A stretch of DNA of 64,000 nt from an uncultured Alphaproteobacteria bacterium (lineage in GTDB: Bacteria; Pseudomonadota; Alphaproteobacteria; SP197): NCBI GenBank assembly GCA_958295695.1, contig OY282363.1:496001-560000 (forward strand), given 5' to 3'. Of the stretch, positions 1-64,000 are shown in pieces. Below the pieces are notes generated by a model that was not told the origin of the DNA, searched no databases, and saw only the letters and a program-made list of their open reading frames with translations. A program made the translations under genes and the position numbers. Position 1 is the stretch's first letter. Each line of letters opens with the position of its first letter.

Positions 1-441
1 GTCGAGGCCGCTCTTATCGACTATACGCCGGGACTCGCCAACATCACCCCCGGTTCCGGAAAGGAACGAGGACCTGCCAACGCCGTCCAACTCGACAAGC
101 TCTATGCGCGAGAGACCATGGAACCCGATCCCGGCCACAAGCTGCTCTACCTCAAGACCAGAGACGATAGGATGAAGGAAAGAGGAAGTCTCTACGAGGC
201 CGTTCGCGAGGCGTGGAAGGTGAATCTAGAAACAGCCAAGGATGCCGATCACGTCATCGCCGTGATCAAAAATGTGTGCCGAGGCGTGTTCGAGCCGAAG
301 GAGTGGAAACCGGTCCCCGACCGCCCCGGTAGGTATGGGTTCGACGGCAAGGAAGTGGTCGGCGATGTCGCGACCGCGTATGTCGGCAAACTCGTTCCCG
401 AGGACAAGCGGGGCCGGTCGGAAAAGCAGTATAGCCGGTAA
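1..441 (+). CDS. C-terminal part of a GIY-YIG (LEM-3-like) nuclease-domain protein, 5' end outside window
   Basis: The reading frame is open from base 1 to a TAA at 439-441, so the gene starts before the window; 146 residues are visible. The first visible residues (VEAALIDYTPGLANITPGSG, then RGPANA) match the end of the LEM-3-like GIY-YIG fold, whose family members carry a similar Y/F-x-GL-x-N motif followed by RG. The last 50 residues (GRYGFDG, then YVGKLVPEDKRG) match the conserved tail of that family, seen as GRWGF and YVGKRVP. The internal ATG at 118 is therefore not the real start. The catalytic GIY-YIG strand itself would lie upstream and cannot be checked. The DNA target is unknown. 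Confidence 0.6.
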   Translation, partial: VEAALIDYTPGLANITPGSGKERGPANAVQLDKLYARETMEPDPGHKLLYLKTRDDRMKERGSLYEAVREAWKVNLETAKDADHVIAVIKNVCRGVFEPKEWKPVPDRPGRYGFDGKEVVGDVATAYVGKLVPEDKRGRSEKQYSR

Positions 442-559
442 TCCGACGTTTGGCGGCGCGATCGACGTCGTGTTTTCAGACGAGACGCGGGGATCGTTTC
501 GGGAGGCCGCCCGGATCGCGTAGAGTGGGGCGCGGACGCAACCCCGGAAGGGCATCGCC

Positions 560-751
560 ATGAACGACGCGGGCGTCGACCCGAAGCTTCTCGAAATCCT
601 CGTCTGCCCGCTGACCAAGGGGCCGCTCGCCTACGACCGGGAGCGCCGGGAACTGGTGAGCGAGCAGGCGGGGCTGGCCTACCCGATCCGCGACGGCATC
701 CCCATCATGCTGGTCGACGAGGCGCGGCGGCTGGACGGGGACGAGACGTGA
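560..751 (+). CDS. Trm112/UPF0434 family protein
   Basis: This is a 63-residue protein with the family signature [14 protein letters not shown] near residues 10-23 and [12 protein letters not shown] near residues 40-51. Trm112-like proteins are small scaffolds; in eukaryotes and archaea they activate methyltransferases, while the bacterial UPF0434 members have no settled role. Only one cysteine (Cys16) is present, so a complete four-cysteine zinc ribbon is absent, which is usual for proteobacterial members. A GGAAGGG sequence precedes the ATG. The stop overlaps the GTG start of the DUF971 gene, so the two are probably cotranslated, a pairing common in alphaproteobacteria. Confidence 0.88.
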
Positions 752-1125
752 AGATGGAAGCGGAGCCGACGCGGCGTTGGCCGGTCGAGATCCGGCTCAA
801 GTCCGCCGAGAAGGTGCTGGAAGTCGATTTCGACGACGGCGCGCGCTTCGCGCTGCCCGCCGAGCTGCTGCGGGTCGAAAGCCCGTCGGCCGAGGTCCAG
901 GGCCACGGCGCGGGCGGCAAGAAGACCATCGCGGGCCGCCGCCACGTCGGCATCGTGACCGTCGAGCCGGTCGGCAACTACGCCATCAGGATCGTCTTCG
1001 ACGACCTGCACGACACCGGCCTCTTCTCGTGGAACACCCTCTACGACCTGGGCGCCGGCCGGGAAGCGGTCTGGCGGGCCTACCTGGACCGCCTGGAGAA
1101 GGAAGGGCTGAGCCGCGACCCCTGA
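748..1125 (+). CDS. DUF971 (GBBH-like) domain protein
   Basis: The protein has 125 residues. It opens with [21 protein letters not shown], then an [19 protein letters not shown] block and a C-terminal segment with [18 protein letters not shown], which is the DUF971 signature. The fold is related to the N-terminal domain of gamma-butyrobetaine hydroxylase, but free-standing bacterial members have been linked to iron-sulfur protein maturation and no enzymatic activity is established. The GTG start at 748 overlaps the Trm112 stop by four bases; an ATG at 754 is the only other candidate. Confidence 0.88.
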
Positions 1126-1157
1126 ATCGCGAGGCCCGGCCGCGGTCGCGGTCCGTC

Positions 1158-1181
1158 GCGGGTCCGCCGGAACGGACCCGC
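1158..1181. terminator. Hairpin between convergent genes
   Basis: GCGGGTCCG at 1158-1166 pairs perfectly with CGGACCCGC at 1173-1181 around a 6-nt loop. It lies between the DUF971 stop (1125) and the end of the convergent methyltransferase remnant (1183). There is no T-run, so a role as bidirectional terminator is inferred. The right arm is part of a dispersed 20-mer repeated at 11234-11253. Confidence 0.4.
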
Positions 1182-1182
1182 C

Positions 1183-1800
1183 CTACCGCTTGCGCGCCAC
1201 CATCATCACGGGATCGACCCGGTGGGCCTCGAGCGCGGCGGCGTAGTTGCGGAACGCCCCGGCGGTGCCGGCGCCGACGAGGAGATGGACGCCGCCCGGA
1301 AGACGCCGAGAGCCCTCTCGCGCGGGCCGGTCTCGGCCATGGGGTCGAAGCCCGCCGCGGCGAGCAGGTCGCGCGTGTCCGCCGCGCCGCGGAGAAAACC
1401 GGTCGAAACGTCCCCGGCCCAGGGCATGGGATAGGCGAGGCCGCCGACCGGTCCCTCCATCACGTCGAACAGGCCGAACGGCGCGCCGGGACGCGTCGCG
1501 CGCGCGACTTCCCGGTAGAAGCCCGTCCTGTCCTCGACGGTCATGGCGACATGCGGCGTGACCGCCGCGTCGAAGCTCCCGTCCCCGGCGGGAAGGGCGA
1601 GCGCGCCGCCGGCCTGGAACGCGCATCTCCCGGCGAGGCCGGTCCGTTCGGTCGGGAGACGGGCCACGTCGATGTCGTCGCGCGTGAGGTCGATCCCGGT
1701 CACGCGGCAACCGCGTTCGGCGGCGAGCGCGCGACTCGCGCCGCCGATGCCGCGGCCCGCGTCGAGCCCGCGCCGGATCGTCCGTGTCGACGGGCCTCTT
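1183..1800 (-). pseudogene. Decayed class I SAM-dependent methyltransferase
   Basis: Read on the minus strand, the frame ending at 1206 encodes LDAGRGIGGASRALAAERG then CRVTGIDLT, a methyltransferase motif I, although the usual DxGCG reads DAGRG. It continues through a post-I region to GVFRA. The family's C-terminus (HLLVGAGTAG, then FRNYAAALEAHRVDPVMMV) follows only in another frame, ending at 1183, so a frameshift or small deletion lies near 1285-1300. No start codon exists upstream of motif I. The roughly 70-100 residues that should precede it are absent, and the sequence runs into the arsR promoter. An intact paralogue-like enzyme is at 22352-23125. Confidence 0.7.
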
Positions 1801-1833
1801 GACTTTCTTCTATAATTCCATAATTATCGAATC
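1799..1833 (+). promoter_or_regulatory. arsR promoter and candidate ArsR operator
   Basis: An AT-rich island directly precedes the ATG at 1834. TTGACT (1799-1804) sits 16 bp from TAATTA (1821-1826), and a consensus TATAAT is at 1811-1816. The inverted repeat ATAATT-CCAT-AATTAT (1812-1827) overlaps both -10 candidates, as expected for an autorepressor operator. With the downstream -10, transcription would begin at or next to the ATG and give a leaderless mRNA; there is no room for a Shine-Dalgarno sequence. Assignment to ArsR is inferred from position. Confidence 0.55.
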
Positions 1834-2187
1834 ATGGAACCGAACCACGCCATCGAGTCGCTTCAGGCGCTCGCCCAGGAGACCCGGCTGACGGCCTTCC
1901 GCCTGCTGGTGGAGGCCGGCCCGCGGGGCGTCGCGGCCGGCGAGATCGCCAGGACGCTCGGCATCGCGCCGTCGAGCCTGTCGTTCCACCTCTCCCATCT
2001 CGTCCATGCGGGCCTCGTCGCCTCGCGGCGCGCGGGCAGGCAGGTGATCTACGCCGCCGAGTTCGACGCTATGGAACGGCTGATGGCGTATCTCACCGAA
2101 AACTGTTGCCGGGGCGCCGAGGGCTGCGGGCCGCTCGTTCCCCGGATCGCGGCCGGCCCGCCCATCGTGGAGGACCGAGCATCATGA
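1834..2187 (+). CDS. arsR: ArsR-family arsenic-responsive repressor
   Basis: This 117-residue winged-helix protein has the ArsR/SmtB fold: helix alpha1 ALAQETRLTAFRLL (12-25), recognition region GEIARTLGIAPSSLSFHLSHL (36-56) and wing AGRQVIYAAEF (67-77). The classical alpha3 ELCVC site is missing. Instead Cys91, Cys92 and Cys98 form a CC-x5-C cluster at the C-terminus, the arrangement known for Acidithiobacillus ferrooxidans ArsR, where these residues bind As(III). It should repress its own operon and release it on binding arsenite or methylarsenite. The stop overlaps the arsI start (ATGA). The ATG at 1834 follows the promoter palindrome with no leader. Confidence 0.85.
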   Translation: MEPNHAIESLQALAQETRLTAFRLLVEAGPRGVAAGEIARTLGIAPSSLSFHLSHLVHAGLVASRRAGRQVIYAAEFDAMERLMAYLTENCCRGAEGCGPLVPRIAAGPPIVEDRAS

Positions 2188-2645
2188 AACGCGTTCACAT
2201 CAATGTCCGGGTCGAGGATCTCGACGAGGCGATCGGCTTCTACGGCGCGCTCTTCGGCGCCAGGCCCGACGTCGTGAAGGACGATTACGCCCGCTTCCGG
2301 CTCGACGAGCCCAGCATCAACTTCTCGATGTCCCGGCGCGGCGGCGCCGTCGGCATGGACCACATGGGAATCGACGTCGACACGCCCGAGGAGCTGGCCG
2401 AGGTGACCGCGCGCCTGCGCGCGGCGGGCCACGCCTCGAGCGCGCCGACCGACGGCGCGTGCTGCTACGCCCGGTCGACGAAATCCTGGGCGGTCGATCC
2501 GGCCGGCGTGCCCTGGGAGACGTTCCACACCCATGGCGTCTCGGCGACCTACGGCACCGATGCGATCGACAACGCCTCGATCGCGGCGTCGGCGCGCGAG
2601 GACGCGCGGGAGATCGGCGCCACGGCGCGCGGCGTCTGTTGCTGA
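2184..2645 (+). CDS. arsI: ArsI-type C-As lyase (methylarsenite demethylase), ArsI/CadI family
   Basis: This 153-residue vicinal-oxygen-chelate protein resembles ArsI, a non-heme Fe(II) dioxygenase that cleaves the carbon-arsenic bond of trivalent organoarsenicals. Candidate iron ligands are His5, His60 and Glu112 (in PWETFHTHG). Cys93-Cys94 in TDGACCYARS is the substrate-binding thiol pair; spacing is close to that known for Bacillus ArsI (His5, Cys96-Cys97, His62, Glu115). A second cysteine pair ends the protein (Cys152-Cys153). It is coupled to arsR by a 4-nt overlap. No arsenite pump gene lies beside it, so export must be encoded elsewhere. CadI is the alternative name within the family. 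Confidence 0.82.
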   Translation: MKRVHINVRVEDLDEAIGFYGALFGARPDVVKDDYARFRLDEPSINFSMSRRGGAVGMDHMGIDVDTPEELAEVTARLRAAGHASSAPTDGACCYARSTKSWAVDPAGVPWETFHTHGVSATYGTDAIDNASIAASAREDAREIGATARGVCC

Positions 2646-2668
2646 GGCCGTCGGCCGTGTCGACAGGC

Positions 2669-2692
2669 AAGGGGAGCCCGAGGGTTCCCCTT
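2669..2692 (+). terminator. Probable terminator of the arsR-arsI operon
   Basis: AAGGGGAGCCC (2669-2679) pairs with GGGTTCCCCTT (2682-2692) with one G-T pair. It forms a stem of up to 11 bp some 24 nt after the arsI stop. Only a weak T-run follows. Confidence 0.5.
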
Positions 2693-2819
2693 CGCCGTTT
2701 CGGGATATCGCCGTCCGCGTCCGCCTCGCGGCGGACGGCCCGGCGTCTCGCCTGGGCCGCCCACCGCGCTGGAAGAACCGCCTGGGATAGCCTGGACGGG
2801 CCCGAATCCGCCGCCGCGC

Positions 2820-3713
2820 TCAGCCTGTATGGGCCCGCGCGTGGCGCGCCGCGAGATCCGCGATCATCGGTCCCAGGCCGCCTTCGAGGTCGTGGCCCAT
2901 GCCCGGAATTTCGACGAGCGCGGCGCCGGGAATGTTCCGGGCCGTGTCGCGCCCGTGCTCGGGCGGGAGCAGGGCGTCGTCGAGACCGTGGATCACCAGG
3001 CTCGGAACGGCGACGGTCCCGAGCATGGCGACGCGCGAGCCGCTGGCGAGGACCGCGGCGTACTGCCGTTTCACGCCTTCGGGCGTCCAGCAGCGGTCGT
3101 AGGCCTCGCCGATCAGCCGGGCCCGTTCGACCTCGTCGAAGGGATAGCCCGGACTTCCCCAGACCCGGTCGCACGCCAGCGTGAACGCGATCGCCGAATC
3201 CCGGTCGCAAGGATCGTCGGGCCGGGCCAGCAGCATCCGGCGCGTTTCCGGCGTGCCGAGGGGGAGGTCGGGGTTGCCGGACGACGACATGACCGAGGTC
3301 ATGGTAATGACGCGCTCCGGCCGGCGCGCCGCCATGGTTTGCGCGATCATGCCGCCCATCGAGACGCCGAGGACATGGGCGCGGCGGACGCCGAAACGGT
3401 CGAGGACGCCGACATGGTCGTCGACGAAGTCCTCGATGCGGTAGGGCGCGCGGATCGGCAGGCCCCGTTCCGCCCGGCGCGCCAGCTCCTCCTCGTCGAT
3501 CGGGCCGAAGTCGTCGAACTTCCGGGACAGGCCGGCGTCCCGGTTGTCGGGCGTGATGACGAAGAAACCGAGCGCGACGAGGCGCTCGATCATGGCCCGG
3601 GGCCAGTGGACGATCTGGCTGCCCAGCCCGCGCGCCATCAGCAGCGGCGCGGCGGCCGGGTCGCCGTGGCTCTCGACGTGGATGGCGATCCCGTTGGCGG
3701 CGATTCTGGGCAT
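2820..3713 (-). CDS. Alpha/beta hydrolase
   Basis: The protein has 297 residues. The nucleophile elbow GVSMGG places the catalytic serine at about residue 118. The acid is probably in VIHGLDDALLP and the catalytic histidine in GMGHDL near residue 275. The oxyanion region is MARGLGSQIVHWP. This type (HG..P.L, then PDNRDAGLS) is common among esterase and lactonase-like hydrolases of unknown substrate. There is no signal peptide, so it is cytoplasmic. It is monocistronic and divergent from the GST gene; the 77-bp gap holds both promoters. Substrate cannot be deduced. Confidence 0.8.
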   Translation of the reverse strand: MPRIAANGIAIHVESHGDPAAAPLLMARGLGSQIVHWPRAMIERLVALGFFVITPDNRDAGLSRKFDDFGPIDEEELARRAERGLPIRAPYRIEDFVDDHVGVLDRFGVRRAHVLGVSMGGMIAQTMAARRPERVITMTSVMSSSGNPDLPLGTPETRRMLLARPDDPCDRDSAIAFTLACDRVWGSPGYPFDEVERARLIGEAYDRCWTPEGVKRQYAAVLASGSRVAMLGTVAVPSLVIHGLDDALLPPEHGRDTARNIPGAALVEIPGMGHDLEGGLGPMIADLAARHARAHTG

Positions 3714-3790
3714 CGGTCCCGCTCTTTGCCGGCTGGCGGCGGATCGGTCGGGCGGCTAGGCTCCGGCGACCGCGCACGGGAGCGACCGCC

Positions 3791-4423
3791 ATGTACCGCC
3801 TCTACGGCAAGCCCTACACGATGTCGATGGTGCCGGAGGGCGCGATGGACGAGATCGGCGTCGCCTACGATCTCGTGACCCTTCCCGACGGGCGCTCGAC
3901 CGACCCGGAGTATCTGAAGCTGCGCCCCGACGGGCTGGCGCCGACGCTGGTCGACGGCGACCTCGTGGTGATCGAGGGGTCGGCCATCGCCATGCATCTG
4001 GCGGACAGGCATCCGGACGCGGGCCTGGCGCCGGCGGTCGGCACGGCGGAGCGGGCCCGCTGGTACCAGTGGATGCTCTATCTGGGATCCATGGTCCACC
4101 CGGTCGTCGCCAACGAGTTCCACGCCGACTGGTATACGGACGAGGAGAGCGGCGTCGAGGGGGTGAGGCGCCGGGCGCGGCGCAACGCCGATACGCTGTG
4201 GGCGCAGATCGACACGGCGGTCGCCGGCCGGGCCTGGCTCTGCGGCGGGACGTTCACCACCGCCGACATCCTGTTCCTCGCCGAGGCCTACATGCACCAC
4301 GACTACCCGGCGATGCTCGCGCGCGAGGCCAACGTCGCCACGCTGGTCGGCCGCATCCAGGCGCGGCCCCGCATGGCCGCGCTCCTGGAACGGCATGGCG
4401 TCGAAACGGTCGCGCCGGGCTGA
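3791..4423 (+). CDS. Glutathione S-transferase family protein
   Basis: The protein has 210 residues, normal for a two-domain GST. The N-terminal thioredoxin-like half (MYRLYGKPYTMSMVPEGAMDEIG, then LVDGDLVVIEGSAIAMHLAD) has the cis-Pro (APTLVDGD) and the glutathione gamma-glutamyl site in the E-S/G-x-AI motif. The C-terminal helical half ends with FTTADILFLAEAY, the GST hydrophobic-staple motif. A GGGAGCG ribosome-binding site precedes the ATG. It leads a run with a cupin-like protein, an acyl-CoA synthetase and an enoyl-CoA hydratase, suggesting detoxification or conjugation within catabolism of an organic acid. Confidence 0.85.
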   Translation: MYRLYGKPYTMSMVPEGAMDEIGVAYDLVTLPDGRSTDPEYLKLRPDGLAPTLVDGDLVVIEGSAIAMHLADRHPDAGLAPAVGTAERARWYQWMLYLGSMVHPVVANEFHADWYTDEESGVEGVRRRARRNADTLWAQIDTAVAGRAWLCGGTFTTADILFLAEAYMHHDYPAMLAREANVATLVGRIQARPRMAALLERHGVETVAPG

Positions 4424-4429
4424 GGCGTC

Positions 4430-4825
4430 GTGAGCGGGAAAGCCTTCGACCCGGCCCGGACCTGTCTCCATCTCGCCGGCGACGGCGCGGTCGCGCCGGT
4501 CGAGGCCGGCGAACGGTTCCGGTCGGATCTCATGGCGGGCCGGTTCGCGCTCGCCGACGGCCATCTCGTGGCGGCGGGCGGGATGACGTCGGATACGGGC
4601 CACCGGGAAATGCATCCCGAGGGCGGGGAGGCGCCGCCGCGGACCCCGGGCGCGTTCACCGTCGTTCTGGAGCGCGGCGACGGGCGGGCGGACGAGGTCC
4701 GTCTCGACGGAGAGACTCCCCGCGCGGTGGCGCCGCGCGGCGCCTGGCGCCGCTTCCAGGTCATCGAGCCGGGCCGGATCGTCTTCATCGCCTGGGGCCG
4801 CGGCGCCCGGCGCGGGCCGGCCTAG
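4430..4825 (+). CDS. Small cupin-like protein
   Basis: The protein has 131 residues. A degenerate cupin motif 1 is seen in HREMHPEGGE, followed by FTVVLERGDGRADEVRLDG, and a motif-2-like segment PRGAWRRFQVIEPGRIVFIAWG. Motif 2 normally has G-x-WHR; here Trp is followed by Arg, so a metal ligand appears lost, and the core of motif 1 is altered (PPRTPG). It may be non-catalytic. A GTG at 4430 is the probable start, six bases after the GST stop. It sits between the GST and acyl-CoA synthetase genes in one transcription unit. Confidence 0.55.
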   Translation: MSGKAFDPARTCLHLAGDGAVAPVEAGERFRSDLMAGRFALADGHLVAAGGMTSDTGHREMHPEGGEAPPRTPGAFTVVLERGDGRADEVRLDGETPRAVAPRGAWRRFQVIEPGRIVFIAWGRGARRGPA

Positions 4826-4842
4826 CGCCGCGGGGTCCGTTC

Positions 4843-6945
4843 GTGGTCCGGCACCGTTTGCAGACACTGCTCTGTCCGCGCTCGGTCGCGGTGGTGGGCG
4901 CGTCGCCCAAACGCGAGACCTTCGGCTGGACCTCCTGGCGCGCGGCGGTCGACATCGGCTTCGAGGGCGACCTCTTCCTCGTGAACCCCGGCTACGAGGA
5001 TATCGACGGCCTGCGCTGCTACCCCGATCTGGCCTCGATCGGCCGGCCCGTCGAGCACGCCATGCTCAACGTCGCCAACGCGCGCCTGGAAAGCGTCTTC
5101 GACCAGGCGATCGCGGCCGGCGTCCCGGCGGTCACGATCTTCGCCTCGGGTTACCTCGAGGGCGATGGCGACCCGCCGCTGCTCGACCGCATGAAGGCCA
5201 AGGCGCGGGAGGCCGGCCTTCTGGTCTGCGGCGGCAACGGCTCGGGCTTCGTGAACCGGGCCGAGAAGGTGCAGGTCACGCTGGCCGGCGGGCGCGACGG
5301 GCTGGACGTCGGCCCGGTCGCGATGATCAGCCAGTCCGGCTCGGTCTATCTCGGCATGGTCCAGACCGACGGACGGCTCGGCTTCAACCTCACGGTGTCC
5401 TCGGGCCAGGAGATCGCGACGACGGCCGCCGACTACATGGACTACGCGCTGGAACTCGACTCGACCCGCGCGATCTGCCTTTTCGTCGAGACCGTCCGCG
5501 ACGCCGAGGGTTTCCGCGCCGCCGCCGACAAGGCCTTCGAGCGCGGCGTGCCGGTGGTGGCGCTGAAGACGGCGCGCACGCGGGCGAGCGCGGCGATGGC
5601 CCTGAGCCATTCCGGCGCGCTGGCGGGCGACGACCGGGCCTACGACGCCGTCTTCGAACGGCACGGCGTGCTGCGCGTCGACGACATGGACGAGATGATC
5701 GCGACCCTGCAGATGGCGACGCAGCCGCGCCGCTTCGCGCCCGGAGGGCTCGTGGCGATCGCCGATTCCGGAGGCGAGCGGGAGCATCTGGTCGATCTCG
5801 CCGCCGGCCGCGGCGTGCCCTTCGCCCGGATCGGCGAGGCCACGACCGCGCGTCTGGCCGCCCGGCTGGAGTATGGGCTGGACCCGGTCAACCCGCTCGA
5901 CGCCTGGGGCACGGGCCGCGACTATGTGGCGATCTTCACCGACTGCTGGGAGGCGCTCATGGGCGATCCCGACTGCGCCGCGGGAGTCTGGGTCGCGGAC
6001 ATGCGCGATGTCGAAACCTACCGCGGCCGCTTCATCGACGGCGCGCACGCCATCGCCGAGAAGACCGGCAAGCCGATGGCCTTCGCTTCAGCCGTGCCCA
6101 ACGGCGTCGTCCACGAGACGGCGCGGCGCCTCCGCGGCCTCGGCGTCCCCTTCATCGACGGCCTGGGACCGGCGGTGACGGCGATGGGCCGCATGATGGC
6201 CTGGCGCGACCACCGGCCCGCCTCCCGCATGGCCGCGCCCGACCGCCCGGACGAGGCCGTCGTCGCCCGCTGGCGCGGGCGGCTGGCCGACGGCGGCCCG
6301 TTCGACGAGGCCGAGGGCCTGGCGTTGGCGCGCGACTTCGGCGTCTCCGCGCCCGAGGCGACGGTCGTGAACGACGCTGGGGAGGCCGCGGCGGCGGCCG
6401 AAGCCATCGGCGGCCCCTGCGCGCTCAAGACCGCCACGCCCGGCCCGCGGCACAAGTCCGACGTGGGCGGCGTCGTCCTCGGTCTCTCGGGGGCGGACGC
6501 GGTCCGGGAAGCCTACGAGGCCATGGCCGCCCGTCTCGGCCCGCGCTGCCTCGTGGCGGCGATGGCGCCCGAGGGGGTCGAGATGGTCTTCGGCATGGTG
6601 CGCGACGCGCAGTTCGGGCCGATGGTGCTGGTCGGCGCCGGCGGCGTCTTCGTCGAGGCGCTGAGGGACGCGGCCGTGGCGCTGCCGCCATTCGACGCCG
6701 CCTTCGCCCGCGGCCTGCTCGACCGGCTCCGGGCGCGGCCGCTGCTCGACGGCGCGCGCGGCGCGCCGGCCGCCGACATCGACGCGCTCTGCGAGGCGCT
6801 CGCCCGCTTCTCGGTGCTGGCCGCGACGCTGGGCGACGGAATCGCCGAACTCGACCTCAACCCGGTCATCGCCGGGCCCGGCGGCGCCGTCGCCGTCGAC
6901 GCCCTGGTGGCGCCCGGCCCAGAACCCCGAAGGAGGACGCCATGA
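4843..6945 (+). CDS. Acyl-CoA synthetase (NDP-forming) with CoA-binding and ATP-grasp domains
   Basis: The 700-residue protein has the layout of fused ADP-forming acetyl-CoA synthetases. A CoA-binding Rossmann domain comes first (CPRSVAVVGASPKRETFGW). Succinyl-CoA-ligase-like domains follow (QSGSVYLGM; ALSHSGALAGDD with the family's active-site histidine region). The C-terminal ATP-grasp domain has PCALKTATPGPRHKSDVGGV and MVLVGAGGVFVEAL. It would make an acyl-CoA from a carboxylate and NTP, or run in reverse to conserve energy. The GTG at 4843 starts the family's conserved N-terminus; reading further upstream enters another gene. The stop overlaps the enoyl-CoA hydratase ATG, which points to activation followed by hydration of one substrate. 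Confidence 0.85.
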   Translation: MVRHRLQTLLCPRSVAVVGASPKRETFGWTSWRAAVDIGFEGDLFLVNPGYEDIDGLRCYPDLASIGRPVEHAMLNVANARLESVFDQAIAAGVPAVTIFASGYLEGDGDPPLLDRMKAKAREAGLLVCGGNGSGFVNRAEKVQVTLAGGRDGLDVGPVAMISQSGSVYLGMVQTDGRLGFNLTVSSGQEIATTAADYMDYALELDSTRAICLFVETVRDAEGFRAAADKAFERGVPVVALKTARTRASAAMALSHSGALAGDDRAYDAVFERHGVLRVDDMDEMIATLQMATQPRRFAPGGLVAIADSGGEREHLVDLAAGRGVPFARIGEATTARLAARLEYGLDPVNPLDAWGTGRDYVAIFTDCWEALMGDPDCAAGVWVADMRDVETYRGRFIDGAHAIAEKTGKPMAFASAVPNGVVHETARRLRGLGVPFIDGLGPAVTAMGRMMAWRDHRPASRMAAPDRPDEAVVARWRGRLADGGPFDEAEGLALARDFGVSAPEATVVNDAGEAAAAAEAIGGPCALKTATPGPRHKSDVGGVVLGLSGADAVREAYEAMAARLGPRCLVAAMAPEGVEMVFGMVRDAQFGPMVLVGAGGVFVEALRDAAVALPPFDAAFARGLLDRLRARPLLDGARGAPAADIDALCEALARFSVLAATLGDGIAELDLNPVIAGPGGAVAVDALVAPGPEPRRRTP

Positions 6946-7748
6946 GCGACGAAGTGCTGACCGAGATCGACGCAAGGATCGCCAAGGTCACGATCAACCG
7001 GGCCGCGAAGATGAACTCCATGAACCCGCCGTTCATGCGGGAGCTGTCCGGCGCCCTGCGCGCGCTCGACGAGAACCCGGCCGTCTCGGTCGTCGTCCTG
7101 ACCCACGCGGGCGACCACTTCGGCGCGGGCTACGACCTCAAGTACGAGTGGGGCGAGCACTACGGACGCGGGCCCATGGGCGCGCGCAGGATGCTCAAGG
7201 ACTGCGTCGACTTCGAGTTCACGCCCTGGGATTGCTCGAAGCCCGTCATCGCCATGGTCAGGGGCTATTGCCTCGCCGGCTCGTGCGAGCTCGCCATGAT
7301 GTGCTGCGTCACCTACGCCGGCGAAAGCGCCATGTTCGGCGAGCCGGAGATCCGCTTCTCGACGGCGCCGCCCGCCGTCGTCATGCCCTGGATTGTCGGC
7401 CTCAAGCGCGCCCGGGAGCTGCTCTACACCGGCGACACGATCGGGGCCGAGGAGGCCCGCCGGATGGGCATGGTCAACAAGGTCTTCCCCGACGACCGGC
7501 TGGAGGCCGAGACCATGCGGTACGCCCGGCGCGCCGCCGCGATCTCCCTCGAGGGCCTGCAGACCACCAAGGCCGCGATCAACCGGGGCGCCGAGATCGC
7601 GGGCGTCAGGAGCGCCATCGCCTACGGCGTGGAGGTCGGCGGCATCCTGGACGCCCAGGAGACCGAGCAGTACCGCCGGTTCGAGGCCGTCAAGCGGGAA
7701 AAGGGCCTGTCCGCCGCCATCCGCTGGCGCGAGAGCCAGTTCGAGTAG
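6942..7748 (+). CDS. Enoyl-CoA hydratase/isomerase family protein
   Basis: This 268-residue crotonase-fold enzyme contains HFGAGYDLK (oxyanion hole), AGSCELAMMCC and FGEPEI. The glutamates of CELA and FGEPEI correspond to the two catalytic acids of enoyl-CoA hydratases (Glu144 and Glu164 of the rat enzyme). It is expected to hydrate or isomerise a 2-enoyl-CoA. It is translationally coupled to the upstream acyl-CoA synthetase by an ATGA overlap with a good GGAGG ribosome-binding site. The acid handled by the pair cannot be read from sequence. Confidence 0.88.
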   Translation: MSDEVLTEIDARIAKVTINRAAKMNSMNPPFMRELSGALRALDENPAVSVVVLTHAGDHFGAGYDLKYEWGEHYGRGPMGARRMLKDCVDFEFTPWDCSKPVIAMVRGYCLAGSCELAMMCCVTYAGESAMFGEPEIRFSTAPPAVVMPWIVGLKRARELLYTGDTIGAEEARRMGMVNKVFPDDRLEAETMRYARRAAAISLEGLQTTKAAINRGAEIAGVRSAIAYGVEVGGILDAQETEQYRRFEAVKREKGLSAAIRWRESQFE

Positions 7749-7798
7749 GGCGGTGCGATTCGCCGACCGATCGGATAAATACGCCGACTGAAGCTTGC

Positions 7799-7825
7799 GG
7801 CGTGTAGCGCTGCGCGCTACACGCC
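7799..7825 (+). promoter_or_regulatory. Perfect palindromic operator upstream of higB
   Basis: GGCGTGTAGCGC (7799-7810) and GCGCTACACGCC (7814-7825) are exact inverted repeats around TGC. They end 5 bp before the higB ATG. Toxin-antitoxin loci of this type are autoregulated by the antitoxin HTH protein, so this is very likely the HigA operator. It would also form a strong hairpin in the mRNA leader. Confidence 0.7.
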
Positions 7826-7830
7826 ATTCC

Positions 7831-8103
7831 ATGAAGGTCAGGCACAAGGGGCTGCGGTCGCTGCACATGCGGAACGATCCGGCCCGGCTGCCCGCCGGCC
7901 TCGCGCCGCGTCTTCGGCGCATCCTGTTCCGGTTGCAGGAGGCGACGCATCCCCGCGACGCCGACGCGCCGGGCTTCCGGCTTCATCCCCTGAAGGGGGA
8001 CCGTGCGGGCCGGTGGAGCATCCGCGTCTCCGGCAACTGGCGCGTGGTGTTCCGCTTCGAGGACGGCGAGGCCGTGGATGTGGATCTGGTCGACTATCAC
8101 TGA
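7831..8103 (+). CDS. higB: HigB-type (RelE superfamily) mRNA-interferase toxin
   Basis: The 90-residue protein opens MKVRHKGLRSLH and carries LAPRLRRILFRLQ, GFRLHPLKGDRAGRWSIRV and SGNWRVVFRF, ending VDLVDYH. These are the conserved blocks of proteobacterial HigB, a ribosome-dependent mRNA endonuclease. The usual basic and aromatic active-site region (RLHPLKGD, WRVVFRF, DYH) is intact, so the toxin looks functional. The ATG at 7831 is preferred to the upstream ATG-like frame, because that would run through the operator palindrome. The antitoxin gene follows after 19 bp, giving the toxin-first order typical of hig loci. Confidence 0.9.
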   Translation: MKVRHKGLRSLHMRNDPARLPAGLAPRLRRILFRLQEATHPRDADAPGFRLHPLKGDRAGRWSIRVSGNWRVVFRFEDGEAVDVDLVDYH

Positions 8104-8122
8104 CCGCGAGGAGCATCGGGTT

Positions 8123-8437
8123 ATGAGCGATAACGATGGCGAGCGCATGGCCCCCATGCCGAACCCGCCGCATCTGGGCGAACTGATCCGCGAGAGCATG
8201 GACGCCGCCGGCTGGAACGTCACCGAGACGGCGGCCCGCTTGGGCTGCGAGCGCGGGACGTTGTCGCGCCTGCTGAACGGCAGGGCGGGCGTGTCCGCGA
8301 GCATGGCCCTAGCGCTGGAGGATATCGGCTGGGGCACGGCCGTGCACTGGATGCGGATGCAGGCGAGCTACGAACTGGCGCGGGCTCGCGGGATGCGGGA
8401 CGACGAGGTGCGCGTCGCGGGCGCGAGGCTCGGATGA
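8123..8437 (+). CDS. higA: HigA-type antitoxin, XRE-family HTH
   Basis: This 104-residue protein has the HigA layout: PNPPHLGELIRESMDAAGWNVTETAARLGCERGTLSRLLNGRAGVSASMALALEDIGWGTA. This comprises a helix-turn-helix plus the helix that contacts the toxin; the C-terminus HWMRMQASYELARAR is also typical. A GAGGAG ribosome-binding site at about 8107-8112 selects the ATG at 8123. It should neutralise HigB and repress the operon through the palindrome at 7799-7825. The locus lies next to a NucS-like nuclease gene on the opposite strand. Confidence 0.9.
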   Translation: MSDNDGERMAPMPNPPHLGELIRESMDAAGWNVTETAARLGCERGTLSRLLNGRAGVSASMALALEDIGWGTAVHWMRMQASYELARARGMRDDEVRVAGARLG

Positions 8438-8497
8438 TCCCGCCTTGCGGCCCCCCGTCGTCGCGGGCGGTCGCCTGTGGAGGGCCGGCGCCGCGCG

Positions 8498-9547
8498 TTA
8501 CGCCGCGGTTCCGTTGCTTTCGGGAGTGCTCTGTTCATCCCATGCATCGCGTACCTTCTTCGTGAGCGTGGCGATCGCCTCCTTGCGCTTCTTCCATTCC
8601 TCCGCGTCCAACAGGCAGAACCACTGTTCCGAGACACTCTTCGTAGGGGGCGCGTTGGGTGGTTTCTCGGTCTTGAACCCGATCGTCTCCTTTTCTTCCT
8701 GAAAGTCATTCAAGCACATATGGACGGCTCCCGGAAAAAAGGTGATCCGGATATTGCTGTCTTCCCGCGCCATCTCGACGGAATGGGAGCCGGAAACCCG
8801 GACATTGTCGGGCAGAACGATTGTCTTTTGGTAATAGGTGAATCCGGACTTCTTCGGGTGTTCACGACCGAACTTCAGAGCATGAGTCACATCGTTCCAG
8901 AGGTCTTCCATGCCTCGTTCCTTGACGCGTTCGGCGAGCGTAGCACGGCGGCGGTTGCGTTCGACGACATCTCCCTCGACCAGCCGGGCCAGAAGCGTCT
9001 TTCCCTCAAGCTTGTATCCGTGAAATGTCAGGAAAAGGATATCCATCCCCCTCCTCTTCAGGAACTCGACCATGCGGTCCGCCCGGCTGTCCACGCCGAG
9101 GCCGACAAGCGCCATTCTCACGGGCTTCAACTCCGACAGGCCCTTCCCTGCATACCGTTCGCGGTACCACTCTTCAAAATCTTCGATCGTGTCGATTCCA
9201 CGGTCCCCCGACTGTTCGGCGATAAGCGTCGCCAATTCCGTATCTTCCAGAGATTCCAGATAAGAACAATAGTCGATGGCCTGCATCACGGCCTCCCGCG
9301 GGAGCTTTCCCCGCTTCAACTCGAACACGACAAGCCTGCCGTCCCGATCCACGCCAAGCAGATCGAGGGCGCCACCTTCGACCGTCGTCTGGCGGCCCAC
9401 TAGCTCCAGGCCCGGCATCAGCATGTTCGGTTCGCGGACCAGAATATTCTCTAGACGCCGTTCGGTGTCCGCCCGATCCACGGCTTCCACCGGTTTCGCA
9501 TCCGTCGACGAGGCGTCGACCTCCCATATCCCGATCTTGTCCTTCAT
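8498..9547 (-). CDS. NucS/DUF91-like PD-(D/E)xK nuclease-domain protein
   Basis: The protein has 349 residues. The N-terminal half holds a restriction-endonuclease-like core: GGALDLLGVDRDGRLVVFELKRGK, where D and ELK fit the PD-x(n)-(D/E)xK motif, followed by AVMQAIDYCSYL. This matches the C-terminal nuclease domain of NucS (DUF91). The C-terminal 170 residues (FTYYQKTIVLPDNVRVSGSH, then EEWKKRKEAIATLTKKVRDAW) are not recognised. An ATG at 9547 with GAGGCGGG upstream is preferred over an ATG 15 codons earlier. G+C is lower than in neighbouring genes, and together with the HigBA pair this suggests an acquired block. Confidence 0.7.
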   Translation of the reverse strand: MKDKIGIWEVDASSTDAKPVEAVDRADTERRLENILVREPNMLMPGLELVGRQTTVEGGALDLLGVDRDGRLVVFELKRGKLPREAVMQAIDYCSYLESLEDTELATLIAEQSGDRGIDTIEDFEEWYRERYAGKGLSELKPVRMALVGLGVDSRADRMVEFLKRRGMDILFLTFHGYKLEGKTLLARLVEGDVVERNRRRATLAERVKERGMEDLWNDVTHALKFGREHPKKSGFTYYQKTIVLPDNVRVSGSHSVEMAREDSNIRITFFPGAVHMCLNDFQEEKETIGFKTEKPPNAPPTKSVSEQWFCLLDAEEWKKRKEAIATLTKKVRDAWDEQSTPESNGTAA

Positions 9548-9647
9548 GTTCCCGCCTCGGTATTCCGACTCCGGCCGGCCCCCGATCCGCACGGCGCATC
9601 CGTAGCACTCAGGGAACGCCGCTCCAAGTCGCCCCGAGGCCCGCCCC

Positions 9648-10223
9648 TCACTCCAGGCCGTCCTCGGAGTAGACGCCCCAAAGGCTTTCCATCGGCATCC
9701 AGCCCCTCGTATCCCCGATCTCGACGCGGCACCACGCGCCGTCGCAGGCGATCAGTTCGCCCTGCACGCCGGGTTGGGCGCGGAACACCGCTCCGGCCTC
9801 GCCGCCGGGCGCGTCGTAGGCGGTGGCGACCCCGGTTCCGGTCACGATCACCGTGCGCGACCCCGACAGCATCACCCGGTGGATCCAGCCCTCGGCGCCG
9901 TCGATGTCGCGCACGTAGCGCCAGTCCTCGTATTCGCGCACGATCTCGACCGGCAGGCCCTTGCGCGCGAAGACCCACTCGACCGGATAGCCCTGTCCGG
10001 GGCCCGCGCGCATGTAGACCTCGTCGGCCTTGAGCGAGGCGAAGCGGGGCAGCGGCGACGGGTCCGAGGCGGCGGCGCAGAGGCCGGAAAACGCCAGCAG
10101 CAGGGCGGCGGCCGGCGCGCCCGCCGATGCCGCGTTGCGTTGTTCCCGCCGCTCGTGTTTGCTAAAGAGCGCGCGCCCCGGACCCCGGGGACCCCGTCGC
10201 AGCGAGGCGAGCAGCAAGCGCAT
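9648..10223 (-). CDS. Exported SH3-domain (SH3_4-type) protein
   Basis: The protein has 191 residues if started at the ATG at 10223. A hydrophobic stretch APAAALLLAFSGLCAAA (about residues 37-53) looks like a signal sequence, though the preceding 36 residues make it unusually long. The mature part has two bacterial SH3 repeats: FASLKADEVYMRAGPGQGYPV and WRYVRDIDGAEGWIH, then TAYDAPGGEAGAVFRAQPGVQGEL, WCRVEIGDTRGWMP. Such proteins act in the periplasm, probably on peptidoglycan, but their function is unproven. The start overlaps that of the divergent dehydrogenase by two bases; no better ATG, GTG or TTG was seen nearer the signal sequence. Confidence 0.78.
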   Translation of the reverse strand: MRLLLASLRRGPRGPGRALFSKHERREQRNAASAGAPAAALLLAFSGLCAAASDPSPLPRFASLKADEVYMRAGPGQGYPVEWVFARKGLPVEIVREYEDWRYVRDIDGAEGWIHRVMLSGSRTVIVTGTGVATAYDAPGGEAGAVFRAQPGVQGELIACDGAWCRVEIGDTRGWMPMESLWGVYSEDGLE

Positions 10224-11211
10224 GGCCCGAGCCAGGAAACCCGTCGTCATCGTGACCAGGAAGCTCCCGGACGTCATCGAGACGCGGATGATGGAGCTTT
10301 TCGACACCCGGCTCAACGACGACGATCGCCCCATGGGCCGCGACGAGCTCGCCGAGGCCGTGAAATCCGCCGACGTGCTGGTGCCCACGCTCACCGACAG
10401 GATCGACAAGGCGATCCTCGCCCAAGCCGGCGAGAGCCTCAGGCTCATCGCCAATTTCGGCACCGGCGTCGACCACATCGACCTCGCCGCCGCCCGCGAG
10501 CGCGGCGTCACCGTGACCAACACGCCCGGCGTCCTGACCGAGGACACGGCCGACATGACCATGGCGCTGATCCTCGACGTGATCCGGCGGGTGAGCCAGG
10601 GCGAGCGCCTGATCCGCTCGGGCGAGTGGTCTGGCTGGAGCCCGACCCACATGCTGGGCCACAGGCTGTGGGGCAAGCGCCTCGGCATCGTCGGCATGGG
10701 CCGCATCGGGTCGGCGCTGGCGCGCCGGGCGCGCGGCTTCGGCCTTTCGATCCACTACCACAACCGGCGGCAGCTCCCCGACCACGCCGAGCAGGAGCTC
10801 GAGGCGACCTGGTGGGAAAGCCTCGACCAGATGCTCGCGCGGATGGACATCATCTCGGTCAACTGTCCGCACACGCCCGCGACCTTCCATCTGCTCTCGG
10901 CGCGGCGCCTGAAGCTGCTCAAGCCGACCGCCGCGATCGTCAACACCTCGCGCGGCGAGGTGATCGACGAGCAGGCGATGACCCGCATGCTGAAGGCGGG
11001 CGAGATCGCCGGCGCCGGCCTCGACGTCTTCGAGCACGAGCCGGCCGTGAACCCGAAGCTGCTGGCGCTCGGGAACGTCGTGCTGCTGCCGCACATGGGT
11101 TCGGCGACGATCGAGGGCCGCATCGACATGGGCGAGAAGGTCATCATCAACATCAAGACCTACGCCGACGGCCACAAGCCGCCCGACCGCGTCATCGACA
11201 CGCTGCTCTGA
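10222..11211 (+). CDS. D-isomer-specific 2-hydroxyacid dehydrogenase
   Basis: This 329-residue protein has the NAD(P)-binding loop GMGRIG. The catalytic triad is arginine in NTSRGEVID, glutamate in GAGLDVFEHEP, and histidine in LLPHMGSAT. The substrate loop is NFGTGVDHIDL. The closest functional group is glyoxylate/hydroxypyruvate reductase or D-glycerate dehydrogenase, but substrate cannot be fixed from sequence. The gene is divergent from and abuts the SH3-domain gene, an arrangement I recall from other alphaproteobacteria. The ATG at 10222 begins the conserved KPVVIVTRKLPD strand; an extended upstream frame is rejected because it would read antisense through the SH3 gene. Confidence 0.88.
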   Translation: MARARKPVVIVTRKLPDVIETRMMELFDTRLNDDDRPMGRDELAEAVKSADVLVPTLTDRIDKAILAQAGESLRLIANFGTGVDHIDLAAARERGVTVTNTPGVLTEDTADMTMALILDVIRRVSQGERLIRSGEWSGWSPTHMLGHRLWGKRLGIVGMGRIGSALARRARGFGLSIHYHNRRQLPDHAEQELEATWWESLDQMLARMDIISVNCPHTPATFHLLSARRLKLLKPTAAIVNTSRGEVIDEQAMTRMLKAGEIAGAGLDVFEHEPAVNPKLLALGNVVLLPHMGSATIEGRIDMGEKVIINIKTYADGHKPPDRVIDTLL

Positions 11212-11246
11212 ACCCGCCGTAGCCGCCCGCCGAGAACGGACCCGCC

Positions 11247-12455
11247 CTACCGCGCGAACGCGCCGGTCCCGCGGATCGCCTCGGCGACCCGCCTGTGGAA
11301 GTGCGGCGTGCCCGCGTCCCAGTAGGGCGCGAAACGGCCGCCGTCGTAGGCGTCGCACGAACGGCCTTCCTGCAGCCGGCGGCAGATGCCCGAATCCTCG
11401 GCGTTCAGCAGGGTCCATTCGTCGACCACCTTGTCGCGCGCGGCGCGGTGCTCGGGCGTGTCGGCGGCCTCCTCGGCGAAATAGAACCAGACGTGCATGA
11501 CCGTCTCGTCGACGGCGACGGGCTCGAACAGGAAGAACTCCACGTTGCTCGGGAACAGCGCCATGGTCGCGTTCGGAAAGAGGTTGCAGAAAGGCGACGT
11601 CTTCCCGAGGTCCTCCGGAAGCCCCGCGACGTCGGGCAGCATCGGACCGGCCGGATCGAGCGTCAGTCCGCGGCCCTCCCCGCCGATGACGTAGTTGTTG
11701 AACATGTGGACCCCATCGGGCCGCATCCCGAACCGGTCGCGGGGCGCCTGCATGTCGTGGAGCGCCGGATGCACCATGAAGACGTGGTAGTTGTCGCAGA
11801 AGTTCTCGACCGCGAGCTTCCAGTTGGCGTGGAACGTGAAGGGCCGGTAGCGCGCCCGGCGGAAGCCTTCCAGGTTCCAGCGTTCGTACTCCTTCATGGC
11901 GGGCGCCATGTACTCCTCGAAGGGGGGCGCCTCGCCGTCGATGTTGACGAACACCCAATCGTGCCAGACCGCCGAGCGCACCTCGAACAGGCCATCGCGC
12001 TCGGCCCCGCTTCCCTCCCGGTCGTGCTCCAGGGGACCGTGATAGTGCGGGCGCGTCCGCAGGCCACCGTCGAGGCCGAAGGTCCAGCCGTGGTAGGGGC
12101 AGGTCAGGGCGGCCGCGTTCTTCCGGTCCTCGACCACGAGCCTGGCGCCGCGATGGGGGCAGACGTTGTGATAGACGCGGGTGGCGCCGTCTCGGCCGGT
12201 CGCCATGAAGAGCGGGCGGCCGGCGACGTCGACGCATGTCACGTCTCCCGGATCCGGCGCGTCGCTCAGGGGTCCGGCGAAGACCCAGGCGCGGGCGAAG
12301 AGGTGTTTGCGCTCGAGAGCGAGGAAGGCGGGATCGGTGAAGGCCTCGTTGGGCAGACCCCTGGCCTCCGCCGTCTCCCGCGTCATCGCCTCGATGATGT
12401 CGTCGCCGACCGGGGAATGGGAACCGTGGCCGCCGCCGGCCCGCATGACATTCAT
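11247..12455 (-). CDS. Rieske-type aromatic ring-hydroxylating dioxygenase, large subunit
   Basis: The protein has 402 residues. The Rieske [2Fe-2S] site is CPHRGARLV and, 19 residues after the first cysteine, CPYHGWTFG (CxH..CxxH). The mononuclear iron site is DNYHVFMVHPAL, the 2-His part of the D/E-x-x-H-x4-H motif, preceded by AVENFCDNYH, the bridging aspartate region. It has the size and order of alpha subunits of ring-hydroxylating or demethylating oxygenases such as those for choline- or carnitine-like substrates. No ferredoxin, reductase or beta subunit gene is adjacent, so partner proteins must be elsewhere. The start at 12455 is the first ATG with a conserved downstream sequence; an ATG three codons later is possible. 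Confidence 0.88.
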   Translation of the reverse strand: MNVMRAGGGHGSHSPVGDDIIEAMTRETAEARGLPNEAFTDPAFLALERKHLFARAWVFAGPLSDAPDPGDVTCVDVAGRPLFMATGRDGATRVYHNVCPHRGARLVVEDRKNAAALTCPYHGWTFGLDGGLRTRPHYHGPLEHDREGSGAERDGLFEVRSAVWHDWVFVNIDGEAPPFEEYMAPAMKEYERWNLEGFRRARYRPFTFHANWKLAVENFCDNYHVFMVHPALHDMQAPRDRFGMRPDGVHMFNNYVIGGEGRGLTLDPAGPMLPDVAGLPEDLGKTSPFCNLFPNATMALFPSNVEFFLFEPVAVDETVMHVWFYFAEEAADTPEHRAARDKVVDEWTLLNAEDSGICRRLQEGRSCDAYDGGRFAPYWDAGTPHFHRRVAEAIRGTGAFAR

Positions 12456-12544
12456 CGCGACCTCTCCCTTGCGCGGGATCCCGATTGTCGGAACACCTTA
12501 CAAGGGACGGCGCGGGCGTGGAAGGGCCGCGCGAGGCCTCGGCC

Positions 12545-13504
12545 TCACGCCGCCTTCGGCGCCTCGAAGCGGCCGGGGAACTCGTTGACGAGATGGCGGG
12601 CGTAGGACACGGCCGCGCCGCCCCGGGGCGCGACGACCCCGGTCTCGAAGTCGGGCTCCAGGAAGAAGCCGACCGAATGGCGCTCTCCGTTCCGGGCCAC
12701 GGCGCGGTGGAGCGTGCCCGCAAGCCGGCCGCCGGTGAGCGCGGCCATGAGGTCGCCGCAGTGGAGCGAGAGACCGCCGGCGACGACCGGCGCCTCGCGC
12801 CAGACGCCGTCGGGCCCCCTCAGCTGCAGGCCGCCGGCCGCGTCTTGCCAGATCGTCGACAAGAGGCCCGTGTCGACATGAGCCTCGGCGACCGCCCGGC
12901 GGCCGTCGCCGATCTCCCCGATCTCTCCCCTGTCGGGGCCGCCCGGCGCGGTGTAACGAAGAAGGCGCAGCGTGGCGTTCCGGCCTCGCGCCGGCGCCAG
13001 CAGCCGCTCCTCGGCGAGGCCCAGGCCGCGGGCGACCGAGGCCATCAGCGTCACGGCGAGGTCGCGCAGGAGGCGCTGGAGGTCCAGCATCGTGTCGCGC
13101 CATCCGGGAACCGGGTCGCGGCCGGGCCAGACGTTGGCCTCGCGGAAGGATTCGGCGCCGGGCACGTCGGGCGAGGTCAACGGCGGTTCCGGTCCGATGT
13201 CGAAGGACTCCTTGCGGGGCGAACCCGGGGCCTCCCACGACGGGTGGAAGCCGCGATAGAGGTTGGCGTGGCCGGGCGCGTACCGGCGCACGGCGCAGGA
13301 CAGCTTGGCCTCCCTCTCCATCCGGAAGAAGGCGAGGGCCTCGGCCATGCGGCCGTCCAGGTCGCCGGCCCCCGCAAATCCCGTGACGACGGCGCCGCCG
13401 TGGCTCGCCAGAACCTCGGCGACGGCCCGGTCGGTCGCCGCGTCGCCGCCGTCGAGGAGGGCGGCGATATCGATCGCGCGGGTCGGCTCGAAGCGGACGG
13501 TCAT
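12545..13504 (-). CDS. 2-oxoglutarate/Fe(II)-dependent dioxygenase, isopenicillin N synthase-like
   Basis: The 319-residue protein has the 2OG oxygenase core: AHVDTGLLSTIWQD gives His and Asp, and GTLHRAV gives the second His (HxD..H). Arginine in RHSVGFFLEP would bind 2-oxoglutarate. The N-terminal part (GAVVTGFAG, FFRMEREAKLSCAVRRYAPGHANLYRGFHP) matches the DIOX_N half of the family. The ATG at 13504 has GAGGAG six bases upstream; the frame stays open further upstream only because it enters a decayed SDR gene. It is close to the Rieske gene on the same strand (89 bp apart). Substrate is unknown. Confidence 0.85.
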   Translation of the reverse strand: MTVRFEPTRAIDIAALLDGGDAATDRAVAEVLASHGGAVVTGFAGAGDLDGRMAEALAFFRMEREAKLSCAVRRYAPGHANLYRGFHPSWEAPGSPRKESFDIGPEPPLTSPDVPGAESFREANVWPGRDPVPGWRDTMLDLQRLLRDLAVTLMASVARGLGLAEERLLAPARGRNATLRLLRYTAPGGPDRGEIGEIGDGRRAVAEAHVDTGLLSTIWQDAAGGLQLRGPDGVWREAPVVAGGLSLHCGDLMAALTGGRLAGTLHRAVARNGERHSVGFFLEPDFETGVVAPRGGAAVSYARHLVNEFPGRFEAPKAA

Positions 13505-13747
13505 GGTTCTCCTCGCTCCCGAACACGACGCCGGACGGATTCGACGGGCGAACCGCCATGACATGACCGGCCGGATAGCCGTGGATGTGCGTGCTCGGCG
13601 CGATGTTGGAAGTCTGTCAGGTTCTGTCAAGCCGGTGTCGGTAACGCCCGGCCCCGCCTCGAGGACCGGACGGCCCGCCTGCTTCAATCGCGTGTCCTCG
13701 TCCCGGTTCGGTCGTGGTTCGTGGAGCCTCGCGTCGATTCGTGGGGC

Positions 13748-14165
13748 GACGATCGCGCCCCCGGCGCCGGCGGCGAGAAAGTGGCGCACGGCCTCCCGGT
13801 TGGAGAGAAACACGCCCTTGGCGTTGACCGCCATATTGGCGTCCCACTCCTCCTCGGTGAGGTCGACCACGGGATTCATCGTCGAGATTCCCGCGTTGGC
13901 GGCAAGCAGGTCGAGACCGCCCATCCAGTCGGCGGCGCGACGGAAGACGGCCGCGGTCTCCGCCGCGTCGGTGACGTCGAGCCTGTAGGCGCGCGCCTTC
14001 GCCGAGGCGTTCGGCGACATCGAGAGCTCCGTCGAGGCCGATGTCGCCGAGGGCGACGCACGCGCCCTCCCGCGCGAAGGCCTCGGCGATGGCGCGTCCG
14101 ATGCCGCCGGCCGCGCCCGTGACGAGGGCCCGTCGTCCGGCAAGCAGTCCGCTCCTCTGGTTCAT
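13748..14165 (-). pseudogene. Frameshifted and truncated short-chain dehydrogenase (SDR)
   Basis: From ATG 14165 the frame encodes a normal SDR start with the TGxxxGIG cofactor motif in ALVTGAAGGIGRAIAEAF. It loses coherence after AERLGEGAR. The SDR then continues in another frame with RLDVTDAAETAAVF, LLAANAGIS (the NAG motif) and MAVNAKGVFL. It stops being recognisable after AAGAGGAIV at about 13748, before the catalytic Ser and YxxxK. One frameshift near 13990 plus loss of the C-terminal half make this a pseudogene. The 240 bp between it and the oxygenase gene hold nothing I recognise. Confidence 0.8.
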
Positions 14166-14278
14166 GACGACACCGCACCGGTTCGAAGCAGCGCGGCCAT
14201 GGTATCATACGGGGTTCCGGACGGGCAGGCGGCGCGCGGTCCTCCCCGGAGCCGGCCCGCGCCGAACCGCCGGGCCGG

Positions 14279-15637
14279 TTATCGACCGCTCCCGCCGTCC
14301 GGACGCGGCGCGGCGGTCCAGACGCGGATCGCGCCGTCCCGGCCTCGCAGCGACCGGTCGCCCGCGTCGACCAGGCCCGTGTCGGAGAGGCCCGCCTTCC
14401 CGACCAGCGCGTCGCTCGCCGCGAGGGTCACGCCGAGAGCCCGCGTCAGCTCCTCGAGCCGGGCCGCCACGTTCACCGTATCGCCCAGGACGGCGTATTC
14501 GAGCCGCCGCGTCGAGCCGACGTCGCCGAGGACGGCTTCGCCGAAATGCAGGCCGACCGAGAGCCGGACCGGCTCCCGACCGGCGCGCGAACGCTCGCCG
14601 TTCCAGACCGCGGCCTCCTCGACGACATCGAGGCCGGCGCGGAGCGCGTTGGCCGCGTCGTCGGGCCGGGGTTCGGGCGTGCCGAAGGTCGCCATGATGC
14701 CGTCGCCCAGGAACTTGTCGAAGGTGCCGCGATGCTCGAACACGATGCGCTCGAGCCGGCGGTGGAGGGCGCGCAGCAGGTCGATGGTGCCGTCGGCGCC
14801 GAGCCGCTCCGAGAGCCGCGTGAAGCCGACCACGTCGACGAACATCACCGCCACCTCCTGACGCCTGACCTCGGCGAGCGGGCTGTCCTGGCGGGCGAGC
14901 GCGTCGACCATGTTGGGCGAGAAGTGGCGGGCCAGATTGGACCGCTCGCGCGCGGCCGCGATCTGCCGCGCGAGAAGGCGTCGCGCGCGCAGCACGACGG
15001 CGGCCATCGCGACGGTCGTGATGCCGATGGCGAGGATGTCCTGGGCCCAGACGTCCAGGTCGACGAAATGGGGATGCTGGAGAAGGGCGAGGGCTTCGTC
15101 GAGAGTCGCTCCGGGCGGAATCCCGGCGACGCTCTCGGGCAGGGACGCGATCCACAGGACGCCGGCGCTCCAGATCGCGGCGGCGACGGCGCCGGCCCAG
15201 AGCACGAGCCACGGCGAGAAGTCGAGCGCGACGAGCGCCAGGAAGAAGAAGAAATAGACCACCACGCCGCCGTCGAGGATTGTATGCGGCGGCCACGGCG
15301 GATCGAAGAAGATATGACCGCCGAACATGCCGAGCCCGACCGCTCCCATCTCGACCGCCACCGCGACATGGAGATACCAGGGGCGGAAGTGGCGGTCCGA
15401 CAGCAGGGCGATCTGCACCGCGCCCATGGCCAGGACGACCAGCAGGCAGGCCTCGATCAGCCACACCGTGTCGTCGGGCACCCAGTACAGGACCGCGGCC
15501 ATGACGATGGGGATCAGCAGGACGCGCAGGCGCGCGCCGATCCGCGCGCCGGCGATCTCCTCCTGGCGCAGGGCGCGCGCCGCCTGCCGCGCGGGACCCG
15601 CGCTTTCCGCCGCGCCGGCGGGAACGGGGGTCGTCAT
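14279..15637 (-). CDS. Membrane-bound class III adenylate/guanylate cyclase
   Basis: The protein has 452 residues. The first half has about six hydrophobic helices (LRVLLIPIVMAAVLYWV, CLLVVLAMGAVQIALL, VVYFFFFLALVAL and others). A linker (ARERSNLARHFSPNMVDALA) leads into a class III cyclase domain. That domain has VAVMFVDVVGFTRLSE (metal aspartate), FDKFLGDGIMATFG (second metal aspartate) and GDTVNVAARLEE (transition-state Asn). The HFSP linker is typical of proteobacterial cyclases of this layout. It should make cAMP from ATP at the inner membrane. The ATG at 15637 overlaps the stop of the Ldh2-type dehydrogenase gene (ATGA). Confidence 0.88.
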   Translation of the reverse strand: MTTPVPAGAAESAGPARQAARALRQEEIAGARIGARLRVLLIPIVMAAVLYWVPDDTVWLIEACLLVVLAMGAVQIALLSDRHFRPWYLHVAVAVEMGAVGLGMFGGHIFFDPPWPPHTILDGGVVVYFFFFLALVALDFSPWLVLWAGAVAAAIWSAGVLWIASLPESVAGIPPGATLDEALALLQHPHFVDLDVWAQDILAIGITTVAMAAVVLRARRLLARQIAAARERSNLARHFSPNMVDALARQDSPLAEVRRQEVAVMFVDVVGFTRLSERLGADGTIDLLRALHRRLERIVFEHRGTFDKFLGDGIMATFGTPEPRPDDAANALRAGLDVVEEAAVWNGERSRAGREPVRLSVGLHFGEAVLGDVGSTRRLEYAVLGDTVNVAARLEELTRALGVTLAASDALVGKAGLSDTGLVDAGDRSLRGRDGAIRVWTAAPRPDGGSGR

Positions 15638-16641
15638 GGCGGGGGGACGCCGACGCGCGCGGCCGCTTCGACCGGCCCCTTCCAGACGCCGTCGTGGAGC
15701 GCGACGCCGTCGCGTCGGCGGCGGGCTTCGCTCTCGCGTTCGGGGTCGCCGGGCACGCGCACCCTGTCGACGCCCGCCGCGGGCGGCGTGGCGCGCAGGC
15801 GCTCGACGATCGCGCGAGCGTCCGCGTCGAAGTCGTCCGGGCCGAACAGGTCCTTCCGCAAGGCTATCACGATCCAGTTGAACTCGAAGGCGCGGCCCAG
15901 CATGGCCCCGCCGGCCAACTCGGCGATCACGGCCAGGCCGTAGCCCTTGTGCCCGCCGGCCGGCGGCAGCGCGCCGCCGTCGTCGTAGTCGTCGATGCTC
16001 GTCGTGGGGCGGCCGTCCCTGTCGACCAGCCAGCCCTCGGGCACGGGCTCCCCGGTGCGGCGGCGAATCGTCACCTTGCCGTTGGCGACCGAGCAGGTCG
16101 CGAAGTCGGCCGAGACGTCGCCCGCGCCGCCGCCGGGCATCGCGAACGCCCAGGGATTGGTCGAGATCGCGCCCCCGCGCCCGCCGTGGGCCGCGACGAC
16201 GGCCCAGCGGTCCGCGCCGCCTCCGCCGAAGACCATGGCGAACAGACCGGCCGCGGCGAGCCGCTCGCCGTAGGCTCCGATACGGCCCGTATGCGCCACG
16301 TTGCGCACGCCGGCGCAGACGATGGGCCGGTCCCGCGCCATCGCGATCAGCTCGTCGACCGCCCGCTCCATGGCGGGAATGCCGAGCCCGCCTCCGCCGT
16401 CGACCGCGAGCACGGTCGGACCCGTCCGCTCGAGGACGATCTCGCCCGCCGGCCTCGCCCCGCCCGCCGCGAACCGGTCGAGGTAGGCGGCGACCCGGTT
16501 CACGCCGTGGGAGGCGACGTTCTTCACCTCGGCCTCGACCAGGTGACGGGCCACCAGGCGGGCCTCGGCCACCCTCATGCCGGCGCCCGCGAGCGCGTCG
16601 GCGCGGAAGGTTTCCAGGGTCTCGGGCGGCAGCGTGGGCAT
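15634..16641 (-). CDS. Malate/L-lactate/ureidoglycolate dehydrogenase family (Ldh2) oxidoreductase
   Basis: The 335-residue protein matches the Ldh2/MdH family, which uses a fold unrelated to classical lactate dehydrogenases. Conserved parts are VKNVASHGVNRVAAYLDRF (catalytic His in SHG), NVAHTGRIGAYGERLAAAGLFAM, AISTNPWAFAMPG and GGHKGYGLAVIAELAGG. It oxidises a 2-hydroxyacid with NAD(P). The ATG at 16641 starts the conserved helix LPPETLETFRADALAGAG; a longer frame upstream is rejected because it is low-complexity and arginine-rich. It is coupled to the downstream adenylate cyclase by a 4-nt overlap, an unusual pairing. Confidence 0.85.
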   Translation of the reverse strand: MPTLPPETLETFRADALAGAGMRVAEARLVARHLVEAEVKNVASHGVNRVAAYLDRFAAGGARPAGEIVLERTGPTVLAVDGGGGLGIPAMERAVDELIAMARDRPIVCAGVRNVAHTGRIGAYGERLAAAGLFAMVFGGGGADRWAVVAAHGGRGGAISTNPWAFAMPGGGAGDVSADFATCSVANGKVTIRRRTGEPVPEGWLVDRDGRPTTSIDDYDDGGALPPAGGHKGYGLAVIAELAGGAMLGRAFEFNWIVIALRKDLFGPDDFDADARAIVERLRATPPAAGVDRVRVPGDPERESEARRRRDGVALHDGVWKGPVEAAARVGVPPP

Positions 16642-16783
16642 GGCGCGGTCGCGGCGTCGGGGCGGGACGCCATCGTAGGCCGATCCGAAGGGGGAGGGCC
16701 AGACCGCTGGGCGGCGTCCCGCGCCTCTTGTCCCGCGGCCCGCCGGCGGCGACAATGCGTCCGTCACCGGCGGGAGCATCGAG

Positions 16784-17365
16784 ATGCCAAAGGTCAGCTT
16801 CGCCCACATGGAGAACGGCACGGCCGAGGACTACAGGATCGTCGCGGACGCCATCAGGGACGCGCACGGCCTGCTCGCCGGCCAGTTGCTGGACCTGCTC
16901 AAGGCGACGGAGACGGCCGAGATGGGCCTCAACGTCACCCGGCTGGAGCACGCGCTCCAGACCGCCACCCACGCCTACCGGAACGGCGAGGACGACGACA
17001 TGGTGGTGGGCGCGCTGATGCACGACATCGCCGACAACATCGCGCCCTACAACCACGCCGAGGTCGCGGCGGCCATTCTCAGGCCTTATGTCTCGGAGCG
17101 GGTCGCCTGGGTCGTGAAGCGCCACGGCCTGTTCCAGACCTACTACTACGCCCACTACCGGGGCGGCGACCGCAACGCGCGCGACGCCTACCGGGGCCAC
17201 CCCCATTACCGGGACTGCATCGACTTCTGCGCGAAGTACGACCAGATCGCCTTCGATCCGGACTACGCCGGGACCATGCCGCTCGAGGCCTTCGAGCCCG
17301 CGGTCCACCGCGTCTTCTCGCGCGCGCCCCGCTTCGACCTCGCGACCCGGGACGAGGCGGCCTGA
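16784..17365 (+). CDS. HD-domain protein (putative metal-dependent phosphohydrolase or oxygenase)
   Basis: The protein has 193 residues. The HD metal site is read as His in RLEHALQTATHA, the HD pair in GALMHDIADN, His in YNHAEVAA, His in VKRHG, and Asp in CAKYDQIAFD. These extra histidines are also found in the mixed-valent di-iron HD oxygenase group (PhnZ and relatives), so phosphohydrolase or oxygenase activity are both possible. A GGGAG ribosome-binding site precedes the ATG. It is transcribed away from the Ldh2/cyclase operon. Confidence 0.75.
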   Translation: MPKVSFAHMENGTAEDYRIVADAIRDAHGLLAGQLLDLLKATETAEMGLNVTRLEHALQTATHAYRNGEDDDMVVGALMHDIADNIAPYNHAEVAAAILRPYVSERVAWVVKRHGLFQTYYYAHYRGGDRNARDAYRGHPHYRDCIDFCAKYDQIAFDPDYAGTMPLEAFEPAVHRVFSRAPRFDLATRDEAA

Positions 17366-17692
17366 CGTTCCGCGTCGATCGCGAGGCGATGCCGGGGAAG
17401 AGCGCGCGCGACCGGTTGACGCGGGCCATGTCCGAAGGGCCGAGACGCCCGAACGGGGGACCGGGTTTTTCCAAACGGATGGACATGGCCTTGTCGACCG
17501 CCGCGAAGGACTTCTCGCGCGGGCCGTTGTCCGGAGAAGGCGCCACCGGCGGGCGGACGAGAGGCGCCGGCGTTTCGCTGGAGGTCACCGGCGGGACAGT
17601 GACCGTGGCGTGAATGGCTCGACCTCCGTTGCTTTCCCGTTACATGGAACGCGCGGACAGGGTGCTGGCAAGCGGAGCGTCTGTCGGTCGCC
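17366..17692. other. Intergenic, no gene recognised
   Basis: These 327 bases lie between the HD gene and the 3' end of acs. Short frames exist in all directions but none resembles a known protein, has a good ribosome-binding site or keeps normal amino-acid composition. I see no clear hairpin with a T-run. Confidence 0.5.
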
Positions 17693-19633
<1,941 letters not shown>

Positions 19634-19768
19634 GGCGGCCTCCTCCTCGGAAGATGGCGCGGCGCGCGCGCCGACCGTGACACCTTGTGCCATGGCCCGG
19701 CGGCCCGGTTCAAGCGGACGCCGGGCGGGGCGGCGTCCGCCCGGACGGCCCGACGGAAATCCGGTTCT

Positions 19769-19929
19769 CATGTCCTCGTCGAGGCCGGGCGCGAGGCGGA
19801 CGAGGCCGGCGACCCGGTCTTCGACGCCCGGATCGCGGCGCTCCGCCGGGAAAGCGGCGTCTCCCGGCTCGTGCCGAGGACCGCGACTTCGACCGTTTCG
19901 GGAGCGTGCCCACCGAGGGTCTCGCGCCG
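19769..19929 (+). pseudogene. Remnant of a PIN-domain (VapC-type) toxin
   Basis: Starting at 19769, one frame reads [34 protein letters not shown]. The next part of a VapC C-terminus, [18 protein letters not shown], appears immediately after but one frame over. Intact VapC toxins read [15 protein letters not shown] here, so one base is missing around 19873-19876. The N-terminal two thirds of the PIN domain and any antitoxin are gone. It lies in the 376-bp gap between acs and the creatininase gene; the rest of the gap shows nothing. Confidence 0.65.
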
Positions 19930-20009
19930 CGCCGGACCGCCGGACGCGGGCGATTCACCCCGCGCGGAATCTGCTCTATCGTCGGCTCCTCGCGCGAGGG
20001 GAGACCGCC

Positions 20010-20756
20010 ATGCAATTGCAGCTTTCGACCTGGCCGGAGGTCGAGCGGTATCTCGGGACCTCGACCGGCATCGTCATGCCGATCGGCTCGACCGAGCAGC
20101 ACGGTCCCAACGGGCTGGTGGGGACCGACGCGATCTGCCCCGAGGTCATCGCGCGCGGGCTGGGCGAGGCGACGGGCGCCATGGTCGCGCCCACCATCCA
20201 TGTCGGCGTCGCCCAGCACCACCTGGGCTTCGCGGGGTCCATGTGCCTGCGCCCCTCGACGCTCATCCAGGTCGTGCGCGACTGCGTCGTTTCGCTCGCG
20301 CGCCACGGCTTCGACCGGTTCTTCTTCCTCAACGGCCACGGCGGCAACATCGCGACGATCGAGGCGGCCTTCGCCGAGATCCATTCGGAGGTCTCGATGC
20401 TGACGCGCCAAGCGCGGCGGCCGCTGCGCTGCAAATCGGCCAACTGGTGGGACTCCAGGGGCGTGTCCGGGATCGGCAAGGCGCTCTACGGCGCCGACGA
20501 GGGCAGCCACGCCACGTGCAGCGAGGTCTCGGTGACGCAGTACGCCTGTCCGGACCATATCAAGAGCGCCAACTTCGAGGGCCGCGCGCCCGCCTATTCG
20601 GGCATCCACGACGCCGACGACTACCGCCGCCGCTATCCCGACGGCCGCATCGGCAGCCTGCCCTCGCTGTCGACGCCCGAGGCGGGCAAGCGTCTGGTCG
20701 AGGCCTCGGTCAGGGACCTGGCCGAGACGTACCGGGCCTTCCTGAACGCGGATTAG
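20010..20756 (+). CDS. Creatininase/MftE-family amidohydrolase
   Basis: The 248-residue protein has the creatininase metal-site motifs: IGSTEQHGP (Glu and His), GTDAI (Asp), VGVAQHHLGFAGS, FFLNGHGGN, and GSHATCSEVS (Glu). The family hydrolyses cyclic amides or small amide bonds with two metal ions. A GAGGGGAG ribosome-binding site precedes the ATG. It leads a three-gene run with a ThDP-dependent enzyme (18 bp downstream) and a methyltransferase (35 bp further), so it probably opens or trims a small nitrogenous metabolite. Confidence 0.85.
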   Translation: MQLQLSTWPEVERYLGTSTGIVMPIGSTEQHGPNGLVGTDAICPEVIARGLGEATGAMVAPTIHVGVAQHHLGFAGSMCLRPSTLIQVVRDCVVSLARHGFDRFFFLNGHGGNIATIEAAFAEIHSEVSMLTRQARRPLRCKSANWWDSRGVSGIGKALYGADEGSHATCSEVSVTQYACPDHIKSANFEGRAPAYSGIHDADDYRRRYPDGRIGSLPSLSTPEAGKRLVEASVRDLAETYRAFLNAD

Positions 20757-20774
20757 GACGAGAAGGGACACGCC

Positions 20775-22316
20775 ATGAACGGAGCCGAAAGCCTGGTGCG
20801 CACCCTGGTCGAAGGCGGCGTCGACGTCTGCTTCACCAATCCCGGCACCTCGGAGATGCACTTCTGCGCGGCGCTCGACCGGGTCGAGGGCATGCGCTGC
20901 ATCCTGGGCCTGTTCGAAGGCGTCGTCACCGGCGCGGCCGACGGCTACGGCCGCATGAAGGACGGCCCGGCGGCCACGCTGCTCCACACGGGGCCGGGCC
21001 TCGGCAACGGGCTCGCCAACCTCCACAACGCCAGGAAGGCGCTGACGCCCGTCGTCAACATCGTCGGCGAGCACGCGACCTACCACATCCGGCACGACGC
21101 GCCGCTCACCTCCGATATCGAGGGCATCGCCCGGCCGGTCTCCGACTGGGTGAAGACCTGCCCGGACGCCGCCTCGGTCGCGGTCGACGGCGCCCAGGCG
21201 ATCGCGGAGGCGAGGACCGCGCCCGGCCGTATCGCGACGCTCATCCTGCCGGCCGACACGGCCTGGAACGAGGCCGGCGGCGTGGCGGGCGCGCCCGCTG
21301 TCCCGCCGCCCGCTCCGGCGGCCGGGGAGGCCGTGCGCGACTGCGCGGACGCCCTGCGCTCGGGCGAGCCGTGCATGATCCTGCTGGGCCACCGCGCGCT
21401 GCGCGCGGACGCGACGGAAGTCGCGGGCCGGATCGCCGCCAGGACCGGCGCGGAGCTCAGGATCGAGTTCGGGGCGGCGCGTTGCGAACGCGGCGCGGGC
21501 CGGGTGACGCCCGACCGCATCCCCTATGTCGTCGACGAGGCGTTCGGCGTCACCGGGCGCCTGCGCCACATGATCCTGGTCGGCGCCAGGACGCCGGTGG
21601 CCTTCTTCGCCTATCCCGGCAAGCCCAGCGTGCTGATCCCCGAGACCTGCCGGACCCATCTGCTGGCGCCCGCCGCCGGCGACGCGATGGGGGCGCTCGA
21701 ATGGCTGGCCGACGAGGTGGGCGCGAACGACGCCGAGCCCGCGCGCGAGACGGAGCAACGCCCGGCGCTCGAATCGGGCGGCCTCACCATCGACAAGATC
21801 GCCAGCGCCATCGGCCGCCTGATGCCCGAGGGCTGCATCGTCGACGACGAGGCGATCACCTCGGGCCGCATGCTGCACGCCTACACCAGGGGCTGCCCGC
21901 CGCACGACTGGCTGTTCGGCACCGGCGGCTCCATCGGTCGCGCGCTGCCCAGCGCCACCGGCGCCGCGGTCGCCTGCCCCGACCGCAAGGTGCTGTGCCT
22001 GTCGGGCGACGGCAGCGCGATGTACACGATCCAGGCCCTGTGGACCCAGGCGCGCGAGGGCCTCGACGTCGTCACGGTCATCTACAACAACCGGACCTAC
22101 GCCATCCTGCATGGCGAACTTAGGAACGTCGGCGCCAACCCCGGACCGAAGGCGCGCGACATGTTCGACCTCGACCGGCCCGACCTCGATTGGGTCCGGA
22201 TGGCGAACGGGCTGGGCGTGGAGGCGGCGCGCGCCGAGACGGCCGAGGCGTTCAACCGCGCGCTCGCCGCCGCCTTCGCGAGCCCGGGCCCGTTCCTGAT
22301 CGACGCGGTGATCTAG
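20775..22316 (+). CDS. Thiamine-diphosphate-dependent enzyme, acetolactate synthase large subunit-like
   Basis: The protein has 513 residues, with an N-terminal ThDP-binding PYR domain (CFTNPGTSEMHFCAAL, then GLFEGVVTGAADGYGR with the activating Glu). A central domain follows, and then a C-terminal PP domain with LCLSGDGSAMYTIQALW and VIYNNRTYAIL (GDG..NN motif). It lacks a strong FAD-binding signature in the central domain and is shorter than AHAS large subunits. It fits the benzoylformate-decarboxylase-like or IlvX-like subgroup; a 2-oxoacid decarboxylase or lyase is likely. It belongs to the creatininase-methyltransferase operon. Confidence 0.82.
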   Translation: MNGAESLVRTLVEGGVDVCFTNPGTSEMHFCAALDRVEGMRCILGLFEGVVTGAADGYGRMKDGPAATLLHTGPGLGNGLANLHNARKALTPVVNIVGEHATYHIRHDAPLTSDIEGIARPVSDWVKTCPDAASVAVDGAQAIAEARTAPGRIATLILPADTAWNEAGGVAGAPAVPPPAPAAGEAVRDCADALRSGEPCMILLGHRALRADATEVAGRIAARTGAELRIEFGAARCERGAGRVTPDRIPYVVDEAFGVTGRLRHMILVGARTPVAFFAYPGKPSVLIPETCRTHLLAPAAGDAMGALEWLADEVGANDAEPARETEQRPALESGGLTIDKIASAIGRLMPEGCIVDDEAITSGRMLHAYTRGCPPHDWLFGTGGSIGRALPSATGAAVACPDRKVLCLSGDGSAMYTIQALWTQAREGLDVVTVIYNNRTYAILHGELRNVGANPGPKARDMFDLDRPDLDWVRMANGLGVEAARAETAEAFNRALAAAFASPGPFLIDAVI

Positions 22317-22351
22317 AAGACGCCTTCGCGCCGGCGCGGAAGGGACGACGC

Positions 22352-23125
22352 ATGGCCCACGAGAACGAATACCACGACGCGATGATCGCCACCCTCGAGC
22401 TCGCGTGGGGCGAGGGTTTCATGGCGCCGGGCGGCAAGGGCAACGTGGACCGCATGGTCGCGGGTCTCGACATCGCCGGGAAGAGCGTGCTCGATATCGG
22501 CTGCGGGCTGGGCGGGCCCGCCTTCGTGCTGGCGGCCGACCATGGCGCGACCGTGACGGGGACCGACCTCGAGGCCCCGCTCGTGGCCCGGGCGAACGCG
22601 GCGGCGCGGGCGAAGGGGCTGGCCGGCAGGGTCTCGTTCCGGGTCGTCGAGGCGGGGCCCATGGCGTTCGGCGACGCCAGCTTCGACATCGTCTTCAGTT
22701 CCGGCGCCTTCACCCAGATCGACGACAAGGAGGGCATGTTCGCCGAGGTCTTCCGGGTGCTCGAGCCAGGCGGCTGGTTCACGGTCTACGACTGGCTCAA
22801 GGCGCCGGGCGGCTACAGCGACGCCATGCGGGAGTGGTTCCGGCTCGAGGGCCTGACCTACGCCATGCGGACGCTCGAGGAGCATGAAGCCCTGCTGCGC
22901 GAAACCGGCTTCGTCGACGTGACGGTCGAGGACCGCTCGGACTGGTACCGCCGCGTCGTGCGGGAGGAATACGGGAAGATGAAGGGCGAATGGCGCGCGC
23001 CCATGGTCGACCGGATCGGCCGGGCCGAGGCCGACCGCTTCGTCGAGAACTGGCGCGCCATGGTCGTCGTCTGCGAGTCCGGGGAGATGCGCCAGGGCTA
23101 CTCCCGCGGACGCAAGCCCCTGTAG
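22352..23125 (+). CDS. SAM-dependent methyltransferase (class I, small-molecule type)
   Basis: The 257-residue protein has motif I VLDIGCGLGGPAFVLA, acidic loop GTDLEAPLV, motif II FDIVFSSGAFTQIDDK and motif III VLEPGGWFTVYDWLK. The C-terminus ENWRAMVVVCESGEMRQGYSRGRKP is highly conserved in this alphaproteobacterial subgroup. It resembles phosphoethanolamine or glycine/sarcosine N-methyltransferases, but the acceptor is unknown. A GGAAGGGACGACGC leader gives the ATG at 22352. It is the last gene of the run started by the creatininase gene. Confidence 0.85.
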   Translation: MAHENEYHDAMIATLELAWGEGFMAPGGKGNVDRMVAGLDIAGKSVLDIGCGLGGPAFVLAADHGATVTGTDLEAPLVARANAAARAKGLAGRVSFRVVEAGPMAFGDASFDIVFSSGAFTQIDDKEGMFAEVFRVLEPGGWFTVYDWLKAPGGYSDAMREWFRLEGLTYAMRTLEEHEALLRETGFVDVTVEDRSDWYRRVVREEYGKMKGEWRAPMVDRIGRAEADRFVENWRAMVVVCESGEMRQGYSRGRKPL

Positions 23126-23139
23126 AGGGTCATCCTGTC

Positions 23140-23275
23140 GGATTGGATCGGGGCCGCCCCTCGATACGGCGCTTCGCGCCGCCTCGGGACGAGGGGATTT
23201 GTGCCTTGTCCCTACCCGACATCGCCCTCACCCCGAGGCGCGCGCCGCGGGGGGGCGTATCGAAGGGCGGGCGCG
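23140..23275. repeat. Dispersed intergenic repeat, paired copies in inverted orientation
   Basis: The first half has CCCCTCGATACG, a tight hairpin CGGCGC-TTC-GCGCCG (23167-23181), then CCTCGGGACGAGGGG. The second half is an inverted version: CCCTCACCCCGAGG, a GC-rich hairpin, then CGTATCGAAGGGCGGGCG. Related units are at 24625-24740, 28625-28660, 33485-33580 and 62350-62375. It lies between convergent genes and may act as a bidirectional terminator. Confidence 0.6.
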
Positions 23276-23280
23276 CCGGC

Positions 23281-24471
23281 TCAGTACCGCCTGGGAACGT
23301 AGCGCGCGTACCACGCCATCGCGGCCATGCCGAGGCCCGACGCCACGAAGACGAAGGGCAGCGCGAAGACCTCCAGCAACAGGGAGAAGACGCCCGGCGG
23401 CCCGATCTGGGAGGTGTCGCGGAAGGTCGCGAAGACGCTGGTCATCTCCGCGCGCTCGTGGGGGTGCACGGCGCGCAGGAAGAGCATGTTGCCGGCCCCG
23501 TCGATCGTGCTGGCCGCGAACGCCGCGGCGAGGAAGACCGCCACGCCCAGCCACGGGCTTCCCGCGGCGAGCGCCACGACGACGCTGCCGGCGGCGGAGG
23601 CGGCGTAACCGGCGACCAGCAGCCCGCGGATGCCCCAGCGCCGTCCGAGCCGGCCCCAGAGCGGGCAGAGCAGCACGGCGCCCGAGCCGGCCGAGACGAC
23701 GAGGCCCGCGACCGTGTCGCCCAGGCCGGCCTCGACGCAATAGATGGGCGCGTAGACGAAGAACATGGCCCACCAGCCCGACCGGCCGACCGCCAGCAGC
23801 CAGGCCAGACGCAGGCGCGGCTGGCGGAAAAAATGGGGAAAGAACCTGAAGGGGTTGGGCGGCGAGGCCCGCGCCGCCCGGATCGCCCGGTTGTCCGAGA
23901 AGCGCAGGTAGAGGAAGACCGCATAGGAGACGGCGGTCAGCGCGGCCATGGCGATGAACGGGGCCGGACGCCCGAACTCCTGGGCGAGCAGCACCCCGCC
24001 GAAGGGGCCGACGATGAAACCCGACCCCATGAACAGGACCCGCACCGGCTCGAACCGGCCGAACTCCTGGCGCGGGATGTGGTCCATCAGGTAGAGGTTG
24101 AACGCGATGTCGAACGCGATGAAGCCGACCAGGAAACAGGTCAGGCCCGCCGCGAAGGGGATGGCGCCGCCCAGCGACAGCAGAGCGGCGGCGAGACAGA
24201 CCAGGACGGCGCCGAGCGCGACGACCCGCCGCCTGCGGAACCGGTGGACCAGGAGCGGCATCGACAGGCTCCCGGCCAGCCCGGCGAAGGACGCGCCGAA
24301 GTAGAGCACGCTGACGTCCTGGGCCGAACCCACGGTCTCGAGCGCCATCAGCGGCAGGACGGTGAGCGGCAAGGCGCGGGCGACGCCCTGAAGGCCGTAG
24401 AGCACGGCGAACGGCATCGCGTTGGGAAGGTCGGCGACGCCCAGCCAGACCTGGAGATGGAGACCCCGCAC
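23281..24471 (-). CDS. Major facilitator superfamily transporter
   Basis: The 396-residue protein shows about 12 hydrophobic segments. A loop-2/3-like basic motif VHRFRRRRVVALGA falls after helix 2, and a long central loop FSDNRAIRAARASPPNPFRFFPHF lies between helices 6 and 7, as in MFS proteins. The substrate cannot be read. The GTG at 24471 has GGGAGAG upstream; an ATG at 24417 (MPFAVLYG) would remove 18 residues but leave helix 1 intact. It is convergent with the methyltransferase operon across a repeat. Confidence 0.82.
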   Translation of the reverse strand: MRGLHLQVWLGVADLPNAMPFAVLYGLQGVARALPLTVLPLMALETVGSAQDVSVLYFGASFAGLAGSLSMPLLVHRFRRRRVVALGAVLVCLAAALLSLGGAIPFAAGLTCFLVGFIAFDIAFNLYLMDHIPRQEFGRFEPVRVLFMGSGFIVGPFGGVLLAQEFGRPAPFIAMAALTAVSYAVFLYLRFSDNRAIRAARASPPNPFRFFPHFFRQPRLRLAWLLAVGRSGWWAMFFVYAPIYCVEAGLGDTVAGLVVSAGSGAVLLCPLWGRLGRRWGIRGLLVAGYAASAAGSVVVALAAGSPWLGVAVFLAAAFAASTIDGAGNMLFLRAVHPHERAEMTSVFATFRDTSQIGPPGVFSLLLEVFALPFVFVASGLGMAAMAWYARYVPRRY

Positions 24472-24624
24472 CCGGCCCGCTCTCCCGAGGGCTGCCGACG
24501 GTCATCGGAGTCCGCGCGGGCGCGCGACGCAAGATGCCTATCGCGCATGGCAGGGTTGCGCCGAGGCGCTCTGGAGCCTTGTCCCGTCGTCTTGACCCGG
24601 GAGCGGCGGCGGTCCCCGAGCCTG

Positions 24625-24740
24625 TCGCGGGGCCGCCCTTCGATACGCAGCCTTCGGCGGCTGCCCGGGGTGAGGGAGCGTTCGTGGCGTCCCTCATCCC
24701 GAGGTGGCGCGAAGCGTCGTATCGAGGGACGGAACCGCCC
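24625..24740. repeat. Second copy of the paired intergenic repeat
   Basis: The left unit has CCGAGCCTGTCGCGGGGCCG, CCCTTCGATACG, a small hairpin (AGCCTTCGGCGGCT) and CCCGGGGTGAGGG. The right unit is inverted: CCCTCATCCCGAGG, then CGTATCGAGGG. It matches the units at 23140-23275. The region 24472-24744 otherwise has no gene. Confidence 0.6.
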
Positions 24741-24744
24741 GGTT

Positions 24745-26439
24745 TCAGCGCCGGGGAGAAGCCCGCCCGTCCGGGCGCGGCGCTTCGGGACGGGGTCCGT
24801 AGTCCCGCGCCGCCGCGTCCGCCGTGACCAGCCCGCCGCGCAGGTCCGCCTCGATCGCCGCCGGGTCGCGTTCGGCGGGGTCGCCGTAGCCGCCGCCGCC
24901 GGGCGTCTCGATCCAGAGGCGGTCGCCGGGCGGAATGTCCTGCTCGCCCTTGCCGTTCATCGGCTTGCCGCCGCTCAGGCGCGCCACGCCCGGGGCGCCG
25001 TCCCGGCCGCCGGCCCGGCCCCGCGCGGGGAAGGCGATGCGGTCGAGCGCGGCGGCGAGCTGGAAGGGGGCCCCCTCGCTGGAGCTGATCTCGATGATCT
25101 GGCCGTGGCCGCCCCGATGCCTGCCGGCGCCGCCGGAGTCGGGCCTCAACTCGCGCCGCCAGACGATGAGAGGCGCGGTCGATTCCGTCATCTCCACCTG
25201 GCTCCCCATGACGCCCGAGGGATAGGCCGTCGCGTCGAGCCCGTCGCTGGCGGGCCGGCCGCCGGCGCCGCCGTTGTGGACCAGCTCCACGGCGAACGGC
25301 GTCCGGTCGCCGCCCTGGAGATGGCCGAATCCGCCGCGCAGGGAGAGATCCCACAGCACGCCCGTGCCCTCGGCCGGAACGGAGCCGGGCCGGGCCCGGT
25401 GCAGGCAGCCGAAGACGGCGTCGGGCAGGAGCTGGCCCACGATGTGGCGCATCGCCACCGGGGCCGGCTTGCGGGCGTTCATGATCGCGCCCTCCGGCGC
25501 GGTGACGACGAAGGGCTCCAGCGCGCCCGCGTTGTTCGGGATGTCGGGCGCCACGACGCACTTGACGCCGAAGACCGTGTAGGCTTGGGCGTAGGCCGGC
25601 GGACAGTTGATGCCGTAGCGCGAGCGGCCGGAACTGCCGGCGTAGTCGATCGCGAGACGGTCGTCGTCGATCGTCATCGTGGCCGCGATCCGGATCTCGA
25701 AATCGTAGCCGTCGATCGTCATCTCGTTCCGCCAGACGCCCCGCGGCCAGTCCCGGATGCGGGCGAGGGTCGCGTCCCGCGACGTATCGACGATGTAGGT
25801 CGCGAGCCCCTCCAGGGACTCGAGCCGGAACTCCCGCATCATCTCGGCCAGCCGTTCCTCGCCGACCTCGCAACAGGCGATCAGGGCGTAGACGTCGCCC
25901 TCGTTCTGCGCCGGAGTCCTGCCGTTGGCGCGCAGCAGGGTCATCAGCGTCTCGTCGATCGCGCCGCGGTCGACCAGCGCGATCGGCGGGATGTAGAGGC
26001 CTTCCTCGTGAATGTCCGCCGCGTCGGGACCGAAGCCGCGGCCTCCGACGTCGGCGAGGTGCGAGGTGCAGGCGTTGAGGCCGACCGGGACGCCGTCGAG
26101 GAAGCACGGCTTCACCAGCACGAAGTCGTTGAGGTGGCCCGACCCCAGCCACGGATCGTTCGTGAGGTAGATGTCGCCCGGCGCCATCGTCCCGGCCGGG
26201 AAGCGGTCGAGGAAATGCCGGACCGACGCGGCCATGGTGTTGATGTGGCCGGGTGTGCCGGTCACGGCCTGGGCCATCATGCGCCCCCGGAGGTCGAAGA
26301 CGCCCGCCGAGAGGTCGCCGGACTCGCGCACGATCGGGCTCATCGCGGCGCGCATGAGGGTCTGGGCCTGCTCCTCGACCACGGCGATCAGGCGCTCCCA
26401 CATGACCTGACGGTGGATCCGGTCCAGCGCGTCGCTCAT
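24745..26439 (-). CDS. hyuB: Hydantoinase B/oxoprolinase beta-subunit family protein
   Basis: The 564-residue protein begins DALDRIHRQVMWERLIAVVEEQAQTLMRAAMSPIVRESGD. It contains GDIYLTNDPWLGSGHLNDFVL, ACTSHLADVGGRGFGPDA, YGINCPPAY and ETPGGGGYGDP, the standard HyuB markers. With HyuA it forms an ATP-dependent hydrolase of cyclic amides (5-oxoproline, hydantoins) or an acetone-carboxylase-like enzyme. The ATG at 26439 overlaps the hyuA stop (ATGA) with GGGGAGG upstream, so a 1:1 complex is likely. Substrate is uncertain. Confidence 0.9.
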   Translation of the reverse strand: MSDALDRIHRQVMWERLIAVVEEQAQTLMRAAMSPIVRESGDLSAGVFDLRGRMMAQAVTGTPGHINTMAASVRHFLDRFPAGTMAPGDIYLTNDPWLGSGHLNDFVLVKPCFLDGVPVGLNACTSHLADVGGRGFGPDAADIHEEGLYIPPIALVDRGAIDETLMTLLRANGRTPAQNEGDVYALIACCEVGEERLAEMMREFRLESLEGLATYIVDTSRDATLARIRDWPRGVWRNEMTIDGYDFEIRIAATMTIDDDRLAIDYAGSSGRSRYGINCPPAYAQAYTVFGVKCVVAPDIPNNAGALEPFVVTAPEGAIMNARKPAPVAMRHIVGQLLPDAVFGCLHRARPGSVPAEGTGVLWDLSLRGGFGHLQGGDRTPFAVELVHNGGAGGRPASDGLDATAYPSGVMGSQVEMTESTAPLIVWRRELRPDSGGAGRHRGGHGQIIEISSSEGAPFQLAAALDRIAFPARGRAGGRDGAPGVARLSGGKPMNGKGEQDIPPGDRLWIETPGGGGYGDPAERDPAAIEADLRGGLVTADAAARDYGPRPEAPRPDGRASPRR

Positions 26440-28517
26440 CGCGCGGCCTCCCCGCGGCGTTCGAGGACGATATGGCCGAAGCCGTCGATGCGGCCGGCGA
26501 AGCCTTCGGTCACGACCGTCGTCGTCTGGCCCTCGGTCACCACGCAAGGGCCGGCGAACCGGGCGCCGGCGGCCATGGCGGCCCGTCGGTAGACGGGAAC
26601 GGCGGCGACCGCGCCGGTACGCGGATCGACCGCGTCGCGGCGGGCCGCCGGCGCGGGGTCGTGGCCGTCGCCGCCGCCGGGACGGCCGTTCGGCCCGGAC
26701 GGCCTTGCCGCCACCACCAGCTTCCAGCCCAGGATCTCGATATCCATCCCCGGCACGCCGCGGCTGAAGAGCCGGGCATACTCGTCGTCGTAGGCTGCCC
26801 GCAACCTGTCCCGCTCGCCGCGGTCGAGCGCCCCGCCGCCGACCGGAACCTCGATCTCGTGGCCCTGGCCCCGGTAGCGCATGAAGCAGCTTCGCCGCTC
26901 GTCCAGCGGCGCGGAGGGCGCGCCCTGGCGGACGACCGCGCGCGCCTCGGCGGCCAGTCGCGCGAAGACGGCGTTGGCCGCCTCGGCGTCGAAGGAGGCG
27001 AGCGTCATGTAGCGGCTGCGAACCGCCTCGTAGGCGATCGCCGCGCGCAGGAAGCCCACGGCCGATCCCACGCCGGGGCTGTTGGGGATCACGACCCGCG
27101 GGATGCGCAGTTTCTCGGCCATGCGGCAGGCGTGCAGCGGGCCCGCGCCGCCGAAGGCGATCATGGCGCGCGCGCGCAGGTCCTTGCCGCGCTCCACCGC
27201 GTGGACCCGCGCCGCGTTCGCCATGGTCTCGTCGATCATCTCGGAGATCCCGGCCGCGCCCTCGACGACGTCGAGGCCGAGGCCGTCGGCCACCTCGCGG
27301 GCGACGGCGGCGCGCGCCGCGTCCACGTCGAGCGTCATGCGCCCGTCGGCGAAATCGTCCGCGTCGAGCCGGCCCAGCACCAGGTCGGCGTCGGTCACGG
27401 TGGGGTCCGCGCCGCCGCGCCCGTAGCAGGCCGGTCCGGGTTCCGCGCCCGCGCTGTCGGGGCCCACGGCGACGCGGCCCAGGCGGTCGAGCCGCGCGAT
27501 CGAGCCGCCTCCCGCGCCGATCTCGATCATCTCGATCACGGGGATGCGCACCGGAAGCCCGCTGCCCTTGACGAAGCGCGCGGCCCGCGCGATCTCGAAG
27601 CTCCGCGCCGTCTGCGGCTCCGCGTCGTCGATCAGGCAGATCTTCGCCGTCGTGCCGCCCATGTCGTAGCTCAGGACCCGCGCCTCGCCCCGCTCGGCCG
27701 CCACCGAGGCCGCGAGGATCGCGCCGCCGCTGGGTCCCGATTCGACGAGCCGGACCGGAAAGCGCAGCGCGGTCTCCAGCGAGCAGACGCCGCCGGCGGA
27801 GGTCATCAGGAGCATGGGTCCGCCGATCCCGGCGGCCTGGAGTTCGCCGTCGAGCGCGGCGAGATAGCGCGCCATGAGCGGCTGGACATAGGCGTTGCAG
27901 GCCGCCGTGGTCAGGCGCTCGTACTCGCGGACCTCCGGGCATACTTCCGACGAGAGCGTGACGTGGAGATCCGGCGCCTCGGCGAGCAGCAGGTCGCGCA
28001 CGCGCCGTTCGTGATCCGGGTTGGCGTAGGCGTGCAGCAGGCCGACGGCGACCGCCTCGACGCCTTCGGACCTCAGGGCGACCGCGACCGGCGCGACCGC
28101 GTCCTCGTCGAGCGGCCTGAGGACCCCGCCGGCGGCGTCGACGCGCTCGGCCACCGGAAACGTCAGACGCCGCGGCACGAGGGGCTCGGGCTTGTCGAGC
28201 CAGATGTCGTACTGGTCGTAGCGGTTCTCGTAGGCCAGCCGCAGCGTGTCGCGGAAGCCCTCGGTGCAGACCAGCGCCGTCACCGCGCCCTTGCGCTCGA
28301 TCAGCGCGTTGGTCGCCAGCGTCGTGCCGTGGATCACGCTCGAGACCCCGGCCGGGCCGACGCCCGCCCGCCGCAGCGCCAGGGCGACGCCCCGCATGAC
28401 GCCCCGTTCGGGCGCGCGGGGCGTGGTCGGGACCTTGGAGGTCTCCAGTCTCCCGTCGTCGAGCTCCAAGGCGATGTCCGTGAAGGTTCCGCCGATATCG
28501 ACCGCAAGACGCGCCAT
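26436..28517 (-). CDS. hyuA: Hydantoinase A/oxoprolinase alpha-subunit family protein
   Basis: The 693-residue protein has the ASKHA nucleotide-binding fold: MARLAVDIGGTFTDIAL (phosphate 1), HGTTLATNALIERKG, SGPSGG, YDMGGTTAKICLI (phosphate 2), MIEIGAGGGSIA and IAFGGAGPLHA. Length and motif order equal HyuA, the ATP-using subunit. The ATG at 28517 starts the conserved first strand. The insertion PNGRPGGGDGHDPAPAARRDA near residue 620 looks like a flexible linker. It is translationally coupled to hyuB. Confidence 0.9.
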   Translation of the reverse strand: MARLAVDIGGTFTDIALELDDGRLETSKVPTTPRAPERGVMRGVALALRRAGVGPAGVSSVIHGTTLATNALIERKGAVTALVCTEGFRDTLRLAYENRYDQYDIWLDKPEPLVPRRLTFPVAERVDAAGGVLRPLDEDAVAPVAVALRSEGVEAVAVGLLHAYANPDHERRVRDLLLAEAPDLHVTLSSEVCPEVREYERLTTAACNAYVQPLMARYLAALDGELQAAGIGGPMLLMTSAGGVCSLETALRFPVRLVESGPSGGAILAASVAAERGEARVLSYDMGGTTAKICLIDDAEPQTARSFEIARAARFVKGSGLPVRIPVIEMIEIGAGGGSIARLDRLGRVAVGPDSAGAEPGPACYGRGGADPTVTDADLVLGRLDADDFADGRMTLDVDAARAAVAREVADGLGLDVVEGAAGISEMIDETMANAARVHAVERGKDLRARAMIAFGGAGPLHACRMAEKLRIPRVVIPNSPGVGSAVGFLRAAIAYEAVRSRYMTLASFDAEAANAVFARLAAEARAVVRQGAPSAPLDERRSCFMRYRGQGHEIEVPVGGGALDRGERDRLRAAYDDEYARLFSRGVPGMDIEILGWKLVVAARPSGPNGRPGGGDGHDPAPAARRDAVDPRTGAVAAVPVYRRAAMAAGARFAGPCVVTEGQTTTVVTEGFAGRIDGFGHIVLERRGEAAR

Positions 28518-28624
28518 CCGGACCCCGCCGCCAGACCGTGCGGCGAACCCTGCCAGCGCCCGAATCCGCCGACAACCGGAAATCGCGGCGACGGCGGGGC
28601 CATCGCATCGCGCCGGGGCCCGCC

Positions 28625-28660
28625 CTTCCCTCGCTCCGAGCCTGTCGAAGGGCCGCCGCC
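28625..28660. repeat. Partial copy of the dispersed intergenic repeat
   Basis: CGCTCCGAGCCTGTCGAAGG followed by GCCGCC matches the left part of the units near 24635 and 62355. It lies in the gap between hyuA and the ArsC/Spx-like gene. Confidence 0.45.
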
Positions 28661-28663
28661 GGA

Positions 28664-29014
28664 CTATCCGCGGGCGGCGAGTTGCCGCTTCCGGGCGTCC
28701 CCGAAGCCCACTAGGCGCCGGCCGCCCGTGTCGAAGACGGGCCGTTTCGCGAGCGCGGGATGTTCCAGGATCAAGGCGGCGGCCCTGGCGTCGTCGAGGT
28801 CCGCCTTGGCGTCGTCGGGCAGGCCGCGCCATGTCGTTCCGCGCCGGTTGACCAGCGCCTCGTGGCCCAGTTCCTCCAGCCAGGCCGCGACGGTCCCGCG
28901 ATCCAGGCCGTCGGCGCGCAGGTCGTGGAAGCGGTGGGCGAGGCCCTCGGCCCGGAGCCAGGCCAGGGCCTTCCGGCAGGCGCCGCAGGTCTTGAGACCG
29001 TAGACGACGATCAT
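28664..29014 (-). CDS. ArsC/Spx-family thioredoxin-fold protein (YffB-like)
   Basis: The 116-residue protein opens MIVVYGLKTCGACRKALAWL, with a CxxC (Cys10 and Cys13) where YffB/Spx-like proteins have one or two cysteines. It then shows DLRADGLDRGTVAAWLEELG, LVNRRGTTWRGL and LAKRPVFDTGGRRLVGF, the ArsC-family blocks. Classical arsenate reductases have three arginines around a single cysteine, so this is more likely a glutathione-dependent thiol reductase-like member than a true ArsC. It is about 26 kb away from arsR-arsI and not part of it. The gene downstream of the unknown gene at 29027 is 12 bp away, so the two may be cotranscribed. Confidence 0.82.
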   Translation of the reverse strand: MIVVYGLKTCGACRKALAWLRAEGLAHRFHDLRADGLDRGTVAAWLEELGHEALVNRRGTTWRGLPDDAKADLDDARAAALILEHPALAKRPVFDTGGRRLVGFGDARKRQLAARG

Positions 29015-29026
29015 GGCGCGGCTCCT

Positions 29027-29782
29027 TCAGCGGTTCGCGGCGGTCCCCGCCACGCCGAACCGGTCCGCGAGGGCGGGCCAACCGGGATCGTCGCCGGGGA
29101 CGTGCATGGTAAGGCACGGTGGCCGGTTCGCGGGCAGGACGAGGCGGCGGTCGTGGACGCCGCCGTCGAGCAGGCCGGGAAGCAGGTGCGTGTGCGGGCC
29201 TTCCGGCGTCGCCGTCCGCGCGATCGGCTGGATCACGTGGATCTCCGCCAGCGCCGAACGGAACAGGCGCGGCGGGCTCGCCTCGACCAGCGCCGCCAGC
29301 GCCGGATGGTGGGCGCCGACGAGCCGTTCGCCCTCGGCGCCGCGCAGGGTCGCCGCGAGGGAGGCGTCATCGACCGCGACCATCGCGTCGAGCGTCGGCG
29401 CGCCGACGCCGATGTCGAACAGCGTCCGGCCGTTCCACGCGCCGGCCTCGCGCAGCACGCTACGGCCGGCCATGGCGGCCCGGTCGGCGGGCAGGCAGAA
29501 GAGCACGCCGCGGACGCGGCGGCCGGCGCGGCGGCTGGGAAGGTCGTAGGGCAACGGCTGGACGCCGGCGGCGAGGCCGATCCGGATCGCGCCGCCGGAG
29601 CAGCGCCCGGCCAGGACATCCGCGCGGTCGTCCCAGGCCACCGGCTCGCCGGGCATGGGATGGAACTCGGCGACCGCGCCCGGAACGCCCACGCTGAACG
29701 ACACGCCGGGCCGGTCCCGCCAGCGGCGGATCAGCGCGCCCAACTCCTCGCGTCCGGGGCCCGCCCGGGGTTCGTGCTCCAT
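29027..29782 (-). CDS. Conserved protein of unknown function
   Basis: I do not recognise a domain in this 251-residue protein. It has no signal peptide or membrane segment. Distinctive stretches are WNGRTLFDIGVGAPTLDAMV (about residues 116-135), IHVIQPIARTATPEGPHTHLLP and MHVPGDDPGWPALADRFG near the end. The PHTHL stretch with two histidines could bind a metal, but this is only a guess. Composition and codon use match neighbouring genes, so it is very probably real. It overlaps nothing and precedes the ArsC-like gene by 12 bp on the same strand; the next gene upstream is divergent. Confidence 0.65.
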   Translation of the reverse strand: MEHEPRAGPGREELGALIRRWRDRPGVSFSVGVPGAVAEFHPMPGEPVAWDDRADVLAGRCSGGAIRIGLAAGVQPLPYDLPSRRAGRRVRGVLFCLPADRAAMAGRSVLREAGAWNGRTLFDIGVGAPTLDAMVAVDDASLAATLRGAEGERLVGAHHPALAALVEASPPRLFRSALAEIHVIQPIARTATPEGPHTHLLPGLLDGGVHDRRLVLPANRPPCLTMHVPGDDPGWPALADRFGVAGTAANR

Positions 29783-29850
29783 GGCGCGAGCCTAGACCGG
29801 CCGCGCCGGAACCTGCTAGAGGTTCCCCGCGACCACCGGGAGGCGCCGCC

Positions 29851-30918
29851 ATGGCCGAGACCTACCTGCGGCCGGTCGAGCACCCTTCGGCGTGGACCTC
29901 GGCGGGGCTCGGCTCGCTCGACGCCATCGGGGTCTCCTGGGAGCGGCGGCACATCGACGCGCTGGAGGAGGCCTACGAGGGGGTCGCCGCCGCCGGCCTC
30001 TCGCTCGACCGGATCGAGCGCGAGCACTTCCCCCTGCCCGCGATCGCGGACGACCTCAGGGCCCTCTACGAGGAGATCATGTGGGGCCGCGGCATCGTGC
30101 TGGTCGACCGGCTGCCGGTCGAGGACTGGCCGCTCGAGAAGACCGAGATCGTCTACTGGGGTATCGGCGCGCATCTGGGCAAGGGCCGGTCGCAGTCGGC
30201 GATGGGCGACAGGCTCGGCCATGTCGTCAACGTCGGCGGCAAGGACCACAAGGAACGCGCCTACCGCAACTCGCTGCCGCTCACGCTGCACACGGACGCC
30301 TGCGACATCCTGGGCATGCTCTCGATCCGCAAGGGTTCGTCGGGCGGCGAATCCCAGTACGCCAGCGCGCTCGCGGTCCACAACGCGATCCTCCGGGAGA
30401 AGCCCGAACATCTGGGCCCGCTCTACCGCGGCTTCCGCTATCACCGCTTCGGCGAGGAGGGGCCCGGCGAGGCGCCCGTCACCGGACACCGCGTCCCGGT
30501 GCTGTCGGAACGGGACGGCCATGTCACCTGCCGCTACGTCGCGGGCTACATCTACATGGCCTGCGAGGAGCTGGGCGAGGAGCTCTCGGACGAGGAGCGC
30601 GCCGCGCTCGCCTACTTCGACGACGTCGCGGCGAGGCCCGAGGTGAAGCTCGAGTTCATGATGGAGCCGGGCTGGATGCTGCTCTGCAACAACCACACCA
30701 CGCTCCACGCCCGCGCCGGCTTCGACGACGAGCCCGGCGCGGACACGGGCCGCATGCTGCTCCGCCTCTGGCTCACGGCGCGCGAAGGCGAGCGCCGGCC
30801 GATCGACCGGGCGATCGAGATCTACCGGTCCGACGGCATCGACCCGCAAAACCGGCCCGACACCCGTTATCGCGGCGACGCCACGGACGTGCTGAAGCCC
30901 GGCGTCCTCAAGTACTAG
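29851..30918 (+). CDS. TauD/TfdA-family 2-oxoglutarate-dependent dioxygenase
   Basis: The 355-residue protein has the Fe(II) ligands in SLPLTLHTDACDILGM (HxD) and NNHTTLHARAGF (His), plus the 2-oxoglutarate arginine in GRMLLRLWLTAREGE. These are the TauD/TfdA and gamma-butyrobetaine-hydroxylase-like signatures. It would hydroxylate and cleave a sulfonate, phenoxyacid or quaternary amine. A GGGAGG ribosome-binding site precedes the ATG. An MFS gene follows 41 bp downstream on the same strand and may import the substrate. Confidence 0.87.
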   Translation: MAETYLRPVEHPSAWTSAGLGSLDAIGVSWERRHIDALEEAYEGVAAAGLSLDRIEREHFPLPAIADDLRALYEEIMWGRGIVLVDRLPVEDWPLEKTEIVYWGIGAHLGKGRSQSAMGDRLGHVVNVGGKDHKERAYRNSLPLTLHTDACDILGMLSIRKGSSGGESQYASALAVHNAILREKPEHLGPLYRGFRYHRFGEEGPGEAPVTGHRVPVLSERDGHVTCRYVAGYIYMACEELGEELSDEERAALAYFDDVAARPEVKLEFMMEPGWMLLCNNHTTLHARAGFDDEPGADTGRMLLRLWLTAREGERRPIDRAIEIYRSDGIDPQNRPDTRYRGDATDVLKPGVLKY

Positions 30919-30959
30919 AGCCGCTCGACACGCGCCCCCGAAACCGCGCCGGTTCCCCG

Positions 30960-32207
30960 ATGATCCGCCGTCTGCGTTCCCTGGACGACCGCCGCTACGC
31001 CTGGGTGGTGGTGGCCGCGTCCTTCCTGATGCTGGTGATCGGCAACGGGGCGCTGTTCCTTCTGGTCGTCGCCATGAAGGACATCGCGGCGAGCTTCGAC
31101 TGGCCGCGCACCGTGCCGTCGACGGCCTACTCGCTGCAGTTCATCGGCGGAGGTCTGGGCGGCGTCGCCATGGGCTGGTGGCTCGACAGGACGGGCATGG
31201 GCCGTCCCGCGTTGGTGGGCGCCCTCATGATCGGCGCGGGCGCGATACTGGTCAGCATCGTCGACAGCGCCTGGCAGTTCCTCACGGTCTACGGCCTCGT
31301 CATCGGGCTCTTCGGCAACGCGGCGCTGTTCTCGCCGCTGGTCGCGAACGTCACGCGCTGGTTCGCGCGCTACCGCGGCGTCGCCGTCGGTCTGGTCACG
31401 GCCGGCCAGAGCGTGGCGGGCGCCGCTTGGCCGCCGCTCTTCGAATACGGCCTGGGCGCGATCGGCTGGCGCGACACCTATCTGGTCTACGGCCTGTTCG
31501 GCGTCGCCGCGATGACGCCGCTGTCGTTTCTCCTGCGCCGTCCGCCTCCGCCTCCGCGTCCGGCCCCGGGCGCGTCCGGGGCCGCGGTCGTCGGCCTGAA
31601 CGTTTCCCTCCCGCGCCTCCGGCCCGGCGCGCTCATGGCGCTCCTGTGCGCGGCGATCTTCGGCTGCTGCGTCGCCATGTCCCTGCCGCTCGCCCATCTC
31701 AAGTCGCACGCCACCGACATCGGCATCGCGCCGATGCAGGCGGCCACCGTGCTCTCGGTCCTGCTGGCGGGGAGCTTCCTGGCCCGGGCCGTCGCGTCCG
31801 GCCTCATGATCGAATGGATCGGCGGCCTCAGGACCCTCTTCCTGTTCTCGTTGCTGCAGGCCGCGACGCTCGGCCTGCTTCCCTTCGCGGAGGGTCTCGG
31901 GACCGTCCTCGCGCTCGCCGCCGCGTTCGGGTTCGGCTACGGCGGCATCGCGCCCGCCTATCCGGTCATCGTGCGCGAGTTCCTGTCCGAACGCTGGGCC
32001 GGCCGCGGCCTGGGCGTCGTCATCCTCTTCGGCACCTTCGGCATGGCGGCGGGCGGCTGGATCGGCGGCGTCGGCTTCGACACGACCGGCGGCTACCGCT
32101 GGCCGTTCCTGATCGGGGTCGCCTTCAACGCGGTCAACCTCGGCGTCGTCGCCTATCTGATCGGCGCCGCGCGCGGGCCCGCCCCGGCCCTCGCGGTCGC
32201 GCGCTGA
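30960..32207 (+). CDS. Major facilitator superfamily transporter (oxalate/formate- or monocarboxylate-like)
   Basis: The 415-residue protein has about 12 transmembrane segments. The loop between helices 2 and 3 is GWWLDRTGMGRPALVG, an MFS motif A variant; RYRGVAVGLVTAGQSVAGAAWPPLFEYG follows helix 4. The pattern is that of the OFA/monocarboxylate subgroup. It follows the TauD-like gene, so transport of the oxygenase substrate is a reasonable inference. The ATG at 30960 starts a short basic N-terminus (MIRRLRSLDDRRYAW) before helix 1. Confidence 0.85.
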   Translation: MIRRLRSLDDRRYAWVVVAASFLMLVIGNGALFLLVVAMKDIAASFDWPRTVPSTAYSLQFIGGGLGGVAMGWWLDRTGMGRPALVGALMIGAGAILVSIVDSAWQFLTVYGLVIGLFGNAALFSPLVANVTRWFARYRGVAVGLVTAGQSVAGAAWPPLFEYGLGAIGWRDTYLVYGLFGVAAMTPLSFLLRRPPPPPRPAPGASGAAVVGLNVSLPRLRPGALMALLCAAIFGCCVAMSLPLAHLKSHATDIGIAPMQAATVLSVLLAGSFLARAVASGLMIEWIGGLRTLFLFSLLQAATLGLLPFAEGLGTVLALAAAFGFGYGGIAPAYPVIVREFLSERWAGRGLGVVILFGTFGMAAGGWIGGVGFDTTGGYRWPFLIGVAFNAVNLGVVAYLIGAARGPAPALAVAR

Positions 32208-32212
32208 CCGGC

Positions 32213-33379
32213 CTACGCCGGCGTCTCCAGATCGCGGGCGCCCGCGCCGGCCAGCATCTCGACGCCGTCGCCGGCCAGCAGCCAGGTGCCGCCGAGGACG
32301 ACGCCCCGGCCCGAGCCCGGCGGCGTGACGCAGGCGTGCAGCACGAAGGTCATCCCCGGCTCGAGACGCCGGTCGACGCCGCGGACGATCCGCAGGGTTT
32401 CGAGCCAGATCGGCGGATAGGCGATCCCGACGCCGTAGCCGAACCGCATCATGGCGGCGTCGGCGAGTCCCGCCCGGCGGAGGGGCTCCAGGGAGGCGTC
32501 CTCCACCTCTCCGGCCGGAGCGCCGGGCCGGACGGCCGCGACGCCGGCCTCGAGGGACCGCCGCGCCAGGCGATAGAGGTCGCGAGCCTCGCCGCCCGGT
32601 TCTCCCGCCGCCATGGTGGCGATCGCGACCGCGTGGTAGCGCCGGTCGACGCCGGCGAACTCGGCGTGCACGAGGTCGCCGGGCTCGATCGCGCGGTCGC
32701 GCGGCGTCGCATGTCCGCCCTCGCTGCGCCCGCCCGAGGCCAGTTCGACCGGAATGGCCCAGTAGTCGGAGCCCGCCCGCCGCACCGCCGCCTCGATCCC
32801 GGCCGCGAGCGCGGTCTCCGACACGCCGGGCCGGAGGCTCCGCCGCATGGCCGCGAGCCCGGCCTCGGCGCGGGCCGCCGCCCGGCGCATGCGGGCGAGC
32901 TCGGCGGGCGACTTGATCCGGCGCAGGTCGCCCAGGAGCTCGGTCGCGTCGGCCAGAGACGACGGCGCGAGCGCGCGCTCCAGCCGGCGGCCCCAGTCCC
33001 AGGTCAGCGCGCGGGACTGCGCCTCGACGCCCAGGGCCCGGCCGGCCAGGCCCTTGTCCTCGACCGCTTCGGCGATCGTCGCGGCGGGATCGTCCAGGTG
33101 CAGGCGGTAGGCGCGGATGTCGTCGAGCCAAGCCGTCTCCCGCGCCAGGGGCAGGTCGACATCGCGCACGACCAGCGTCGGCTCGTCGTCGTCCGCGCCG
33201 AAGACGACGGCCTGGAGGCTGTTGACGCCGACCCAGGAATCGTAGCCGAAGAAGTAGTAATGGTGCTCGGGCGCGACGGACACGCAGCCCGCCAGCCCGG
33301 CCTCTCTCAGCGCGGCGCGGGCCGACGCCAGACGGGCGCGGTGCTCGGCTTGCGGAAAGGCGGCGAAGGACGGGGGCAC
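32213..33379 (-). CDS. M24-family (creatinase/prolidase fold) protein lacking canonical metal ligands
   Basis: The 388-residue protein has a creatinase N-terminal domain (EHHYYFFGYDSWVGVNSLQAVV) and an M24 pita-bread domain (LLGDLRRIKSPAELARMRRAAARAEAGLAAM, then GDLVHAEFAGVDRRYHA, FGYGVGIAYPPIW, LEPGMTFVLHACV). The five metal ligands of aminopeptidases are not in place: the DxG region reads HAEFA, the GHGIG His position reads GVGIA, and the two glutamates are replaced. Creatinase and ectoine hydrolase (DoeA) are metal-free relatives with the same YPP-W motif, so a small amidine or amide hydrolase is more likely than a peptidase. Confidence 0.75.
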   Translation of the reverse strand: MPPSFAAFPQAEHRARLASARAALREAGLAGCVSVAPEHHYYFFGYDSWVGVNSLQAVVFGADDDEPTLVVRDVDLPLARETAWLDDIRAYRLHLDDPAATIAEAVEDKGLAGRALGVEAQSRALTWDWGRRLERALAPSSLADATELLGDLRRIKSPAELARMRRAAARAEAGLAAMRRSLRPGVSETALAAGIEAAVRRAGSDYWAIPVELASGGRSEGGHATPRDRAIEPGDLVHAEFAGVDRRYHAVAIATMAAGEPGGEARDLYRLARRSLEAGVAAVRPGAPAGEVEDASLEPLRRAGLADAAMMRFGYGVGIAYPPIWLETLRIVRGVDRRLEPGMTFVLHACVTPPGSGRGVVLGGTWLLAGDGVEMLAGAGARDLETPA

Positions 33380-33484
33380 GGGCGTCTCCGAGCGGACGAT
33401 GGACCGGACGTCACCCTATCCGCCCCCGCCCGCCCTGGCGAACGATCCGCGCCACGGAGCCGTCGCATTCGGGATCTGGCGGGT

Positions 33485-33580
33485 CGCCCTGTCCCTTTTC
33501 CCTCACCTCGAGACGCGACGAAGCCGCCCGCCGAGGGGGACGCCCCCTGTCGGGAGCGCCTCGGGGTGGGGAGAGGAGTC
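33485..33580. repeat. Divergent copy of the intergenic repeat
   Basis: CCCTCACCTCGAGACGCGACG is followed by a GC-rich palindrome with GGGGGACGCCCCC and then GCGCCTCGGGGTGGGGAGAG. The flanking motifs match the CCCTCAxCCCGAGG and CCCGGGGTGAGGG ends of the units at 23140 and 24625. The 345-bp gap 33380-33724 has no gene. Confidence 0.45.
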
Positions 33581-33724
33581 GGCCCCGGTCGAACGCGATG
33601 GCCTTGGGGCCGTTCGCCGCGCCTTGCCTCGATGGCCCCGGCGGCTACGATCCCCGGCGTTTCGACGGACACCGGCGCGCCCCGACGCGCCATGGCATGG
33701 GGCGCGACGCCGGGAGGGACGCGC

Positions 33725-34161
33725 GTGGACGGGACGAAGCACTCCGGGGGCCGCCCGTGCGGTGCGATTCGCTACGAGATGCGCCGGCCGCCGAGGTTCC
33801 CGGCCCCGCGCCACTGCCGCGTGCGCCAGCAATGGACGGGCGGCGCCATGCCGGGAACGGCGGCGTTCGACCGGGACGCCCTGGCGTTCACGGCCGGCGA
33901 ACCCAGGGTCCACCGGTCGTCCGGGGTTTGCGAACGGGGCTTCCGCGGCGACCGCGGCGGTTCGCCGTTCACCCGCCCTGCGTCCACTACGGCGCGGAAG
34001 GCGAGCTCTCCCGGATGCGGCGCGACGACGGGTTCGCCCGCGTCCGCATTGACACCGACGATCCGGCCGGCCAAAACGCGCTCCTCGAGGACATGCCGCG
34101 GCGCGCCGTGAGGCCGGCCCGCGGCGCCGACATCGAACCCGGAGACAGGCGCGTCCCATGA
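33725..34161 (+). pseudogene. Decayed GFA (glutathione-dependent formaldehyde-activating-like) gene
   Basis: From GTG 33725, preceded by GGGAGGG, the frame reads GRPCGAIRYEMRRPP, PRHCRVRQQWTGGAMPG, FDRDALAFTAGEPRVHRSS and RGFRGDRGGSPFT, the order of a GFA domain. The zinc cysteines are mostly gone: CxCG has become RPCG, HCxxC has become HCRVR, and FCxxCG has become FRGDRG. After about 33975 the frame is no longer GFA-like. Two intact GFA genes lie at 52012 and 52433. The remnant ends against the start of the CmcJ/NvfI-like gene at 34158. Confidence 0.72.
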
Positions 34162-35195
34162 ACCAGCCACACCTGCGGGCCGCCGCGGCGGCGCCCCGCG
34201 ACCGCTCCGCCGGAGATCCTGCGCGGACCCCCGGCCTCGTCAGCTACATGGCGCCGGAGGCCGAGTCGTCGCTCCACCGCAACGGCAAGGTGTTCACCCG
34301 GCGCGACCGCGACGGCAACGACGCTGGCTTCGAGGGCGTCGTCACCGAGGAGCGGACGGTCGCGGTCGGCGACGCGCGGGCGCTGGAGGGCGGACGGCGG
34401 CGCACCCTCGACATCCACGGTTTCGAGTTGCTGGACCGGCCCCTCGCGGACCCCGGCCTCGATTTCTACGACCACGACCGGGTGGTCCGGGACTACTATG
34501 GCGAATGCGAGGCGGTCCTGCGCGAGGCCACGGGCGCGGCCCGCGTCCGGGCCTTCGACCACAACATCCGCTCGACCGCGGGCAACGAGGGCGGTCGGCG
34601 CATCAGGGGCGGGCAGCAGGTCCAGGCGCCGGCCCATCTCGTCCACGGCGACTACACGCTGACCAGCGGCCCGCAACGCCTGCGCGACCTCGCCGGGCCG
34701 CCCGGCGCCAACGACACCCTGCGGTCCGTCCTGGCCGAGAGCGCGGCCCCGGTCGACCGGGCGGCGGTCGACCGGGCCCTGGCGCCGGGCGGCCGGTTCG
34801 CGATCGTCAACGTCTGGCGCAACATCGACACGGAGCCGGTGGCGAGCGAGCCGCTCGCCCTGTGCGACGGCCAGACCGTCGAACCCGGGGAGCTGGTGGT
34901 CTTCGAGATCCGCTACCGCGACCGGACCGGCGAGAACTACTTCGCCAAGCACGCGCCCCGGCACGGCTGGTGGTGGTATCCGGCGATGACCCGGAACGAG
35001 GCGCTGCTCATCAAGCAGTGGGACTCCGCCGGCGGGCTCGCGCGCTCGGGCGGGGCGCGGGGCGACGCGAACCCCGGCGGGGACCGGGGGCCCTGCACCT
35101 TCAGCTTCCACACCGCCTTCAGGGACCCCGCCACGCCGCCCGGCGCGCGCGACCGCCAGAGCATCGAGGTGCGCTGCGTCCTGCTCTACGGCTGA
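34158..35195 (+). CDS. CmcJ/NvfI-family oxidoreductase
   Basis: The 345-residue protein shows the family layout: VRAFDHNIRS, PAHLVHGDYTLTSGPQRL, FAIVNVWRNIDTEPVASEPLALCD, FEIRYRDRTGENYFAKHAP, HGWWWYPAMTRNEALLIKQWDS and FSFHTAFRDP. This family includes CmcJ of cephamycin methoxylation and fungal NvfI/AsaB-like proteins; several are Fe(II)/2-oxoglutarate enzymes. His in the HGDY motif, equivalent to HxDY, and a later histidine (FHTAF) may bind iron. A GGAG site precedes the ATG. An SDR gene follows after 30 bp. Confidence 0.82.
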   Translation: MNQPHLRAAAAAPRDRSAGDPARTPGLVSYMAPEAESSLHRNGKVFTRRDRDGNDAGFEGVVTEERTVAVGDARALEGGRRRTLDIHGFELLDRPLADPGLDFYDHDRVVRDYYGECEAVLREATGAARVRAFDHNIRSTAGNEGGRRIRGGQQVQAPAHLVHGDYTLTSGPQRLRDLAGPPGANDTLRSVLAESAAPVDRAAVDRALAPGGRFAIVNVWRNIDTEPVASEPLALCDGQTVEPGELVVFEIRYRDRTGENYFAKHAPRHGWWWYPAMTRNEALLIKQWDSAGGLARSGGARGDANPGGDRGPCTFSFHTAFRDPATPPGARDRQSIEVRCVLLYG

Positions 35196-35225
35196 GCGGG
35201 ACGCCCGGAGACCCGGAGGACGGCC

Positions 35226-35951
35226 ATGACACGACCTCTCTGCGCCATCGTCGGGGCCGGCGAGGGCCTGGGCCGGGCGCTCGCCGCGCGGTTCGCCGCC
35301 GGAGGCTGCGATCTCGCCCTGGTGTCGCGCGGCGAGGCGGGAAGCCGCGCCGCGTCGGAGGCGGCGCGGTCGGCCGGCGCCCGGACCGGTTTCTTCGCCG
35401 CCGACGCCACCCGCCCCGAGAGCGTCGAGCGGGCGCTGGGCGAGGCCGCCGGCGGGATGGGCCGCGTCGAGGTCCTGATCTACAACGCGCGCGACCGCTT
35501 CCAGCGCCGCGCGCCGCTCGACATCGCCTACGACGAACTCGAGGAGGCGTTCCGCCTGGAGGTCGTCGGCGCGCTGGCCGCCGCCAAGGCGGTCCTGCCC
35601 ACCATGCGCGAGCGCGGACAGGGGACCCTCCTCTTCTCGAGCGCGACCGCCGCCTTCCGCGGCTCGGCCAGCCACCCGCTCTACGCCATCGGCAAGTTCG
35701 GCCTGCGCGCGCTGGCCCAGAGCCTCGCCAGGGCCTACGCGAGGGATGGGGCGCACGTCGCGCACATGCGGCTCGACTGCGATCTCGACACGCCGCTCAT
35801 GCGCGAACTCTACGGCGACGCCTACGAGCCCGGCGTCCTGGCCGATCCCGACGCCGTCGCCGAGACCTACTGGTGGGTCCACCGCCAGCCCAGGGCCGCC
35901 TGGAGCAACGAGGTCGAGGTCCGCCCCCACACGGAGACGTGGACCTACTGA
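35226..35951 (+). CDS. Short-chain dehydrogenase/reductase
   Basis: The 241-residue protein has GAGEGLGRALAARFA (a GxGxG cofactor loop), a partly altered LIYNARDRF in place of the usual NAG motif, and catalytic LFSSATAAFRGSASHPLYAIGKFGL (Ser and YxxxK). A missing NAG asparagine-glycine would weaken cofactor binding, but the active site is intact. A GGAGG site precedes the ATG. It probably acts with the upstream CmcJ/NvfI-like oxidoreductase, possibly oxidising its hydroxylated product. Confidence 0.85.
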   Translation: MTRPLCAIVGAGEGLGRALAARFAAGGCDLALVSRGEAGSRAASEAARSAGARTGFFAADATRPESVERALGEAAGGMGRVEVLIYNARDRFQRRAPLDIAYDELEEAFRLEVVGALAAAKAVLPTMRERGQGTLLFSSATAAFRGSASHPLYAIGKFGLRALAQSLARAYARDGAHVAHMRLDCDLDTPLMRELYGDAYEPGVLADPDAVAETYWWVHRQPRAAWSNEVEVRPHTETWTY

Positions 35952-35960
35952 CGGCCGTTC

Positions 35961-36752
35961 TCAGTCCAGCAGTTCGACCGGGTCGCCCACCCGGAACATG
36001 CCCTCCACCAGCGCGGCGGCGTAGACGCCGGTGTAGCCGTCGTGGGCCTTGGCGATGTGGGACAGGATCGCGGGGTCGCGCTCGGCGGTGTCGGGATCGA
36101 GGGTGACCATGGCGCAGCGCGGGTCCCGCTCCAGCACGGCGACCACGACCTTCTCGCCGAGCTTGAGCCGCCGGCCGACGAAGGCGTCCTCCGCGAAGCC
36201 CGCGCCGCCGGAGAGGTCGAGGTAGACGTTGGCGCGGAACCGCCGCTTGTCGACCGGCCGGCCGGTCTCGCGCTCCAGCCGGGCGACGGTCTGCAGCGAG
36301 CACAGCGAGAGAGGGCGGCAGTCGGTCATGGCGCGCTCCGAGCGCACGACCGAGAGGGTGTGGCGGCGGCCGATGGCCTCGTTCAGCCGTTCGGCCAGCC
36401 GGGGGTCGTCGACCGCGAGGACCTCGCCGCCGGGCGTCTCGACGTCGACCGCGAGACCCTCCCGGTCGGCGTAAACCGGCGTCAGGCCCGGCGCCTCGGA
36501 TTCCGCCTCGGCCAGGTTGGGCGGCCGGGCCGCCAGTTCGGGATGGCGGAAGCGCGGGCGGTAGAGCACCATGCGCCGCTGCTCGCGGCCCGTGAGCCAG
36601 GGGAAGCCGGGCGCGGCCTCCTCGCTCCCGAAGGCGTGGAGGCGGTCGCCGTAGACGCCGGCGAAGCCGAGATAGCATTCCCGCGGCGCCTCGCCCCGCA
36701 TGCTCTTGACCGGATAGCGCCACAGGCTCTCGACGGTCCCGACCGCGGTCAT
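35961..36752 (-). CDS. MOSC-domain protein with MOSC N-terminal beta-barrel (YcbX/mARC-like)
   Basis: The 263-residue protein begins with the MOSC_N barrel (VGTVESLWRYPVKSMRGE, then ECYLGFAGVYGDRLHAF). It continues into the MOSC domain with FRANVYLDLSGGAGFAEDAFVGRRLKLGE and ERDPRCAMVTLDPDT. The cysteine in PRCAM corresponds to the molybdenum-cofactor ligand of YcbX and mARC, which reduce N-hydroxylated compounds. The ATG at 36752 has GGGGAGG upstream. Starting further upstream would translate the neighbouring tRNA-Leu and is wrong. Confidence 0.87.
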   Translation of the reverse strand: MTAVGTVESLWRYPVKSMRGEAPRECYLGFAGVYGDRLHAFGSEEAAPGFPWLTGREQRRMVLYRPRFRHPELAARPPNLAEAESEAPGLTPVYADREGLAVDVETPGGEVLAVDDPRLAERLNEAIGRRHTLSVVRSERAMTDCRPLSLCSLQTVARLERETGRPVDKRRFRANVYLDLSGGAGFAEDAFVGRRLKLGEKVVVAVLERDPRCAMVTLDPDTAERDPAILSHIAKAHDGYTGVYAAALVEGMFRVGDPVELLD

Positions 36753-36863
36753 GGCGCACGCCTCCCCGTATCGCGTCCGTCCCCGGCGGACGCGCCATGG
36801 CTTCCTCGCCGCTCGCGGCCTGTCGCGAACCCGTCGGGGACCGGGCCCGCTCCGGCCGCGGTC

Positions 36864-36950
36864 TGGTGCCCCTGGAGGGACTCGAACCCCCACTCCGTCG
36901 CCGGAAGCAGATTTTGAGTCTGCCGCGTCTACCGGTTCCGCCACAGGGGC
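36864..36950 (-). tRNA. tRNA-Leu(CAA)
   Basis: On the minus strand the cloverleaf starts GCCCCTGTGG and ends CCAGGGGCACCA, so CCA is encoded. The anticodon stem-loop GCAGA-CTCAAAA-TCTGC gives anticodon CAA. A long variable arm (TTCCGGCGACGGA) fits the class II leucine tRNA. The T-loop TTCGAGTC is intact. Confidence 0.95.
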
Positions 36951-36987
36951 GCCGCGGCGGCGACCATGGGCCGGGGGCCGGGCGCGG

Positions 36988-38202
36988 TCAAGCGCCCCGC
37001 ATCCGGGTCTTGGCGGGATCGACGAAGGGCACGCGATGGACCGCGGCGGGCCGCGGCCCGTCCGGCGTCGCGATCGTCAGGGGGGCGCCCTCCGCCGTGC
37101 GGCCGGGCGGGACCATGGCGTAGCCGATGGTGCGCTCCAGGGCGGAGGACCACACCGCGCAGGTCGCGTAGCCGATTTCGGCGTCGCCGTCCGTGACGGG
37201 CCAGGGAAAACTCTTCGAACGCCGCGATATCTCCGTCCAAAGCGCGGCGTCGCCGTCCGCGGCGGGCGGGGGAAGGCCCTCGCGCCCCGCGTCGAACCGT
37301 TCCCCGGAGGCGTAGCCCACCAGCTTGCGGGCGACGCCCTCGGCCGCGATCCGGGCGAGCGCCTCGCGCCCGATGAACGGCGACGCCTTGCCGAAGTCCA
37401 CAAAGCGGTCCAGGCCGAGCTCGAACGGGTTGTGCGGCGGGCAGGCCTCGAGGGACGTGTCGAGGATGCCCGCCTCGACGCGCCTGACGTTGGACGTGCC
37501 GGTCGCCGTGAGGCCGAAGGGCCTGCCGGCCTCGAGGATCCTGTCCCACAGCTCCACGCCCCGGCCGAAGTCGGTGAGATAGACCTCGTAGCCCCGTTCG
37601 CCGGTCCAGCCCGTGCGGGTGACGACGAGCGCCATGCCGTCGAGCTCCACCCGGGCGAGGCGGTAGAACTTCAGTCCGGAGACCGCCTCGCCGAAGAGCG
37701 CGTGGACGACGTCCCGCGAGGTCGGTCCCTGGATCTGGAGCGGCGACGCCTCGGCCAGGTCGACGTCCACCGCCATGCCGAGGCCCGCGGCGCAGCCCCG
37801 GATCCAGCCGAGGTCGCCCGAGAGCCAGAAGCGGTTTTCCTCCAGCCGCAGGATGACCGAATCCATCAGCACGCGCCCCTCCCGGTCGCACAGGATCGCG
37901 TAGCGGCACCGGCCCACGGCGCATTTCGTCATGTCGCGGGTCAGCAGGCGGTCGACGTAGGCCGCGGCGTCCGGGCCGGCGATCTCGACCGGCCGTTCGA
38001 CGGGCGGATCGAACAGGACCGAGGCCGTGGTCAGCTTCTCGTATTCCACGTCCGCGTCCAGCAGGCGCAGCGGGTAGTAGACCTCGTGCGAGATCGTGTA
38101 GGCGGCCTGGATGTACTGGCGGCAACCGTCGCGCAGCGTGGCCTCGTGGAACGGGGAACGGCGCACGCTGCGCGGCGCCACGAGGGTCGGTTCGTCGGGC
38201 AT
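36988..38202 (-). CDS. Aminomethyltransferase (GcvT)-family, DmdA-like protein
   Basis: The 404-residue protein has the folate-binding GcvT fold: VERPVEIAGPDAAAYVDRLLTRDMTKCAVGRCRYAILCDREG, then VTRTGWTGERGYEVYLTDFGRGVELWDRILEAG, and the GCV_T C-terminal barrel (FPWPVTDGDAEIGYATCAVWSSALERTIGYAMVPP). The internal Y..RTGWTGERGYEV block is common to GcvT and dimethylsulfoniopropionate demethylase (DmdA). Non-GcvT members demethylate methylated amines or sulfonium compounds using tetrahydrofolate. No other glycine-cleavage genes are nearby, which argues against GcvT itself. A GGAAGG site supports the ATG at 38202. Confidence 0.8.
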   Translation of the reverse strand: MPDEPTLVAPRSVRRSPFHEATLRDGCRQYIQAAYTISHEVYYPLRLLDADVEYEKLTTASVLFDPPVERPVEIAGPDAAAYVDRLLTRDMTKCAVGRCRYAILCDREGRVLMDSVILRLEENRFWLSGDLGWIRGCAAGLGMAVDVDLAEASPLQIQGPTSRDVVHALFGEAVSGLKFYRLARVELDGMALVVTRTGWTGERGYEVYLTDFGRGVELWDRILEAGRPFGLTATGTSNVRRVEAGILDTSLEACPPHNPFELGLDRFVDFGKASPFIGREALARIAAEGVARKLVGYASGERFDAGREGLPPPAADGDAALWTEISRRSKSFPWPVTDGDAEIGYATCAVWSSALERTIGYAMVPPGRTAEGAPLTIATPDGPRPAAVHRVPFVDPAKTRMRGA

Positions 38203-38446
38203 GGGACCTTCCGGTTGGGGAAAGAAGCGGAAAGAGGCGCTCCGGGCGCCGGCGCCTTGAAGGTCGCGCCGTTCCCGCCGCGGCCGCCGCCCTCGGGCGA
38301 GGCGGCCATGGCGCGCCCTCCGGAGGGCGCGGGCGGCGATGTTACCGGTTTCGGGGCGCCGGAGTCACGTCTCCGCGCGCCGGCCGGGGGCGCGCGCGAC
38401 GGTCCGCGGTTGCCCGCCGGGGTCCGCCCGCGATAGATCGAGTCCC

Positions 38447-38929
38447 ATGGACCCCCGCGACATCCCCCAGTTCGGCGCCAGGGCGCCGGGCGTAATCTAC
38501 GGTCCGCGCCCCGGCGCCTACGGCGTGGCGGTCGACGCGGCGGGCCGGCTGCTCGTGTGCCTGCGGTCCCAGGGCAGGGTCGTGCTGCCCGGCGGCGGCC
38601 TCGCCGAGGGCGAGTCGCCCGAGGCGGGCGTCGCGCGCGAGGTCGCCGAGGAGACGGGCCACCGCGTGCTCGGGGCCGAACCGCTGTGCCGCGCGCGCCA
38701 GTACCACACGCACCGCGGCGGCAAGGAGCCGGTCAACAAGCTCTGCCACTTCTTCCGCGTCGAGGTGGCGCCCGATCCCGCTCTCGCGGCCGAAGACGAC
38801 CACGAGGCCGTATGGCTCTTCCCCCGGCGCGTCCTCGCCCGGCTGACCTACGGCAGCCACCGGTGGGCCGTCGAGAGGGCGCTGGACCCGGTCGGGAGAG
38901 GGGACGGCGGTCCGCTCGGGGCCGGTTGA
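38447..38929 (+). CDS. Nudix hydrolase
   Basis: The 160-residue protein has a complete Nudix box: GGGLAEGESPEAGVAREVAEETGHRV (Gx5Ex7REVxEExG), about residues 46-68, with all catalytic glutamates. The substrate loop RQYHTHRGGKEPVNKLCHFFRV is not diagnostic. It would hydrolyse a nucleoside diphosphate linked to another moiety. The upstream 244 bp between it and the divergent GcvT-like gene hold no gene. The ATG at 38447 has no strong ribosome-binding site. Confidence 0.85.
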   Translation: MDPRDIPQFGARAPGVIYGPRPGAYGVAVDAAGRLLVCLRSQGRVVLPGGGLAEGESPEAGVAREVAEETGHRVLGAEPLCRARQYHTHRGGKEPVNKLCHFFRVEVAPDPALAAEDDHEAVWLFPRRVLARLTYGSHRWAVERALDPVGRGDGGPLGAG

Positions 38930-39039
38930 AGGCCCCGCCGCCCCGGCGCGGGCCCGGTGGATCCGGCGGCGTGAGCGGTCCGTGGCGGGAGTCCTGTTCT
39001 TCGGCGTCGGCGCGGGGCCATTGCATGACGCTTTCTTCG

Positions 39040-39058
39040 GTTATCACGATCCGATAAC
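39040..39058 (+). promoter_or_regulatory. Candidate operator of the DUF6516/HTH pair
   Basis: GTTATC (39040-39045) and GATAAC (39053-39058) are perfect inverted repeats separated by 7 bp. They end 8 bp before the first gene of the pair. The DNA around it is AT-rich for this genome, as a promoter would be. The HTH protein encoded second is the likely ligand. Confidence 0.5.
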
Positions 39059-39066
39059 ATAACGCG

Positions 39067-39438
39067 ATGACCGGGTTTGACCGCGACCCTGGGCTCGACA
39101 CGCTGCTGGAGCTTCACGGCCTGACCCTGTTCGTGGACGATGTCGGGCATTGGGTGAAGTTCGTCGCGCGGCGCGTCGGCGTCACGGTGGAACGGCCGCA
39201 CGGACTCGGCTATTCGCTGACGTTGCACGCACCGGATGGAACGAGGCTCGTCGGCTTCGACAATGCGCATCCGGTGAGGGACCGGCGAGGTCCGGGAAGG
39301 CGGAAACGCGGCGGGAGCGACCACAGACACCGGCTGAGAACCGTCCGGCCCTACGATTACAAGGACGCCGCCGCGCTTCTCGAGGATTTCTGGAACGAGG
39401 TGGACGCGGTTCTGAAGGAAAGGGGATCGATCTCGTGA
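39067..39438 (+). CDS. DUF6516-family protein, probable toxin of a toxin-antitoxin pair
   Basis: The 123-residue protein has LDTLLELHGLTLFVDDVGHWVKFVARRVG, PHGLGYSLTLHAPDGTRLVGFDNAH, HRLRTVRPYDYKDAAALLEDFWNEVDAVL, the order of DUF6516 proteins. They are small partners of HTH regulators in toxin-antitoxin-like loci. The FDNAHPV..R and RPYDY motifs are probably functional, but the biochemical activity is not known to me. The GTGA overlap with the HTH gene and an upstream operator support one operon. It sits directly before the restriction-modification operon. Confidence 0.7.
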   Translation: MTGFDRDPGLDTLLELHGLTLFVDDVGHWVKFVARRVGVTVERPHGLGYSLTLHAPDGTRLVGFDNAHPVRDRRGPGRRKRGGSDHRHRLRTVRPYDYKDAAALLEDFWNEVDAVLKERGSIS

Positions 39439-39815
39439 AAACCCTGACGATCGGCGTCGCCGGCTACGACCGGATGAAGACGCGCACCATGGAGATCGCC
39501 CGTGGCGAACGCAAGCCGACCGAGGGCGAGCCGAGCGTGTGGTTCACCTCCGTGGAGAGCTTCGCGAAGGTTCTCTCGCGGCGCAACCGGGAGCTTTTGG
39601 GGCTGATCGCCCGCGAGAAGCCGGCCTCGCTCACCGAATTGGCGGCGCTCGCGGGGCGAAACAAGTCGAACCTGTCGCGCACGCTCAAGACGATGTCGCG
39701 CTACGGCCTCGTGGAACTGCGGGAAGGACGGCGCGGCGCGCTGATCCCGCGGGTTCCGTACGACCGCGTGAGACTCGACCTCCCGTTGACCTCCACGCCG
39801 CGGCGGGCGGCGTGA
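39435..39815 (+). CDS. HTH-domain antitoxin/transcriptional regulator
   Basis: The 126-residue protein has a winged helix: RNRELLGLIAREKPASLTELAALAGRNKSNLSRTLKTMSRYGLVELREG. The N-terminal part (TIGVAGYDRMKTRTMEIARGERKP, then WFTSVESFAKVLS) matches predicted regulators paired with DUF6516 proteins. It begins at GTG 39435, overlapping the stop of the upstream gene by four bases. It is expected to neutralise its partner and bind the GTTATC/GATAAC operator. The next gene is the DNA methyltransferase 157 bp on. Confidence 0.75.
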   Translation: MKTLTIGVAGYDRMKTRTMEIARGERKPTEGEPSVWFTSVESFAKVLSRRNRELLGLIAREKPASLTELAALAGRNKSNLSRTLKTMSRYGLVELREGRRGALIPRVPYDRVRLDLPLTSTPRRAA

Positions 39816-39972
39816 GCCCCGGCGCGGCGCGTCCTGAAAGCCGCATCGACCGCGTGCGCGCGGAGTTCCGGGCCGTCCGGCGGCGCCGTGTCCGGTTGCC
39901 TTCCGGCGCGCGGATTTGGTAGAACGATTCGGCAACGCGAAAGCGTTTCGGCATCCGGTCGGGAGTCCGTCC

Positions 39973-42900
39973 TTGAGCAAGTCCAGATCTGGCGGGACCG
40001 AGGGGTCCGCCGCGCGTCCCGCTCCGGACTCCGGCGAGACGTTCGAGCGGTTGAAATGCGTGCTGCGGGAGATGTTCCAGCTCGACCGCGGCGATCTGGA
40101 TTTCGGCCTCTACCGCGTGATGACCGTGAAGGCGGGCGAGATCGAGGCGTTCCTCGACCGCGACCTTCTGCCCCAGGTGAAGGACGCCCTGGCCGGCGTC
40201 GCGGACGGGGAGCGGGCGCGGACCCGGGCCGAGCTCGACGAGACGGTCGAGCGGCTCACCGCGCTCGAGGCGCCCGTCGAGGACAACGAAAAAGTCCGCG
40301 CCCTGCGCGCCAGGCTGGCGGGGGCGACGGACGACGCGGAGGCCGAGGCCGATGTCTACGGCCATCTCGCCGACTTCTTCGGCCGCTACTACCGCGAGGG
40401 CGATTTCATGTCCTTGCGGCGCTATTCGGGCGGCGGTGGGCCGACCTACCTGATTCCCTACGACGGCGAGGAGGTGAAGCTGCACTGGGCCAACGCCGAC
40501 CAGTACTACATCAAGACCGCCGAGAACTACGCTTCCTACGCCTTCACGTGCGGCGGGGACGCGCGCCGCGTCCGCTTCGAGATCGCGGCGGCCGACAACG
40601 AGAGGGACAACGTCAAGGAGGCCGCGGGCGCCCGGCGCCGCTTCGTGCCGGCGAAGGGCGGCGACGCGGTCGCGCTCGACGGCGGCGACCTGCTGGTCCG
40701 CTTCGAGCACCGGCCGCTGACCGACGCCGAGAAGAAGAGGTGGCCGGGCAACGGCGCCCGGCAACAGGACCGGATCGACGCGGACTCGGCGGCGCGGATC
40801 CTGGAGGCGGCGGAACGGCTGGGGCCGGACTGGCGGGCGGCGCTGGCCGCCCCGGCGCCGACCGGGGCCGACCCCGAACGCACGCTGCTGGCCAGGCACG
40901 TCGCGCGCTACACGGCGAAGAACAGCTTCGACTACTTCATCCACAAGGACCTGGGCGGCTTCCTGCGCCGCGAGCTCGACCTGTACCTGAAGACCGAGGT
41001 CCTGAACGTGGACGACCTGGCGGCGGACGACGCCGGCCGGCTGCGCCGGGCGCTGGCGCGGATGCGCGCCGTCCGCCATGTCGGCGGGAAGATCGTCGAC
41101 TTCCTGGCGCAACTGGAGGACTTTCAGAAGCGCCTCTGGCTCAAGAAGAAGTTCGTGCTGGAGACGCAATGGTGCGTGACGCTGGATCGCGCGCCCGAGG
41201 CGCTCCGGCCGGAGATCGCCGCCAACGAGGCGCAGCGCCGGGAGTGGGCGGACCTGTTCGCCATCGACGGGATCGCGGATGGCGGCGGCGGCGAGGCCCG
41301 CGGCGGGCCGTCGTTCGGGGAGGCGCCGGCGCTCTGGGCCGGCGAGACCGGCGACGGCGAACCCTTGGGCGCCGCGTTCCTCGAGGCGAACCCGCGTCTG
41401 GTGCTGGACACGCGCCACTTCGACGCGGATTTCAGGGACCGCCTGCTGGCCGCGCTCTCCGACGCGGGCCCGCTGGACGAGCGGACCGACGGGCTGCTGG
41501 TCCACGGCGAGAACTTCCAGGCGCTGAACCTGTTGCAAGCGCGCTATGCGGGGCAGGTGCAGTGCGTGTATATCGATCCGCCGTACAACACAGGCGACTC
41601 GGAAATCCTTTACAAGAACGGGTATCTGAGGTCTTCATGGCTATCCTTGATGGCCAACCACTTCGGATGTCTTCAAAATATCCTTTCGCGTGATTCCGTG
41701 CTTTACATTGCTATTGACGATTTTGAGATGGCGAATCTATCGAAATTGGTAGACACGCAATGCCCATGGATGCGACGCGAGATGATCGTAGTCAACCACC
41801 ATCCTCAAGGAGGAAAAGCGAAAACCTTGGCAAGTACCCATGAATATATGTTGGTGTGCATTCCCATAACATCGGACAAGACACTTGCTGGAAGACTGAA
41901 AAACGGTGATGTAGAATTGCGACCTTTCAAACGCAGTGGAACCGCTGAGAGCAATTTCCGCTATGCACGGCCAAACAGCTTCTATGCTATTCTAGTAGAA
42001 CCGGATTCTCAAAGGGTTGTAGGATTGGAACCACCGCCTTCTGGAGATTATCCAACCAGCCGGTCAGAAGACGGCCATATCAGAGTCTATCCAATTGGCG
42101 CTCAAGGCGATGAACGGGTTTGGCGGCGATCTCATGAGTCATGCAGAGAACTTGTTGAAAGTGGCAAATTGGTTTGCTCCAACAGAAGCACGATCTATCA
42201 GAAGATTGAAGCTGGAGAGCGTAGGGCGGCTTTATTTAGTAACTGGATAGGTCCACGATACAATGCAGGAACATTCGGCGCCAACTTGCTAAGCGACATT
42301 ATTGGGAAACCCAATCCTTTCCCTTATCCCAAGTCGATACACACGGTAGGCGATGCTGTGTTTGCGGCCGGCCTCGATAATGGTGCGCCTGTAATGGACT
42401 ACTTCGCCGGGTCCGGGACCACCGGCCATGCGGTCGTCAACCTGAACCGCGAGGACGGCGGCGGGCGCAAGTACATCCTGGTCGAGATGGGCGACCATTT
42501 CGACACGGTGATGCTGCCGCGCCTCAAGAAGGTCGTTTATGCGCCGGACTGGAAGGAGGGCAGGCCGGCCGCGCGCGACAAGGGCGTGTCGCAGGTCATG
42601 AAGTACGTCCGCCTCGAATCCTACGAGGACACGCTGGACGGGCTGGTCCTGACGCCGCCGGACGGCGGCCTTCTGGCGGCGAACGATCCCGCGCTGGTCG
42701 AGGACTACCGGCTGCGCTACGCGCTGGACGCGGAGACCGCCTCCAGCCCCTGCCTCGCCGGGCCGCGCGCCTTCGCCGATCCCTTCGTCTACACGCTCTC
42801 CGTCGTGCGCGACGGCGCGCGCCGCGACGCGCCGGTGGACCTGCCCGAGACCTTCAACCTCCTGCTCGGCCTCGACGTCGAATCCCGCCGCCGCCTCGGC

Positions 42901-43158
42901 GCCGTGCTCGCCATCGCCGGCCGGGACGCGCGAGGCCGGCGTTGCCTCGTCCTCTGGCGCAACCTGGAGGCGACGGACAACGCCGCGCTCAACCGCTGGT
43001 TCGCCGGACATCGGGCCCGCTTCCCCGACCCGCTCGACCTCGTCTACGCCAACGGCGACCACACCCTGAACGCCATCCGCCGAAAGGGCGAAACCTGGAC
43101 CGCCGAGACCATCGAACCCCTGTTCCGCGAACTGATGTTCGAGGAGGGCGGGCGATGA
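39973..43158 (+). CDS. mod: Type III-like restriction-modification DNA methyltransferase (Mod), beta class
   Basis: The 1061-residue protein has an approximately 500-residue N-terminal region starting ETFERLKCVLREMFQLDRGDLDFGLYRVM. Motif IV DPPYNTGD follows at about 535-542, and motif I FAGSGTTGHAVV at about 811-822. DPPY before FxGxG is the beta order of N6-adenine or N4-cytosine methyltransferases. The stretch between the motifs (nt 41590-42390) is the target-recognition part. It is strongly AT-rich: I counted 38% G+C at 41701-41760 against 70% at 40981-41040. It should methylate one strand of an asymmetric site. TTG 39973 is preferred because GGGAG lies upstream and homologues start close by. 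The stop overlaps the AbiJ-like gene (ATGA). Confidence 0.85.
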   Translation: MSKSRSGGTEGSAARPAPDSGETFERLKCVLREMFQLDRGDLDFGLYRVMTVKAGEIEAFLDRDLLPQVKDALAGVADGERARTRAELDETVERLTALEAPVEDNEKVRALRARLAGATDDAEAEADVYGHLADFFGRYYREGDFMSLRRYSGGGGPTYLIPYDGEEVKLHWANADQYYIKTAENYASYAFTCGGDARRVRFEIAAADNERDNVKEAAGARRRFVPAKGGDAVALDGGDLLVRFEHRPLTDAEKKRWPGNGARQQDRIDADSAARILEAAERLGPDWRAALAAPAPTGADPERTLLARHVARYTAKNSFDYFIHKDLGGFLRRELDLYLKTEVLNVDDLAADDAGRLRRALARMRAVRHVGGKIVDFLAQLEDFQKRLWLKKKFVLETQWCVTLDRAPEALRPEIAANEAQRREWADLFAIDGIADGGGGEARGGPSFGEAPALWAGETGDGEPLGAAFLEANPRLVLDTRHFDADFRDRLLAALSDAGPLDERTDGLLVHGENFQALNLLQARYAGQVQCVYIDPPYNTGDSEILYKNGYLRSSWLSLMANHFGCLQNILSRDSVLYIAIDDFEMANLSKLVDTQCPWMRREMIVVNHHPQGGKAKTLASTHEYMLVCIPITSDKTLAGRLKNGDVELRPFKRSGTAESNFRYARPNSFYAILVEPDSQRVVGLEPPPSGDYPTSRSEDGHIRVYPIGAQGDERVWRRSHESCRELVESGKLVCSNRSTIYQKIEAGERRAALFSNWIGPRYNAGTFGANLLSDIIGKPNPFPYPKSIHTVGDAVFAAGLDNGAPVMDYFAGSGTTGHAVVNLNREDGGGRKYILVEMGDHFDTVMLPRLKKVVYAPDWKEGRPAARDKGVSQVMKYVRLESYEDTLDGLVLTPPDGGLLAANDPALVEDYRLRYALDAETASSPCLAGPRAFADPFVYTLSVVRDGARRDAPVDLPETFNLLLGLDVESRRRLGAVLAIAGRDARGRRCLVLWRNLEATDNAALNRWFAGHRARFPDPLDLVYANGDHTLNAIRRKGETWTAETIEPLFRELMFEEGGR

Positions 43159-44045
43159 CCGCCGAGCGCGAAGACGTCCCGGAGCGCCTCACCTTTTCGC
43201 AACGCCACGGCTACGAGCCATTGCCGGAGCCGATGCGTCTGGAGGAAATCTCGGGCAGTTTACGGCGAGAGCTATGGAACGCAGTTCGTTTATTTCTCTT
43301 GGAAAAAACTGAAATATATAATGCTAAACGTGCAGATGTTAGATTCACAGATGCTAGATTCATCGAACGTGTTTTAGGAAGATTTACAAAACGCCCAGAA
43401 AGCCATGTTTCAACTGAATACGAAAAAGTTATGAGAGACTTCGATCTCGTTTTTGTAAACGGAAAATTCAATAATGTTCTCGATCTTTTGGAAATCATGG
43501 TTGATGAGCTATCGCATCCGGATGAGTTTGCAAGTCGGATTGGAAATTTGTTCGACAAGCACGTCGCGGCTTACTGGCTGGATATGTCGCAATACCCTTA
43601 CCGGTTCTTCCCGCGCGCGAGCGGGGAGCAGGGAGAGGCGACGCGGCAAGCCATCGAAACGGTCCGCCAAGGCGGCATGGACGGTTCGGCGACACATCTG
43701 CGTCAAGCTGCGGAACACATCAACGCCGGACAATACGCCGATTCGATCGCTGACAGCATCCATGCCGTCGAATCGGTCGCGCGCACGATCGATCCGGGGT
43801 CCGGCAAGACCCTCGGGCCGGCGTTGAAGTCCTTGGAGAGAGCCGGGGTCCTGAAACATCCGGCGCTCGGGGGAGCGTTCGAAAAGCTCTACGGCTATAC
43901 GAACGACGAACAGGGCGTCCGCCATGCTCTCTTGGACAGGGACGCTCCCGATGTCGGCCTGGACGAGGCCATGTTCATGTTCGGGGCCTGCGCCTCCTTC
44001 GCCGCCTATCTGACCGGGAAACACCGGCGGGCCGGCGGCGCATGA
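43155..44045 (+). CDS. AbiJ-NTD4-domain, HEPN-like abortive-infection-type protein
   Basis: The 296-residue protein has an N-terminal AbiJ-NTD4-type domain (about residues 12-130): LTFSQRHGYEPLPEPMRLEEISGSLRRELWNAVRLF, then FIERVLGRFTKR. The C-terminal helical domain (about 170-290) has HLRQAAEHINAGQYADSIADSIHAVESVARTI, KTLGPALKSLERAG and LYGYTNDEQGVRHALLDRD. Family members of this kind are HEPN-like. The conserved R-H pair is adjacent (VRHAL) rather than spaced as in the Rx4-6H RNase motif, so nuclease activity is uncertain. Residues about 35-135 are encoded by AT-rich DNA (38% G+C at 43321-43380). It overlaps both mod and res by four bases. Confidence 0.72.
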   Translation: MTAEREDVPERLTFSQRHGYEPLPEPMRLEEISGSLRRELWNAVRLFLLEKTEIYNAKRADVRFTDARFIERVLGRFTKRPESHVSTEYEKVMRDFDLVFVNGKFNNVLDLLEIMVDELSHPDEFASRIGNLFDKHVAAYWLDMSQYPYRFFPRASGEQGEATRQAIETVRQGGMDGSATHLRQAAEHINAGQYADSIADSIHAVESVARTIDPGSGKTLGPALKSLERAGVLKHPALGGAFEKLYGYTNDEQGVRHALLDRDAPDVGLDEAMFMFGACASFAAYLTGKHRRAGGA

Positions 44046-47000
44046 CTCCCCTCGAAAACCGCCTCGTCCTGCACCGCTTCCTGTGCCGGGAGTTCGGCTA
44101 CGACGACCTCGCCGCCATGCTCGACCGGTTGCGGGACGTTCCGGCCGGCTTCGTCGCCGGCGGGGAGAGCGAATACGCCCGCGCGCTCTACCTGAACCCG
44201 GACAGGGCCGGGATCGCCCCGGACCGCTTCGCCGACTACGACGCCGAGATCGCCAACCTCAGCCGGCGGCTGCGCATGGCGGGCGACCGCGGCCGGGGCT
44301 GGAAGCCGCACCAGTGGCTCGCCCTGCTGTTCGCCGAACACTACCTGCGCCGCTATTTCGAGGACCCCGAGGCGCTGCGCCGCGACCTGAACAAGGCGAA
44401 ACAGCGGGAGCGGCCGACCGCCTCGATGCCGGACTACACGGCGGCGGACCTGCGCACCGTCGCCGTGCAGTCCGCCACCGGCTCGGGCAAGACGCTGGTC
44501 ATGCACGCCCACATCCTGCAGTACCGGCGTCTGGCCGGCGCGGCGGGCCGGCGGCCCAACAACGTCATCCTGGTGACGCCGAACGAGCGGCTTTCGGCGC
44601 AGCACGAGCGCGAGTTTCGGGAGAGCAACCTGCCCGCCCGGCTGTTCTCCGCCGAGGCCGGGACGGACCTGCTGGGGCCCATCGAGATCGTCGACATCAA
44701 CAAGCTGGCCGAGAAGAAGGGCGTGAAGCGGGTCGCCGTGGGCGACTTCGGCGACGACAACCTCGTGCTGGTGGACGAAGGGCACCTCGGCGCGTCCGGC
44801 AAGGTCTGGCGGGCGCTGCGGGCGGAACTGGCGCGCGGCGGCTTCGCGTTCGAATACTCCGCCACCTTCAACCAGATCGCCGCCAGGGACGACGGCCTGC
44901 GCGACGCCTACGGCAAGTGCCTGCTGTTCGACTACCCCTACCGCGCCTTCCACGCCGACGGCTACGGCAAGGACTACGCCATCTCCAACCTGCCGCGAGG
45001 CGCCGAGGACGCGAACAGCGATATGTACCTGCTGGGCTGCCTGCTGAGCTTCTACCGGCAGTGCCGCATCTGGCGCGAAGGGCGCGCCGGCTGGACGGAC
45101 TTCAACGTCACCCGGCCGCTCTGGGTCTTCCTCGGCAAGACGGTGACGGGGAAGACCGCCGCGGACGAGGCCACCAAGTCGGACGTGGCGCGGATTCTCG
45201 ACTTCCTCGGCTGGGCGCTGGCCCATGGCGACGCCGTCCGCCCCATGATCGCGCGCCTGCTCGACGGCGAATCGGGATTGACCGACGACGCGGGCGCCGA
45301 CTTCTTCGCCGGCCGGTTCGACGACCTGAAGGGCGAAAGCGCCGACGCGCTCTACGACGACCTCCGCCGGACCCTGTTCCACGGGCCGGGACGGCTGCGC
45401 GTCCGCTACCTCACCCAGGGCGAAGGGGAGCTCCACCTGCGCACCGCCGACAACGCGCCCTTCGGCGTGGTCAACATCGGCGATTCGGCCGCGCTCCACG
45501 GATTGCTGACCGAAGCCGGCAACCCCGATCTCGCCGTCGAGCGGGAGGCCGGGTTCGCCCGGCGGCTGTTCGCCGACGTGGACCGGGCGGACTCGACGGT
45601 GAACGTCGTGATCGGCGCCCGCCGCTTCATCGCCGGCTGGAACTCGTGGCGGGTGAGCACCATGGGGCTGATGCATGTCGGCGTCGGCGAGGGGCCGGAG
45701 ATCGTCCAGATGTTCGGGCGCGGCGTGCGGCTGAAGGGCTGGAACATGAGCCTGAAGCGCCACCGCGAGAGCGGGGCCGAGCCTCCCGCCGACGGCGACC
45801 GGCTGGCGGAACTGGAGACCCTGCGCATCTTCGGGCTGCGCGCGAACTACATGCGGACCTTCCGGGACATGCTGGACACGGACGGGATCGCCGTGGAACG
45901 GGAGACCGTCAAGCTGCCCGTCACCTGGAACTTCGCCGGGAAGGACCTGAAGATCGTCCGGCTGAAACGGGATCTGAAGTATGAAACGTCCGATGACCGC
46001 CCCGTCCTGCCGGGACCCGGCGGCAAGGACAGCCCGACCGTCGAGATGGACCTCCATTCCCGCTTGCAGGCCGTCGATTCGGGCGACCGCGGGGACGGCC
46101 CGGCGGCGGACCGGGCTCCGGTCAAGCTGGAGCCGCGCCACATCGCCCTGTTCGACCGCGGGCGCATCCACGACGGGCTGCTCGCGCGCAAGCTGCGGGA
46201 GGGCTGGCACAACCTCTCCATCGGCCGCGCGGCCGTGGACGCGCTGCTGGACCGGGACGACTGGTACACGCTCCGCCTGCCGCCGGAACGGCTGGCGCCG
46301 AAGAGCTATGCGGACTTGCGGAAGCTGGAGGACATCGCCGTCGAACTGATCGCCGAATACGCGGCCCGGTTCTGGCGGACGCGGCGCGCGCGATGGGAGA
46401 TCGGCAACATCGAGACGAAGGCGCTCGACGAATGCGACGACAACAACATCCGCGAATACGCGCTGTCGGTCGACGCCAGGGAAACGCGACCGATCGGGGA
46501 CCTTCGAGCCCTCGTCTCGAACCTCCGGGAAGGCCCGCTCCGCCATCTGGGATTCGGCCTCCTCATGCGGAACGCCCACGCCTACAAGCCGTTGCTGTAT
46601 GCGACGACGACCGGAAAGGGCGAGGTCGCGGTCCAGCCCGCGCCCCTGAACGACGGCGAGAAGCAGGTCGTCGAGAAACTGGCCGATCTGGCCGGGGCGG
46701 GCGATCCCTGCCTGCGGGGCCGGGAACTGTTCCTGATCCGCAACCTCGGCCGGGGGCGCGGCGTGTCCTTCTTCGACGACCACGCCTACTATCCCGACTT
46801 CATCGTCTGGCTGGTGGACGGCGCGAGCCAGCACATCGTCTTCCTCGACCCGAAGGGACTGGTCCGGTTCGGTCCCGAGGAACGCGGGAAGGTGGGCCTG
46901 CACACCGGGATCGAGAAGATCGAGAAACGGGTGCGCGAGGAGGACCCGAGCTTGCGGCTGCACGCCTACGTCCTCTCCGTCACGGCCCCCGACAAGATCG

Positions 47001-47110
47001 GCGACGCGCCGAGGACGAAGGAGGAATGGGAAGAAGACGGCGTCTACTTCATGGAGGACGCCGACTGGCCGCGTCGGGTGCTGACGGATGTTCTCGGGCC
47101 GGCGCCGTAG
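44042..47110 (+). CDS. res: Type III-like restriction subunit (Res), SF2 helicase with C-terminal nuclease
   Basis: The 1022-residue protein has SF2 motor motifs: SATGSGKT (Walker A, 144-151), VTPNERL (Ia), LVDEGH (motif II, 243-248), FEYSATF (III) and IVQMFGRGVRLKG (VI, about 552-564). Near the C-terminus, YYPDFIVWLVDG and IVFLDPKG give a PD-(D)xK nuclease core. This is the domain order of type III Res proteins, which act with Mod to cut unmethylated DNA after ATP-dependent translocation. DEGH instead of DExH is normal in this subgroup. It is coupled to the AbiJ-like gene (ATGA). Its DNA is GC-rich throughout, unlike the AT-rich blocks of the two genes upstream. Confidence 0.88.
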   Translation: MTPLENRLVLHRFLCREFGYDDLAAMLDRLRDVPAGFVAGGESEYARALYLNPDRAGIAPDRFADYDAEIANLSRRLRMAGDRGRGWKPHQWLALLFAEHYLRRYFEDPEALRRDLNKAKQRERPTASMPDYTAADLRTVAVQSATGSGKTLVMHAHILQYRRLAGAAGRRPNNVILVTPNERLSAQHEREFRESNLPARLFSAEAGTDLLGPIEIVDINKLAEKKGVKRVAVGDFGDDNLVLVDEGHLGASGKVWRALRAELARGGFAFEYSATFNQIAARDDGLRDAYGKCLLFDYPYRAFHADGYGKDYAISNLPRGAEDANSDMYLLGCLLSFYRQCRIWREGRAGWTDFNVTRPLWVFLGKTVTGKTAADEATKSDVARILDFLGWALAHGDAVRPMIARLLDGESGLTDDAGADFFAGRFDDLKGESADALYDDLRRTLFHGPGRLRVRYLTQGEGELHLRTADNAPFGVVNIGDSAALHGLLTEAGNPDLAVEREAGFARRLFADVDRADSTVNVVIGARRFIAGWNSWRVSTMGLMHVGVGEGPEIVQMFGRGVRLKGWNMSLKRHRESGAEPPADGDRLAELETLRIFGLRANYMRTFRDMLDTDGIAVERETVKLPVTWNFAGKDLKIVRLKRDLKYETSDDRPVLPGPGGKDSPTVEMDLHSRLQAVDSGDRGDGPAADRAPVKLEPRHIALFDRGRIHDGLLARKLREGWHNLSIGRAAVDALLDRDDWYTLRLPPERLAPKSYADLRKLEDIAVELIAEYAARFWRTRRARWEIGNIETKALDECDDNNIREYALSVDARETRPIGDLRALVSNLREGPLRHLGFGLLMRNAHAYKPLLYATTTGKGEVAVQPAPLNDGEKQVVEKLADLAGAGDPCLRGRELFLIRNLGRGRGVSFFDDHAYYPDFIVWLVDGASQHIVFLDPKGLVRFGPEERGKVGLHTGIEKIEKRVREEDPSLRLHAYVLSVTAPDKIGDAPRTKEEWEEDGVYFMEDADWPRRVLTDVLGPAP

Positions 47111-47152
47111 CCGCCCTTGCGCGGCGCGCCGAGAGGCGCCAACAGTTTCGCC

Positions 47153-48064
47153 ATGGAGGGATTCGTCGCCAGGGGGGATATCTGCCCGTTCGCGGAGGTC
47201 CGCCGCATGTCGGAGCGGTCGGACGCCAAGGGGCTCGCGCAGCTCGGCTCGCACCTGGGCGCCATCGCCGCGCTCGGCGCCGCGGTCTGGCTGGCCGGGG
47301 ACCGCTGGTGGCTCGCGGTTCCCCTCCAGATGGCGCTCGGCGTCCCGATCGTCTTCCTGTTCTGCGGCGTCCACGAGGCCGCGCACCGCACGCCGTTCCG
47401 GACGGCGTGGCTCAACGAGGCCGTGGGCGTCGCGCTGGGGTTCGTCGTCTTCCTGCCGTTCCGGTGGTTCCGCCACTTCCATTTCGAGCACCACCGCCAG
47501 ACCCATGTCGAGGGGCGCGACCCGGAGCTCGCGGAGCCCAAGCCGGCGACGCGGGCCGCCTTCCTCTTCTACCTGACCGGGATCGGGTCCTTCTGGCTGT
47601 CCTCCTTCAAGACCCTGGCGCGCCACGCGGCGGGCCGCGTCGACGATCCCTTCATGCCCGGCGACGCGGGCGAGAAGGCCGCCTGCGCGCGCCAGGCGCG
47701 GCTCTACCTGGCGGGCTACGGCCTGATCGCCGCCGCCGCGGCCGGGGCGGGAAGCTGGGCGCCCGCGACCTACTGGATCGCGCCGATGGCGCTCTCGGCC
47801 TGGTCCCTGCGGCTCTACCTCCTGGCCGAGCACACGCTCCTGCCCCACGCGCCGGACATGCTGGAGAACACGCGGACCGTGAAGACCAACGCGCTCGTCC
47901 GCTGGCTCGCCTGGCGCATGCCCTACCACGTCGAGCACCACGTCTTCCCCTCCGTCCCCTTCCACGCCCTGCCCGCGGCCTTCGACAGGATCGCGCCGCG
48001 CCACGGCCACCTCGTCCCCGGCTACGGGGGCTTCTTCAGGGAGTACTGGGCGAGCGCGCGGTAG
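47153..48064 (+). CDS. Membrane fatty acid desaturase
   Basis: The 303-residue membrane protein has three histidine boxes: HEAAH (with HR after), HFEHH and HVEHH. They sit among about four to six hydrophobic helices (LGAIAALGAAVWLA, FLFCGV, YLTGIGSFWL and others). These boxes bind the di-iron centre of acyl-lipid desaturases and carotenoid hydroxylases. ATG 47153 gives a normal N-terminal lead to RSDAKGL; an ATG at 47207 with GGAGG upstream is also possible. It begins 42 bp after res but is not obviously part of the defence operon. Confidence 0.82.
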   Translation: MEGFVARGDICPFAEVRRMSERSDAKGLAQLGSHLGAIAALGAAVWLAGDRWWLAVPLQMALGVPIVFLFCGVHEAAHRTPFRTAWLNEAVGVALGFVVFLPFRWFRHFHFEHHRQTHVEGRDPELAEPKPATRAAFLFYLTGIGSFWLSSFKTLARHAAGRVDDPFMPGDAGEKAACARQARLYLAGYGLIAAAAAGAGSWAPATYWIAPMALSAWSLRLYLLAEHTLLPHAPDMLENTRTVKTNALVRWLAWRMPYHVEHHVFPSVPFHALPAAFDRIAPRHGHLVPGYGGFFREYWASAR

Positions 48065-48122
48065 GGACCGCCACCGCCCCGGACGGGACGCCGGAGCGGA
48101 CAACGACGATCGGGAGGAGGCC

Positions 48123-49628
48123 ATGACGTTCCGGGTGCTGACCGGGCAGTTCATGCACGAGACCAACACGTTCGCGGCGGTCAAGACCGATATCGCGGCC
48201 TTCGGGCGCATGATCCGCCATCGGGGCGCCGACGAGATCGAGGCCCATCTGGCCGGGACCAACACGGAGATGGCGGGATACATCGACGCGGCCGCCGAGC
48301 ACGGCTGGGAGCCGGTCCACACGGTGGCCGCCGTCGCCAACCCGCTGGGGCCGGTGACGGACGAGGCCTTCGAGCACTTCTCGGGCCTCATCCTCGACGG
48401 CCTTGTCGAGAACGGGCCGGTCGACGGGATCGCGCTCGCGCTCCACGGCGCCATGGTGACGGAAAGCCACGAGGACGCGGAGACCGAGCTCCTGCGGCGC
48501 GTCCGCGCCGTCGCGGGGCCTGACACGCCGGTCTGCTGCACCCTGGACCTCCACGCCAACGTCGGCCCCGCCTTCGCCGGCATGGTCCAGATCGTCTGCA
48601 GCTATCTCACCTACCCCCATATCGACATGCGCGCGCGGGCCAGGAGGGCGGGCGACCTCCTGCAACGCGCCATGGCCGGCGAGATCCGGCCGCGGCTCGC
48701 CTACGCCCGCCGGCCCATGCTGCAAGGCGCCGACGGCGGCCGGACCGACGTGGAGCCCATGATCGGCCTCGGGAAGAAGGCCGACGCCTTCATGGCGGCC
48801 GATCCCCGGGTGCTCGACATCTCGATCAACGCCGGGTTCGGCCAGTCCGACATCCCCGATGTCGGGCCCAGCGCGATCGTCACCGGCGACGGCGACGACC
48901 CGTCGTTCCAGGCGATCGCCGAGGAGCTCATGGACGACATCTGGACGGCCCGCGACGTCGTCAACAACGTCTATCTCGGCGTCGGCGAGGCCGCCGCGAT
49001 CGCGCGCGACTTCAACTACAAGGACAAGCCCCTGGTGATCGCCGACTATGCCGACAACCCCGGCGCCGGGGCCTATGGCGACGCCACGAACCTGCTCGCG
49101 GCCATGCTGGACGCGGACCTCGACAACGCCTGCTTCGGCGCGCTCTACGACCCCGCCGCCGCGGCCGACCTCGCGGGCGCCGGCGTCGGCGCCCGCATGA
49201 CCGCGCCCCTGGGCGGCAAGACCGACCCCCGCTTCGGCGGCCCGCCGCTCCCGCTCACCGGCGACGTCGTCTCGGTCACCGACGGCGTCATGACCTTCGA
49301 CGGGCCGATGATGGCGGGCGTCACCAAGAGCTTCGGGCCCACGGCGGTGTTCCGGGTGAAGGGCGTCGAAATCCTGGTGGTCTCGAACCTCATGCAGATC
49401 ATCGACCTGCGGCAGTTCCTGGCCCACGGCATCGACCCGCGCGCCAGGAAGACGGTGGCGCTCAAGTCCATGCAGCACTTCCGCGCCGCCTACGAGCCGC
49501 TGGCCGAGCGCGTCGTCGTCTGCGATTCCGGCGGGCTCGCCACGCCCGACCTCACCCGCTTCGCCTACGCGAAGGTCCGGCGCCCGCTCCATCCCCTCGA
49601 TCCCGACGCGGCCTTCGCGGCTCCATGA
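48123..49628 (+). CDS. M81-family metallopeptidase (MlrC-like)
   Basis: The 501-residue protein shows FMHETNTFA (zinc ligand region), GIALALHGAMVTESHEDAETELL (HGAM, metal-binding), CCTLDLHANVG, LTYPHIDM and, after a linker, VIADYADNPGAGAYGDATNL. It matches MlrC, the enzyme of microcystin degradation, but most family members sit in unrelated clusters and probably hydrolyse other small peptides. A strong GGAGGAGG site precedes the ATG. The stop overlaps the ChaC-like gene (ATGA), and an amidase follows, giving a three-gene amide- and peptide-handling operon. Confidence 0.88.
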   Translation: MTFRVLTGQFMHETNTFAAVKTDIAAFGRMIRHRGADEIEAHLAGTNTEMAGYIDAAAEHGWEPVHTVAAVANPLGPVTDEAFEHFSGLILDGLVENGPVDGIALALHGAMVTESHEDAETELLRRVRAVAGPDTPVCCTLDLHANVGPAFAGMVQIVCSYLTYPHIDMRARARRAGDLLQRAMAGEIRPRLAYARRPMLQGADGGRTDVEPMIGLGKKADAFMAADPRVLDISINAGFGQSDIPDVGPSAIVTGDGDDPSFQAIAEELMDDIWTARDVVNNVYLGVGEAAAIARDFNYKDKPLVIADYADNPGAGAYGDATNLLAAMLDADLDNACFGALYDPAAAADLAGAGVGARMTAPLGGKTDPRFGGPPLPLTGDVVSVTDGVMTFDGPMMAGVTKSFGPTAVFRVKGVEILVVSNLMQIIDLRQFLAHGIDPRARKTVALKSMQHFRAAYEPLAERVVVCDSGGLATPDLTRFAYAKVRRPLHPLDPDAAFAAP

Positions 49629-50329
49629 GCGAACGGTTCGACCTGTCGCGGGAGGCGCTCGCCAGCGGCGAGCTCTCGCCCCACCTCCAGGCCGCGCACG
49701 CCGCCGGCCTGATCCGGCTGCTGCCCGACGACGAGCGCGAGGCCAACAGGCGCGCCACGCTGGCGGGCCACCCCGCGGGCGAGGACCTCCATGTCTTCGG
49801 CTTCGGCTCGCTGATGTGGAACCCGGCCTGCGACGTGGCCGAGTCCGTCCCGGCGCTCGTGCGCGGCTGGAGCCGGCGCTTCAACCTGTGGCTCCACCTG
49901 GGCCGCGGCACGGCGAAGTTTCCCGGCCTCTCCCTGGGCCTGGAGCCGGGCGGGTCCTGCCGCGGCCTGGCGCTCCGCATCGAGGCGGCCAAGATCGAAT
50001 CCGAGACCCGCCTGATATGGCGGCGCGAGATGCTCGCGGGCGCCTACATCCCGATCTGGGTCGGCGCCGACCTCGGCGGCCGGACCGCGCCGGCCATCAG
50101 CTTCGCCATCAATCCGGACTATTTCCGCTACGCCCGCCGCGTCCCGTTCGACGTCCAGGCCCGGCACATCGGCCGCGCGGAAGGCCCGCTCGGCCCCTGC
50201 ATCGAGTATCTCGAACGGACGGTCGAGACGCTGGAACGGGTCGGACGGCGCCGGGGGCCGATGCACGACCTGCTGAAGGCGGCGCGGGAGGAACGCCGGC
50301 GGCATCTCGCCGCCGCCGCGGCGCGGTGA
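49625..50329 (+). CDS. ChaC-like gamma-glutamylcyclotransferase
   Basis: The 234-residue protein has HVFGFGSLMWNPACDVAESVPALVRGWSRRFNL (nucleotide-like substrate loop YGSL equivalent FGSL), then RGLALRIEAA and WRREML. The arginine-rich W-R-R-E block may hold the catalytic glutamate seen in ChaC. This family cleaves glutathione or gamma-glutamyl peptides to 5-oxoproline. It lies between the M81 peptidase and the amidase, with 4-nt overlap to the former, suggesting shared regulation in peptide or glutathione turnover. An ATP-dependent oxoprolinase-type pair is at 24745-28517. Confidence 0.8.
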   Translation: MSERFDLSREALASGELSPHLQAAHAAGLIRLLPDDEREANRRATLAGHPAGEDLHVFGFGSLMWNPACDVAESVPALVRGWSRRFNLWLHLGRGTAKFPGLSLGLEPGGSCRGLALRIEAAKIESETRLIWRREMLAGAYIPIWVGADLGGRTAPAISFAINPDYFRYARRVPFDVQARHIGRAEGPLGPCIEYLERTVETLERVGRRRGPMHDLLKAAREERRRHLAAAAAR

Positions 50330-50352
50330 CCGGCGCGAAGGGAGACCGCCCC

Positions 50353-51999
50353 ATGCCGACGCGCTCGAAGACCCGGACGGTCGCCGCCGCCGACATCGCC
50401 GGAGCCGAGAAGGTCATGTCGGTCCGCTACAGCGAGGCCGAGCGGGAACAACTGGCGCGGACCGTCGCCAGGCAGCAGGCGCGCGACATGGCCCGCCGCG
50501 CCGTCGACCTGGGCAACGCGCTCAACCCGGCGACCCAGTTCGAACCCTGTCTGCCCGGGACGCCGCTGCCGGGGAAGGAGCGTTTCAGGCGGTCGCGCCC
50601 GACCGCCCGCGCTCTGCCCGCCCGCGACGCCGATATCGCGTTCGCCACCCTCGCCGACCTCTCGACCTGGGTGCGCCGCCGCCAGATCGCCAGCGTTCGG
50701 CTCACGGAACTCTACCTCGCGCGGCTGGAGGAGCACGACGCCAGGCTCCGCGCCGTCGTCACCCCGACCGGGGAGCGCGCGCTCCGGCAGGCCCGGCGCG
50801 CCGACCGGGAGCTCCGGCGCGGCGCGGCGCGCGGCCCGCTCCACGGCATCCCCTGGGGCGCCAAGGACCTGCTCGACACGAAGGGGATCGCCACCACATG
50901 GGGCGCCGGTCCCTATGCCGGCCGCGCGCCGTCCTCCGACGCGGCCGTCGTCCGCCTGCTGGACGAGGCCGGGGCGGTGCTGGTCGCCAAGCTGTCGCTG
51001 GGCGCGCTCGCCTACGGCGACGTGTGGCATCGCGCCAGGACGCGCAATCCGTGGAACCCGGACGAGGGCGCGTCGGGGTCGAGCGCCGGCTCGGCCGCGG
51101 CCGTCGCCGCGGGCTGCGTCGGCTTCGCCATCGGCTCGGAGACCCTGGGCTCGATCGTCAGCCCCGCCGGCCGCTGCGGCGTCGTGGGCCTGCGCCCCAC
51201 CTTCGGCCGCGTGCCGCGCACCGGCGCGATGGCGTTGTGCTGGTCGCTCGACAAGCTGGGGCCCCTGACCCGCGGCGCCGAGGACGCGGCGCTCGTCCTC
51301 CAGGCGCTCGACCGCTTCGATCCGGCCGATCCGGGTTCGCGCGACGTGCCGCTCGATTTCGACGCCCGCGCCGATGTCGCGGGCGCGGTCGTGGGCTACG
51401 ACCCGGCCTGGCTGCGCGCGCCGGGCGCCGCCCGCGCGGACCGCGACGCCCTGAAGGCGCTGGAGCGGCTCGGATGCCGCGCCAGGCGGGTCAGTCTGCC
51501 GGATCTGCCCTACGACTCGCTCGAGACCATCCTCTTCGCCGAGGCCGCGGCGGCCTTCGAGGACCTCACGCTGTCGGGCCGCGACCGGGATCTGCCCGAG
51601 CAACGCGATATCTCCTGGCCCAACGAGTTCCGCCAGGCGCGCCTGATCTCGGCCGTCGAGCTGGTTCAGGCCGACCGCCTGCGGCGCAAGGCCATGGAGG
51701 CGATGGCCGGCGCGATGGACGGGGTCGACGTGCTGCTCGCGCCCCGGGAGGGCAACCCGCTGCTCACCGTCACCAACTGCACGGGCCATCCCGCGATCGC
51801 CGTGCCGACCGGTTTCGCCTGGCGCGAGGCGGATGTCCCCGCGCCCGCGCCGGGGAAGACGGCGACGGCGAGATGGCTGCCCCACTGTTCCGTTCTGTGG
51901 GGAAGGCTCTATGATGACGGCCGTCTGGTCCGGCTCGCCATGGCGCTGGAGGCGGAGCTGGGCCTCGGCGTCTTGAGGCCGCCGGGCTTCGGGCCGTGA
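50353..51999 (+). CDS. Amidase signature-family amidase
   Basis: The 548-residue protein has the Ser-cisSer-Lys triad: lysine in GIPWGAKDLLDT, serines in GASGSSAGSAAAVAAG and in GSETLGSIVSPAGRCGVVGLRPTFGRV. These match the amidase signature of GatA-like and fatty-acid-amide hydrolases. The N-terminal 90 residues are helical and charged, and look like an extension. A GGGAG site precedes the ATG. It ends the M81-ChaC-amidase run, 12 bp before a GFA gene. Confidence 0.88.
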   Translation: MPTRSKTRTVAAADIAGAEKVMSVRYSEAEREQLARTVARQQARDMARRAVDLGNALNPATQFEPCLPGTPLPGKERFRRSRPTARALPARDADIAFATLADLSTWVRRRQIASVRLTELYLARLEEHDARLRAVVTPTGERALRQARRADRELRRGAARGPLHGIPWGAKDLLDTKGIATTWGAGPYAGRAPSSDAAVVRLLDEAGAVLVAKLSLGALAYGDVWHRARTRNPWNPDEGASGSSAGSAAAVAAGCVGFAIGSETLGSIVSPAGRCGVVGLRPTFGRVPRTGAMALCWSLDKLGPLTRGAEDAALVLQALDRFDPADPGSRDVPLDFDARADVAGAVVGYDPAWLRAPGAARADRDALKALERLGCRARRVSLPDLPYDSLETILFAEAAAAFEDLTLSGRDRDLPEQRDISWPNEFRQARLISAVELVQADRLRRKAMEAMAGAMDGVDVLLAPREGNPLLTVTNCTGHPAIAVPTGFAWREADVPAPAPGKTATARWLPHCSVLWGRLYDDGRLVRLAMALEAELGLGVLRPPGFGP

Positions 52000-52011
52000 G
52001 GGAGGGAACCG

Positions 52012-52431
52012 ATGGGCGACGACACGATCTCGGGGGGCTGCCAGTGCGGCGCGGTGCGCTACGAAATCTCGGGCCCGCTCGAGAACGTGGCGCACTGCCA
52101 CTGCTCCATGTGCCGCAAGCTGCACGGCGCGCTCTTCGCCAGCTTCGGCGACACGGATCGCGACCGCATGACGATCCGGGGCGAGGAGAACCTCGACAGC
52201 TACGAAAGCTCGCCGGGTCTCGCCCGCCGCTTCTGCCGCTTCTGCGGCGGCCAGATCGCGGTCGTCTTCGACCGGGCGCCGAACGGCATGGCGGTCGCCC
52301 TGGGCAGCCTCGATCCCGGCCAGTCGCCGGGTCACGACCCGGCGAGCGAACGCCACATCTTCTGGGAATCGAAGGTTCCCTGGTACGACCCCGCCGACGG
52401 CAAGGCGACGGCGACGGGGTATGGAGGGTGA
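52012..52431 (+). CDS. GFA-family (Mss4-like) zinc protein, copy 1
   Basis: The 139-residue protein has the full GFA zinc sites: GGCQCGAVRYE, HCHCSMCRK and RRFCRFCGGQ. It ends HIFWESKVPWYD. GFA proteins resemble glutathione-dependent formaldehyde-activating enzyme, but most are of unknown substrate. A GGAGGG site gives the ATG at 52012. It is followed after one base by a second GFA gene, so the pair arose by duplication and divergence. Confidence 0.87.
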   Translation: MGDDTISGGCQCGAVRYEISGPLENVAHCHCSMCRKLHGALFASFGDTDRDRMTIRGEENLDSYESSPGLARRFCRFCGGQIAVVFDRAPNGMAVALGSLDPGQSPGHDPASERHIFWESKVPWYDPADGKATATGYGG

Positions 52432-52432
52432 C

Positions 52433-52858
52433 ATGACGGCCGGTCCCGACTCCCCCCTGGCCGGCGGCTGCCTGTGCGGCGCGGTGCGCTACGAGCTGAC
52501 CGCCGAGCCCCACGACCTCTACCACTGCCACTGCTCGATCTGCCGCAAGTGCCAGGGCGCGCTCTACCCCACCTACGCCTCGGTGGCCCGCTCCGGCTTT
52601 CGCCTGCTCCAAGGCGCGGACGCGCTTTCGACCTACGCCTCGTCGGCCAGCCTGCGCCGGCGCTTCTGCAAGACCTGCGGCGCCCACGTCTATGGCGAGA
52701 CGGACGACGACCCCGATACGGTCGGCTTCTCGGTCGGCACGCTCGACGGCGGCGCCGACCCCGGCGGGCGGCAAGGCGTCGAGCGCCACATCTTCTGGGG
52801 GTCGCGCGCCGGCTGGTACGAACCGGCCGACGGCCTCCCCCGGCGCGACGAGTATTGA
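52433..52858 (+). CDS. GFA-family (Mss4-like) zinc protein, copy 2
   Basis: The 141-residue protein has GGCLCGAVRYEL, HCHCSICRKCQGALYPTY and RRFCKTCGAHVYG, with HIFWGSRAGWYE at the end. All zinc cysteines are present. Start 52433 is chosen because GGAGGG lies just upstream; an ATG four codons earlier overlaps the previous stop. It is about half identical by eye to copy 1 in the conserved blocks, and both keep the end motif HIFW. A decayed third GFA gene is at 33725-34161. Confidence 0.87.
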   Translation: MTAGPDSPLAGGCLCGAVRYELTAEPHDLYHCHCSICRKCQGALYPTYASVARSGFRLLQGADALSTYASSASLRRRFCKTCGAHVYGETDDDPDTVGFSVGTLDGGADPGGRQGVERHIFWGSRAGWYEPADGLPRRDEY

Positions 52859-52916
52859 GCGCCCCGGCGACCGCGGACCGTCCGATCGGCGGCGGGGCGC
52901 GTCGTGGAGGGTCGCC

Positions 52917-54632
52917 GTGACGGAGAAGGACGCGGCGGGAGCGTTCGACGCCCCCTTTCCCAACGACGCCTTCGCTCCGCCGCCCGGAGCGGGTCCCGCG
53001 CGGCGGCCCTTCGAGGGTGTGCTGCGCATCGCGGGCGGGACGCTCGCGGCCAGCGACGCGGCCGTTTTCGGACACTTCGCCATGGACGGGCGGCCCGAAC
53101 GGTTCCCCGCCGTCGCGCTCGCGTTCACGTCGGACGGCGACGAGCTTCTGCCTCTGGAGCGCGGCCTCGTCCGCCGGCCCGACCCGGAGAGCTACTGGGA
53201 CCTGATGGTGGGGCCGGGACGGATCTGGTCCGAGCCCGGCGACGATTCGGGCCACGCCGCGTTTCCCTTCCAGCTCTCCAACGAGAGGGAAAACGACAGC
53301 CACCACGGCCTCGCGCGCTTCCGCTACGATTCGGACGGCGCGGGCGACCTCGCGGTCCAGGTCGTGACGGAGACCGAGCCCGACCACCTGCCGGAACGGC
53401 TCGACCTGTGGGGCCGCCTGGAGACCTCGGCCGTCCCGGGCGAGCCGGAGGGCGCCGGCGCCTGCCGCGCGGAGCGGAAGGCGGAACGGGCCGGCGAGCA
53501 TCCGATCCGCCCGATCCGCGATCTCGCGGACCGGGTCGGCGTGGACCTGGTCGAGGCGCTCTACCACGGCGCGGGCTCCGACACCGAGATCGTGAGCGGC
53601 CTCGTCGTCGACGGCGCGATCTACGCCACCGGCGTCCACACGCGCCACGGCGCCTATCCCTACCCGCGCGCCATGCGCTTCGGCCTGTGGTCTGCCACCA
53701 AGGCGGCGTTCGGAACCACCGCGCTGCTGCGCCTCGCCATGCATCTGGGCCCCGGGATCGCGGAGACCCGCGTGCGCGACGCGATCGAGGTCGCGGCCGG
53801 TCACGACGGCTGGAACGACGTCACGATCCGCGACTGCCTCGACATGGCGACGGGCGTCGGCACGGCGGGCCGCGAGGCCGGGCCGGCCGACATCTACGCC
53901 GACAACCTGACCGAGCCGGCCTTCGCCGAAGCGGGCGCGGAACAGGCCGCGAGCCACCGCGCCTACCGGGACTGGTACGTCGCCCGGAGCCGCGCCGACA
54001 AGCTGGCCCGCGCCTTCGCCTGCCCCTCCTATCCCTGGGGGCCGGGCGAGGTCGCCCGCTACCGCGACCAGGACCTCTTCATGGCGGGCGTGGCCATGGA
54101 CGCGGTGTGGAAGCGCGAACGCGGCCCCGGAGCGGACCTCTTCGCCATGGTCGCCGACGAGGTCTACCGGCCGATCGGCATGACGGCGCCCGACACGAAC
54201 CGCACCCTCGAGGCGGACGGCGCCGCCGGCGTTCCGCTGACCGCCTTCGGCCTCTACCTCGGCCTCGACGACGTCGCGCGGCTCGGCCGGCTGCTGACCG
54301 ACGGGGGAGTCCATCGCGGCGAGCGGCTCCTGGAGCCGTCGCTGCTGGCCACCTGCCTCGACGGCGGCTTCGACAAGGGGCTGCCGACCGGCACGGTCAC
54401 CGCCGAGAACCGCGACGTGACCTACCGCCTCGCCTACTGGCGGCTTCCGATGACCACCCACGGCGGGCGCGACGTGCGCATCCCCACGATGCGCGGCTAC
54501 GGCGGCCAGATCGTCCAGCCCCTGTGGAACGGCGTCACCTGCTTCCGTTTCGGCCACGACCGGCCGGACAGGGAGGAGCGTTACGACGCCCTGAAGCTGA
54601 CACGGATCGCGGACGCCCTGAGGCCCCTGTGA
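52917..54632 (+). CDS. Serine hydrolase (beta-lactamase/penicillin-binding-protein-like) with N-terminal extension
   Basis: The 571-residue protein carries a class C-type SxxK motif in RFGLWSATKAAFGTTALLRL (Ser and Lys), YRDQD where YxN is expected, and an HGG motif in TTHGGRD near the end. The N-terminal 200 residues (FAMDGRPERFPAVALAF, WDLMVGPGRIWSEPGDDSGHAAFPFQL) are not recognised; they could be a separate beta-domain. No signal peptide is visible, so it is probably cytoplasmic, unlike a penicillin-binding protein. The GTG at 52917 has GGAGGG upstream. The stop overlaps the next gene (GTGA). Confidence 0.75.
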   Translation: MTEKDAAGAFDAPFPNDAFAPPPGAGPARRPFEGVLRIAGGTLAASDAAVFGHFAMDGRPERFPAVALAFTSDGDELLPLERGLVRRPDPESYWDLMVGPGRIWSEPGDDSGHAAFPFQLSNERENDSHHGLARFRYDSDGAGDLAVQVVTETEPDHLPERLDLWGRLETSAVPGEPEGAGACRAERKAERAGEHPIRPIRDLADRVGVDLVEALYHGAGSDTEIVSGLVVDGAIYATGVHTRHGAYPYPRAMRFGLWSATKAAFGTTALLRLAMHLGPGIAETRVRDAIEVAAGHDGWNDVTIRDCLDMATGVGTAGREAGPADIYADNLTEPAFAEAGAEQAASHRAYRDWYVARSRADKLARAFACPSYPWGPGEVARYRDQDLFMAGVAMDAVWKRERGPGADLFAMVADEVYRPIGMTAPDTNRTLEADGAAGVPLTAFGLYLGLDDVARLGRLLTDGGVHRGERLLEPSLLATCLDGGFDKGLPTGTVTAENRDVTYRLAYWRLPMTTHGGRDVRIPTMRGYGGQIVQPLWNGVTCFRFGHDRPDREERYDALKLTRIADALRPL

Positions 54633-55516
54633 CCGCCCACCGCTACCTGACGACGCGGGAGGTCGCCGACCTGCTGCGCATCAAGGCGCGCAAGGTCTAC
54701 GACCTCGTGGCGGACGGCGCCATTCCGGTCTGCCGGGTCACCGGCAAGCTGCTCTTTCCCCGCGACGCGATCGATGCCTGGGTCGACCGGAGCGTCGAAT
54801 ACGCCGGCGGCCTCGAAGCCCCGAGGCCGTCGCCGCCGGTGGTCGCGGGAAGCCACGACCCCCTGCTCGACTGGGCCCTGCGCGAATCCCGTTCCGGCCT
54901 GGCGACCGTCTACGAGGGCAGCCTCGCGGGCCTCGGGAAGCTCGCCGACGGCCAAGCCCAGGCCGCGGGCCTCCATATCTTCGAGCCGGAGAACGGCGGC
55001 TGGAACCGGGTCCACGTCGCGCGCGCGCCGGGGCTCGCGTCGGTCGTCCTCGTCGGATGGGCGCGCCGCCGGCAGGGCCTCGTGGTCGCCGCCGGCAATC
55101 CGTCCGGAATCCGGGGCGTCGGCGACCTCTCCGGCCGCGCCGTGATCCCCCGCCAGGCCGGAGCCGGGAGCCAGGTCCTGCTCGAACACCTCATGGAGAA
55201 AGGCGGCGTCGCGGGCAAGGCCGCGCAGCTGCCGGCCCCGGCGAACAGCGAGACCGACATCGCCCACGCCGTCGCGAGCGGCAAGGCCGACGCCGGACTC
55301 GCCATCGAGGCGGTGGCCCGCCAGTTCGGTCTCGGCTTCGTCCCGCTCGCCCAGGAGCGCTTCGACCTCGCGATCCGGCGCCACGCCTATTTCGAGGAGC
55401 CGATCCAGAAGCTCCTCGCCTTCGCCCGCACCGAGCGTTTCGCGGAACGGGCGGCGGAGCTGGGCGGCTACGACATCGCGGACCTCGGCGTCGTCCGGTT
55501 CAACGGCCGCGGCTGA
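54629..55516 (+). CDS. HTH regulator with periplasmic-binding-protein-like domain, probably tungstate/molybdate-responsive
   Basis: The 295-residue protein has an excisionase/MerR-like HTH, residues about 6-52 (YLTTREVADLLRIKARKVYDLVADGAIPVCRVTGKLLF). The rest is a PBP-like ligand-binding domain (HDPLLDWALRESRSGLATVYEGSLAGL, then IPRQAGAGSQVLLEHLM, and ANSETDIAHAVASGKADAGLAIEAVA). This architecture is used by regulators of oxyanion uptake. The tungstate transporter genes end 1.3 kb away, with a phage remnant in between, so a regulatory link to tupBCA is inferred. The GTG start overlaps the serine-hydrolase stop. Confidence 0.75.
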   Translation: MTAHRYLTTREVADLLRIKARKVYDLVADGAIPVCRVTGKLLFPRDAIDAWVDRSVEYAGGLEAPRPSPPVVAGSHDPLLDWALRESRSGLATVYEGSLAGLGKLADGQAQAAGLHIFEPENGGWNRVHVARAPGLASVVLVGWARRRQGLVVAAGNPSGIRGVGDLSGRAVIPRQAGAGSQVLLEHLMEKGGVAGKAAQLPAPANSETDIAHAVASGKADAGLAIEAVARQFGLGFVPLAQERFDLAIRRHAYFEEPIQKLLAFARTERFAERAAELGGYDIADLGVVRFNGRG

Positions 55517-55613
55517 GTAGAATCGCGTGAAAAAAGTCCGAAATTGCGTGCGAGTGACTTTGCGCAAACCGCGAACGGGCGTCGCCGCGGGTCGGATCGG
55601 CGTCCGGCGATGA
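55517..55613. other. Short AT-richer stretch at the left edge of the phage remnant
   Basis: Between the regulator stop and the gpF-like remnant, bases 55517-55575 contain an A-run and several GCGTGCGAG and TTTGCGCAAA-like words and no gene. It could hold a decayed phage end, but I found no matching end on the right side, so this is only a position. Confidence 0.3.
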
Positions 55614-56210
55614 GGTCGGCTTGGAGGCGCGTGGTGTAGCCGCTTCGGGGGCTGGCGCGGCGCGGACGGGCGCGAGCGCGCCCTGACCCCCGACGCCGGA
55701 TGGTCCTACAACCCCGGCCGCCGCGACCTGGGGCACGCCGCCGCCGACCGCACGATCGCGAAGATCGACGCCGCTCCGCCCGACCTCGCCGCCGCCGTCG
55801 GGCGCCCCTGGAACAACCCGATCTTCCGCCGCCACCTCCAGGGCCGGGGCGACGCCGGAGACTGGCCCGTCGCCGTCATGCCCGACCGCGTCCGAGAGGC
55901 CATCGGCGGCGCGGCCCGGACCGTCCGCCTCTCGGCCTGGACCGCCGCCAAGCAGGCGCGGCGCCATCCCGACCTCGCGCCAGACGACTACGCCCGCGCC
56001 GGCCGCATCCTCGATACGGGGGAGACGTTCATGGAGGGGACCGACCGCGCAATGGGTTTCCTCGAGGAGGACGGCCGCCCGTGGCGCGCCGTCGTCAAGG
56101 CCACCGAGGACCGGTCGGAGACCTACCTCGTCAGTCTGCACAAGGCGCAGCCTTACGACTTGCGCGCGGCGCGGCGGCGCTTGAAGAGGATCGACCGGGA
56201 GGGAGGGTAA
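55614..56210 (+). pseudogene. Truncated Mu gpF-like head morphogenesis protein with PBECR-type nuclease domain
   Basis: The frame is open from 55614 after a stop at 55611 with no plausible start, so the N-terminal half is missing. The visible 198 residues have DAGWSYNPG (typical tail of the head-morphogenesis domain). They then show RTVRLSAWTAAKQARRHPDLAPDDYARAGRIL and WRAVVKATEDRSETYLVSLHKAQ, the pattern of the PBECR nuclease-like domain often fused to gpF. Mu-type order puts gpG next, as seen here. There is no trace of other head, tail or transposase genes. Confidence 0.65.
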
Positions 56211-56339
56211 CGGCACCGGGCGGGCCACAACCCCCGCGCTCGCCCGAAGGCATGAGAGTAGTGCAAATGCTTCCGACGCCGAGGTCAACATGACCGCCGG
56301 CCATCTTGTTGTCAACGACAGCTTCGGAGGGACGGCCGC

Positions 56340-56800
56340 ATGATCGGGATCGACGTCGAGATCGACGACCGCGAGGTCCGCGCCGCCCTCGATCGCCTGC
56401 GCCGCCGCGCCGCCGACCTCTCCCCCGTCATGCGTGAGATCGCCGGCCACCTCGAGGACTCCGCCGCCGAGTCCTTCGAGCGACAGGCCGCGCCCCCCGA
56501 CGGCCAGGCGTGGAACCCGCTCGCCGAAGCGACCGTCCGCGAACGCCGCCGCAAGGGCTACGGGCCGGAGGGGCCCATCCTCGAACGCACCGGCGACCTC
56601 GCCTCCCGCATCCTCTCCGACTTCGACGACGATTCCGCCGTCGCCGGGACCAACCTCGTCTACGCCGCCACCCACCAGTTCGGCTCCGGCGACGACGGCC
56701 GCAACATCCCCTCCCGGCCCTTCCTCGGCCTCTGGCCCGAACGCCGCGACGCCATCCTCGACCGCCTCGGCCGCCGATCCCGCCCCGCGTTGCCCCGGGT
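56340..56800 (+). pseudogene. Mu gpG-like virion morphogenesis protein, 3' end lost
   Basis: The frame starts at ATG 56340 with GGAGGG upstream. It encodes IDVEIDDREVRAALDRLRRRAADLSPVMREIAGHLEDSA, GQAWNPLAEATVRERRRKG, ILERTGDL and NLVYAATHQFGS, IPSRPFLGL, the phage virion morphogenesis (PF05069-like) pattern. The gene's own stop is gone: after about 56800 the frame runs antisense into tupA and ends at 57032. About 150 residues are phage-like, near the normal length, so only the last residues were removed. With the gpF remnant it forms a Mu-like prophage fragment of roughly 1.2 kb. Confidence 0.7.
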
Positions 56801-56842
56801 ATCCGCGCAACCGTTGTTCGCAAGAATCGACCCTGGGCGTCC

Positions 56843-57655
56843 TCACTTCGCGTTCGGGAAAAAGAGCTGCCGGCCGGCGATCCGGTGGCCGGCGATGGCG
56901 GCCTGGCCGGCGTCCGACAGGAGCCAGTCGATGAAGGCCTGGCCCTCGGCGGCCTTCACGTGGCCGAACCTCTCCGGATCGACCAGGATCACGCCGTACT
57001 GGTTGAAGAGGTCGTCGTCGCCCTCGACATGAAGCGCCAGATCGCCCCTGTTCCCGAAGACGATCCAGGTCGCCCGGTCGGAGAGGACGTAGGCGTCCAG
57101 GCCCGCGGCCGTGTTCAGCGTCGCGCCCATGCCCGATCCTGTTTCCAGATACCAGGCGCCGCTCGACGCGACGGGGTCGACTCCGGCCATGCGCCACAGG
57201 TCGCGCTCCTTCCTGTGGGTGCCCGAGTCGTCGCCGCGCGAGGCGAACCGGGCCCCGGCCCGGGCGATCGCGGCGAGCGCCGCGGGAGCGTCGGCCATGC
57301 CCGCGACCCCCGCCGGATCGGCGGACGGCCCGAGGATGACGAAGTCGTTGTACATGAGATCGAACCGCTCGACGCCGTAGCCTTCGGCCACGAAGGCCTC
57401 CTCCGCGTCCCTGGCGTGGACCAGCAGCACGTCGCCATCGCCGTTCGCCGCGTTCCGGATCGCCTGTCCGGTGCCGACGGCCACCACCCTGACCTCGATT
57501 CCGCTCGCCTCGGCGAACATCGGCAGGATGCGGTCGAACAGGCCGGAATTCCGGGTCGAGGTGGTCGACTGCAAGACGATGAAGGAGTCGTCGCCGGCCG
57601 CCGCGCCGGCGGTCAGCGCAAGGGCGGCGGCGAGAGAGGGCAACAGGCGGGACAC
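56843..57655 (-). CDS. tupA: Tungstate ABC transporter substrate-binding protein
   Basis: The 270-residue protein has a signal peptide from GTG 57655 (VSRLLPSLAAALALTAGAAAG). It has the TupA/oxyanion-binding pattern: FIVLQSTTSTRNSGLFDRILPMF, VGTGQAIRNAANGDGDVLLVHA, YNDFVILGPSADPAG, and FASRGDDSGTHRKERDLW. The TTSTRNSG loop is diagnostic of tungstate-binding proteins. It binds tungstate in the periplasm and delivers it to TupB. It is the last gene of the tupB-tupC-tupA operon. Phage remnant sequence abuts its 3' end. Confidence 0.9.
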   Translation of the reverse strand: MSRLLPSLAAALALTAGAAAGDDSFIVLQSTTSTRNSGLFDRILPMFAEASGIEVRVVAVGTGQAIRNAANGDGDVLLVHARDAEEAFVAEGYGVERFDLMYNDFVILGPSADPAGVAGMADAPAALAAIARAGARFASRGDDSGTHRKERDLWRMAGVDPVASSGAWYLETGSGMGATLNTAAGLDAYVLSDRATWIVFGNRGDLALHVEGDDDLFNQYGVILVDPERFGHVKAAEGQAFIDWLLSDAGQAAIAGHRIAGRQLFFPNAK

Positions 57656-57683
57656 GGCCTCGGGACTCTTTGCCGCGGCCGGC

Positions 57684-58442
57684 TCAGGCGACGAGCCGGC
57701 CTTCGACGAAGGCGCGCGCCGGGCCCGCGGGAGGGCCGCGGAAGAAGGCGTCCGCGGCGAGATCGGCTTCGAGCCCGCCGCCATGGAGACAGACCACGCG
57801 GTCGGCCAGCCGGCGGGCCTGGGTCAGATCGTGGGTCACGAGGAGCACGGCGGCGCCCCCGTCCCGCGCCTTCAGCACCAGGGTCTCGATGGCGAGCGCG
57901 GAGGCCGGGTCGAGGTGGGCGGTGGCTTCGTCGAGCAGGAGCGCCTCGGGTCCGGTCGCCATGGCGCGGACGAGCGCGAGACGCTGCTGCTCGCCGCCCG
58001 AAAGCACGCGGGCCGGCGTCGACGCGAGAGGATCGAGGCCGCCCGAGGCGAGCGCGGCCATGGCCCGGTCGCGCCGTTCGGACCGGGGGACTCCGGCGGC
58101 CTTCAGCGCGAAGCGCACGTTGTCGAGCGCCGAGCGCCGGAGCATCACGGGGCGGTGGAACACCACGCCGACGAGATGGGCGCGGGCGCGGTCGGGCGAC
58201 CGCCCGGCCCACGTCACGGCGCCGCCGTCGGGCGCGATCAGTCCCGCCATCATGCGCAGCAGCAGGCTCTTGCCCGCCCCGTTCGGCCCCAGCAGCGCCG
58301 TCACGCCCGGCGTTCCGACGGCCAGCGACACGCGATCGACCAGCATGCGTCCGTCACGCCCGAGGGAAAGGTCGCGTCCGGCGATCGGCAGCGCCCCTGT
58401 CCGCGTCCGGCCGGCGTCCGCCGCGAGCGGATCGTCAGGCAT
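57684..58442 (-). CDS. tupC: Tungstate ABC transporter ATP-binding protein
   Basis: The 252-residue protein has Walker A LLGPNGAGKSLLL, signature LSGGEQQRLAL, Walker B LLLDEATAHLD and switch His in LLVTHDLTQA. Q-loop region is GVVFHRPVML, where the usual Gln is replaced by His; this occurs in some oxyanion-transporter ATPases. The ATG at 58442 overlaps the tupB stop, and tupA begins 28 bp after its stop. Confidence 0.92.
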   Translation of the reverse strand: MPDDPLAADAGRTRTGALPIAGRDLSLGRDGRMLVDRVSLAVGTPGVTALLGPNGAGKSLLLRMMAGLIAPDGGAVTWAGRSPDRARAHLVGVVFHRPVMLRRSALDNVRFALKAAGVPRSERRDRAMAALASGGLDPLASTPARVLSGGEQQRLALVRAMATGPEALLLDEATAHLDPASALAIETLVLKARDGGAAVLLVTHDLTQARRLADRVVCLHGGGLEADLAADAFFRGPPAGPARAFVEGRLVA

Positions 58443-59142
58443 GGGCGGACTCCGCGACCGAATGGCGCAGCAGTCCCGCCAGCGCGTTGATCGCCAGGAC
58501 GATCGCCAGAAGGACGATCCCGAGGCCCAGGGCGAGATTGAGGGCGCCCTTCGACGTCTCCAGCGCGATCGCCGTGGTCATGACGCGGGTGACGTGATTG
58601 ATGTTGCCGCCCACGATGATGACCGCGCCGACCTCGGCGATCGCGCGTCCGAAACCCGCCAGCAGCACCGTCACGAGCGAGAGCCGCGCCTCCCAGAGCA
58701 GCGTGGCGACGGCGCCCGTCCGTCCGATCCCCAGCGCGCGGAGCTGCTCGTCGTAGTCGCCGTGAAGGTCCTCGATCGTCTGCCGCGCCAGCGCCGCCAC
58801 GATCGGCGTCACCAGCACGGCCTGGGCGATCACCATGGCTTCGGGCGTGTAGAGCAGGCCGAAATCGCCCAGGGGCCCGGCGCGCGACAGCAGCAGATAG
58901 ACGGCGAGACCCGCCACCACCGGCGGCAGGCCCATGAACGCGTTCATGGCCGCGATCGACGCCATCCGCCCCGGGAAGCGGGCGACCGCCACGGCCGCGC
59001 CGAGCGGGAGTCCGACCAGCGCGGCGAGCGCGACGGCCGACAGACTCACGCGCAGCGACAGCAGGACGATCTCCACGAGATCGCCGTCGAACGCGCCGAT
59101 CAGCCGAAAGGCCTCGCCGAAGGCGCCGCCGAGATCCTGCAT
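58435..59142 (-). CDS. tupB: Tungstate ABC transporter permease
   Basis: The 235-residue protein has about five to six membrane helices and a binding-protein-dependent transport motif. The coupling-helix region (EQLRALGIGRTGAVATLLWEARLSLVTVLLAGFGRAIAEVGAV) has the EAA-like motif for contact with TupC. The ATG at 59142 has GGAGGACGCC upstream. The upstream AT-rich region (59150-59260) carries repeated AAAACACATAA boxes and is the probable promoter region. Confidence 0.9.
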   Translation of the reverse strand: MQDLGGAFGEAFRLIGAFDGDLVEIVLLSLRVSLSAVALAALVGLPLGAAVAVARFPGRMASIAAMNAFMGLPPVVAGLAVYLLLSRAGPLGDFGLLYTPEAMVIAQAVLVTPIVAALARQTIEDLHGDYDEQLRALGIGRTGAVATLLWEARLSLVTVLLAGFGRAIAEVGAVIIVGGNINHVTRVMTTAIALETSKGALNLALGLGIVLLAIVLAINALAGLLRHSVAESAHA

Positions 59143-59149
59143 GGCGTCC

Positions 59150-59260
59150 TCCCGGAGGCCATCCCTATATCGTATGTGCGTTGATTCCAGAGAACTTCGA
59201 GATTGAGAGAAAAACACATAAAGAAACAGGAAAACACATAAGAAATATCATCGCCGACAG
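59150..59260 (-). promoter_or_regulatory. AT-rich control region of tupBCA with two direct repeats
   Basis: This is one of the few AT-rich intergenic regions of the window. AAAACACATAA occurs at 59211-59221 and again at 59231-59241, written on the plus strand. The boxes are spaced exactly 20 bp, two helical turns, so a dimeric regulator could bind one face. Both are followed by AGAA-like bases. The regulator at 54629 is the natural candidate, but binding is not shown. I see no consensus -35/-10 pair with certainty. Confidence 0.55.
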
Positions 59261-59366
59261 CACGCCCCATGGCCTTTCCAACGCCACGCGGGACGGTCCC
59301 CGCGCGACCCGGCGGGCGGCGCGGTCTCCGGCCCGCCGCCTCGAACCGGAGGCCGTTCGGCGGGAT

Positions 59367-59440
59367 TGGCTGGGGCGCCAGGATTCGAACCTGGGATCAC
59401 GGGACCAAAACCCGTTGCCTTGCCGCTTGGCCACGCCCCA
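59367..59440 (-). tRNA. tRNA-Gln(UUG)
   Basis: Read on the minus strand, the acceptor starts TGGGGCG and ends CGCCCCA-GCCA, with CCA encoded at 59367-59369. The anticodon stem-loop CGGG-TTTTGGT-CCCG gives UUG. D-arm GCCAAGCGGC and T-arm GGTTCGAATCC are intact. Confidence 0.95.
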
Positions 59441-59497
59441 ACCGCGCGCCGTACCTACCCGGAAAGCCGGAACGGGCGCAAGGACGCGCCCCGGCCG

Positions 59498-60823
59498 TCA
59501 CGCCCGCGCGATCTTCTCCCGGCCCCGTACGACGCCGCGCGTGGCGTTGCGCGTGTCGACCACCAGCGGCAGGGCCTCGACCAGGGCCGCGTAGTCGATC
59601 CCGTCGTGGTCGGTGACGATGAGCGCCGCGTCCCGTCCGCCGGAGAGGACGTCGTCCCAGGCGAGGCTCTCGCGGCCCGAGAGCGCGGCGTGCTCGCGGC
59701 CGGTGTCGATCGCGGCGATGTGCGGATCGTGGTAGCCGACCTCGGCGCCGCGCGCTTCCAGGAGCGCCATGAGCCTGAGGCCGGGGCTTTCCCGGATGTC
59801 GTCGACGTTCTTCTTGTAGGCCATGCCGATGAGCGCGATCCGCGCGCCGTTGAGCCCCTTGGCGAAGCGGCGGTCCAGCTCCTCGGCGAGACGCGCCACG
59901 ACATGGGCCGGCATGGCCGTGTTGATCTCGCCCGCGAGCTCGATGAAGCGGGTGGCGACCTCGAACTCGCGCGCTTTCCAGGTGAGATAGAACGGGTCGA
60001 TCGGGATGCAGTGCCCGCCCAGGCCCGGACCCGGATAGAACGGCATGTAGCCGAAGGGCTTGGTCGCGGCGGCCTCGATCACCTCCCAGATGTCGATCTC
60101 CATGGCCTCGTAGACGAGCTTGAGCTCGTTCGCGAGCGCGATGTTGACCGCGCGGAAGATGTTCTCCGTCAGCTTGACCGCCTCGGCCGTCCTCGTGTCG
60201 GTCACGGGCACCGCGCCCGCGTCGACGATCGCGCCGTAGAAGGCGCGGGCCGCGTCGCGCGCCCCGTCCCCGTCGCCGCCCACGACCTTCGGGATCTCTC
60301 CCGCGCCGTGACCCGCGTTGCCGGGATCCTCGCGCTCGGGCGAATAGGCGAGCAGGAAGTCGCGGCCCGAGGCCAGCCCGCTCTCCTCCAGGATCGGCTT
60401 CACCAGCCCGTCGGTCGTGCCGGGGTAGGTCGTCGACTCCAGGACGACGAGTTGTCCGGGCCTCAGCGTCGACGCGACGGTCCGCGCCGTCGCCTCGACG
60501 AAGCGCATGTCCGGCTCGCGATGGGCGGTGAGCGGCGTCGGCACGCAGATCAGGACGATGTCGGCCTCGGCGAGACGGGAGGGCTCCGCCGTCCCCGAGA
60601 ACCGCTCCGAGGCGGCCAGGGCGCCGATCCGGCCGGAGGCGATGTGCCCGATGTAGCTCTCTCCGGCCTCCAGACGCGCGATCTTGCCGGGGTCCGTGTC
60701 GAAGCCCAGGACCCGGAAACCCGCGTCGTGGGCGGCCAGGACGAGCGGCAGGCCGACATAGCCCAAGCCGATCACCGCGACGCGGGCGTCCCGCGCGGCC
60801 GTTCTCTCAACGAGGCTCTCCAT
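59498..60823 (-). CDS. Nucleotide-sugar (UDP-glucose/GDP-mannose family) dehydrogenase
   Basis: The 441-residue protein has VAVIGLGYVGLPLV (NAD loop), VPTPL, LESTTYPGTT, SPEREDPGN, KLTENIFRAVNIALANELKLV (Lys/Asn site) and PGPGLGGHCIPIDPFYL with the catalytic cysteine. It is similar to WbpO/TviB-type UDP-HexNAc 6-dehydrogenases (YSPERE.PGN motif). It makes a nucleotide uronic acid for surface polysaccharide. No glycosyltransferase genes are nearby. The ATG at 60823 opens the conserved N-terminus; the frame extends upstream but with unlikely composition. Confidence 0.9.
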   Translation of the reverse strand: MESLVERTAARDARVAVIGLGYVGLPLVLAAHDAGFRVLGFDTDPGKIARLEAGESYIGHIASGRIGALAASERFSGTAEPSRLAEADIVLICVPTPLTAHREPDMRFVEATARTVASTLRPGQLVVLESTTYPGTTDGLVKPILEESGLASGRDFLLAYSPEREDPGNAGHGAGEIPKVVGGDGDGARDAARAFYGAIVDAGAVPVTDTRTAEAVKLTENIFRAVNIALANELKLVYEAMEIDIWEVIEAAATKPFGYMPFYPGPGLGGHCIPIDPFYLTWKAREFEVATRFIELAGEINTAMPAHVVARLAEELDRRFAKGLNGARIALIGMAYKKNVDDIRESPGLRLMALLEARGAEVGYHDPHIAAIDTGREHAALSGRESLAWDDVLSGGRDAALIVTDHDGIDYAALVEALPLVVDTRNATRGVVRGREKIARA

Positions 60824-61098
60824 GGCGGCCCGTTTATCGGCAAGCGCGGCGCAAGGGAAGCGCACGCCCCCGTTCGGGATGCACAAAACGGCCGGCGCGT
60901 CGTACGAGTCGCTCACGTTTGTCGTGGCGGCGTCCTCTCTTTTTCCCGGCGGTGTGAGGGGGGCCTCGCTCTCGCCAGCCATCGCCCGCGTCCCGCATGG
61001 GTCCGAACCGGGACATCGCGGTCCCGCGCCGCGATATTGTTGTAGACAAAGCATGAACGCTCGGTCATCCTGCCATCTGCTGAACGGGGAGCTCATGG
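60824..61098. other. Intergenic region between divergent genes
   Basis: These 275 bases separate the divergent nucleotide-sugar dehydrogenase and methyltransferase-HNH genes and must hold both promoters. The stretch 61031-61060 is AT-richer (GATATTGTTGTAGACAAAGC) and is the most promoter-like part, but I cannot assign -35 and -10 boxes. Confidence 0.4.
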
Positions 61099-62319
61099 GT
61101 GGCCCAGCCGAACTTCACCAGCGGCACGGTCTGGACCGGCGACAACCTGCGCATGCTACGGGGCATGAATTCCGAATGCGTGGATCTGATCTATCTGGAC
61201 CCGCCGTTCAACTCGAACCGCGTCTACGAGGCCCCGATAGGCTCGAAGGCGGCCGGGGCGGCGTTCAAGGACGCTTGGACGCTCGACGACGTGGACGTCC
61301 ACGAACACGGCGAGTTGGCCGACCGCAACCCGGCGGCCTATTCCGTCATCGAAGCGGCGCGCCAAGCCCACGGCAAGGGAATGCAGTCCTACCTGATCTT
61401 CATGGCCGTTCGGTTCCTGGAAATGCGGCGCATTCTGAAACCGACCGGCTCGATCCACCTGCACTGCGACCCGACCGCTTCCCACTACCTGAAGCTTCTC
61501 ATGGACGCCGTGTTCGGGCGCGCGGCGTTCAGGAACGAGATCGTCTGGTGCTATCGCAAATGGTCGACGGAAGCAGGCCAGTTCGCCAAAAACCACGACG
61601 TCATCCTGTTCTATGCGGCCGGGGACGGAGGCGATCCGACCTTCAACGTCCAGTTCGTCGCCACGTCGAAAGGGACCATGAAGAGGTGGAAGGGCAAGAG
61701 GCAACAGGCCGTTGTCGTGGACGGCGCGCGCCAGGCGACCGCCACGGGCGAGGACGCGCGGTCGCCCATGTCGGATTGGTGGGAAATCTCGATCATCAAT
61801 CCAAACGCGAAGGAGCGCACGGGCTACCCGACGCAAAAGCCGCTCGCCCTGCTGGACCGGATCGTCCGCGCCAGCAGCAACCCCGGCGACCTGATCCTGG
61901 ACCCCTTTTGCGGCTGCGCCACGACTCTCGTCGCGGCAGACCGGCTGCAGCGCCGGTGGGCGGGCATCGATCTGTCGCCGCTCGCCGTCAAGCTGGTCGA
62001 CGAGCGGATCGCCGCCGACCGCGGAGACATGCCGTGGGGCGGCGCGAACGCGCTGACGGATCCGCCGAAACGGACGGACCTCGGCGAACTTCCCAACTAC
62101 CGGACGCACCGCCACCGCCTCTACGGCGAACAGGAGGGCGTGTGCGCGAGCTGCGGCACGCACTTCCCGTTCCGGGTCATGGATGTGGATCACATCCTGC
62201 CGATATCCCGGGGCGGAACAGACCACCCCGACAACCTTCAACTCCTGTGTTCGGGCTGCAACCGCAGCAAGGGCGGCAGGACGATGGCCGAATGGAGGGC
62301 GGCCCAAGGGGCGGATTAG
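61099..62319 (+). CDS. DNA methyltransferase fused to a C-terminal HNH nuclease-like domain
   Basis: The 406-residue protein has a beta-class amino-methyltransferase: YLDPPFNSNRVY (motif IV, residues about 33-44) before ILDPFCGCATTLVAADRL (motif I, about 267-284) and a hydrophobic substrate region between. The C-terminus has CASCGTHFPFRVMDVDHILPISRGGTDHPDNLQLLCSGCNRSKGG, an HNH domain with two CxxC zinc pairs, the VDHILP and N-x-x-x-L-C-x-x-C catalytic residues. A GTG start at 61099 has GGGGAG six bases upstream. No separate restriction gene is adjacent, so it is either self-contained or an orphan methylase. Fusions of this kind occur in phages and bacteria. Confidence 0.82.
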   Translation: MAQPNFTSGTVWTGDNLRMLRGMNSECVDLIYLDPPFNSNRVYEAPIGSKAAGAAFKDAWTLDDVDVHEHGELADRNPAAYSVIEAARQAHGKGMQSYLIFMAVRFLEMRRILKPTGSIHLHCDPTASHYLKLLMDAVFGRAAFRNEIVWCYRKWSTEAGQFAKNHDVILFYAAGDGGDPTFNVQFVATSKGTMKRWKGKRQQAVVVDGARQATATGEDARSPMSDWWEISIINPNAKERTGYPTQKPLALLDRIVRASSNPGDLILDPFCGCATTLVAADRLQRRWAGIDLSPLAVKLVDERIAADRGDMPWGGANALTDPPKRTDLGELPNYRTHRHRLYGEQEGVCASCGTHFPFRVMDVDHILPISRGGTDHPDNLQLLCSGCNRSKGGRTMAEWRAAQGAD

Positions 62320-62339
62320 CTTGACCTTCCGGCTCCGTC

Positions 62340-62510
62340 CTTCCCGACGCGCCGCCCGTCCCGAGCCTGTCGAAGGCGGCCTCGTTCAGGACGGACAGGC
62401 GCGCCGAACCTCAACCCTCTCCCATTTCCGGGGGAAGGGACATGGATGCGCGCGGCCGTTCTCTCCCTTCCCCGCCGGGGCGAGGGGGGACCCGCGGTTG
62501 GCAACCGTCG
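62340..62510. repeat. GC-rich intergenic repeat region
   Basis: The bases 62350-62375 hold CCGAGCCTGTCGAAGGCGGC, matching the repeat parts near 24635 and 28625. A second repeat-like segment, CTCCCATTTCCGGGGGAAGGG, follows at about 62418-62440, and CTCCCTTCCCCGCCGGGGCG at about 62463. There is no gene between the HNH fusion and ispE. Confidence 0.45.
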
Positions 62511-62519
62511 CCCCGCGCT

Positions 62520-63434
62520 TCATGGGTGTCCGGGCGGGGGGCGCGCCCGCTCCCGAGCGGCGCGGACGGCGGTCGCCTCGCACCACCAGCCGGGACGGCG
62601 GGCGGCGATCGCGGCGGCGGCGCTCCGGGCCTCGGCGACCGTCGCGACGAGGCCGAAGCAGGTCGCGCCGCTGCCGCTCATCCGCGCGAGACGCACGGCC
62701 GATTCGGCGGCGAGCGCGTCCAGCGCCTCCGCTATGGCCGGCTCCAGCGCGATGGCCGCTTCCTCGAGATCGTTGCTCCGCTCGGCGAGAGCCGCCGCCA
62801 GCGCCTCGAGGGTCGGTGACGGCGCGTCCAGCGGCCCGGACGCCGAGAAGCCGCCCCGCCGCCGGGCGAACACGGCCGCGGTCGGGACCGGCTCCAGCGG
62901 ATTGACCAGCACGAGCGCGCAGGAGGGCAGCGCCGGCGCCGCTGCCGCGCGCTCGCCGATTCCCGACGCCAGGACCGGCCGGTCCGTCAGGCAGGCCGGC
63001 ACGTCGGCGCCGAGCGACAGGGCGAGCGGCGCGAGGTCTCCGCCGAAGCCCAGACGCCCGGCCGCCGCCCCGAGCGTGGTCGCGGCGTCGGCCGAGCCGC
63101 CGCCGAGGCCCGCGGCGACCGGGATGTTCTTCTCCAGGCGGACATGGAAGCGGTCGGCGCGTCCGCTCGCCCCGCGCACCGCCGAAAGCGCCCGCATGAC
63201 GAGGTTGCCGCCCGCCCGCCCGTCGTCGAGCGCCGCGGCGAAGGGACCGGCGATCTCGAGCCCGTCCTCGTCGGCGGGCGTCAGCCAGAGCCGGTCGGCG
63301 AGGTCCGTACGGACGATCAGGCTGTCGATCTCGTGGTAGCCGTCGTCGCGGCGGCCGGTGACGTGGAGGTAGAGGTTGACCTTGGCGCGGGCCCGGAAGG
63401 GCCCGGCCGTCTCAGGTCTCGCCGTCGTCGTCAA
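62520..63434 (-). CDS. ispE: 4-diphosphocytidyl-2-C-methyl-D-erythritol kinase
   Basis: The 304-residue GHMP kinase has RAKVNLYLHVTGRRDDGYHEIDSL (motif 1), NIPVAAGLGGGSADAATTL (GHMP phosphate loop) and RMSGSGATCFGL (motif 3). These identify IspE, the ATP-dependent kinase of the MEP isoprenoid pathway. A TTG start at 63434 is inferred, since no ATG or GTG lies between it and the conserved RAKVNL; it overlaps the TPR gene by 23 bp. The TPR-ispE pairing is common in alphaproteobacteria. Confidence 0.9.
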   Translation of the reverse strand: MTTTARPETAGPFRARAKVNLYLHVTGRRDDGYHEIDSLIVRTDLADRLWLTPADEDGLEIAGPFAAALDDGRAGGNLVMRALSAVRGASGRADRFHVRLEKNIPVAAGLGGGSADAATTLGAAAGRLGFGGDLAPLALSLGADVPACLTDRPVLASGIGERAAAAPALPSCALVLVNPLEPVPTAAVFARRRGGFSASGPLDAPSPTLEALAAALAERSNDLEEAAIALEPAIAEALDALAAESAVRLARMSGSGATCFGLVATVAEARSAAAAIAARRPGWWCEATAVRAARERARPPPGHP

Positions 63435-64000
63435 GGCCCGACCGCAGCTTCGCCTGGATGGCGGCGGCCAGCGCGTCGTCGTCGCCGCTGAGCGAGACCG
63501 CGCGGCGCCACTGGAACCGCGCCTCGACGCGACGGCCCACCTTCCAGAAGGCGTCGCCCAGGTGGTCGTTGATCACCGGATCGCCGGGCTCGTACTCGAC
63601 GGCGCGCTCGAGCTGGGCCACGGCCTCCTCGTAGCGGCCCAGCCGGTAGAACGCCCAGCCCAGGCTGTCGATGATGAAACCGTCGTCCGGGCGCCGGTTG
63701 ACCGCGCGCTGGATCATGTCGAGCGCCTGTTCGAGGCGCTCGCCTCGGTCGACCCAAGTGTAGCCGAGATAGTTCAGCACGAGGGGATGGTCGGGCTCGA
63801 TGTCGAGCGCGGCCACGAAGTCCCCTTCGGCCCGGTCCCAGTCGCCCGACCGCTCCAGCGCGATGCCACGCACGTAGCGCAGACGCCAATCGGTCTCGGC
63901 GTCGGCGCCCATACGGGCGAAGGCGTCGTCGTAGGCTTCCACCGCCTCCGGCCAGCGCTCGCGCATGCGCAGGATGTCGCCCAGCGTCATGAGGGCGTCG
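63412..64000 (-). CDS. Tetratricopeptide-repeat protein, 5' end outside window
   Basis: The frame runs past base 64000 without a start, so the visible 196 residues are the C-terminal part; the ATG at 63990 is internal (preceded by DAL). At least four TPR units are seen: WPEAVEAYDDAFARMG, WRLRYVRGIALERSGDWDRAEGDFVAALDIEPDHP, LNYLGYTWVDRGERLEQALDMIQRAVNRRPDD, and SLGWAFYRLGRYEEAVAQLERAVEYEPGD. It is probably a periplasmic or outer-membrane-linked scaffold, as are homologues next to ispE. Cotranscription with ispE is likely from the 23-bp overlap. Confidence 0.85.
   Translation of the reverse strand, partial: DALMTLGDILRMRERWPEAVEAYDDAFARMGADAETDWRLRYVRGIALERSGDWDRAEGDFVAALDIEPDHPLVLNYLGYTWVDRGERLEQALDMIQRAVNRRPDDGFIIDSLGWAFYRLGRYEEAVAQLERAVEYEPGDPVINDHLGDAFWKVGRRVEARFQWRRAVSLSGDDDALAAAIQAKLRSGLDDDGET

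Follow-up and report, generated by a model that had tools for sequence, protein, structure and literature searches.

A gene of abortive-infection type between mod and res of a predicted type III restriction-modification operon: probable autonomous cargo of a recurrently occupied junction

What is a gene of abortive-infection type doing between the methyltransferase and restriction genes of a type III-like restriction-modification (R-M) operon? The question is raised by a stretch of 64,000 nucleotides from an uncultured Alphaproteobacteria bacterium (contig OY282363.1), referred to here as the window, in which mod, an AbiJ_NTD4 gene designated mid, and res form three co-directional open reading frames on the + strand. 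The original prediction described these genes as coupled by ATGA overlaps, and such overlaps are indeed read in the sequence at both the mod/mid and the mid/res junction. It offered three roles for the middle protein: a third stoichiometric subunit, a backup killer acting when restriction fails, or a control that blocks Res before methylation of the DNA. The features discussed below are as follows.

39973..43158, + strand: mod, type III-type beta-class DNA methyltransferase (PF01555, 3e-16; PADLOC MTase_III, 2e-204)
41773..42372, + strand: hypervariable central part of Mod (about aa 601-800), lying after motif IV and before motif I; presumed target-recognition domain, from the identity and GC3 profile
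43138..43146 (approximate), + strand: Shine-Dalgarno-like GAGGAGGG for mid, within the conserved Mod C-terminal codons (MFEE), read in the sequence
43155..44045, + strand: mid, AbiJ_NTD4 and HEPN-fold protein of 296 aa (ATG 43155; stop 44043-44045)
43155..43610, + strand: mid, N-terminal half (aa 1-152), an AbiJ-NTD4 domain that is hypervariable and exchanged between lineages, 4-fold-site GC 0.33, presumed sensor
43611..44042, + strand: C-terminal half of mid (aa 153-296), modelled HEPN fold, conserved, 4-fold-site GC 0.87, invariant R256-H257, presumed effector
44042..47110, + strand: res, type III-type SF2 helicase with a PD-(D/E)xK nuclease motif, 1022 aa (ATG 44042; stop at 47110)

The operon and its two enzymes

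The mod reading frame opens at a TTG at 39916 and stops at 43156-43158; the TTG at 39973 is preceded by GGGAG and agrees with the start of homologous Mods. The protein belongs to the N6_N4_Mtase family (PF01555), and its motif IV (DPPY, aa 535) precedes motif I (FAGSGT, aa 811), which is the beta-class arrangement. Relatives share 21-27% identity in its central part but 46-79% across most of the remainder, and this recognition region forms a low-GC3 island of 0.41-0.46 compared with about 0.9 around it. Res matches PF04851 (ResIII, 5e-9) and PADLOC REase_III (2e-141), and carries GSGKT at aa 147, DEGH at aa 245 and PD...DPK from aa 918. By their motifs and profiles the two proteins fit a type III R-M system, with methylation and cleavage as the predicted activities.

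A consensus scan of the mod-mid interval detected no promoter-like site on the + strand. Presumed co-transcription and the ATGA overlaps, the latter observed directly in the layout, would tie the dose of mid to that of Mod and Res through a predicted translational coupling. In the host genome mid is present as a single copy. Among the searched genomes of the host's class, one congener and two family members have no Res match, so the operon looks patchily distributed.

The middle protein: architecture, variability and known relatives

The assignment of the middle protein to the abortive-infection type is borne out by profile searches. It matches AbiJ_NTD4 (PF18863) at 3.9e-11 with 44.1 bits, the curated cut-off being 34 bits; seven relatives and three proteins from plasmids score above this cut-off as well. 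PDC-S32, a PADLOC candidate, matches it over its full length (1e-53, residues 12-290). A weak match to TetR_C_46 (0.0085, under the cut-off) was set aside as chance.

In an AlphaFold2 model (pLDDT 78.6, pTM 0.74), the N-terminal half is alpha+beta and the C-terminal half is helical. A sequence search of the PDB with the mid profile gave chance matches only, so a comparison of folds was needed. Although Foldseek alone returned no match to the model at E<=0.001, residues 171-290 reach VIA Z-scores of 12.4 to 1ufb, 12.3 to 2hsb and 11.9 to 3o10; MntA-HepT and further HEPN chains come next in the ranking, with unrelated rows near Z 6. Helical bundles can reach high Z-scores by chance, but here the unrelated rows start only near Z 6. 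In the model, the C-terminal part adopts a HEPN fold. The earlier label "HEPN-like" thus holds for the fold of this half and fails for the motif: the canonical HEPN RNase motif R-x4-6-H is absent from mid and from all relatives read. In its place, a G-x-R-H context with an R-H pair is invariant across the aligned family, and three proteins from plasmids and six relatives on viral contigs share the pair. The model is of low confidence around this pair, with pLDDT below 50 at residues 249-265.

The two halves differ sharply in conservation, with a mean identity of 33% for the N-terminal domain (NTD) versus 63% for the C-terminal domain (CTD), the latter being higher in 136 of 136 pairs. The NTDs split into two groups (support 100/100) that the CTD tree does not match; two of the proteins (L008 and L015) are sisters by CTD (100/99) and have NTDs from different groups, and forcing an NTD group together on the CTD data gives p 0.04. 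The low 4-fold-site GC of the NTD in the window is not isolated: of 17 relatives, 14 have a lower GC in the NTD than in the CTD (p 0.005). We read the low-GC NTD as a sign of repeated NTD import, as for Mod recognition domains, which is one among several possible causes. Variability, together with analogy to a 2013 proposal, makes the NTD the presumed sensor; the CTD is the presumed effector.

That proposal comes from Anantharaman et al. (2013, PMC3710099), who linked at least 16 HEPN clades to R-M genes, covering the AbiJ family among others, and suggested that such proteins form a second line of defence. This paper also describes the AbiJ-NTD4 plus HEPN architecture that mid shares, and proposes that R-M subunits restrain the linked HEPN protein; its accessible portion says nothing of an AbiJ_NTD4 gene lodged between the mod and res genes of a type III system. 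PrrC of the EcoprrI type IC locus resembles mid in being a HEPN-type suicide RNase inside an R-M operon, the RNase role of mid being presumed. Its ABC-ATPase N-terminus, however, is absent from mid, whose N-terminus matches AbiJ_NTD4, and PrrC belongs to a type I locus; the locus of mid is of type III, and mid is retained even where R-M is missing. PARIS (AriAB), an independent guard answering antirestriction proteins (PMC12707154), has an ATPase (AriA), while mid is a single HEPN-fold protein without one. The type III systems BspHIV and Eco86II carry an extra helicase-like gene of unclear role 5' of mod (PMC8259958), so that the additional ATPase gene lies outside mod-res, in contrast to an AbiJ/HEPN gene between them; in plasmid relatives of the window Res, a SNF2-related gene adjoins mod-res. 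PDC-S32 itself is a defence candidate, and a search of the open-licence literature for a paper naming or testing it found none. Linkage of HEPN proteins to R-M, AbiJ-NTD4 and multi-pronged defence have thus been known since 2013; a slot between mod and res was not found described, and no paper on genes in this position was found in the open-licence literature.

Recurrence of mid, and copies without their partners

The original prediction had suggested searching genomes for the order mod-AbiJ_NTD4-res, and this order does recur. Among 84,980 species genomes scanned, 16 relatives of mid with 42-59% identity were found, and five of them are flanked by mod on one side and res on the other (L006, L008, L010, L012, L013). 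In L003 the gene comes after mod where the contig ends, in L004 it stands upstream of mod-res, and the remaining nine have no mod or res nearby; Res-led searches across several phyla added one further mod-mid-res operon (L082). The layout is found in Nitrospirota, Acidobacteriota and Pseudomonadota, and the mids of mod-res operons do not form one clade (AU p about 1e-43). Three loci (L009, L010, L015) have flanking genes in common, part of which also occur in L013. As far as sequence comparison can tell, the mod-mid-res arrangement is more than chance, recurring as it does in distant relatives.

The nine copies without nearby partners are particularly informative about the dependence of mid on R-M. 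In seven of these genomes no Res was detected at E<=1e-10, although several orphan-mid genomes are metagenome-assembled and the absence there could reflect incompleteness. Despite this, direct evidence of mod loss at the site comes from relics: in four of the nine (L005, L009, L011, L015) a 3' remnant of mod directly precedes mid. It consists of the last mod codons, IEPxFRELMFE and variants, including the mid ribosome site, and the tail may have been kept because it bears the Shine-Dalgarno-like sequence of mid. A mod-tail pattern, written after the tail had been seen and scanned over 2.3 million translated residues from partly overlapping loci, gave 19 matches, all at mod ends or directly 5' of mid. 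L008 has a broken second mod tail before mid and a mod further upstream, with a gene of unknown family and the tail copy lying between this mod and mid. At the other end, L013 has a 5' relic of res whose score exceeds all 500 shuffles. A suggestive pattern downstream of mid in L009 was not used as a res relic, its alignment scores not rising above shuffles.

The orphan reading frames are intact, and dN/dS between orphan and embedded copies (0.26 for L009-L010, 0.19 for L015-L013) is close to that between embedded copies (0.25, 0.20). These values and the relics suggest that mid was once embedded in mod-res, later lost its partners and stayed under purifying selection. Stand-alone relatives also occur in phages and on IMG/VR contigs, with identities of about 28-38%; in the temperate Curtobacterium phage Barebow, one adjoins a tyrosine integrase gene.

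We consider it probable that mid works autonomously, as an abortive-infection gene encoding a single protein and forming the cargo of a recurrent mod-res slot in a type III R-M operon. The idea of a backup killer is the best supported of the three original proposals, probably with a trigger of its own, while a version that needs restraint by intact Mod and Res is disfavoured by the orphans. Such restraint, in which Mod and/or Res keep mid inactive until phage inhibition of the R-M enzyme frees the toxin, appears unlikely to us, even though PrrC in its type IC operon provides a precedent, the idea has been proposed for R-M-linked HEPN proteins in general (PMC3710099; PMC12707154), and mid overlaps genes on both sides in a recurring mod-mid-res layout. 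If Mod or Res restrained mid, their loss would be expected to cause cell death or a broken mid, but in genomes lacking Res, where a 3' relic is what remains of mod, mid is intact and under purifying selection, and stand-alone relatives occur in phages. The restraint proposal of the 2013 paper fits orphan mids poorly.

Chance insertion of a defence-island gene whose frame was kept by accident is less probable still. Defence genes do cluster, and mid also occurs elsewhere, but the same position with start/stop overlap is seen in several distant lineages, and the relics imply that the mod-res position was ancestral for several orphans. Many other genes found in the slot likewise run in line with mod and res, several overlapping them.

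The mod-res junction and its cargo

Operons lacking mid show how far the R-M enzyme depends on it. L075 combines mod and res without mid, with a 37-40 bp gap after mod and a Res 66% identical to that of the window, to which it is nearest in the Res tree (support 84/86); L083 (Res 42% identical) also lacks mid, and its mod and res overlap by 4 bp. On this comparison, mid appears dispensable to the R-M system in close relatives. An obligatory third subunit of the type III enzyme, which the overlaps on both sides and the presence of mid beside most of the closest Res relatives might suggest, is thus very improbable: beyond these two operons, mid stands upstream of mod-res in L004, the mids found within mod-res operons fail to form a single clade, and orphan mids without detectable Res, four of them with a mod relic, have outlived mod and res under selection, which argues against a subunit as it does against a restrained toxin.

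The junction itself is frequently occupied. Among 52 Res-led mod-res pairs, a phylogenetically uneven sample with groups chosen partly around mid-bearing genomes, 22 (42%) carry an insertion, defined as a gap over 200 bp, and 30 have mod and res directly overlapping or adjacent. The term slot describes the mod-res junctions alone, not an enrichment relative to neighbouring gene boundaries. Open reading frames in the gaps were called by length, with the + strand preferred. The inserted genes, which vary in number and length, are usually toxin-like. Those named by Pfam include HepT or MNT/HEPN (L074, L079, L089, L090, L091), Fic (L070, L087, L092), YhcG (L073, L119, L125), RhuM (L065), DUF559 (L120) and an AAA ATPase (L088). 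In an Aeromonas plasmid (L138), the slot holds an AAA ATPase with DUF4276, the ATPase matching AriA more weakly than HEC-01A. A HEPN-fold protein occupies six of the 22 inserted slots, counting L082, and three HepT-type proteins found at this position in other operons carry an R-x4-H-x-Y motif. By the original prediction, mid would be a chance insertion if homologous operons almost never carried it, and on this point the picture is mixed: most close relatives of the window Res carry mid, these having been found largely via mid, and in the wider branch the 42% refers to any accessory insertion, usually another toxin-like gene.

A timing device, in which mid or its length holds Res back pending methylation of the DNA, is scarcely credible: mid does sit between the two genes and translation of Res is reportedly delayed in EcoP15I (PMC12707154), but no evidence for such a delay emerged here, directly overlapping or adjacent mod-res pairs are common, that of the closest relative among them, the slot elsewhere contains genes of varying number and length, and a conserved fold under purifying selection exceeds what a spacer would need.

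For mid as autonomous cargo, what we infer, namely phage sensing, RNase action, translational coupling and a second-line role, would fit together as follows. The hypervariable, exchangeable AbiJ-NTD4 half would sense a phage-derived signal or a phage-induced change, and the conserved HEPN-fold half would act as effector, probably as an RNase in which the adjacent R-H pair replaces the usual catalytic motif. In this way, mid would stop the infected cell when restriction alone fails. The genomic relics further suggest that the R-M enzyme can be built without mid, and that mid is tolerated without the R-M enzyme.

Repeated capture at mod-res could still reflect a functional link. It is conceivable, though somewhat doubtful, that this type III branch has in its mod-res junction a dedicated slot swapping whole guardian modules (AbiJ/HEPN, MNT-HepT, Fic, YhcG, RhuM, ATPase plus DUF4276), and that in the AbiJ version the Mod recognition domain and the AbiJ sensor are exchanged independently on a conserved chassis. 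If this were true, restriction specificity and the suicide trigger would both be re-tunable. The repeated capture of toxin-like genes at the type III mod-res position may also offer a simple rule by which to look for defence genes not yet recognised. The orphan mids that keep a mod relic, in turn, represent a natural experiment that may separate a guard held by R-M from a second line acting autonomously, a distinction seldom settled for HEPN proteins linked to R-M.

Likely toxin-antitoxin genes upstream of mod

39067-39815 (+), window: TumE-like toxin gene (PF20126) and HVO_A0114-type winged-helix gene (PF25212), Pfam families

These genes, likely a toxin-antitoxin pair, overlap each other and lie immediately upstream of the type III methyltransferase gene, mod.

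Other genes between or beside mod and res

3777-5554, L138 (Aeromonas media plasmid pE31A): AAA ATPase and DUF4276 pair (PADLOC HEC-01A/B)
596-1345, L044: gene of no named family
L117: two genes (496 and 249 aa), no named family

On pE31A, one-base overlaps occur at all three junctions of mod, the ATPase gene, the DUF4276 gene and the nuclease-helicase gene, res. In three other plasmids (L136, L137 and L139), whose Res is related to that of the window, an SNF2-related gene adjoins mod-res, recalling the extra-ATPase type III group. A Pfam scan covered the L044 gene and the 496-aa L117 gene and matched neither.

Relics beside the AbiJ_NTD4/HEPN-fold gene

8945-11299, L013: res 5' relic, IS30-like transposase, likely HigBA-type pair, another HTH gene
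6709-7998, L008: 285-aa gene of unknown family, broken second copy of the mod 3' end

The L013 series follows the AbiJ_NTD4/HEPN-fold gene and precedes a complete res. In L008, where mod is split by frameshift or error, the 285-aa gene precedes the broken copy, which lies immediately 5' of the AbiJ_NTD4/HEPN-fold gene. This second mod 3' end hints at recombination within the mod tail as the entry route of cargo.
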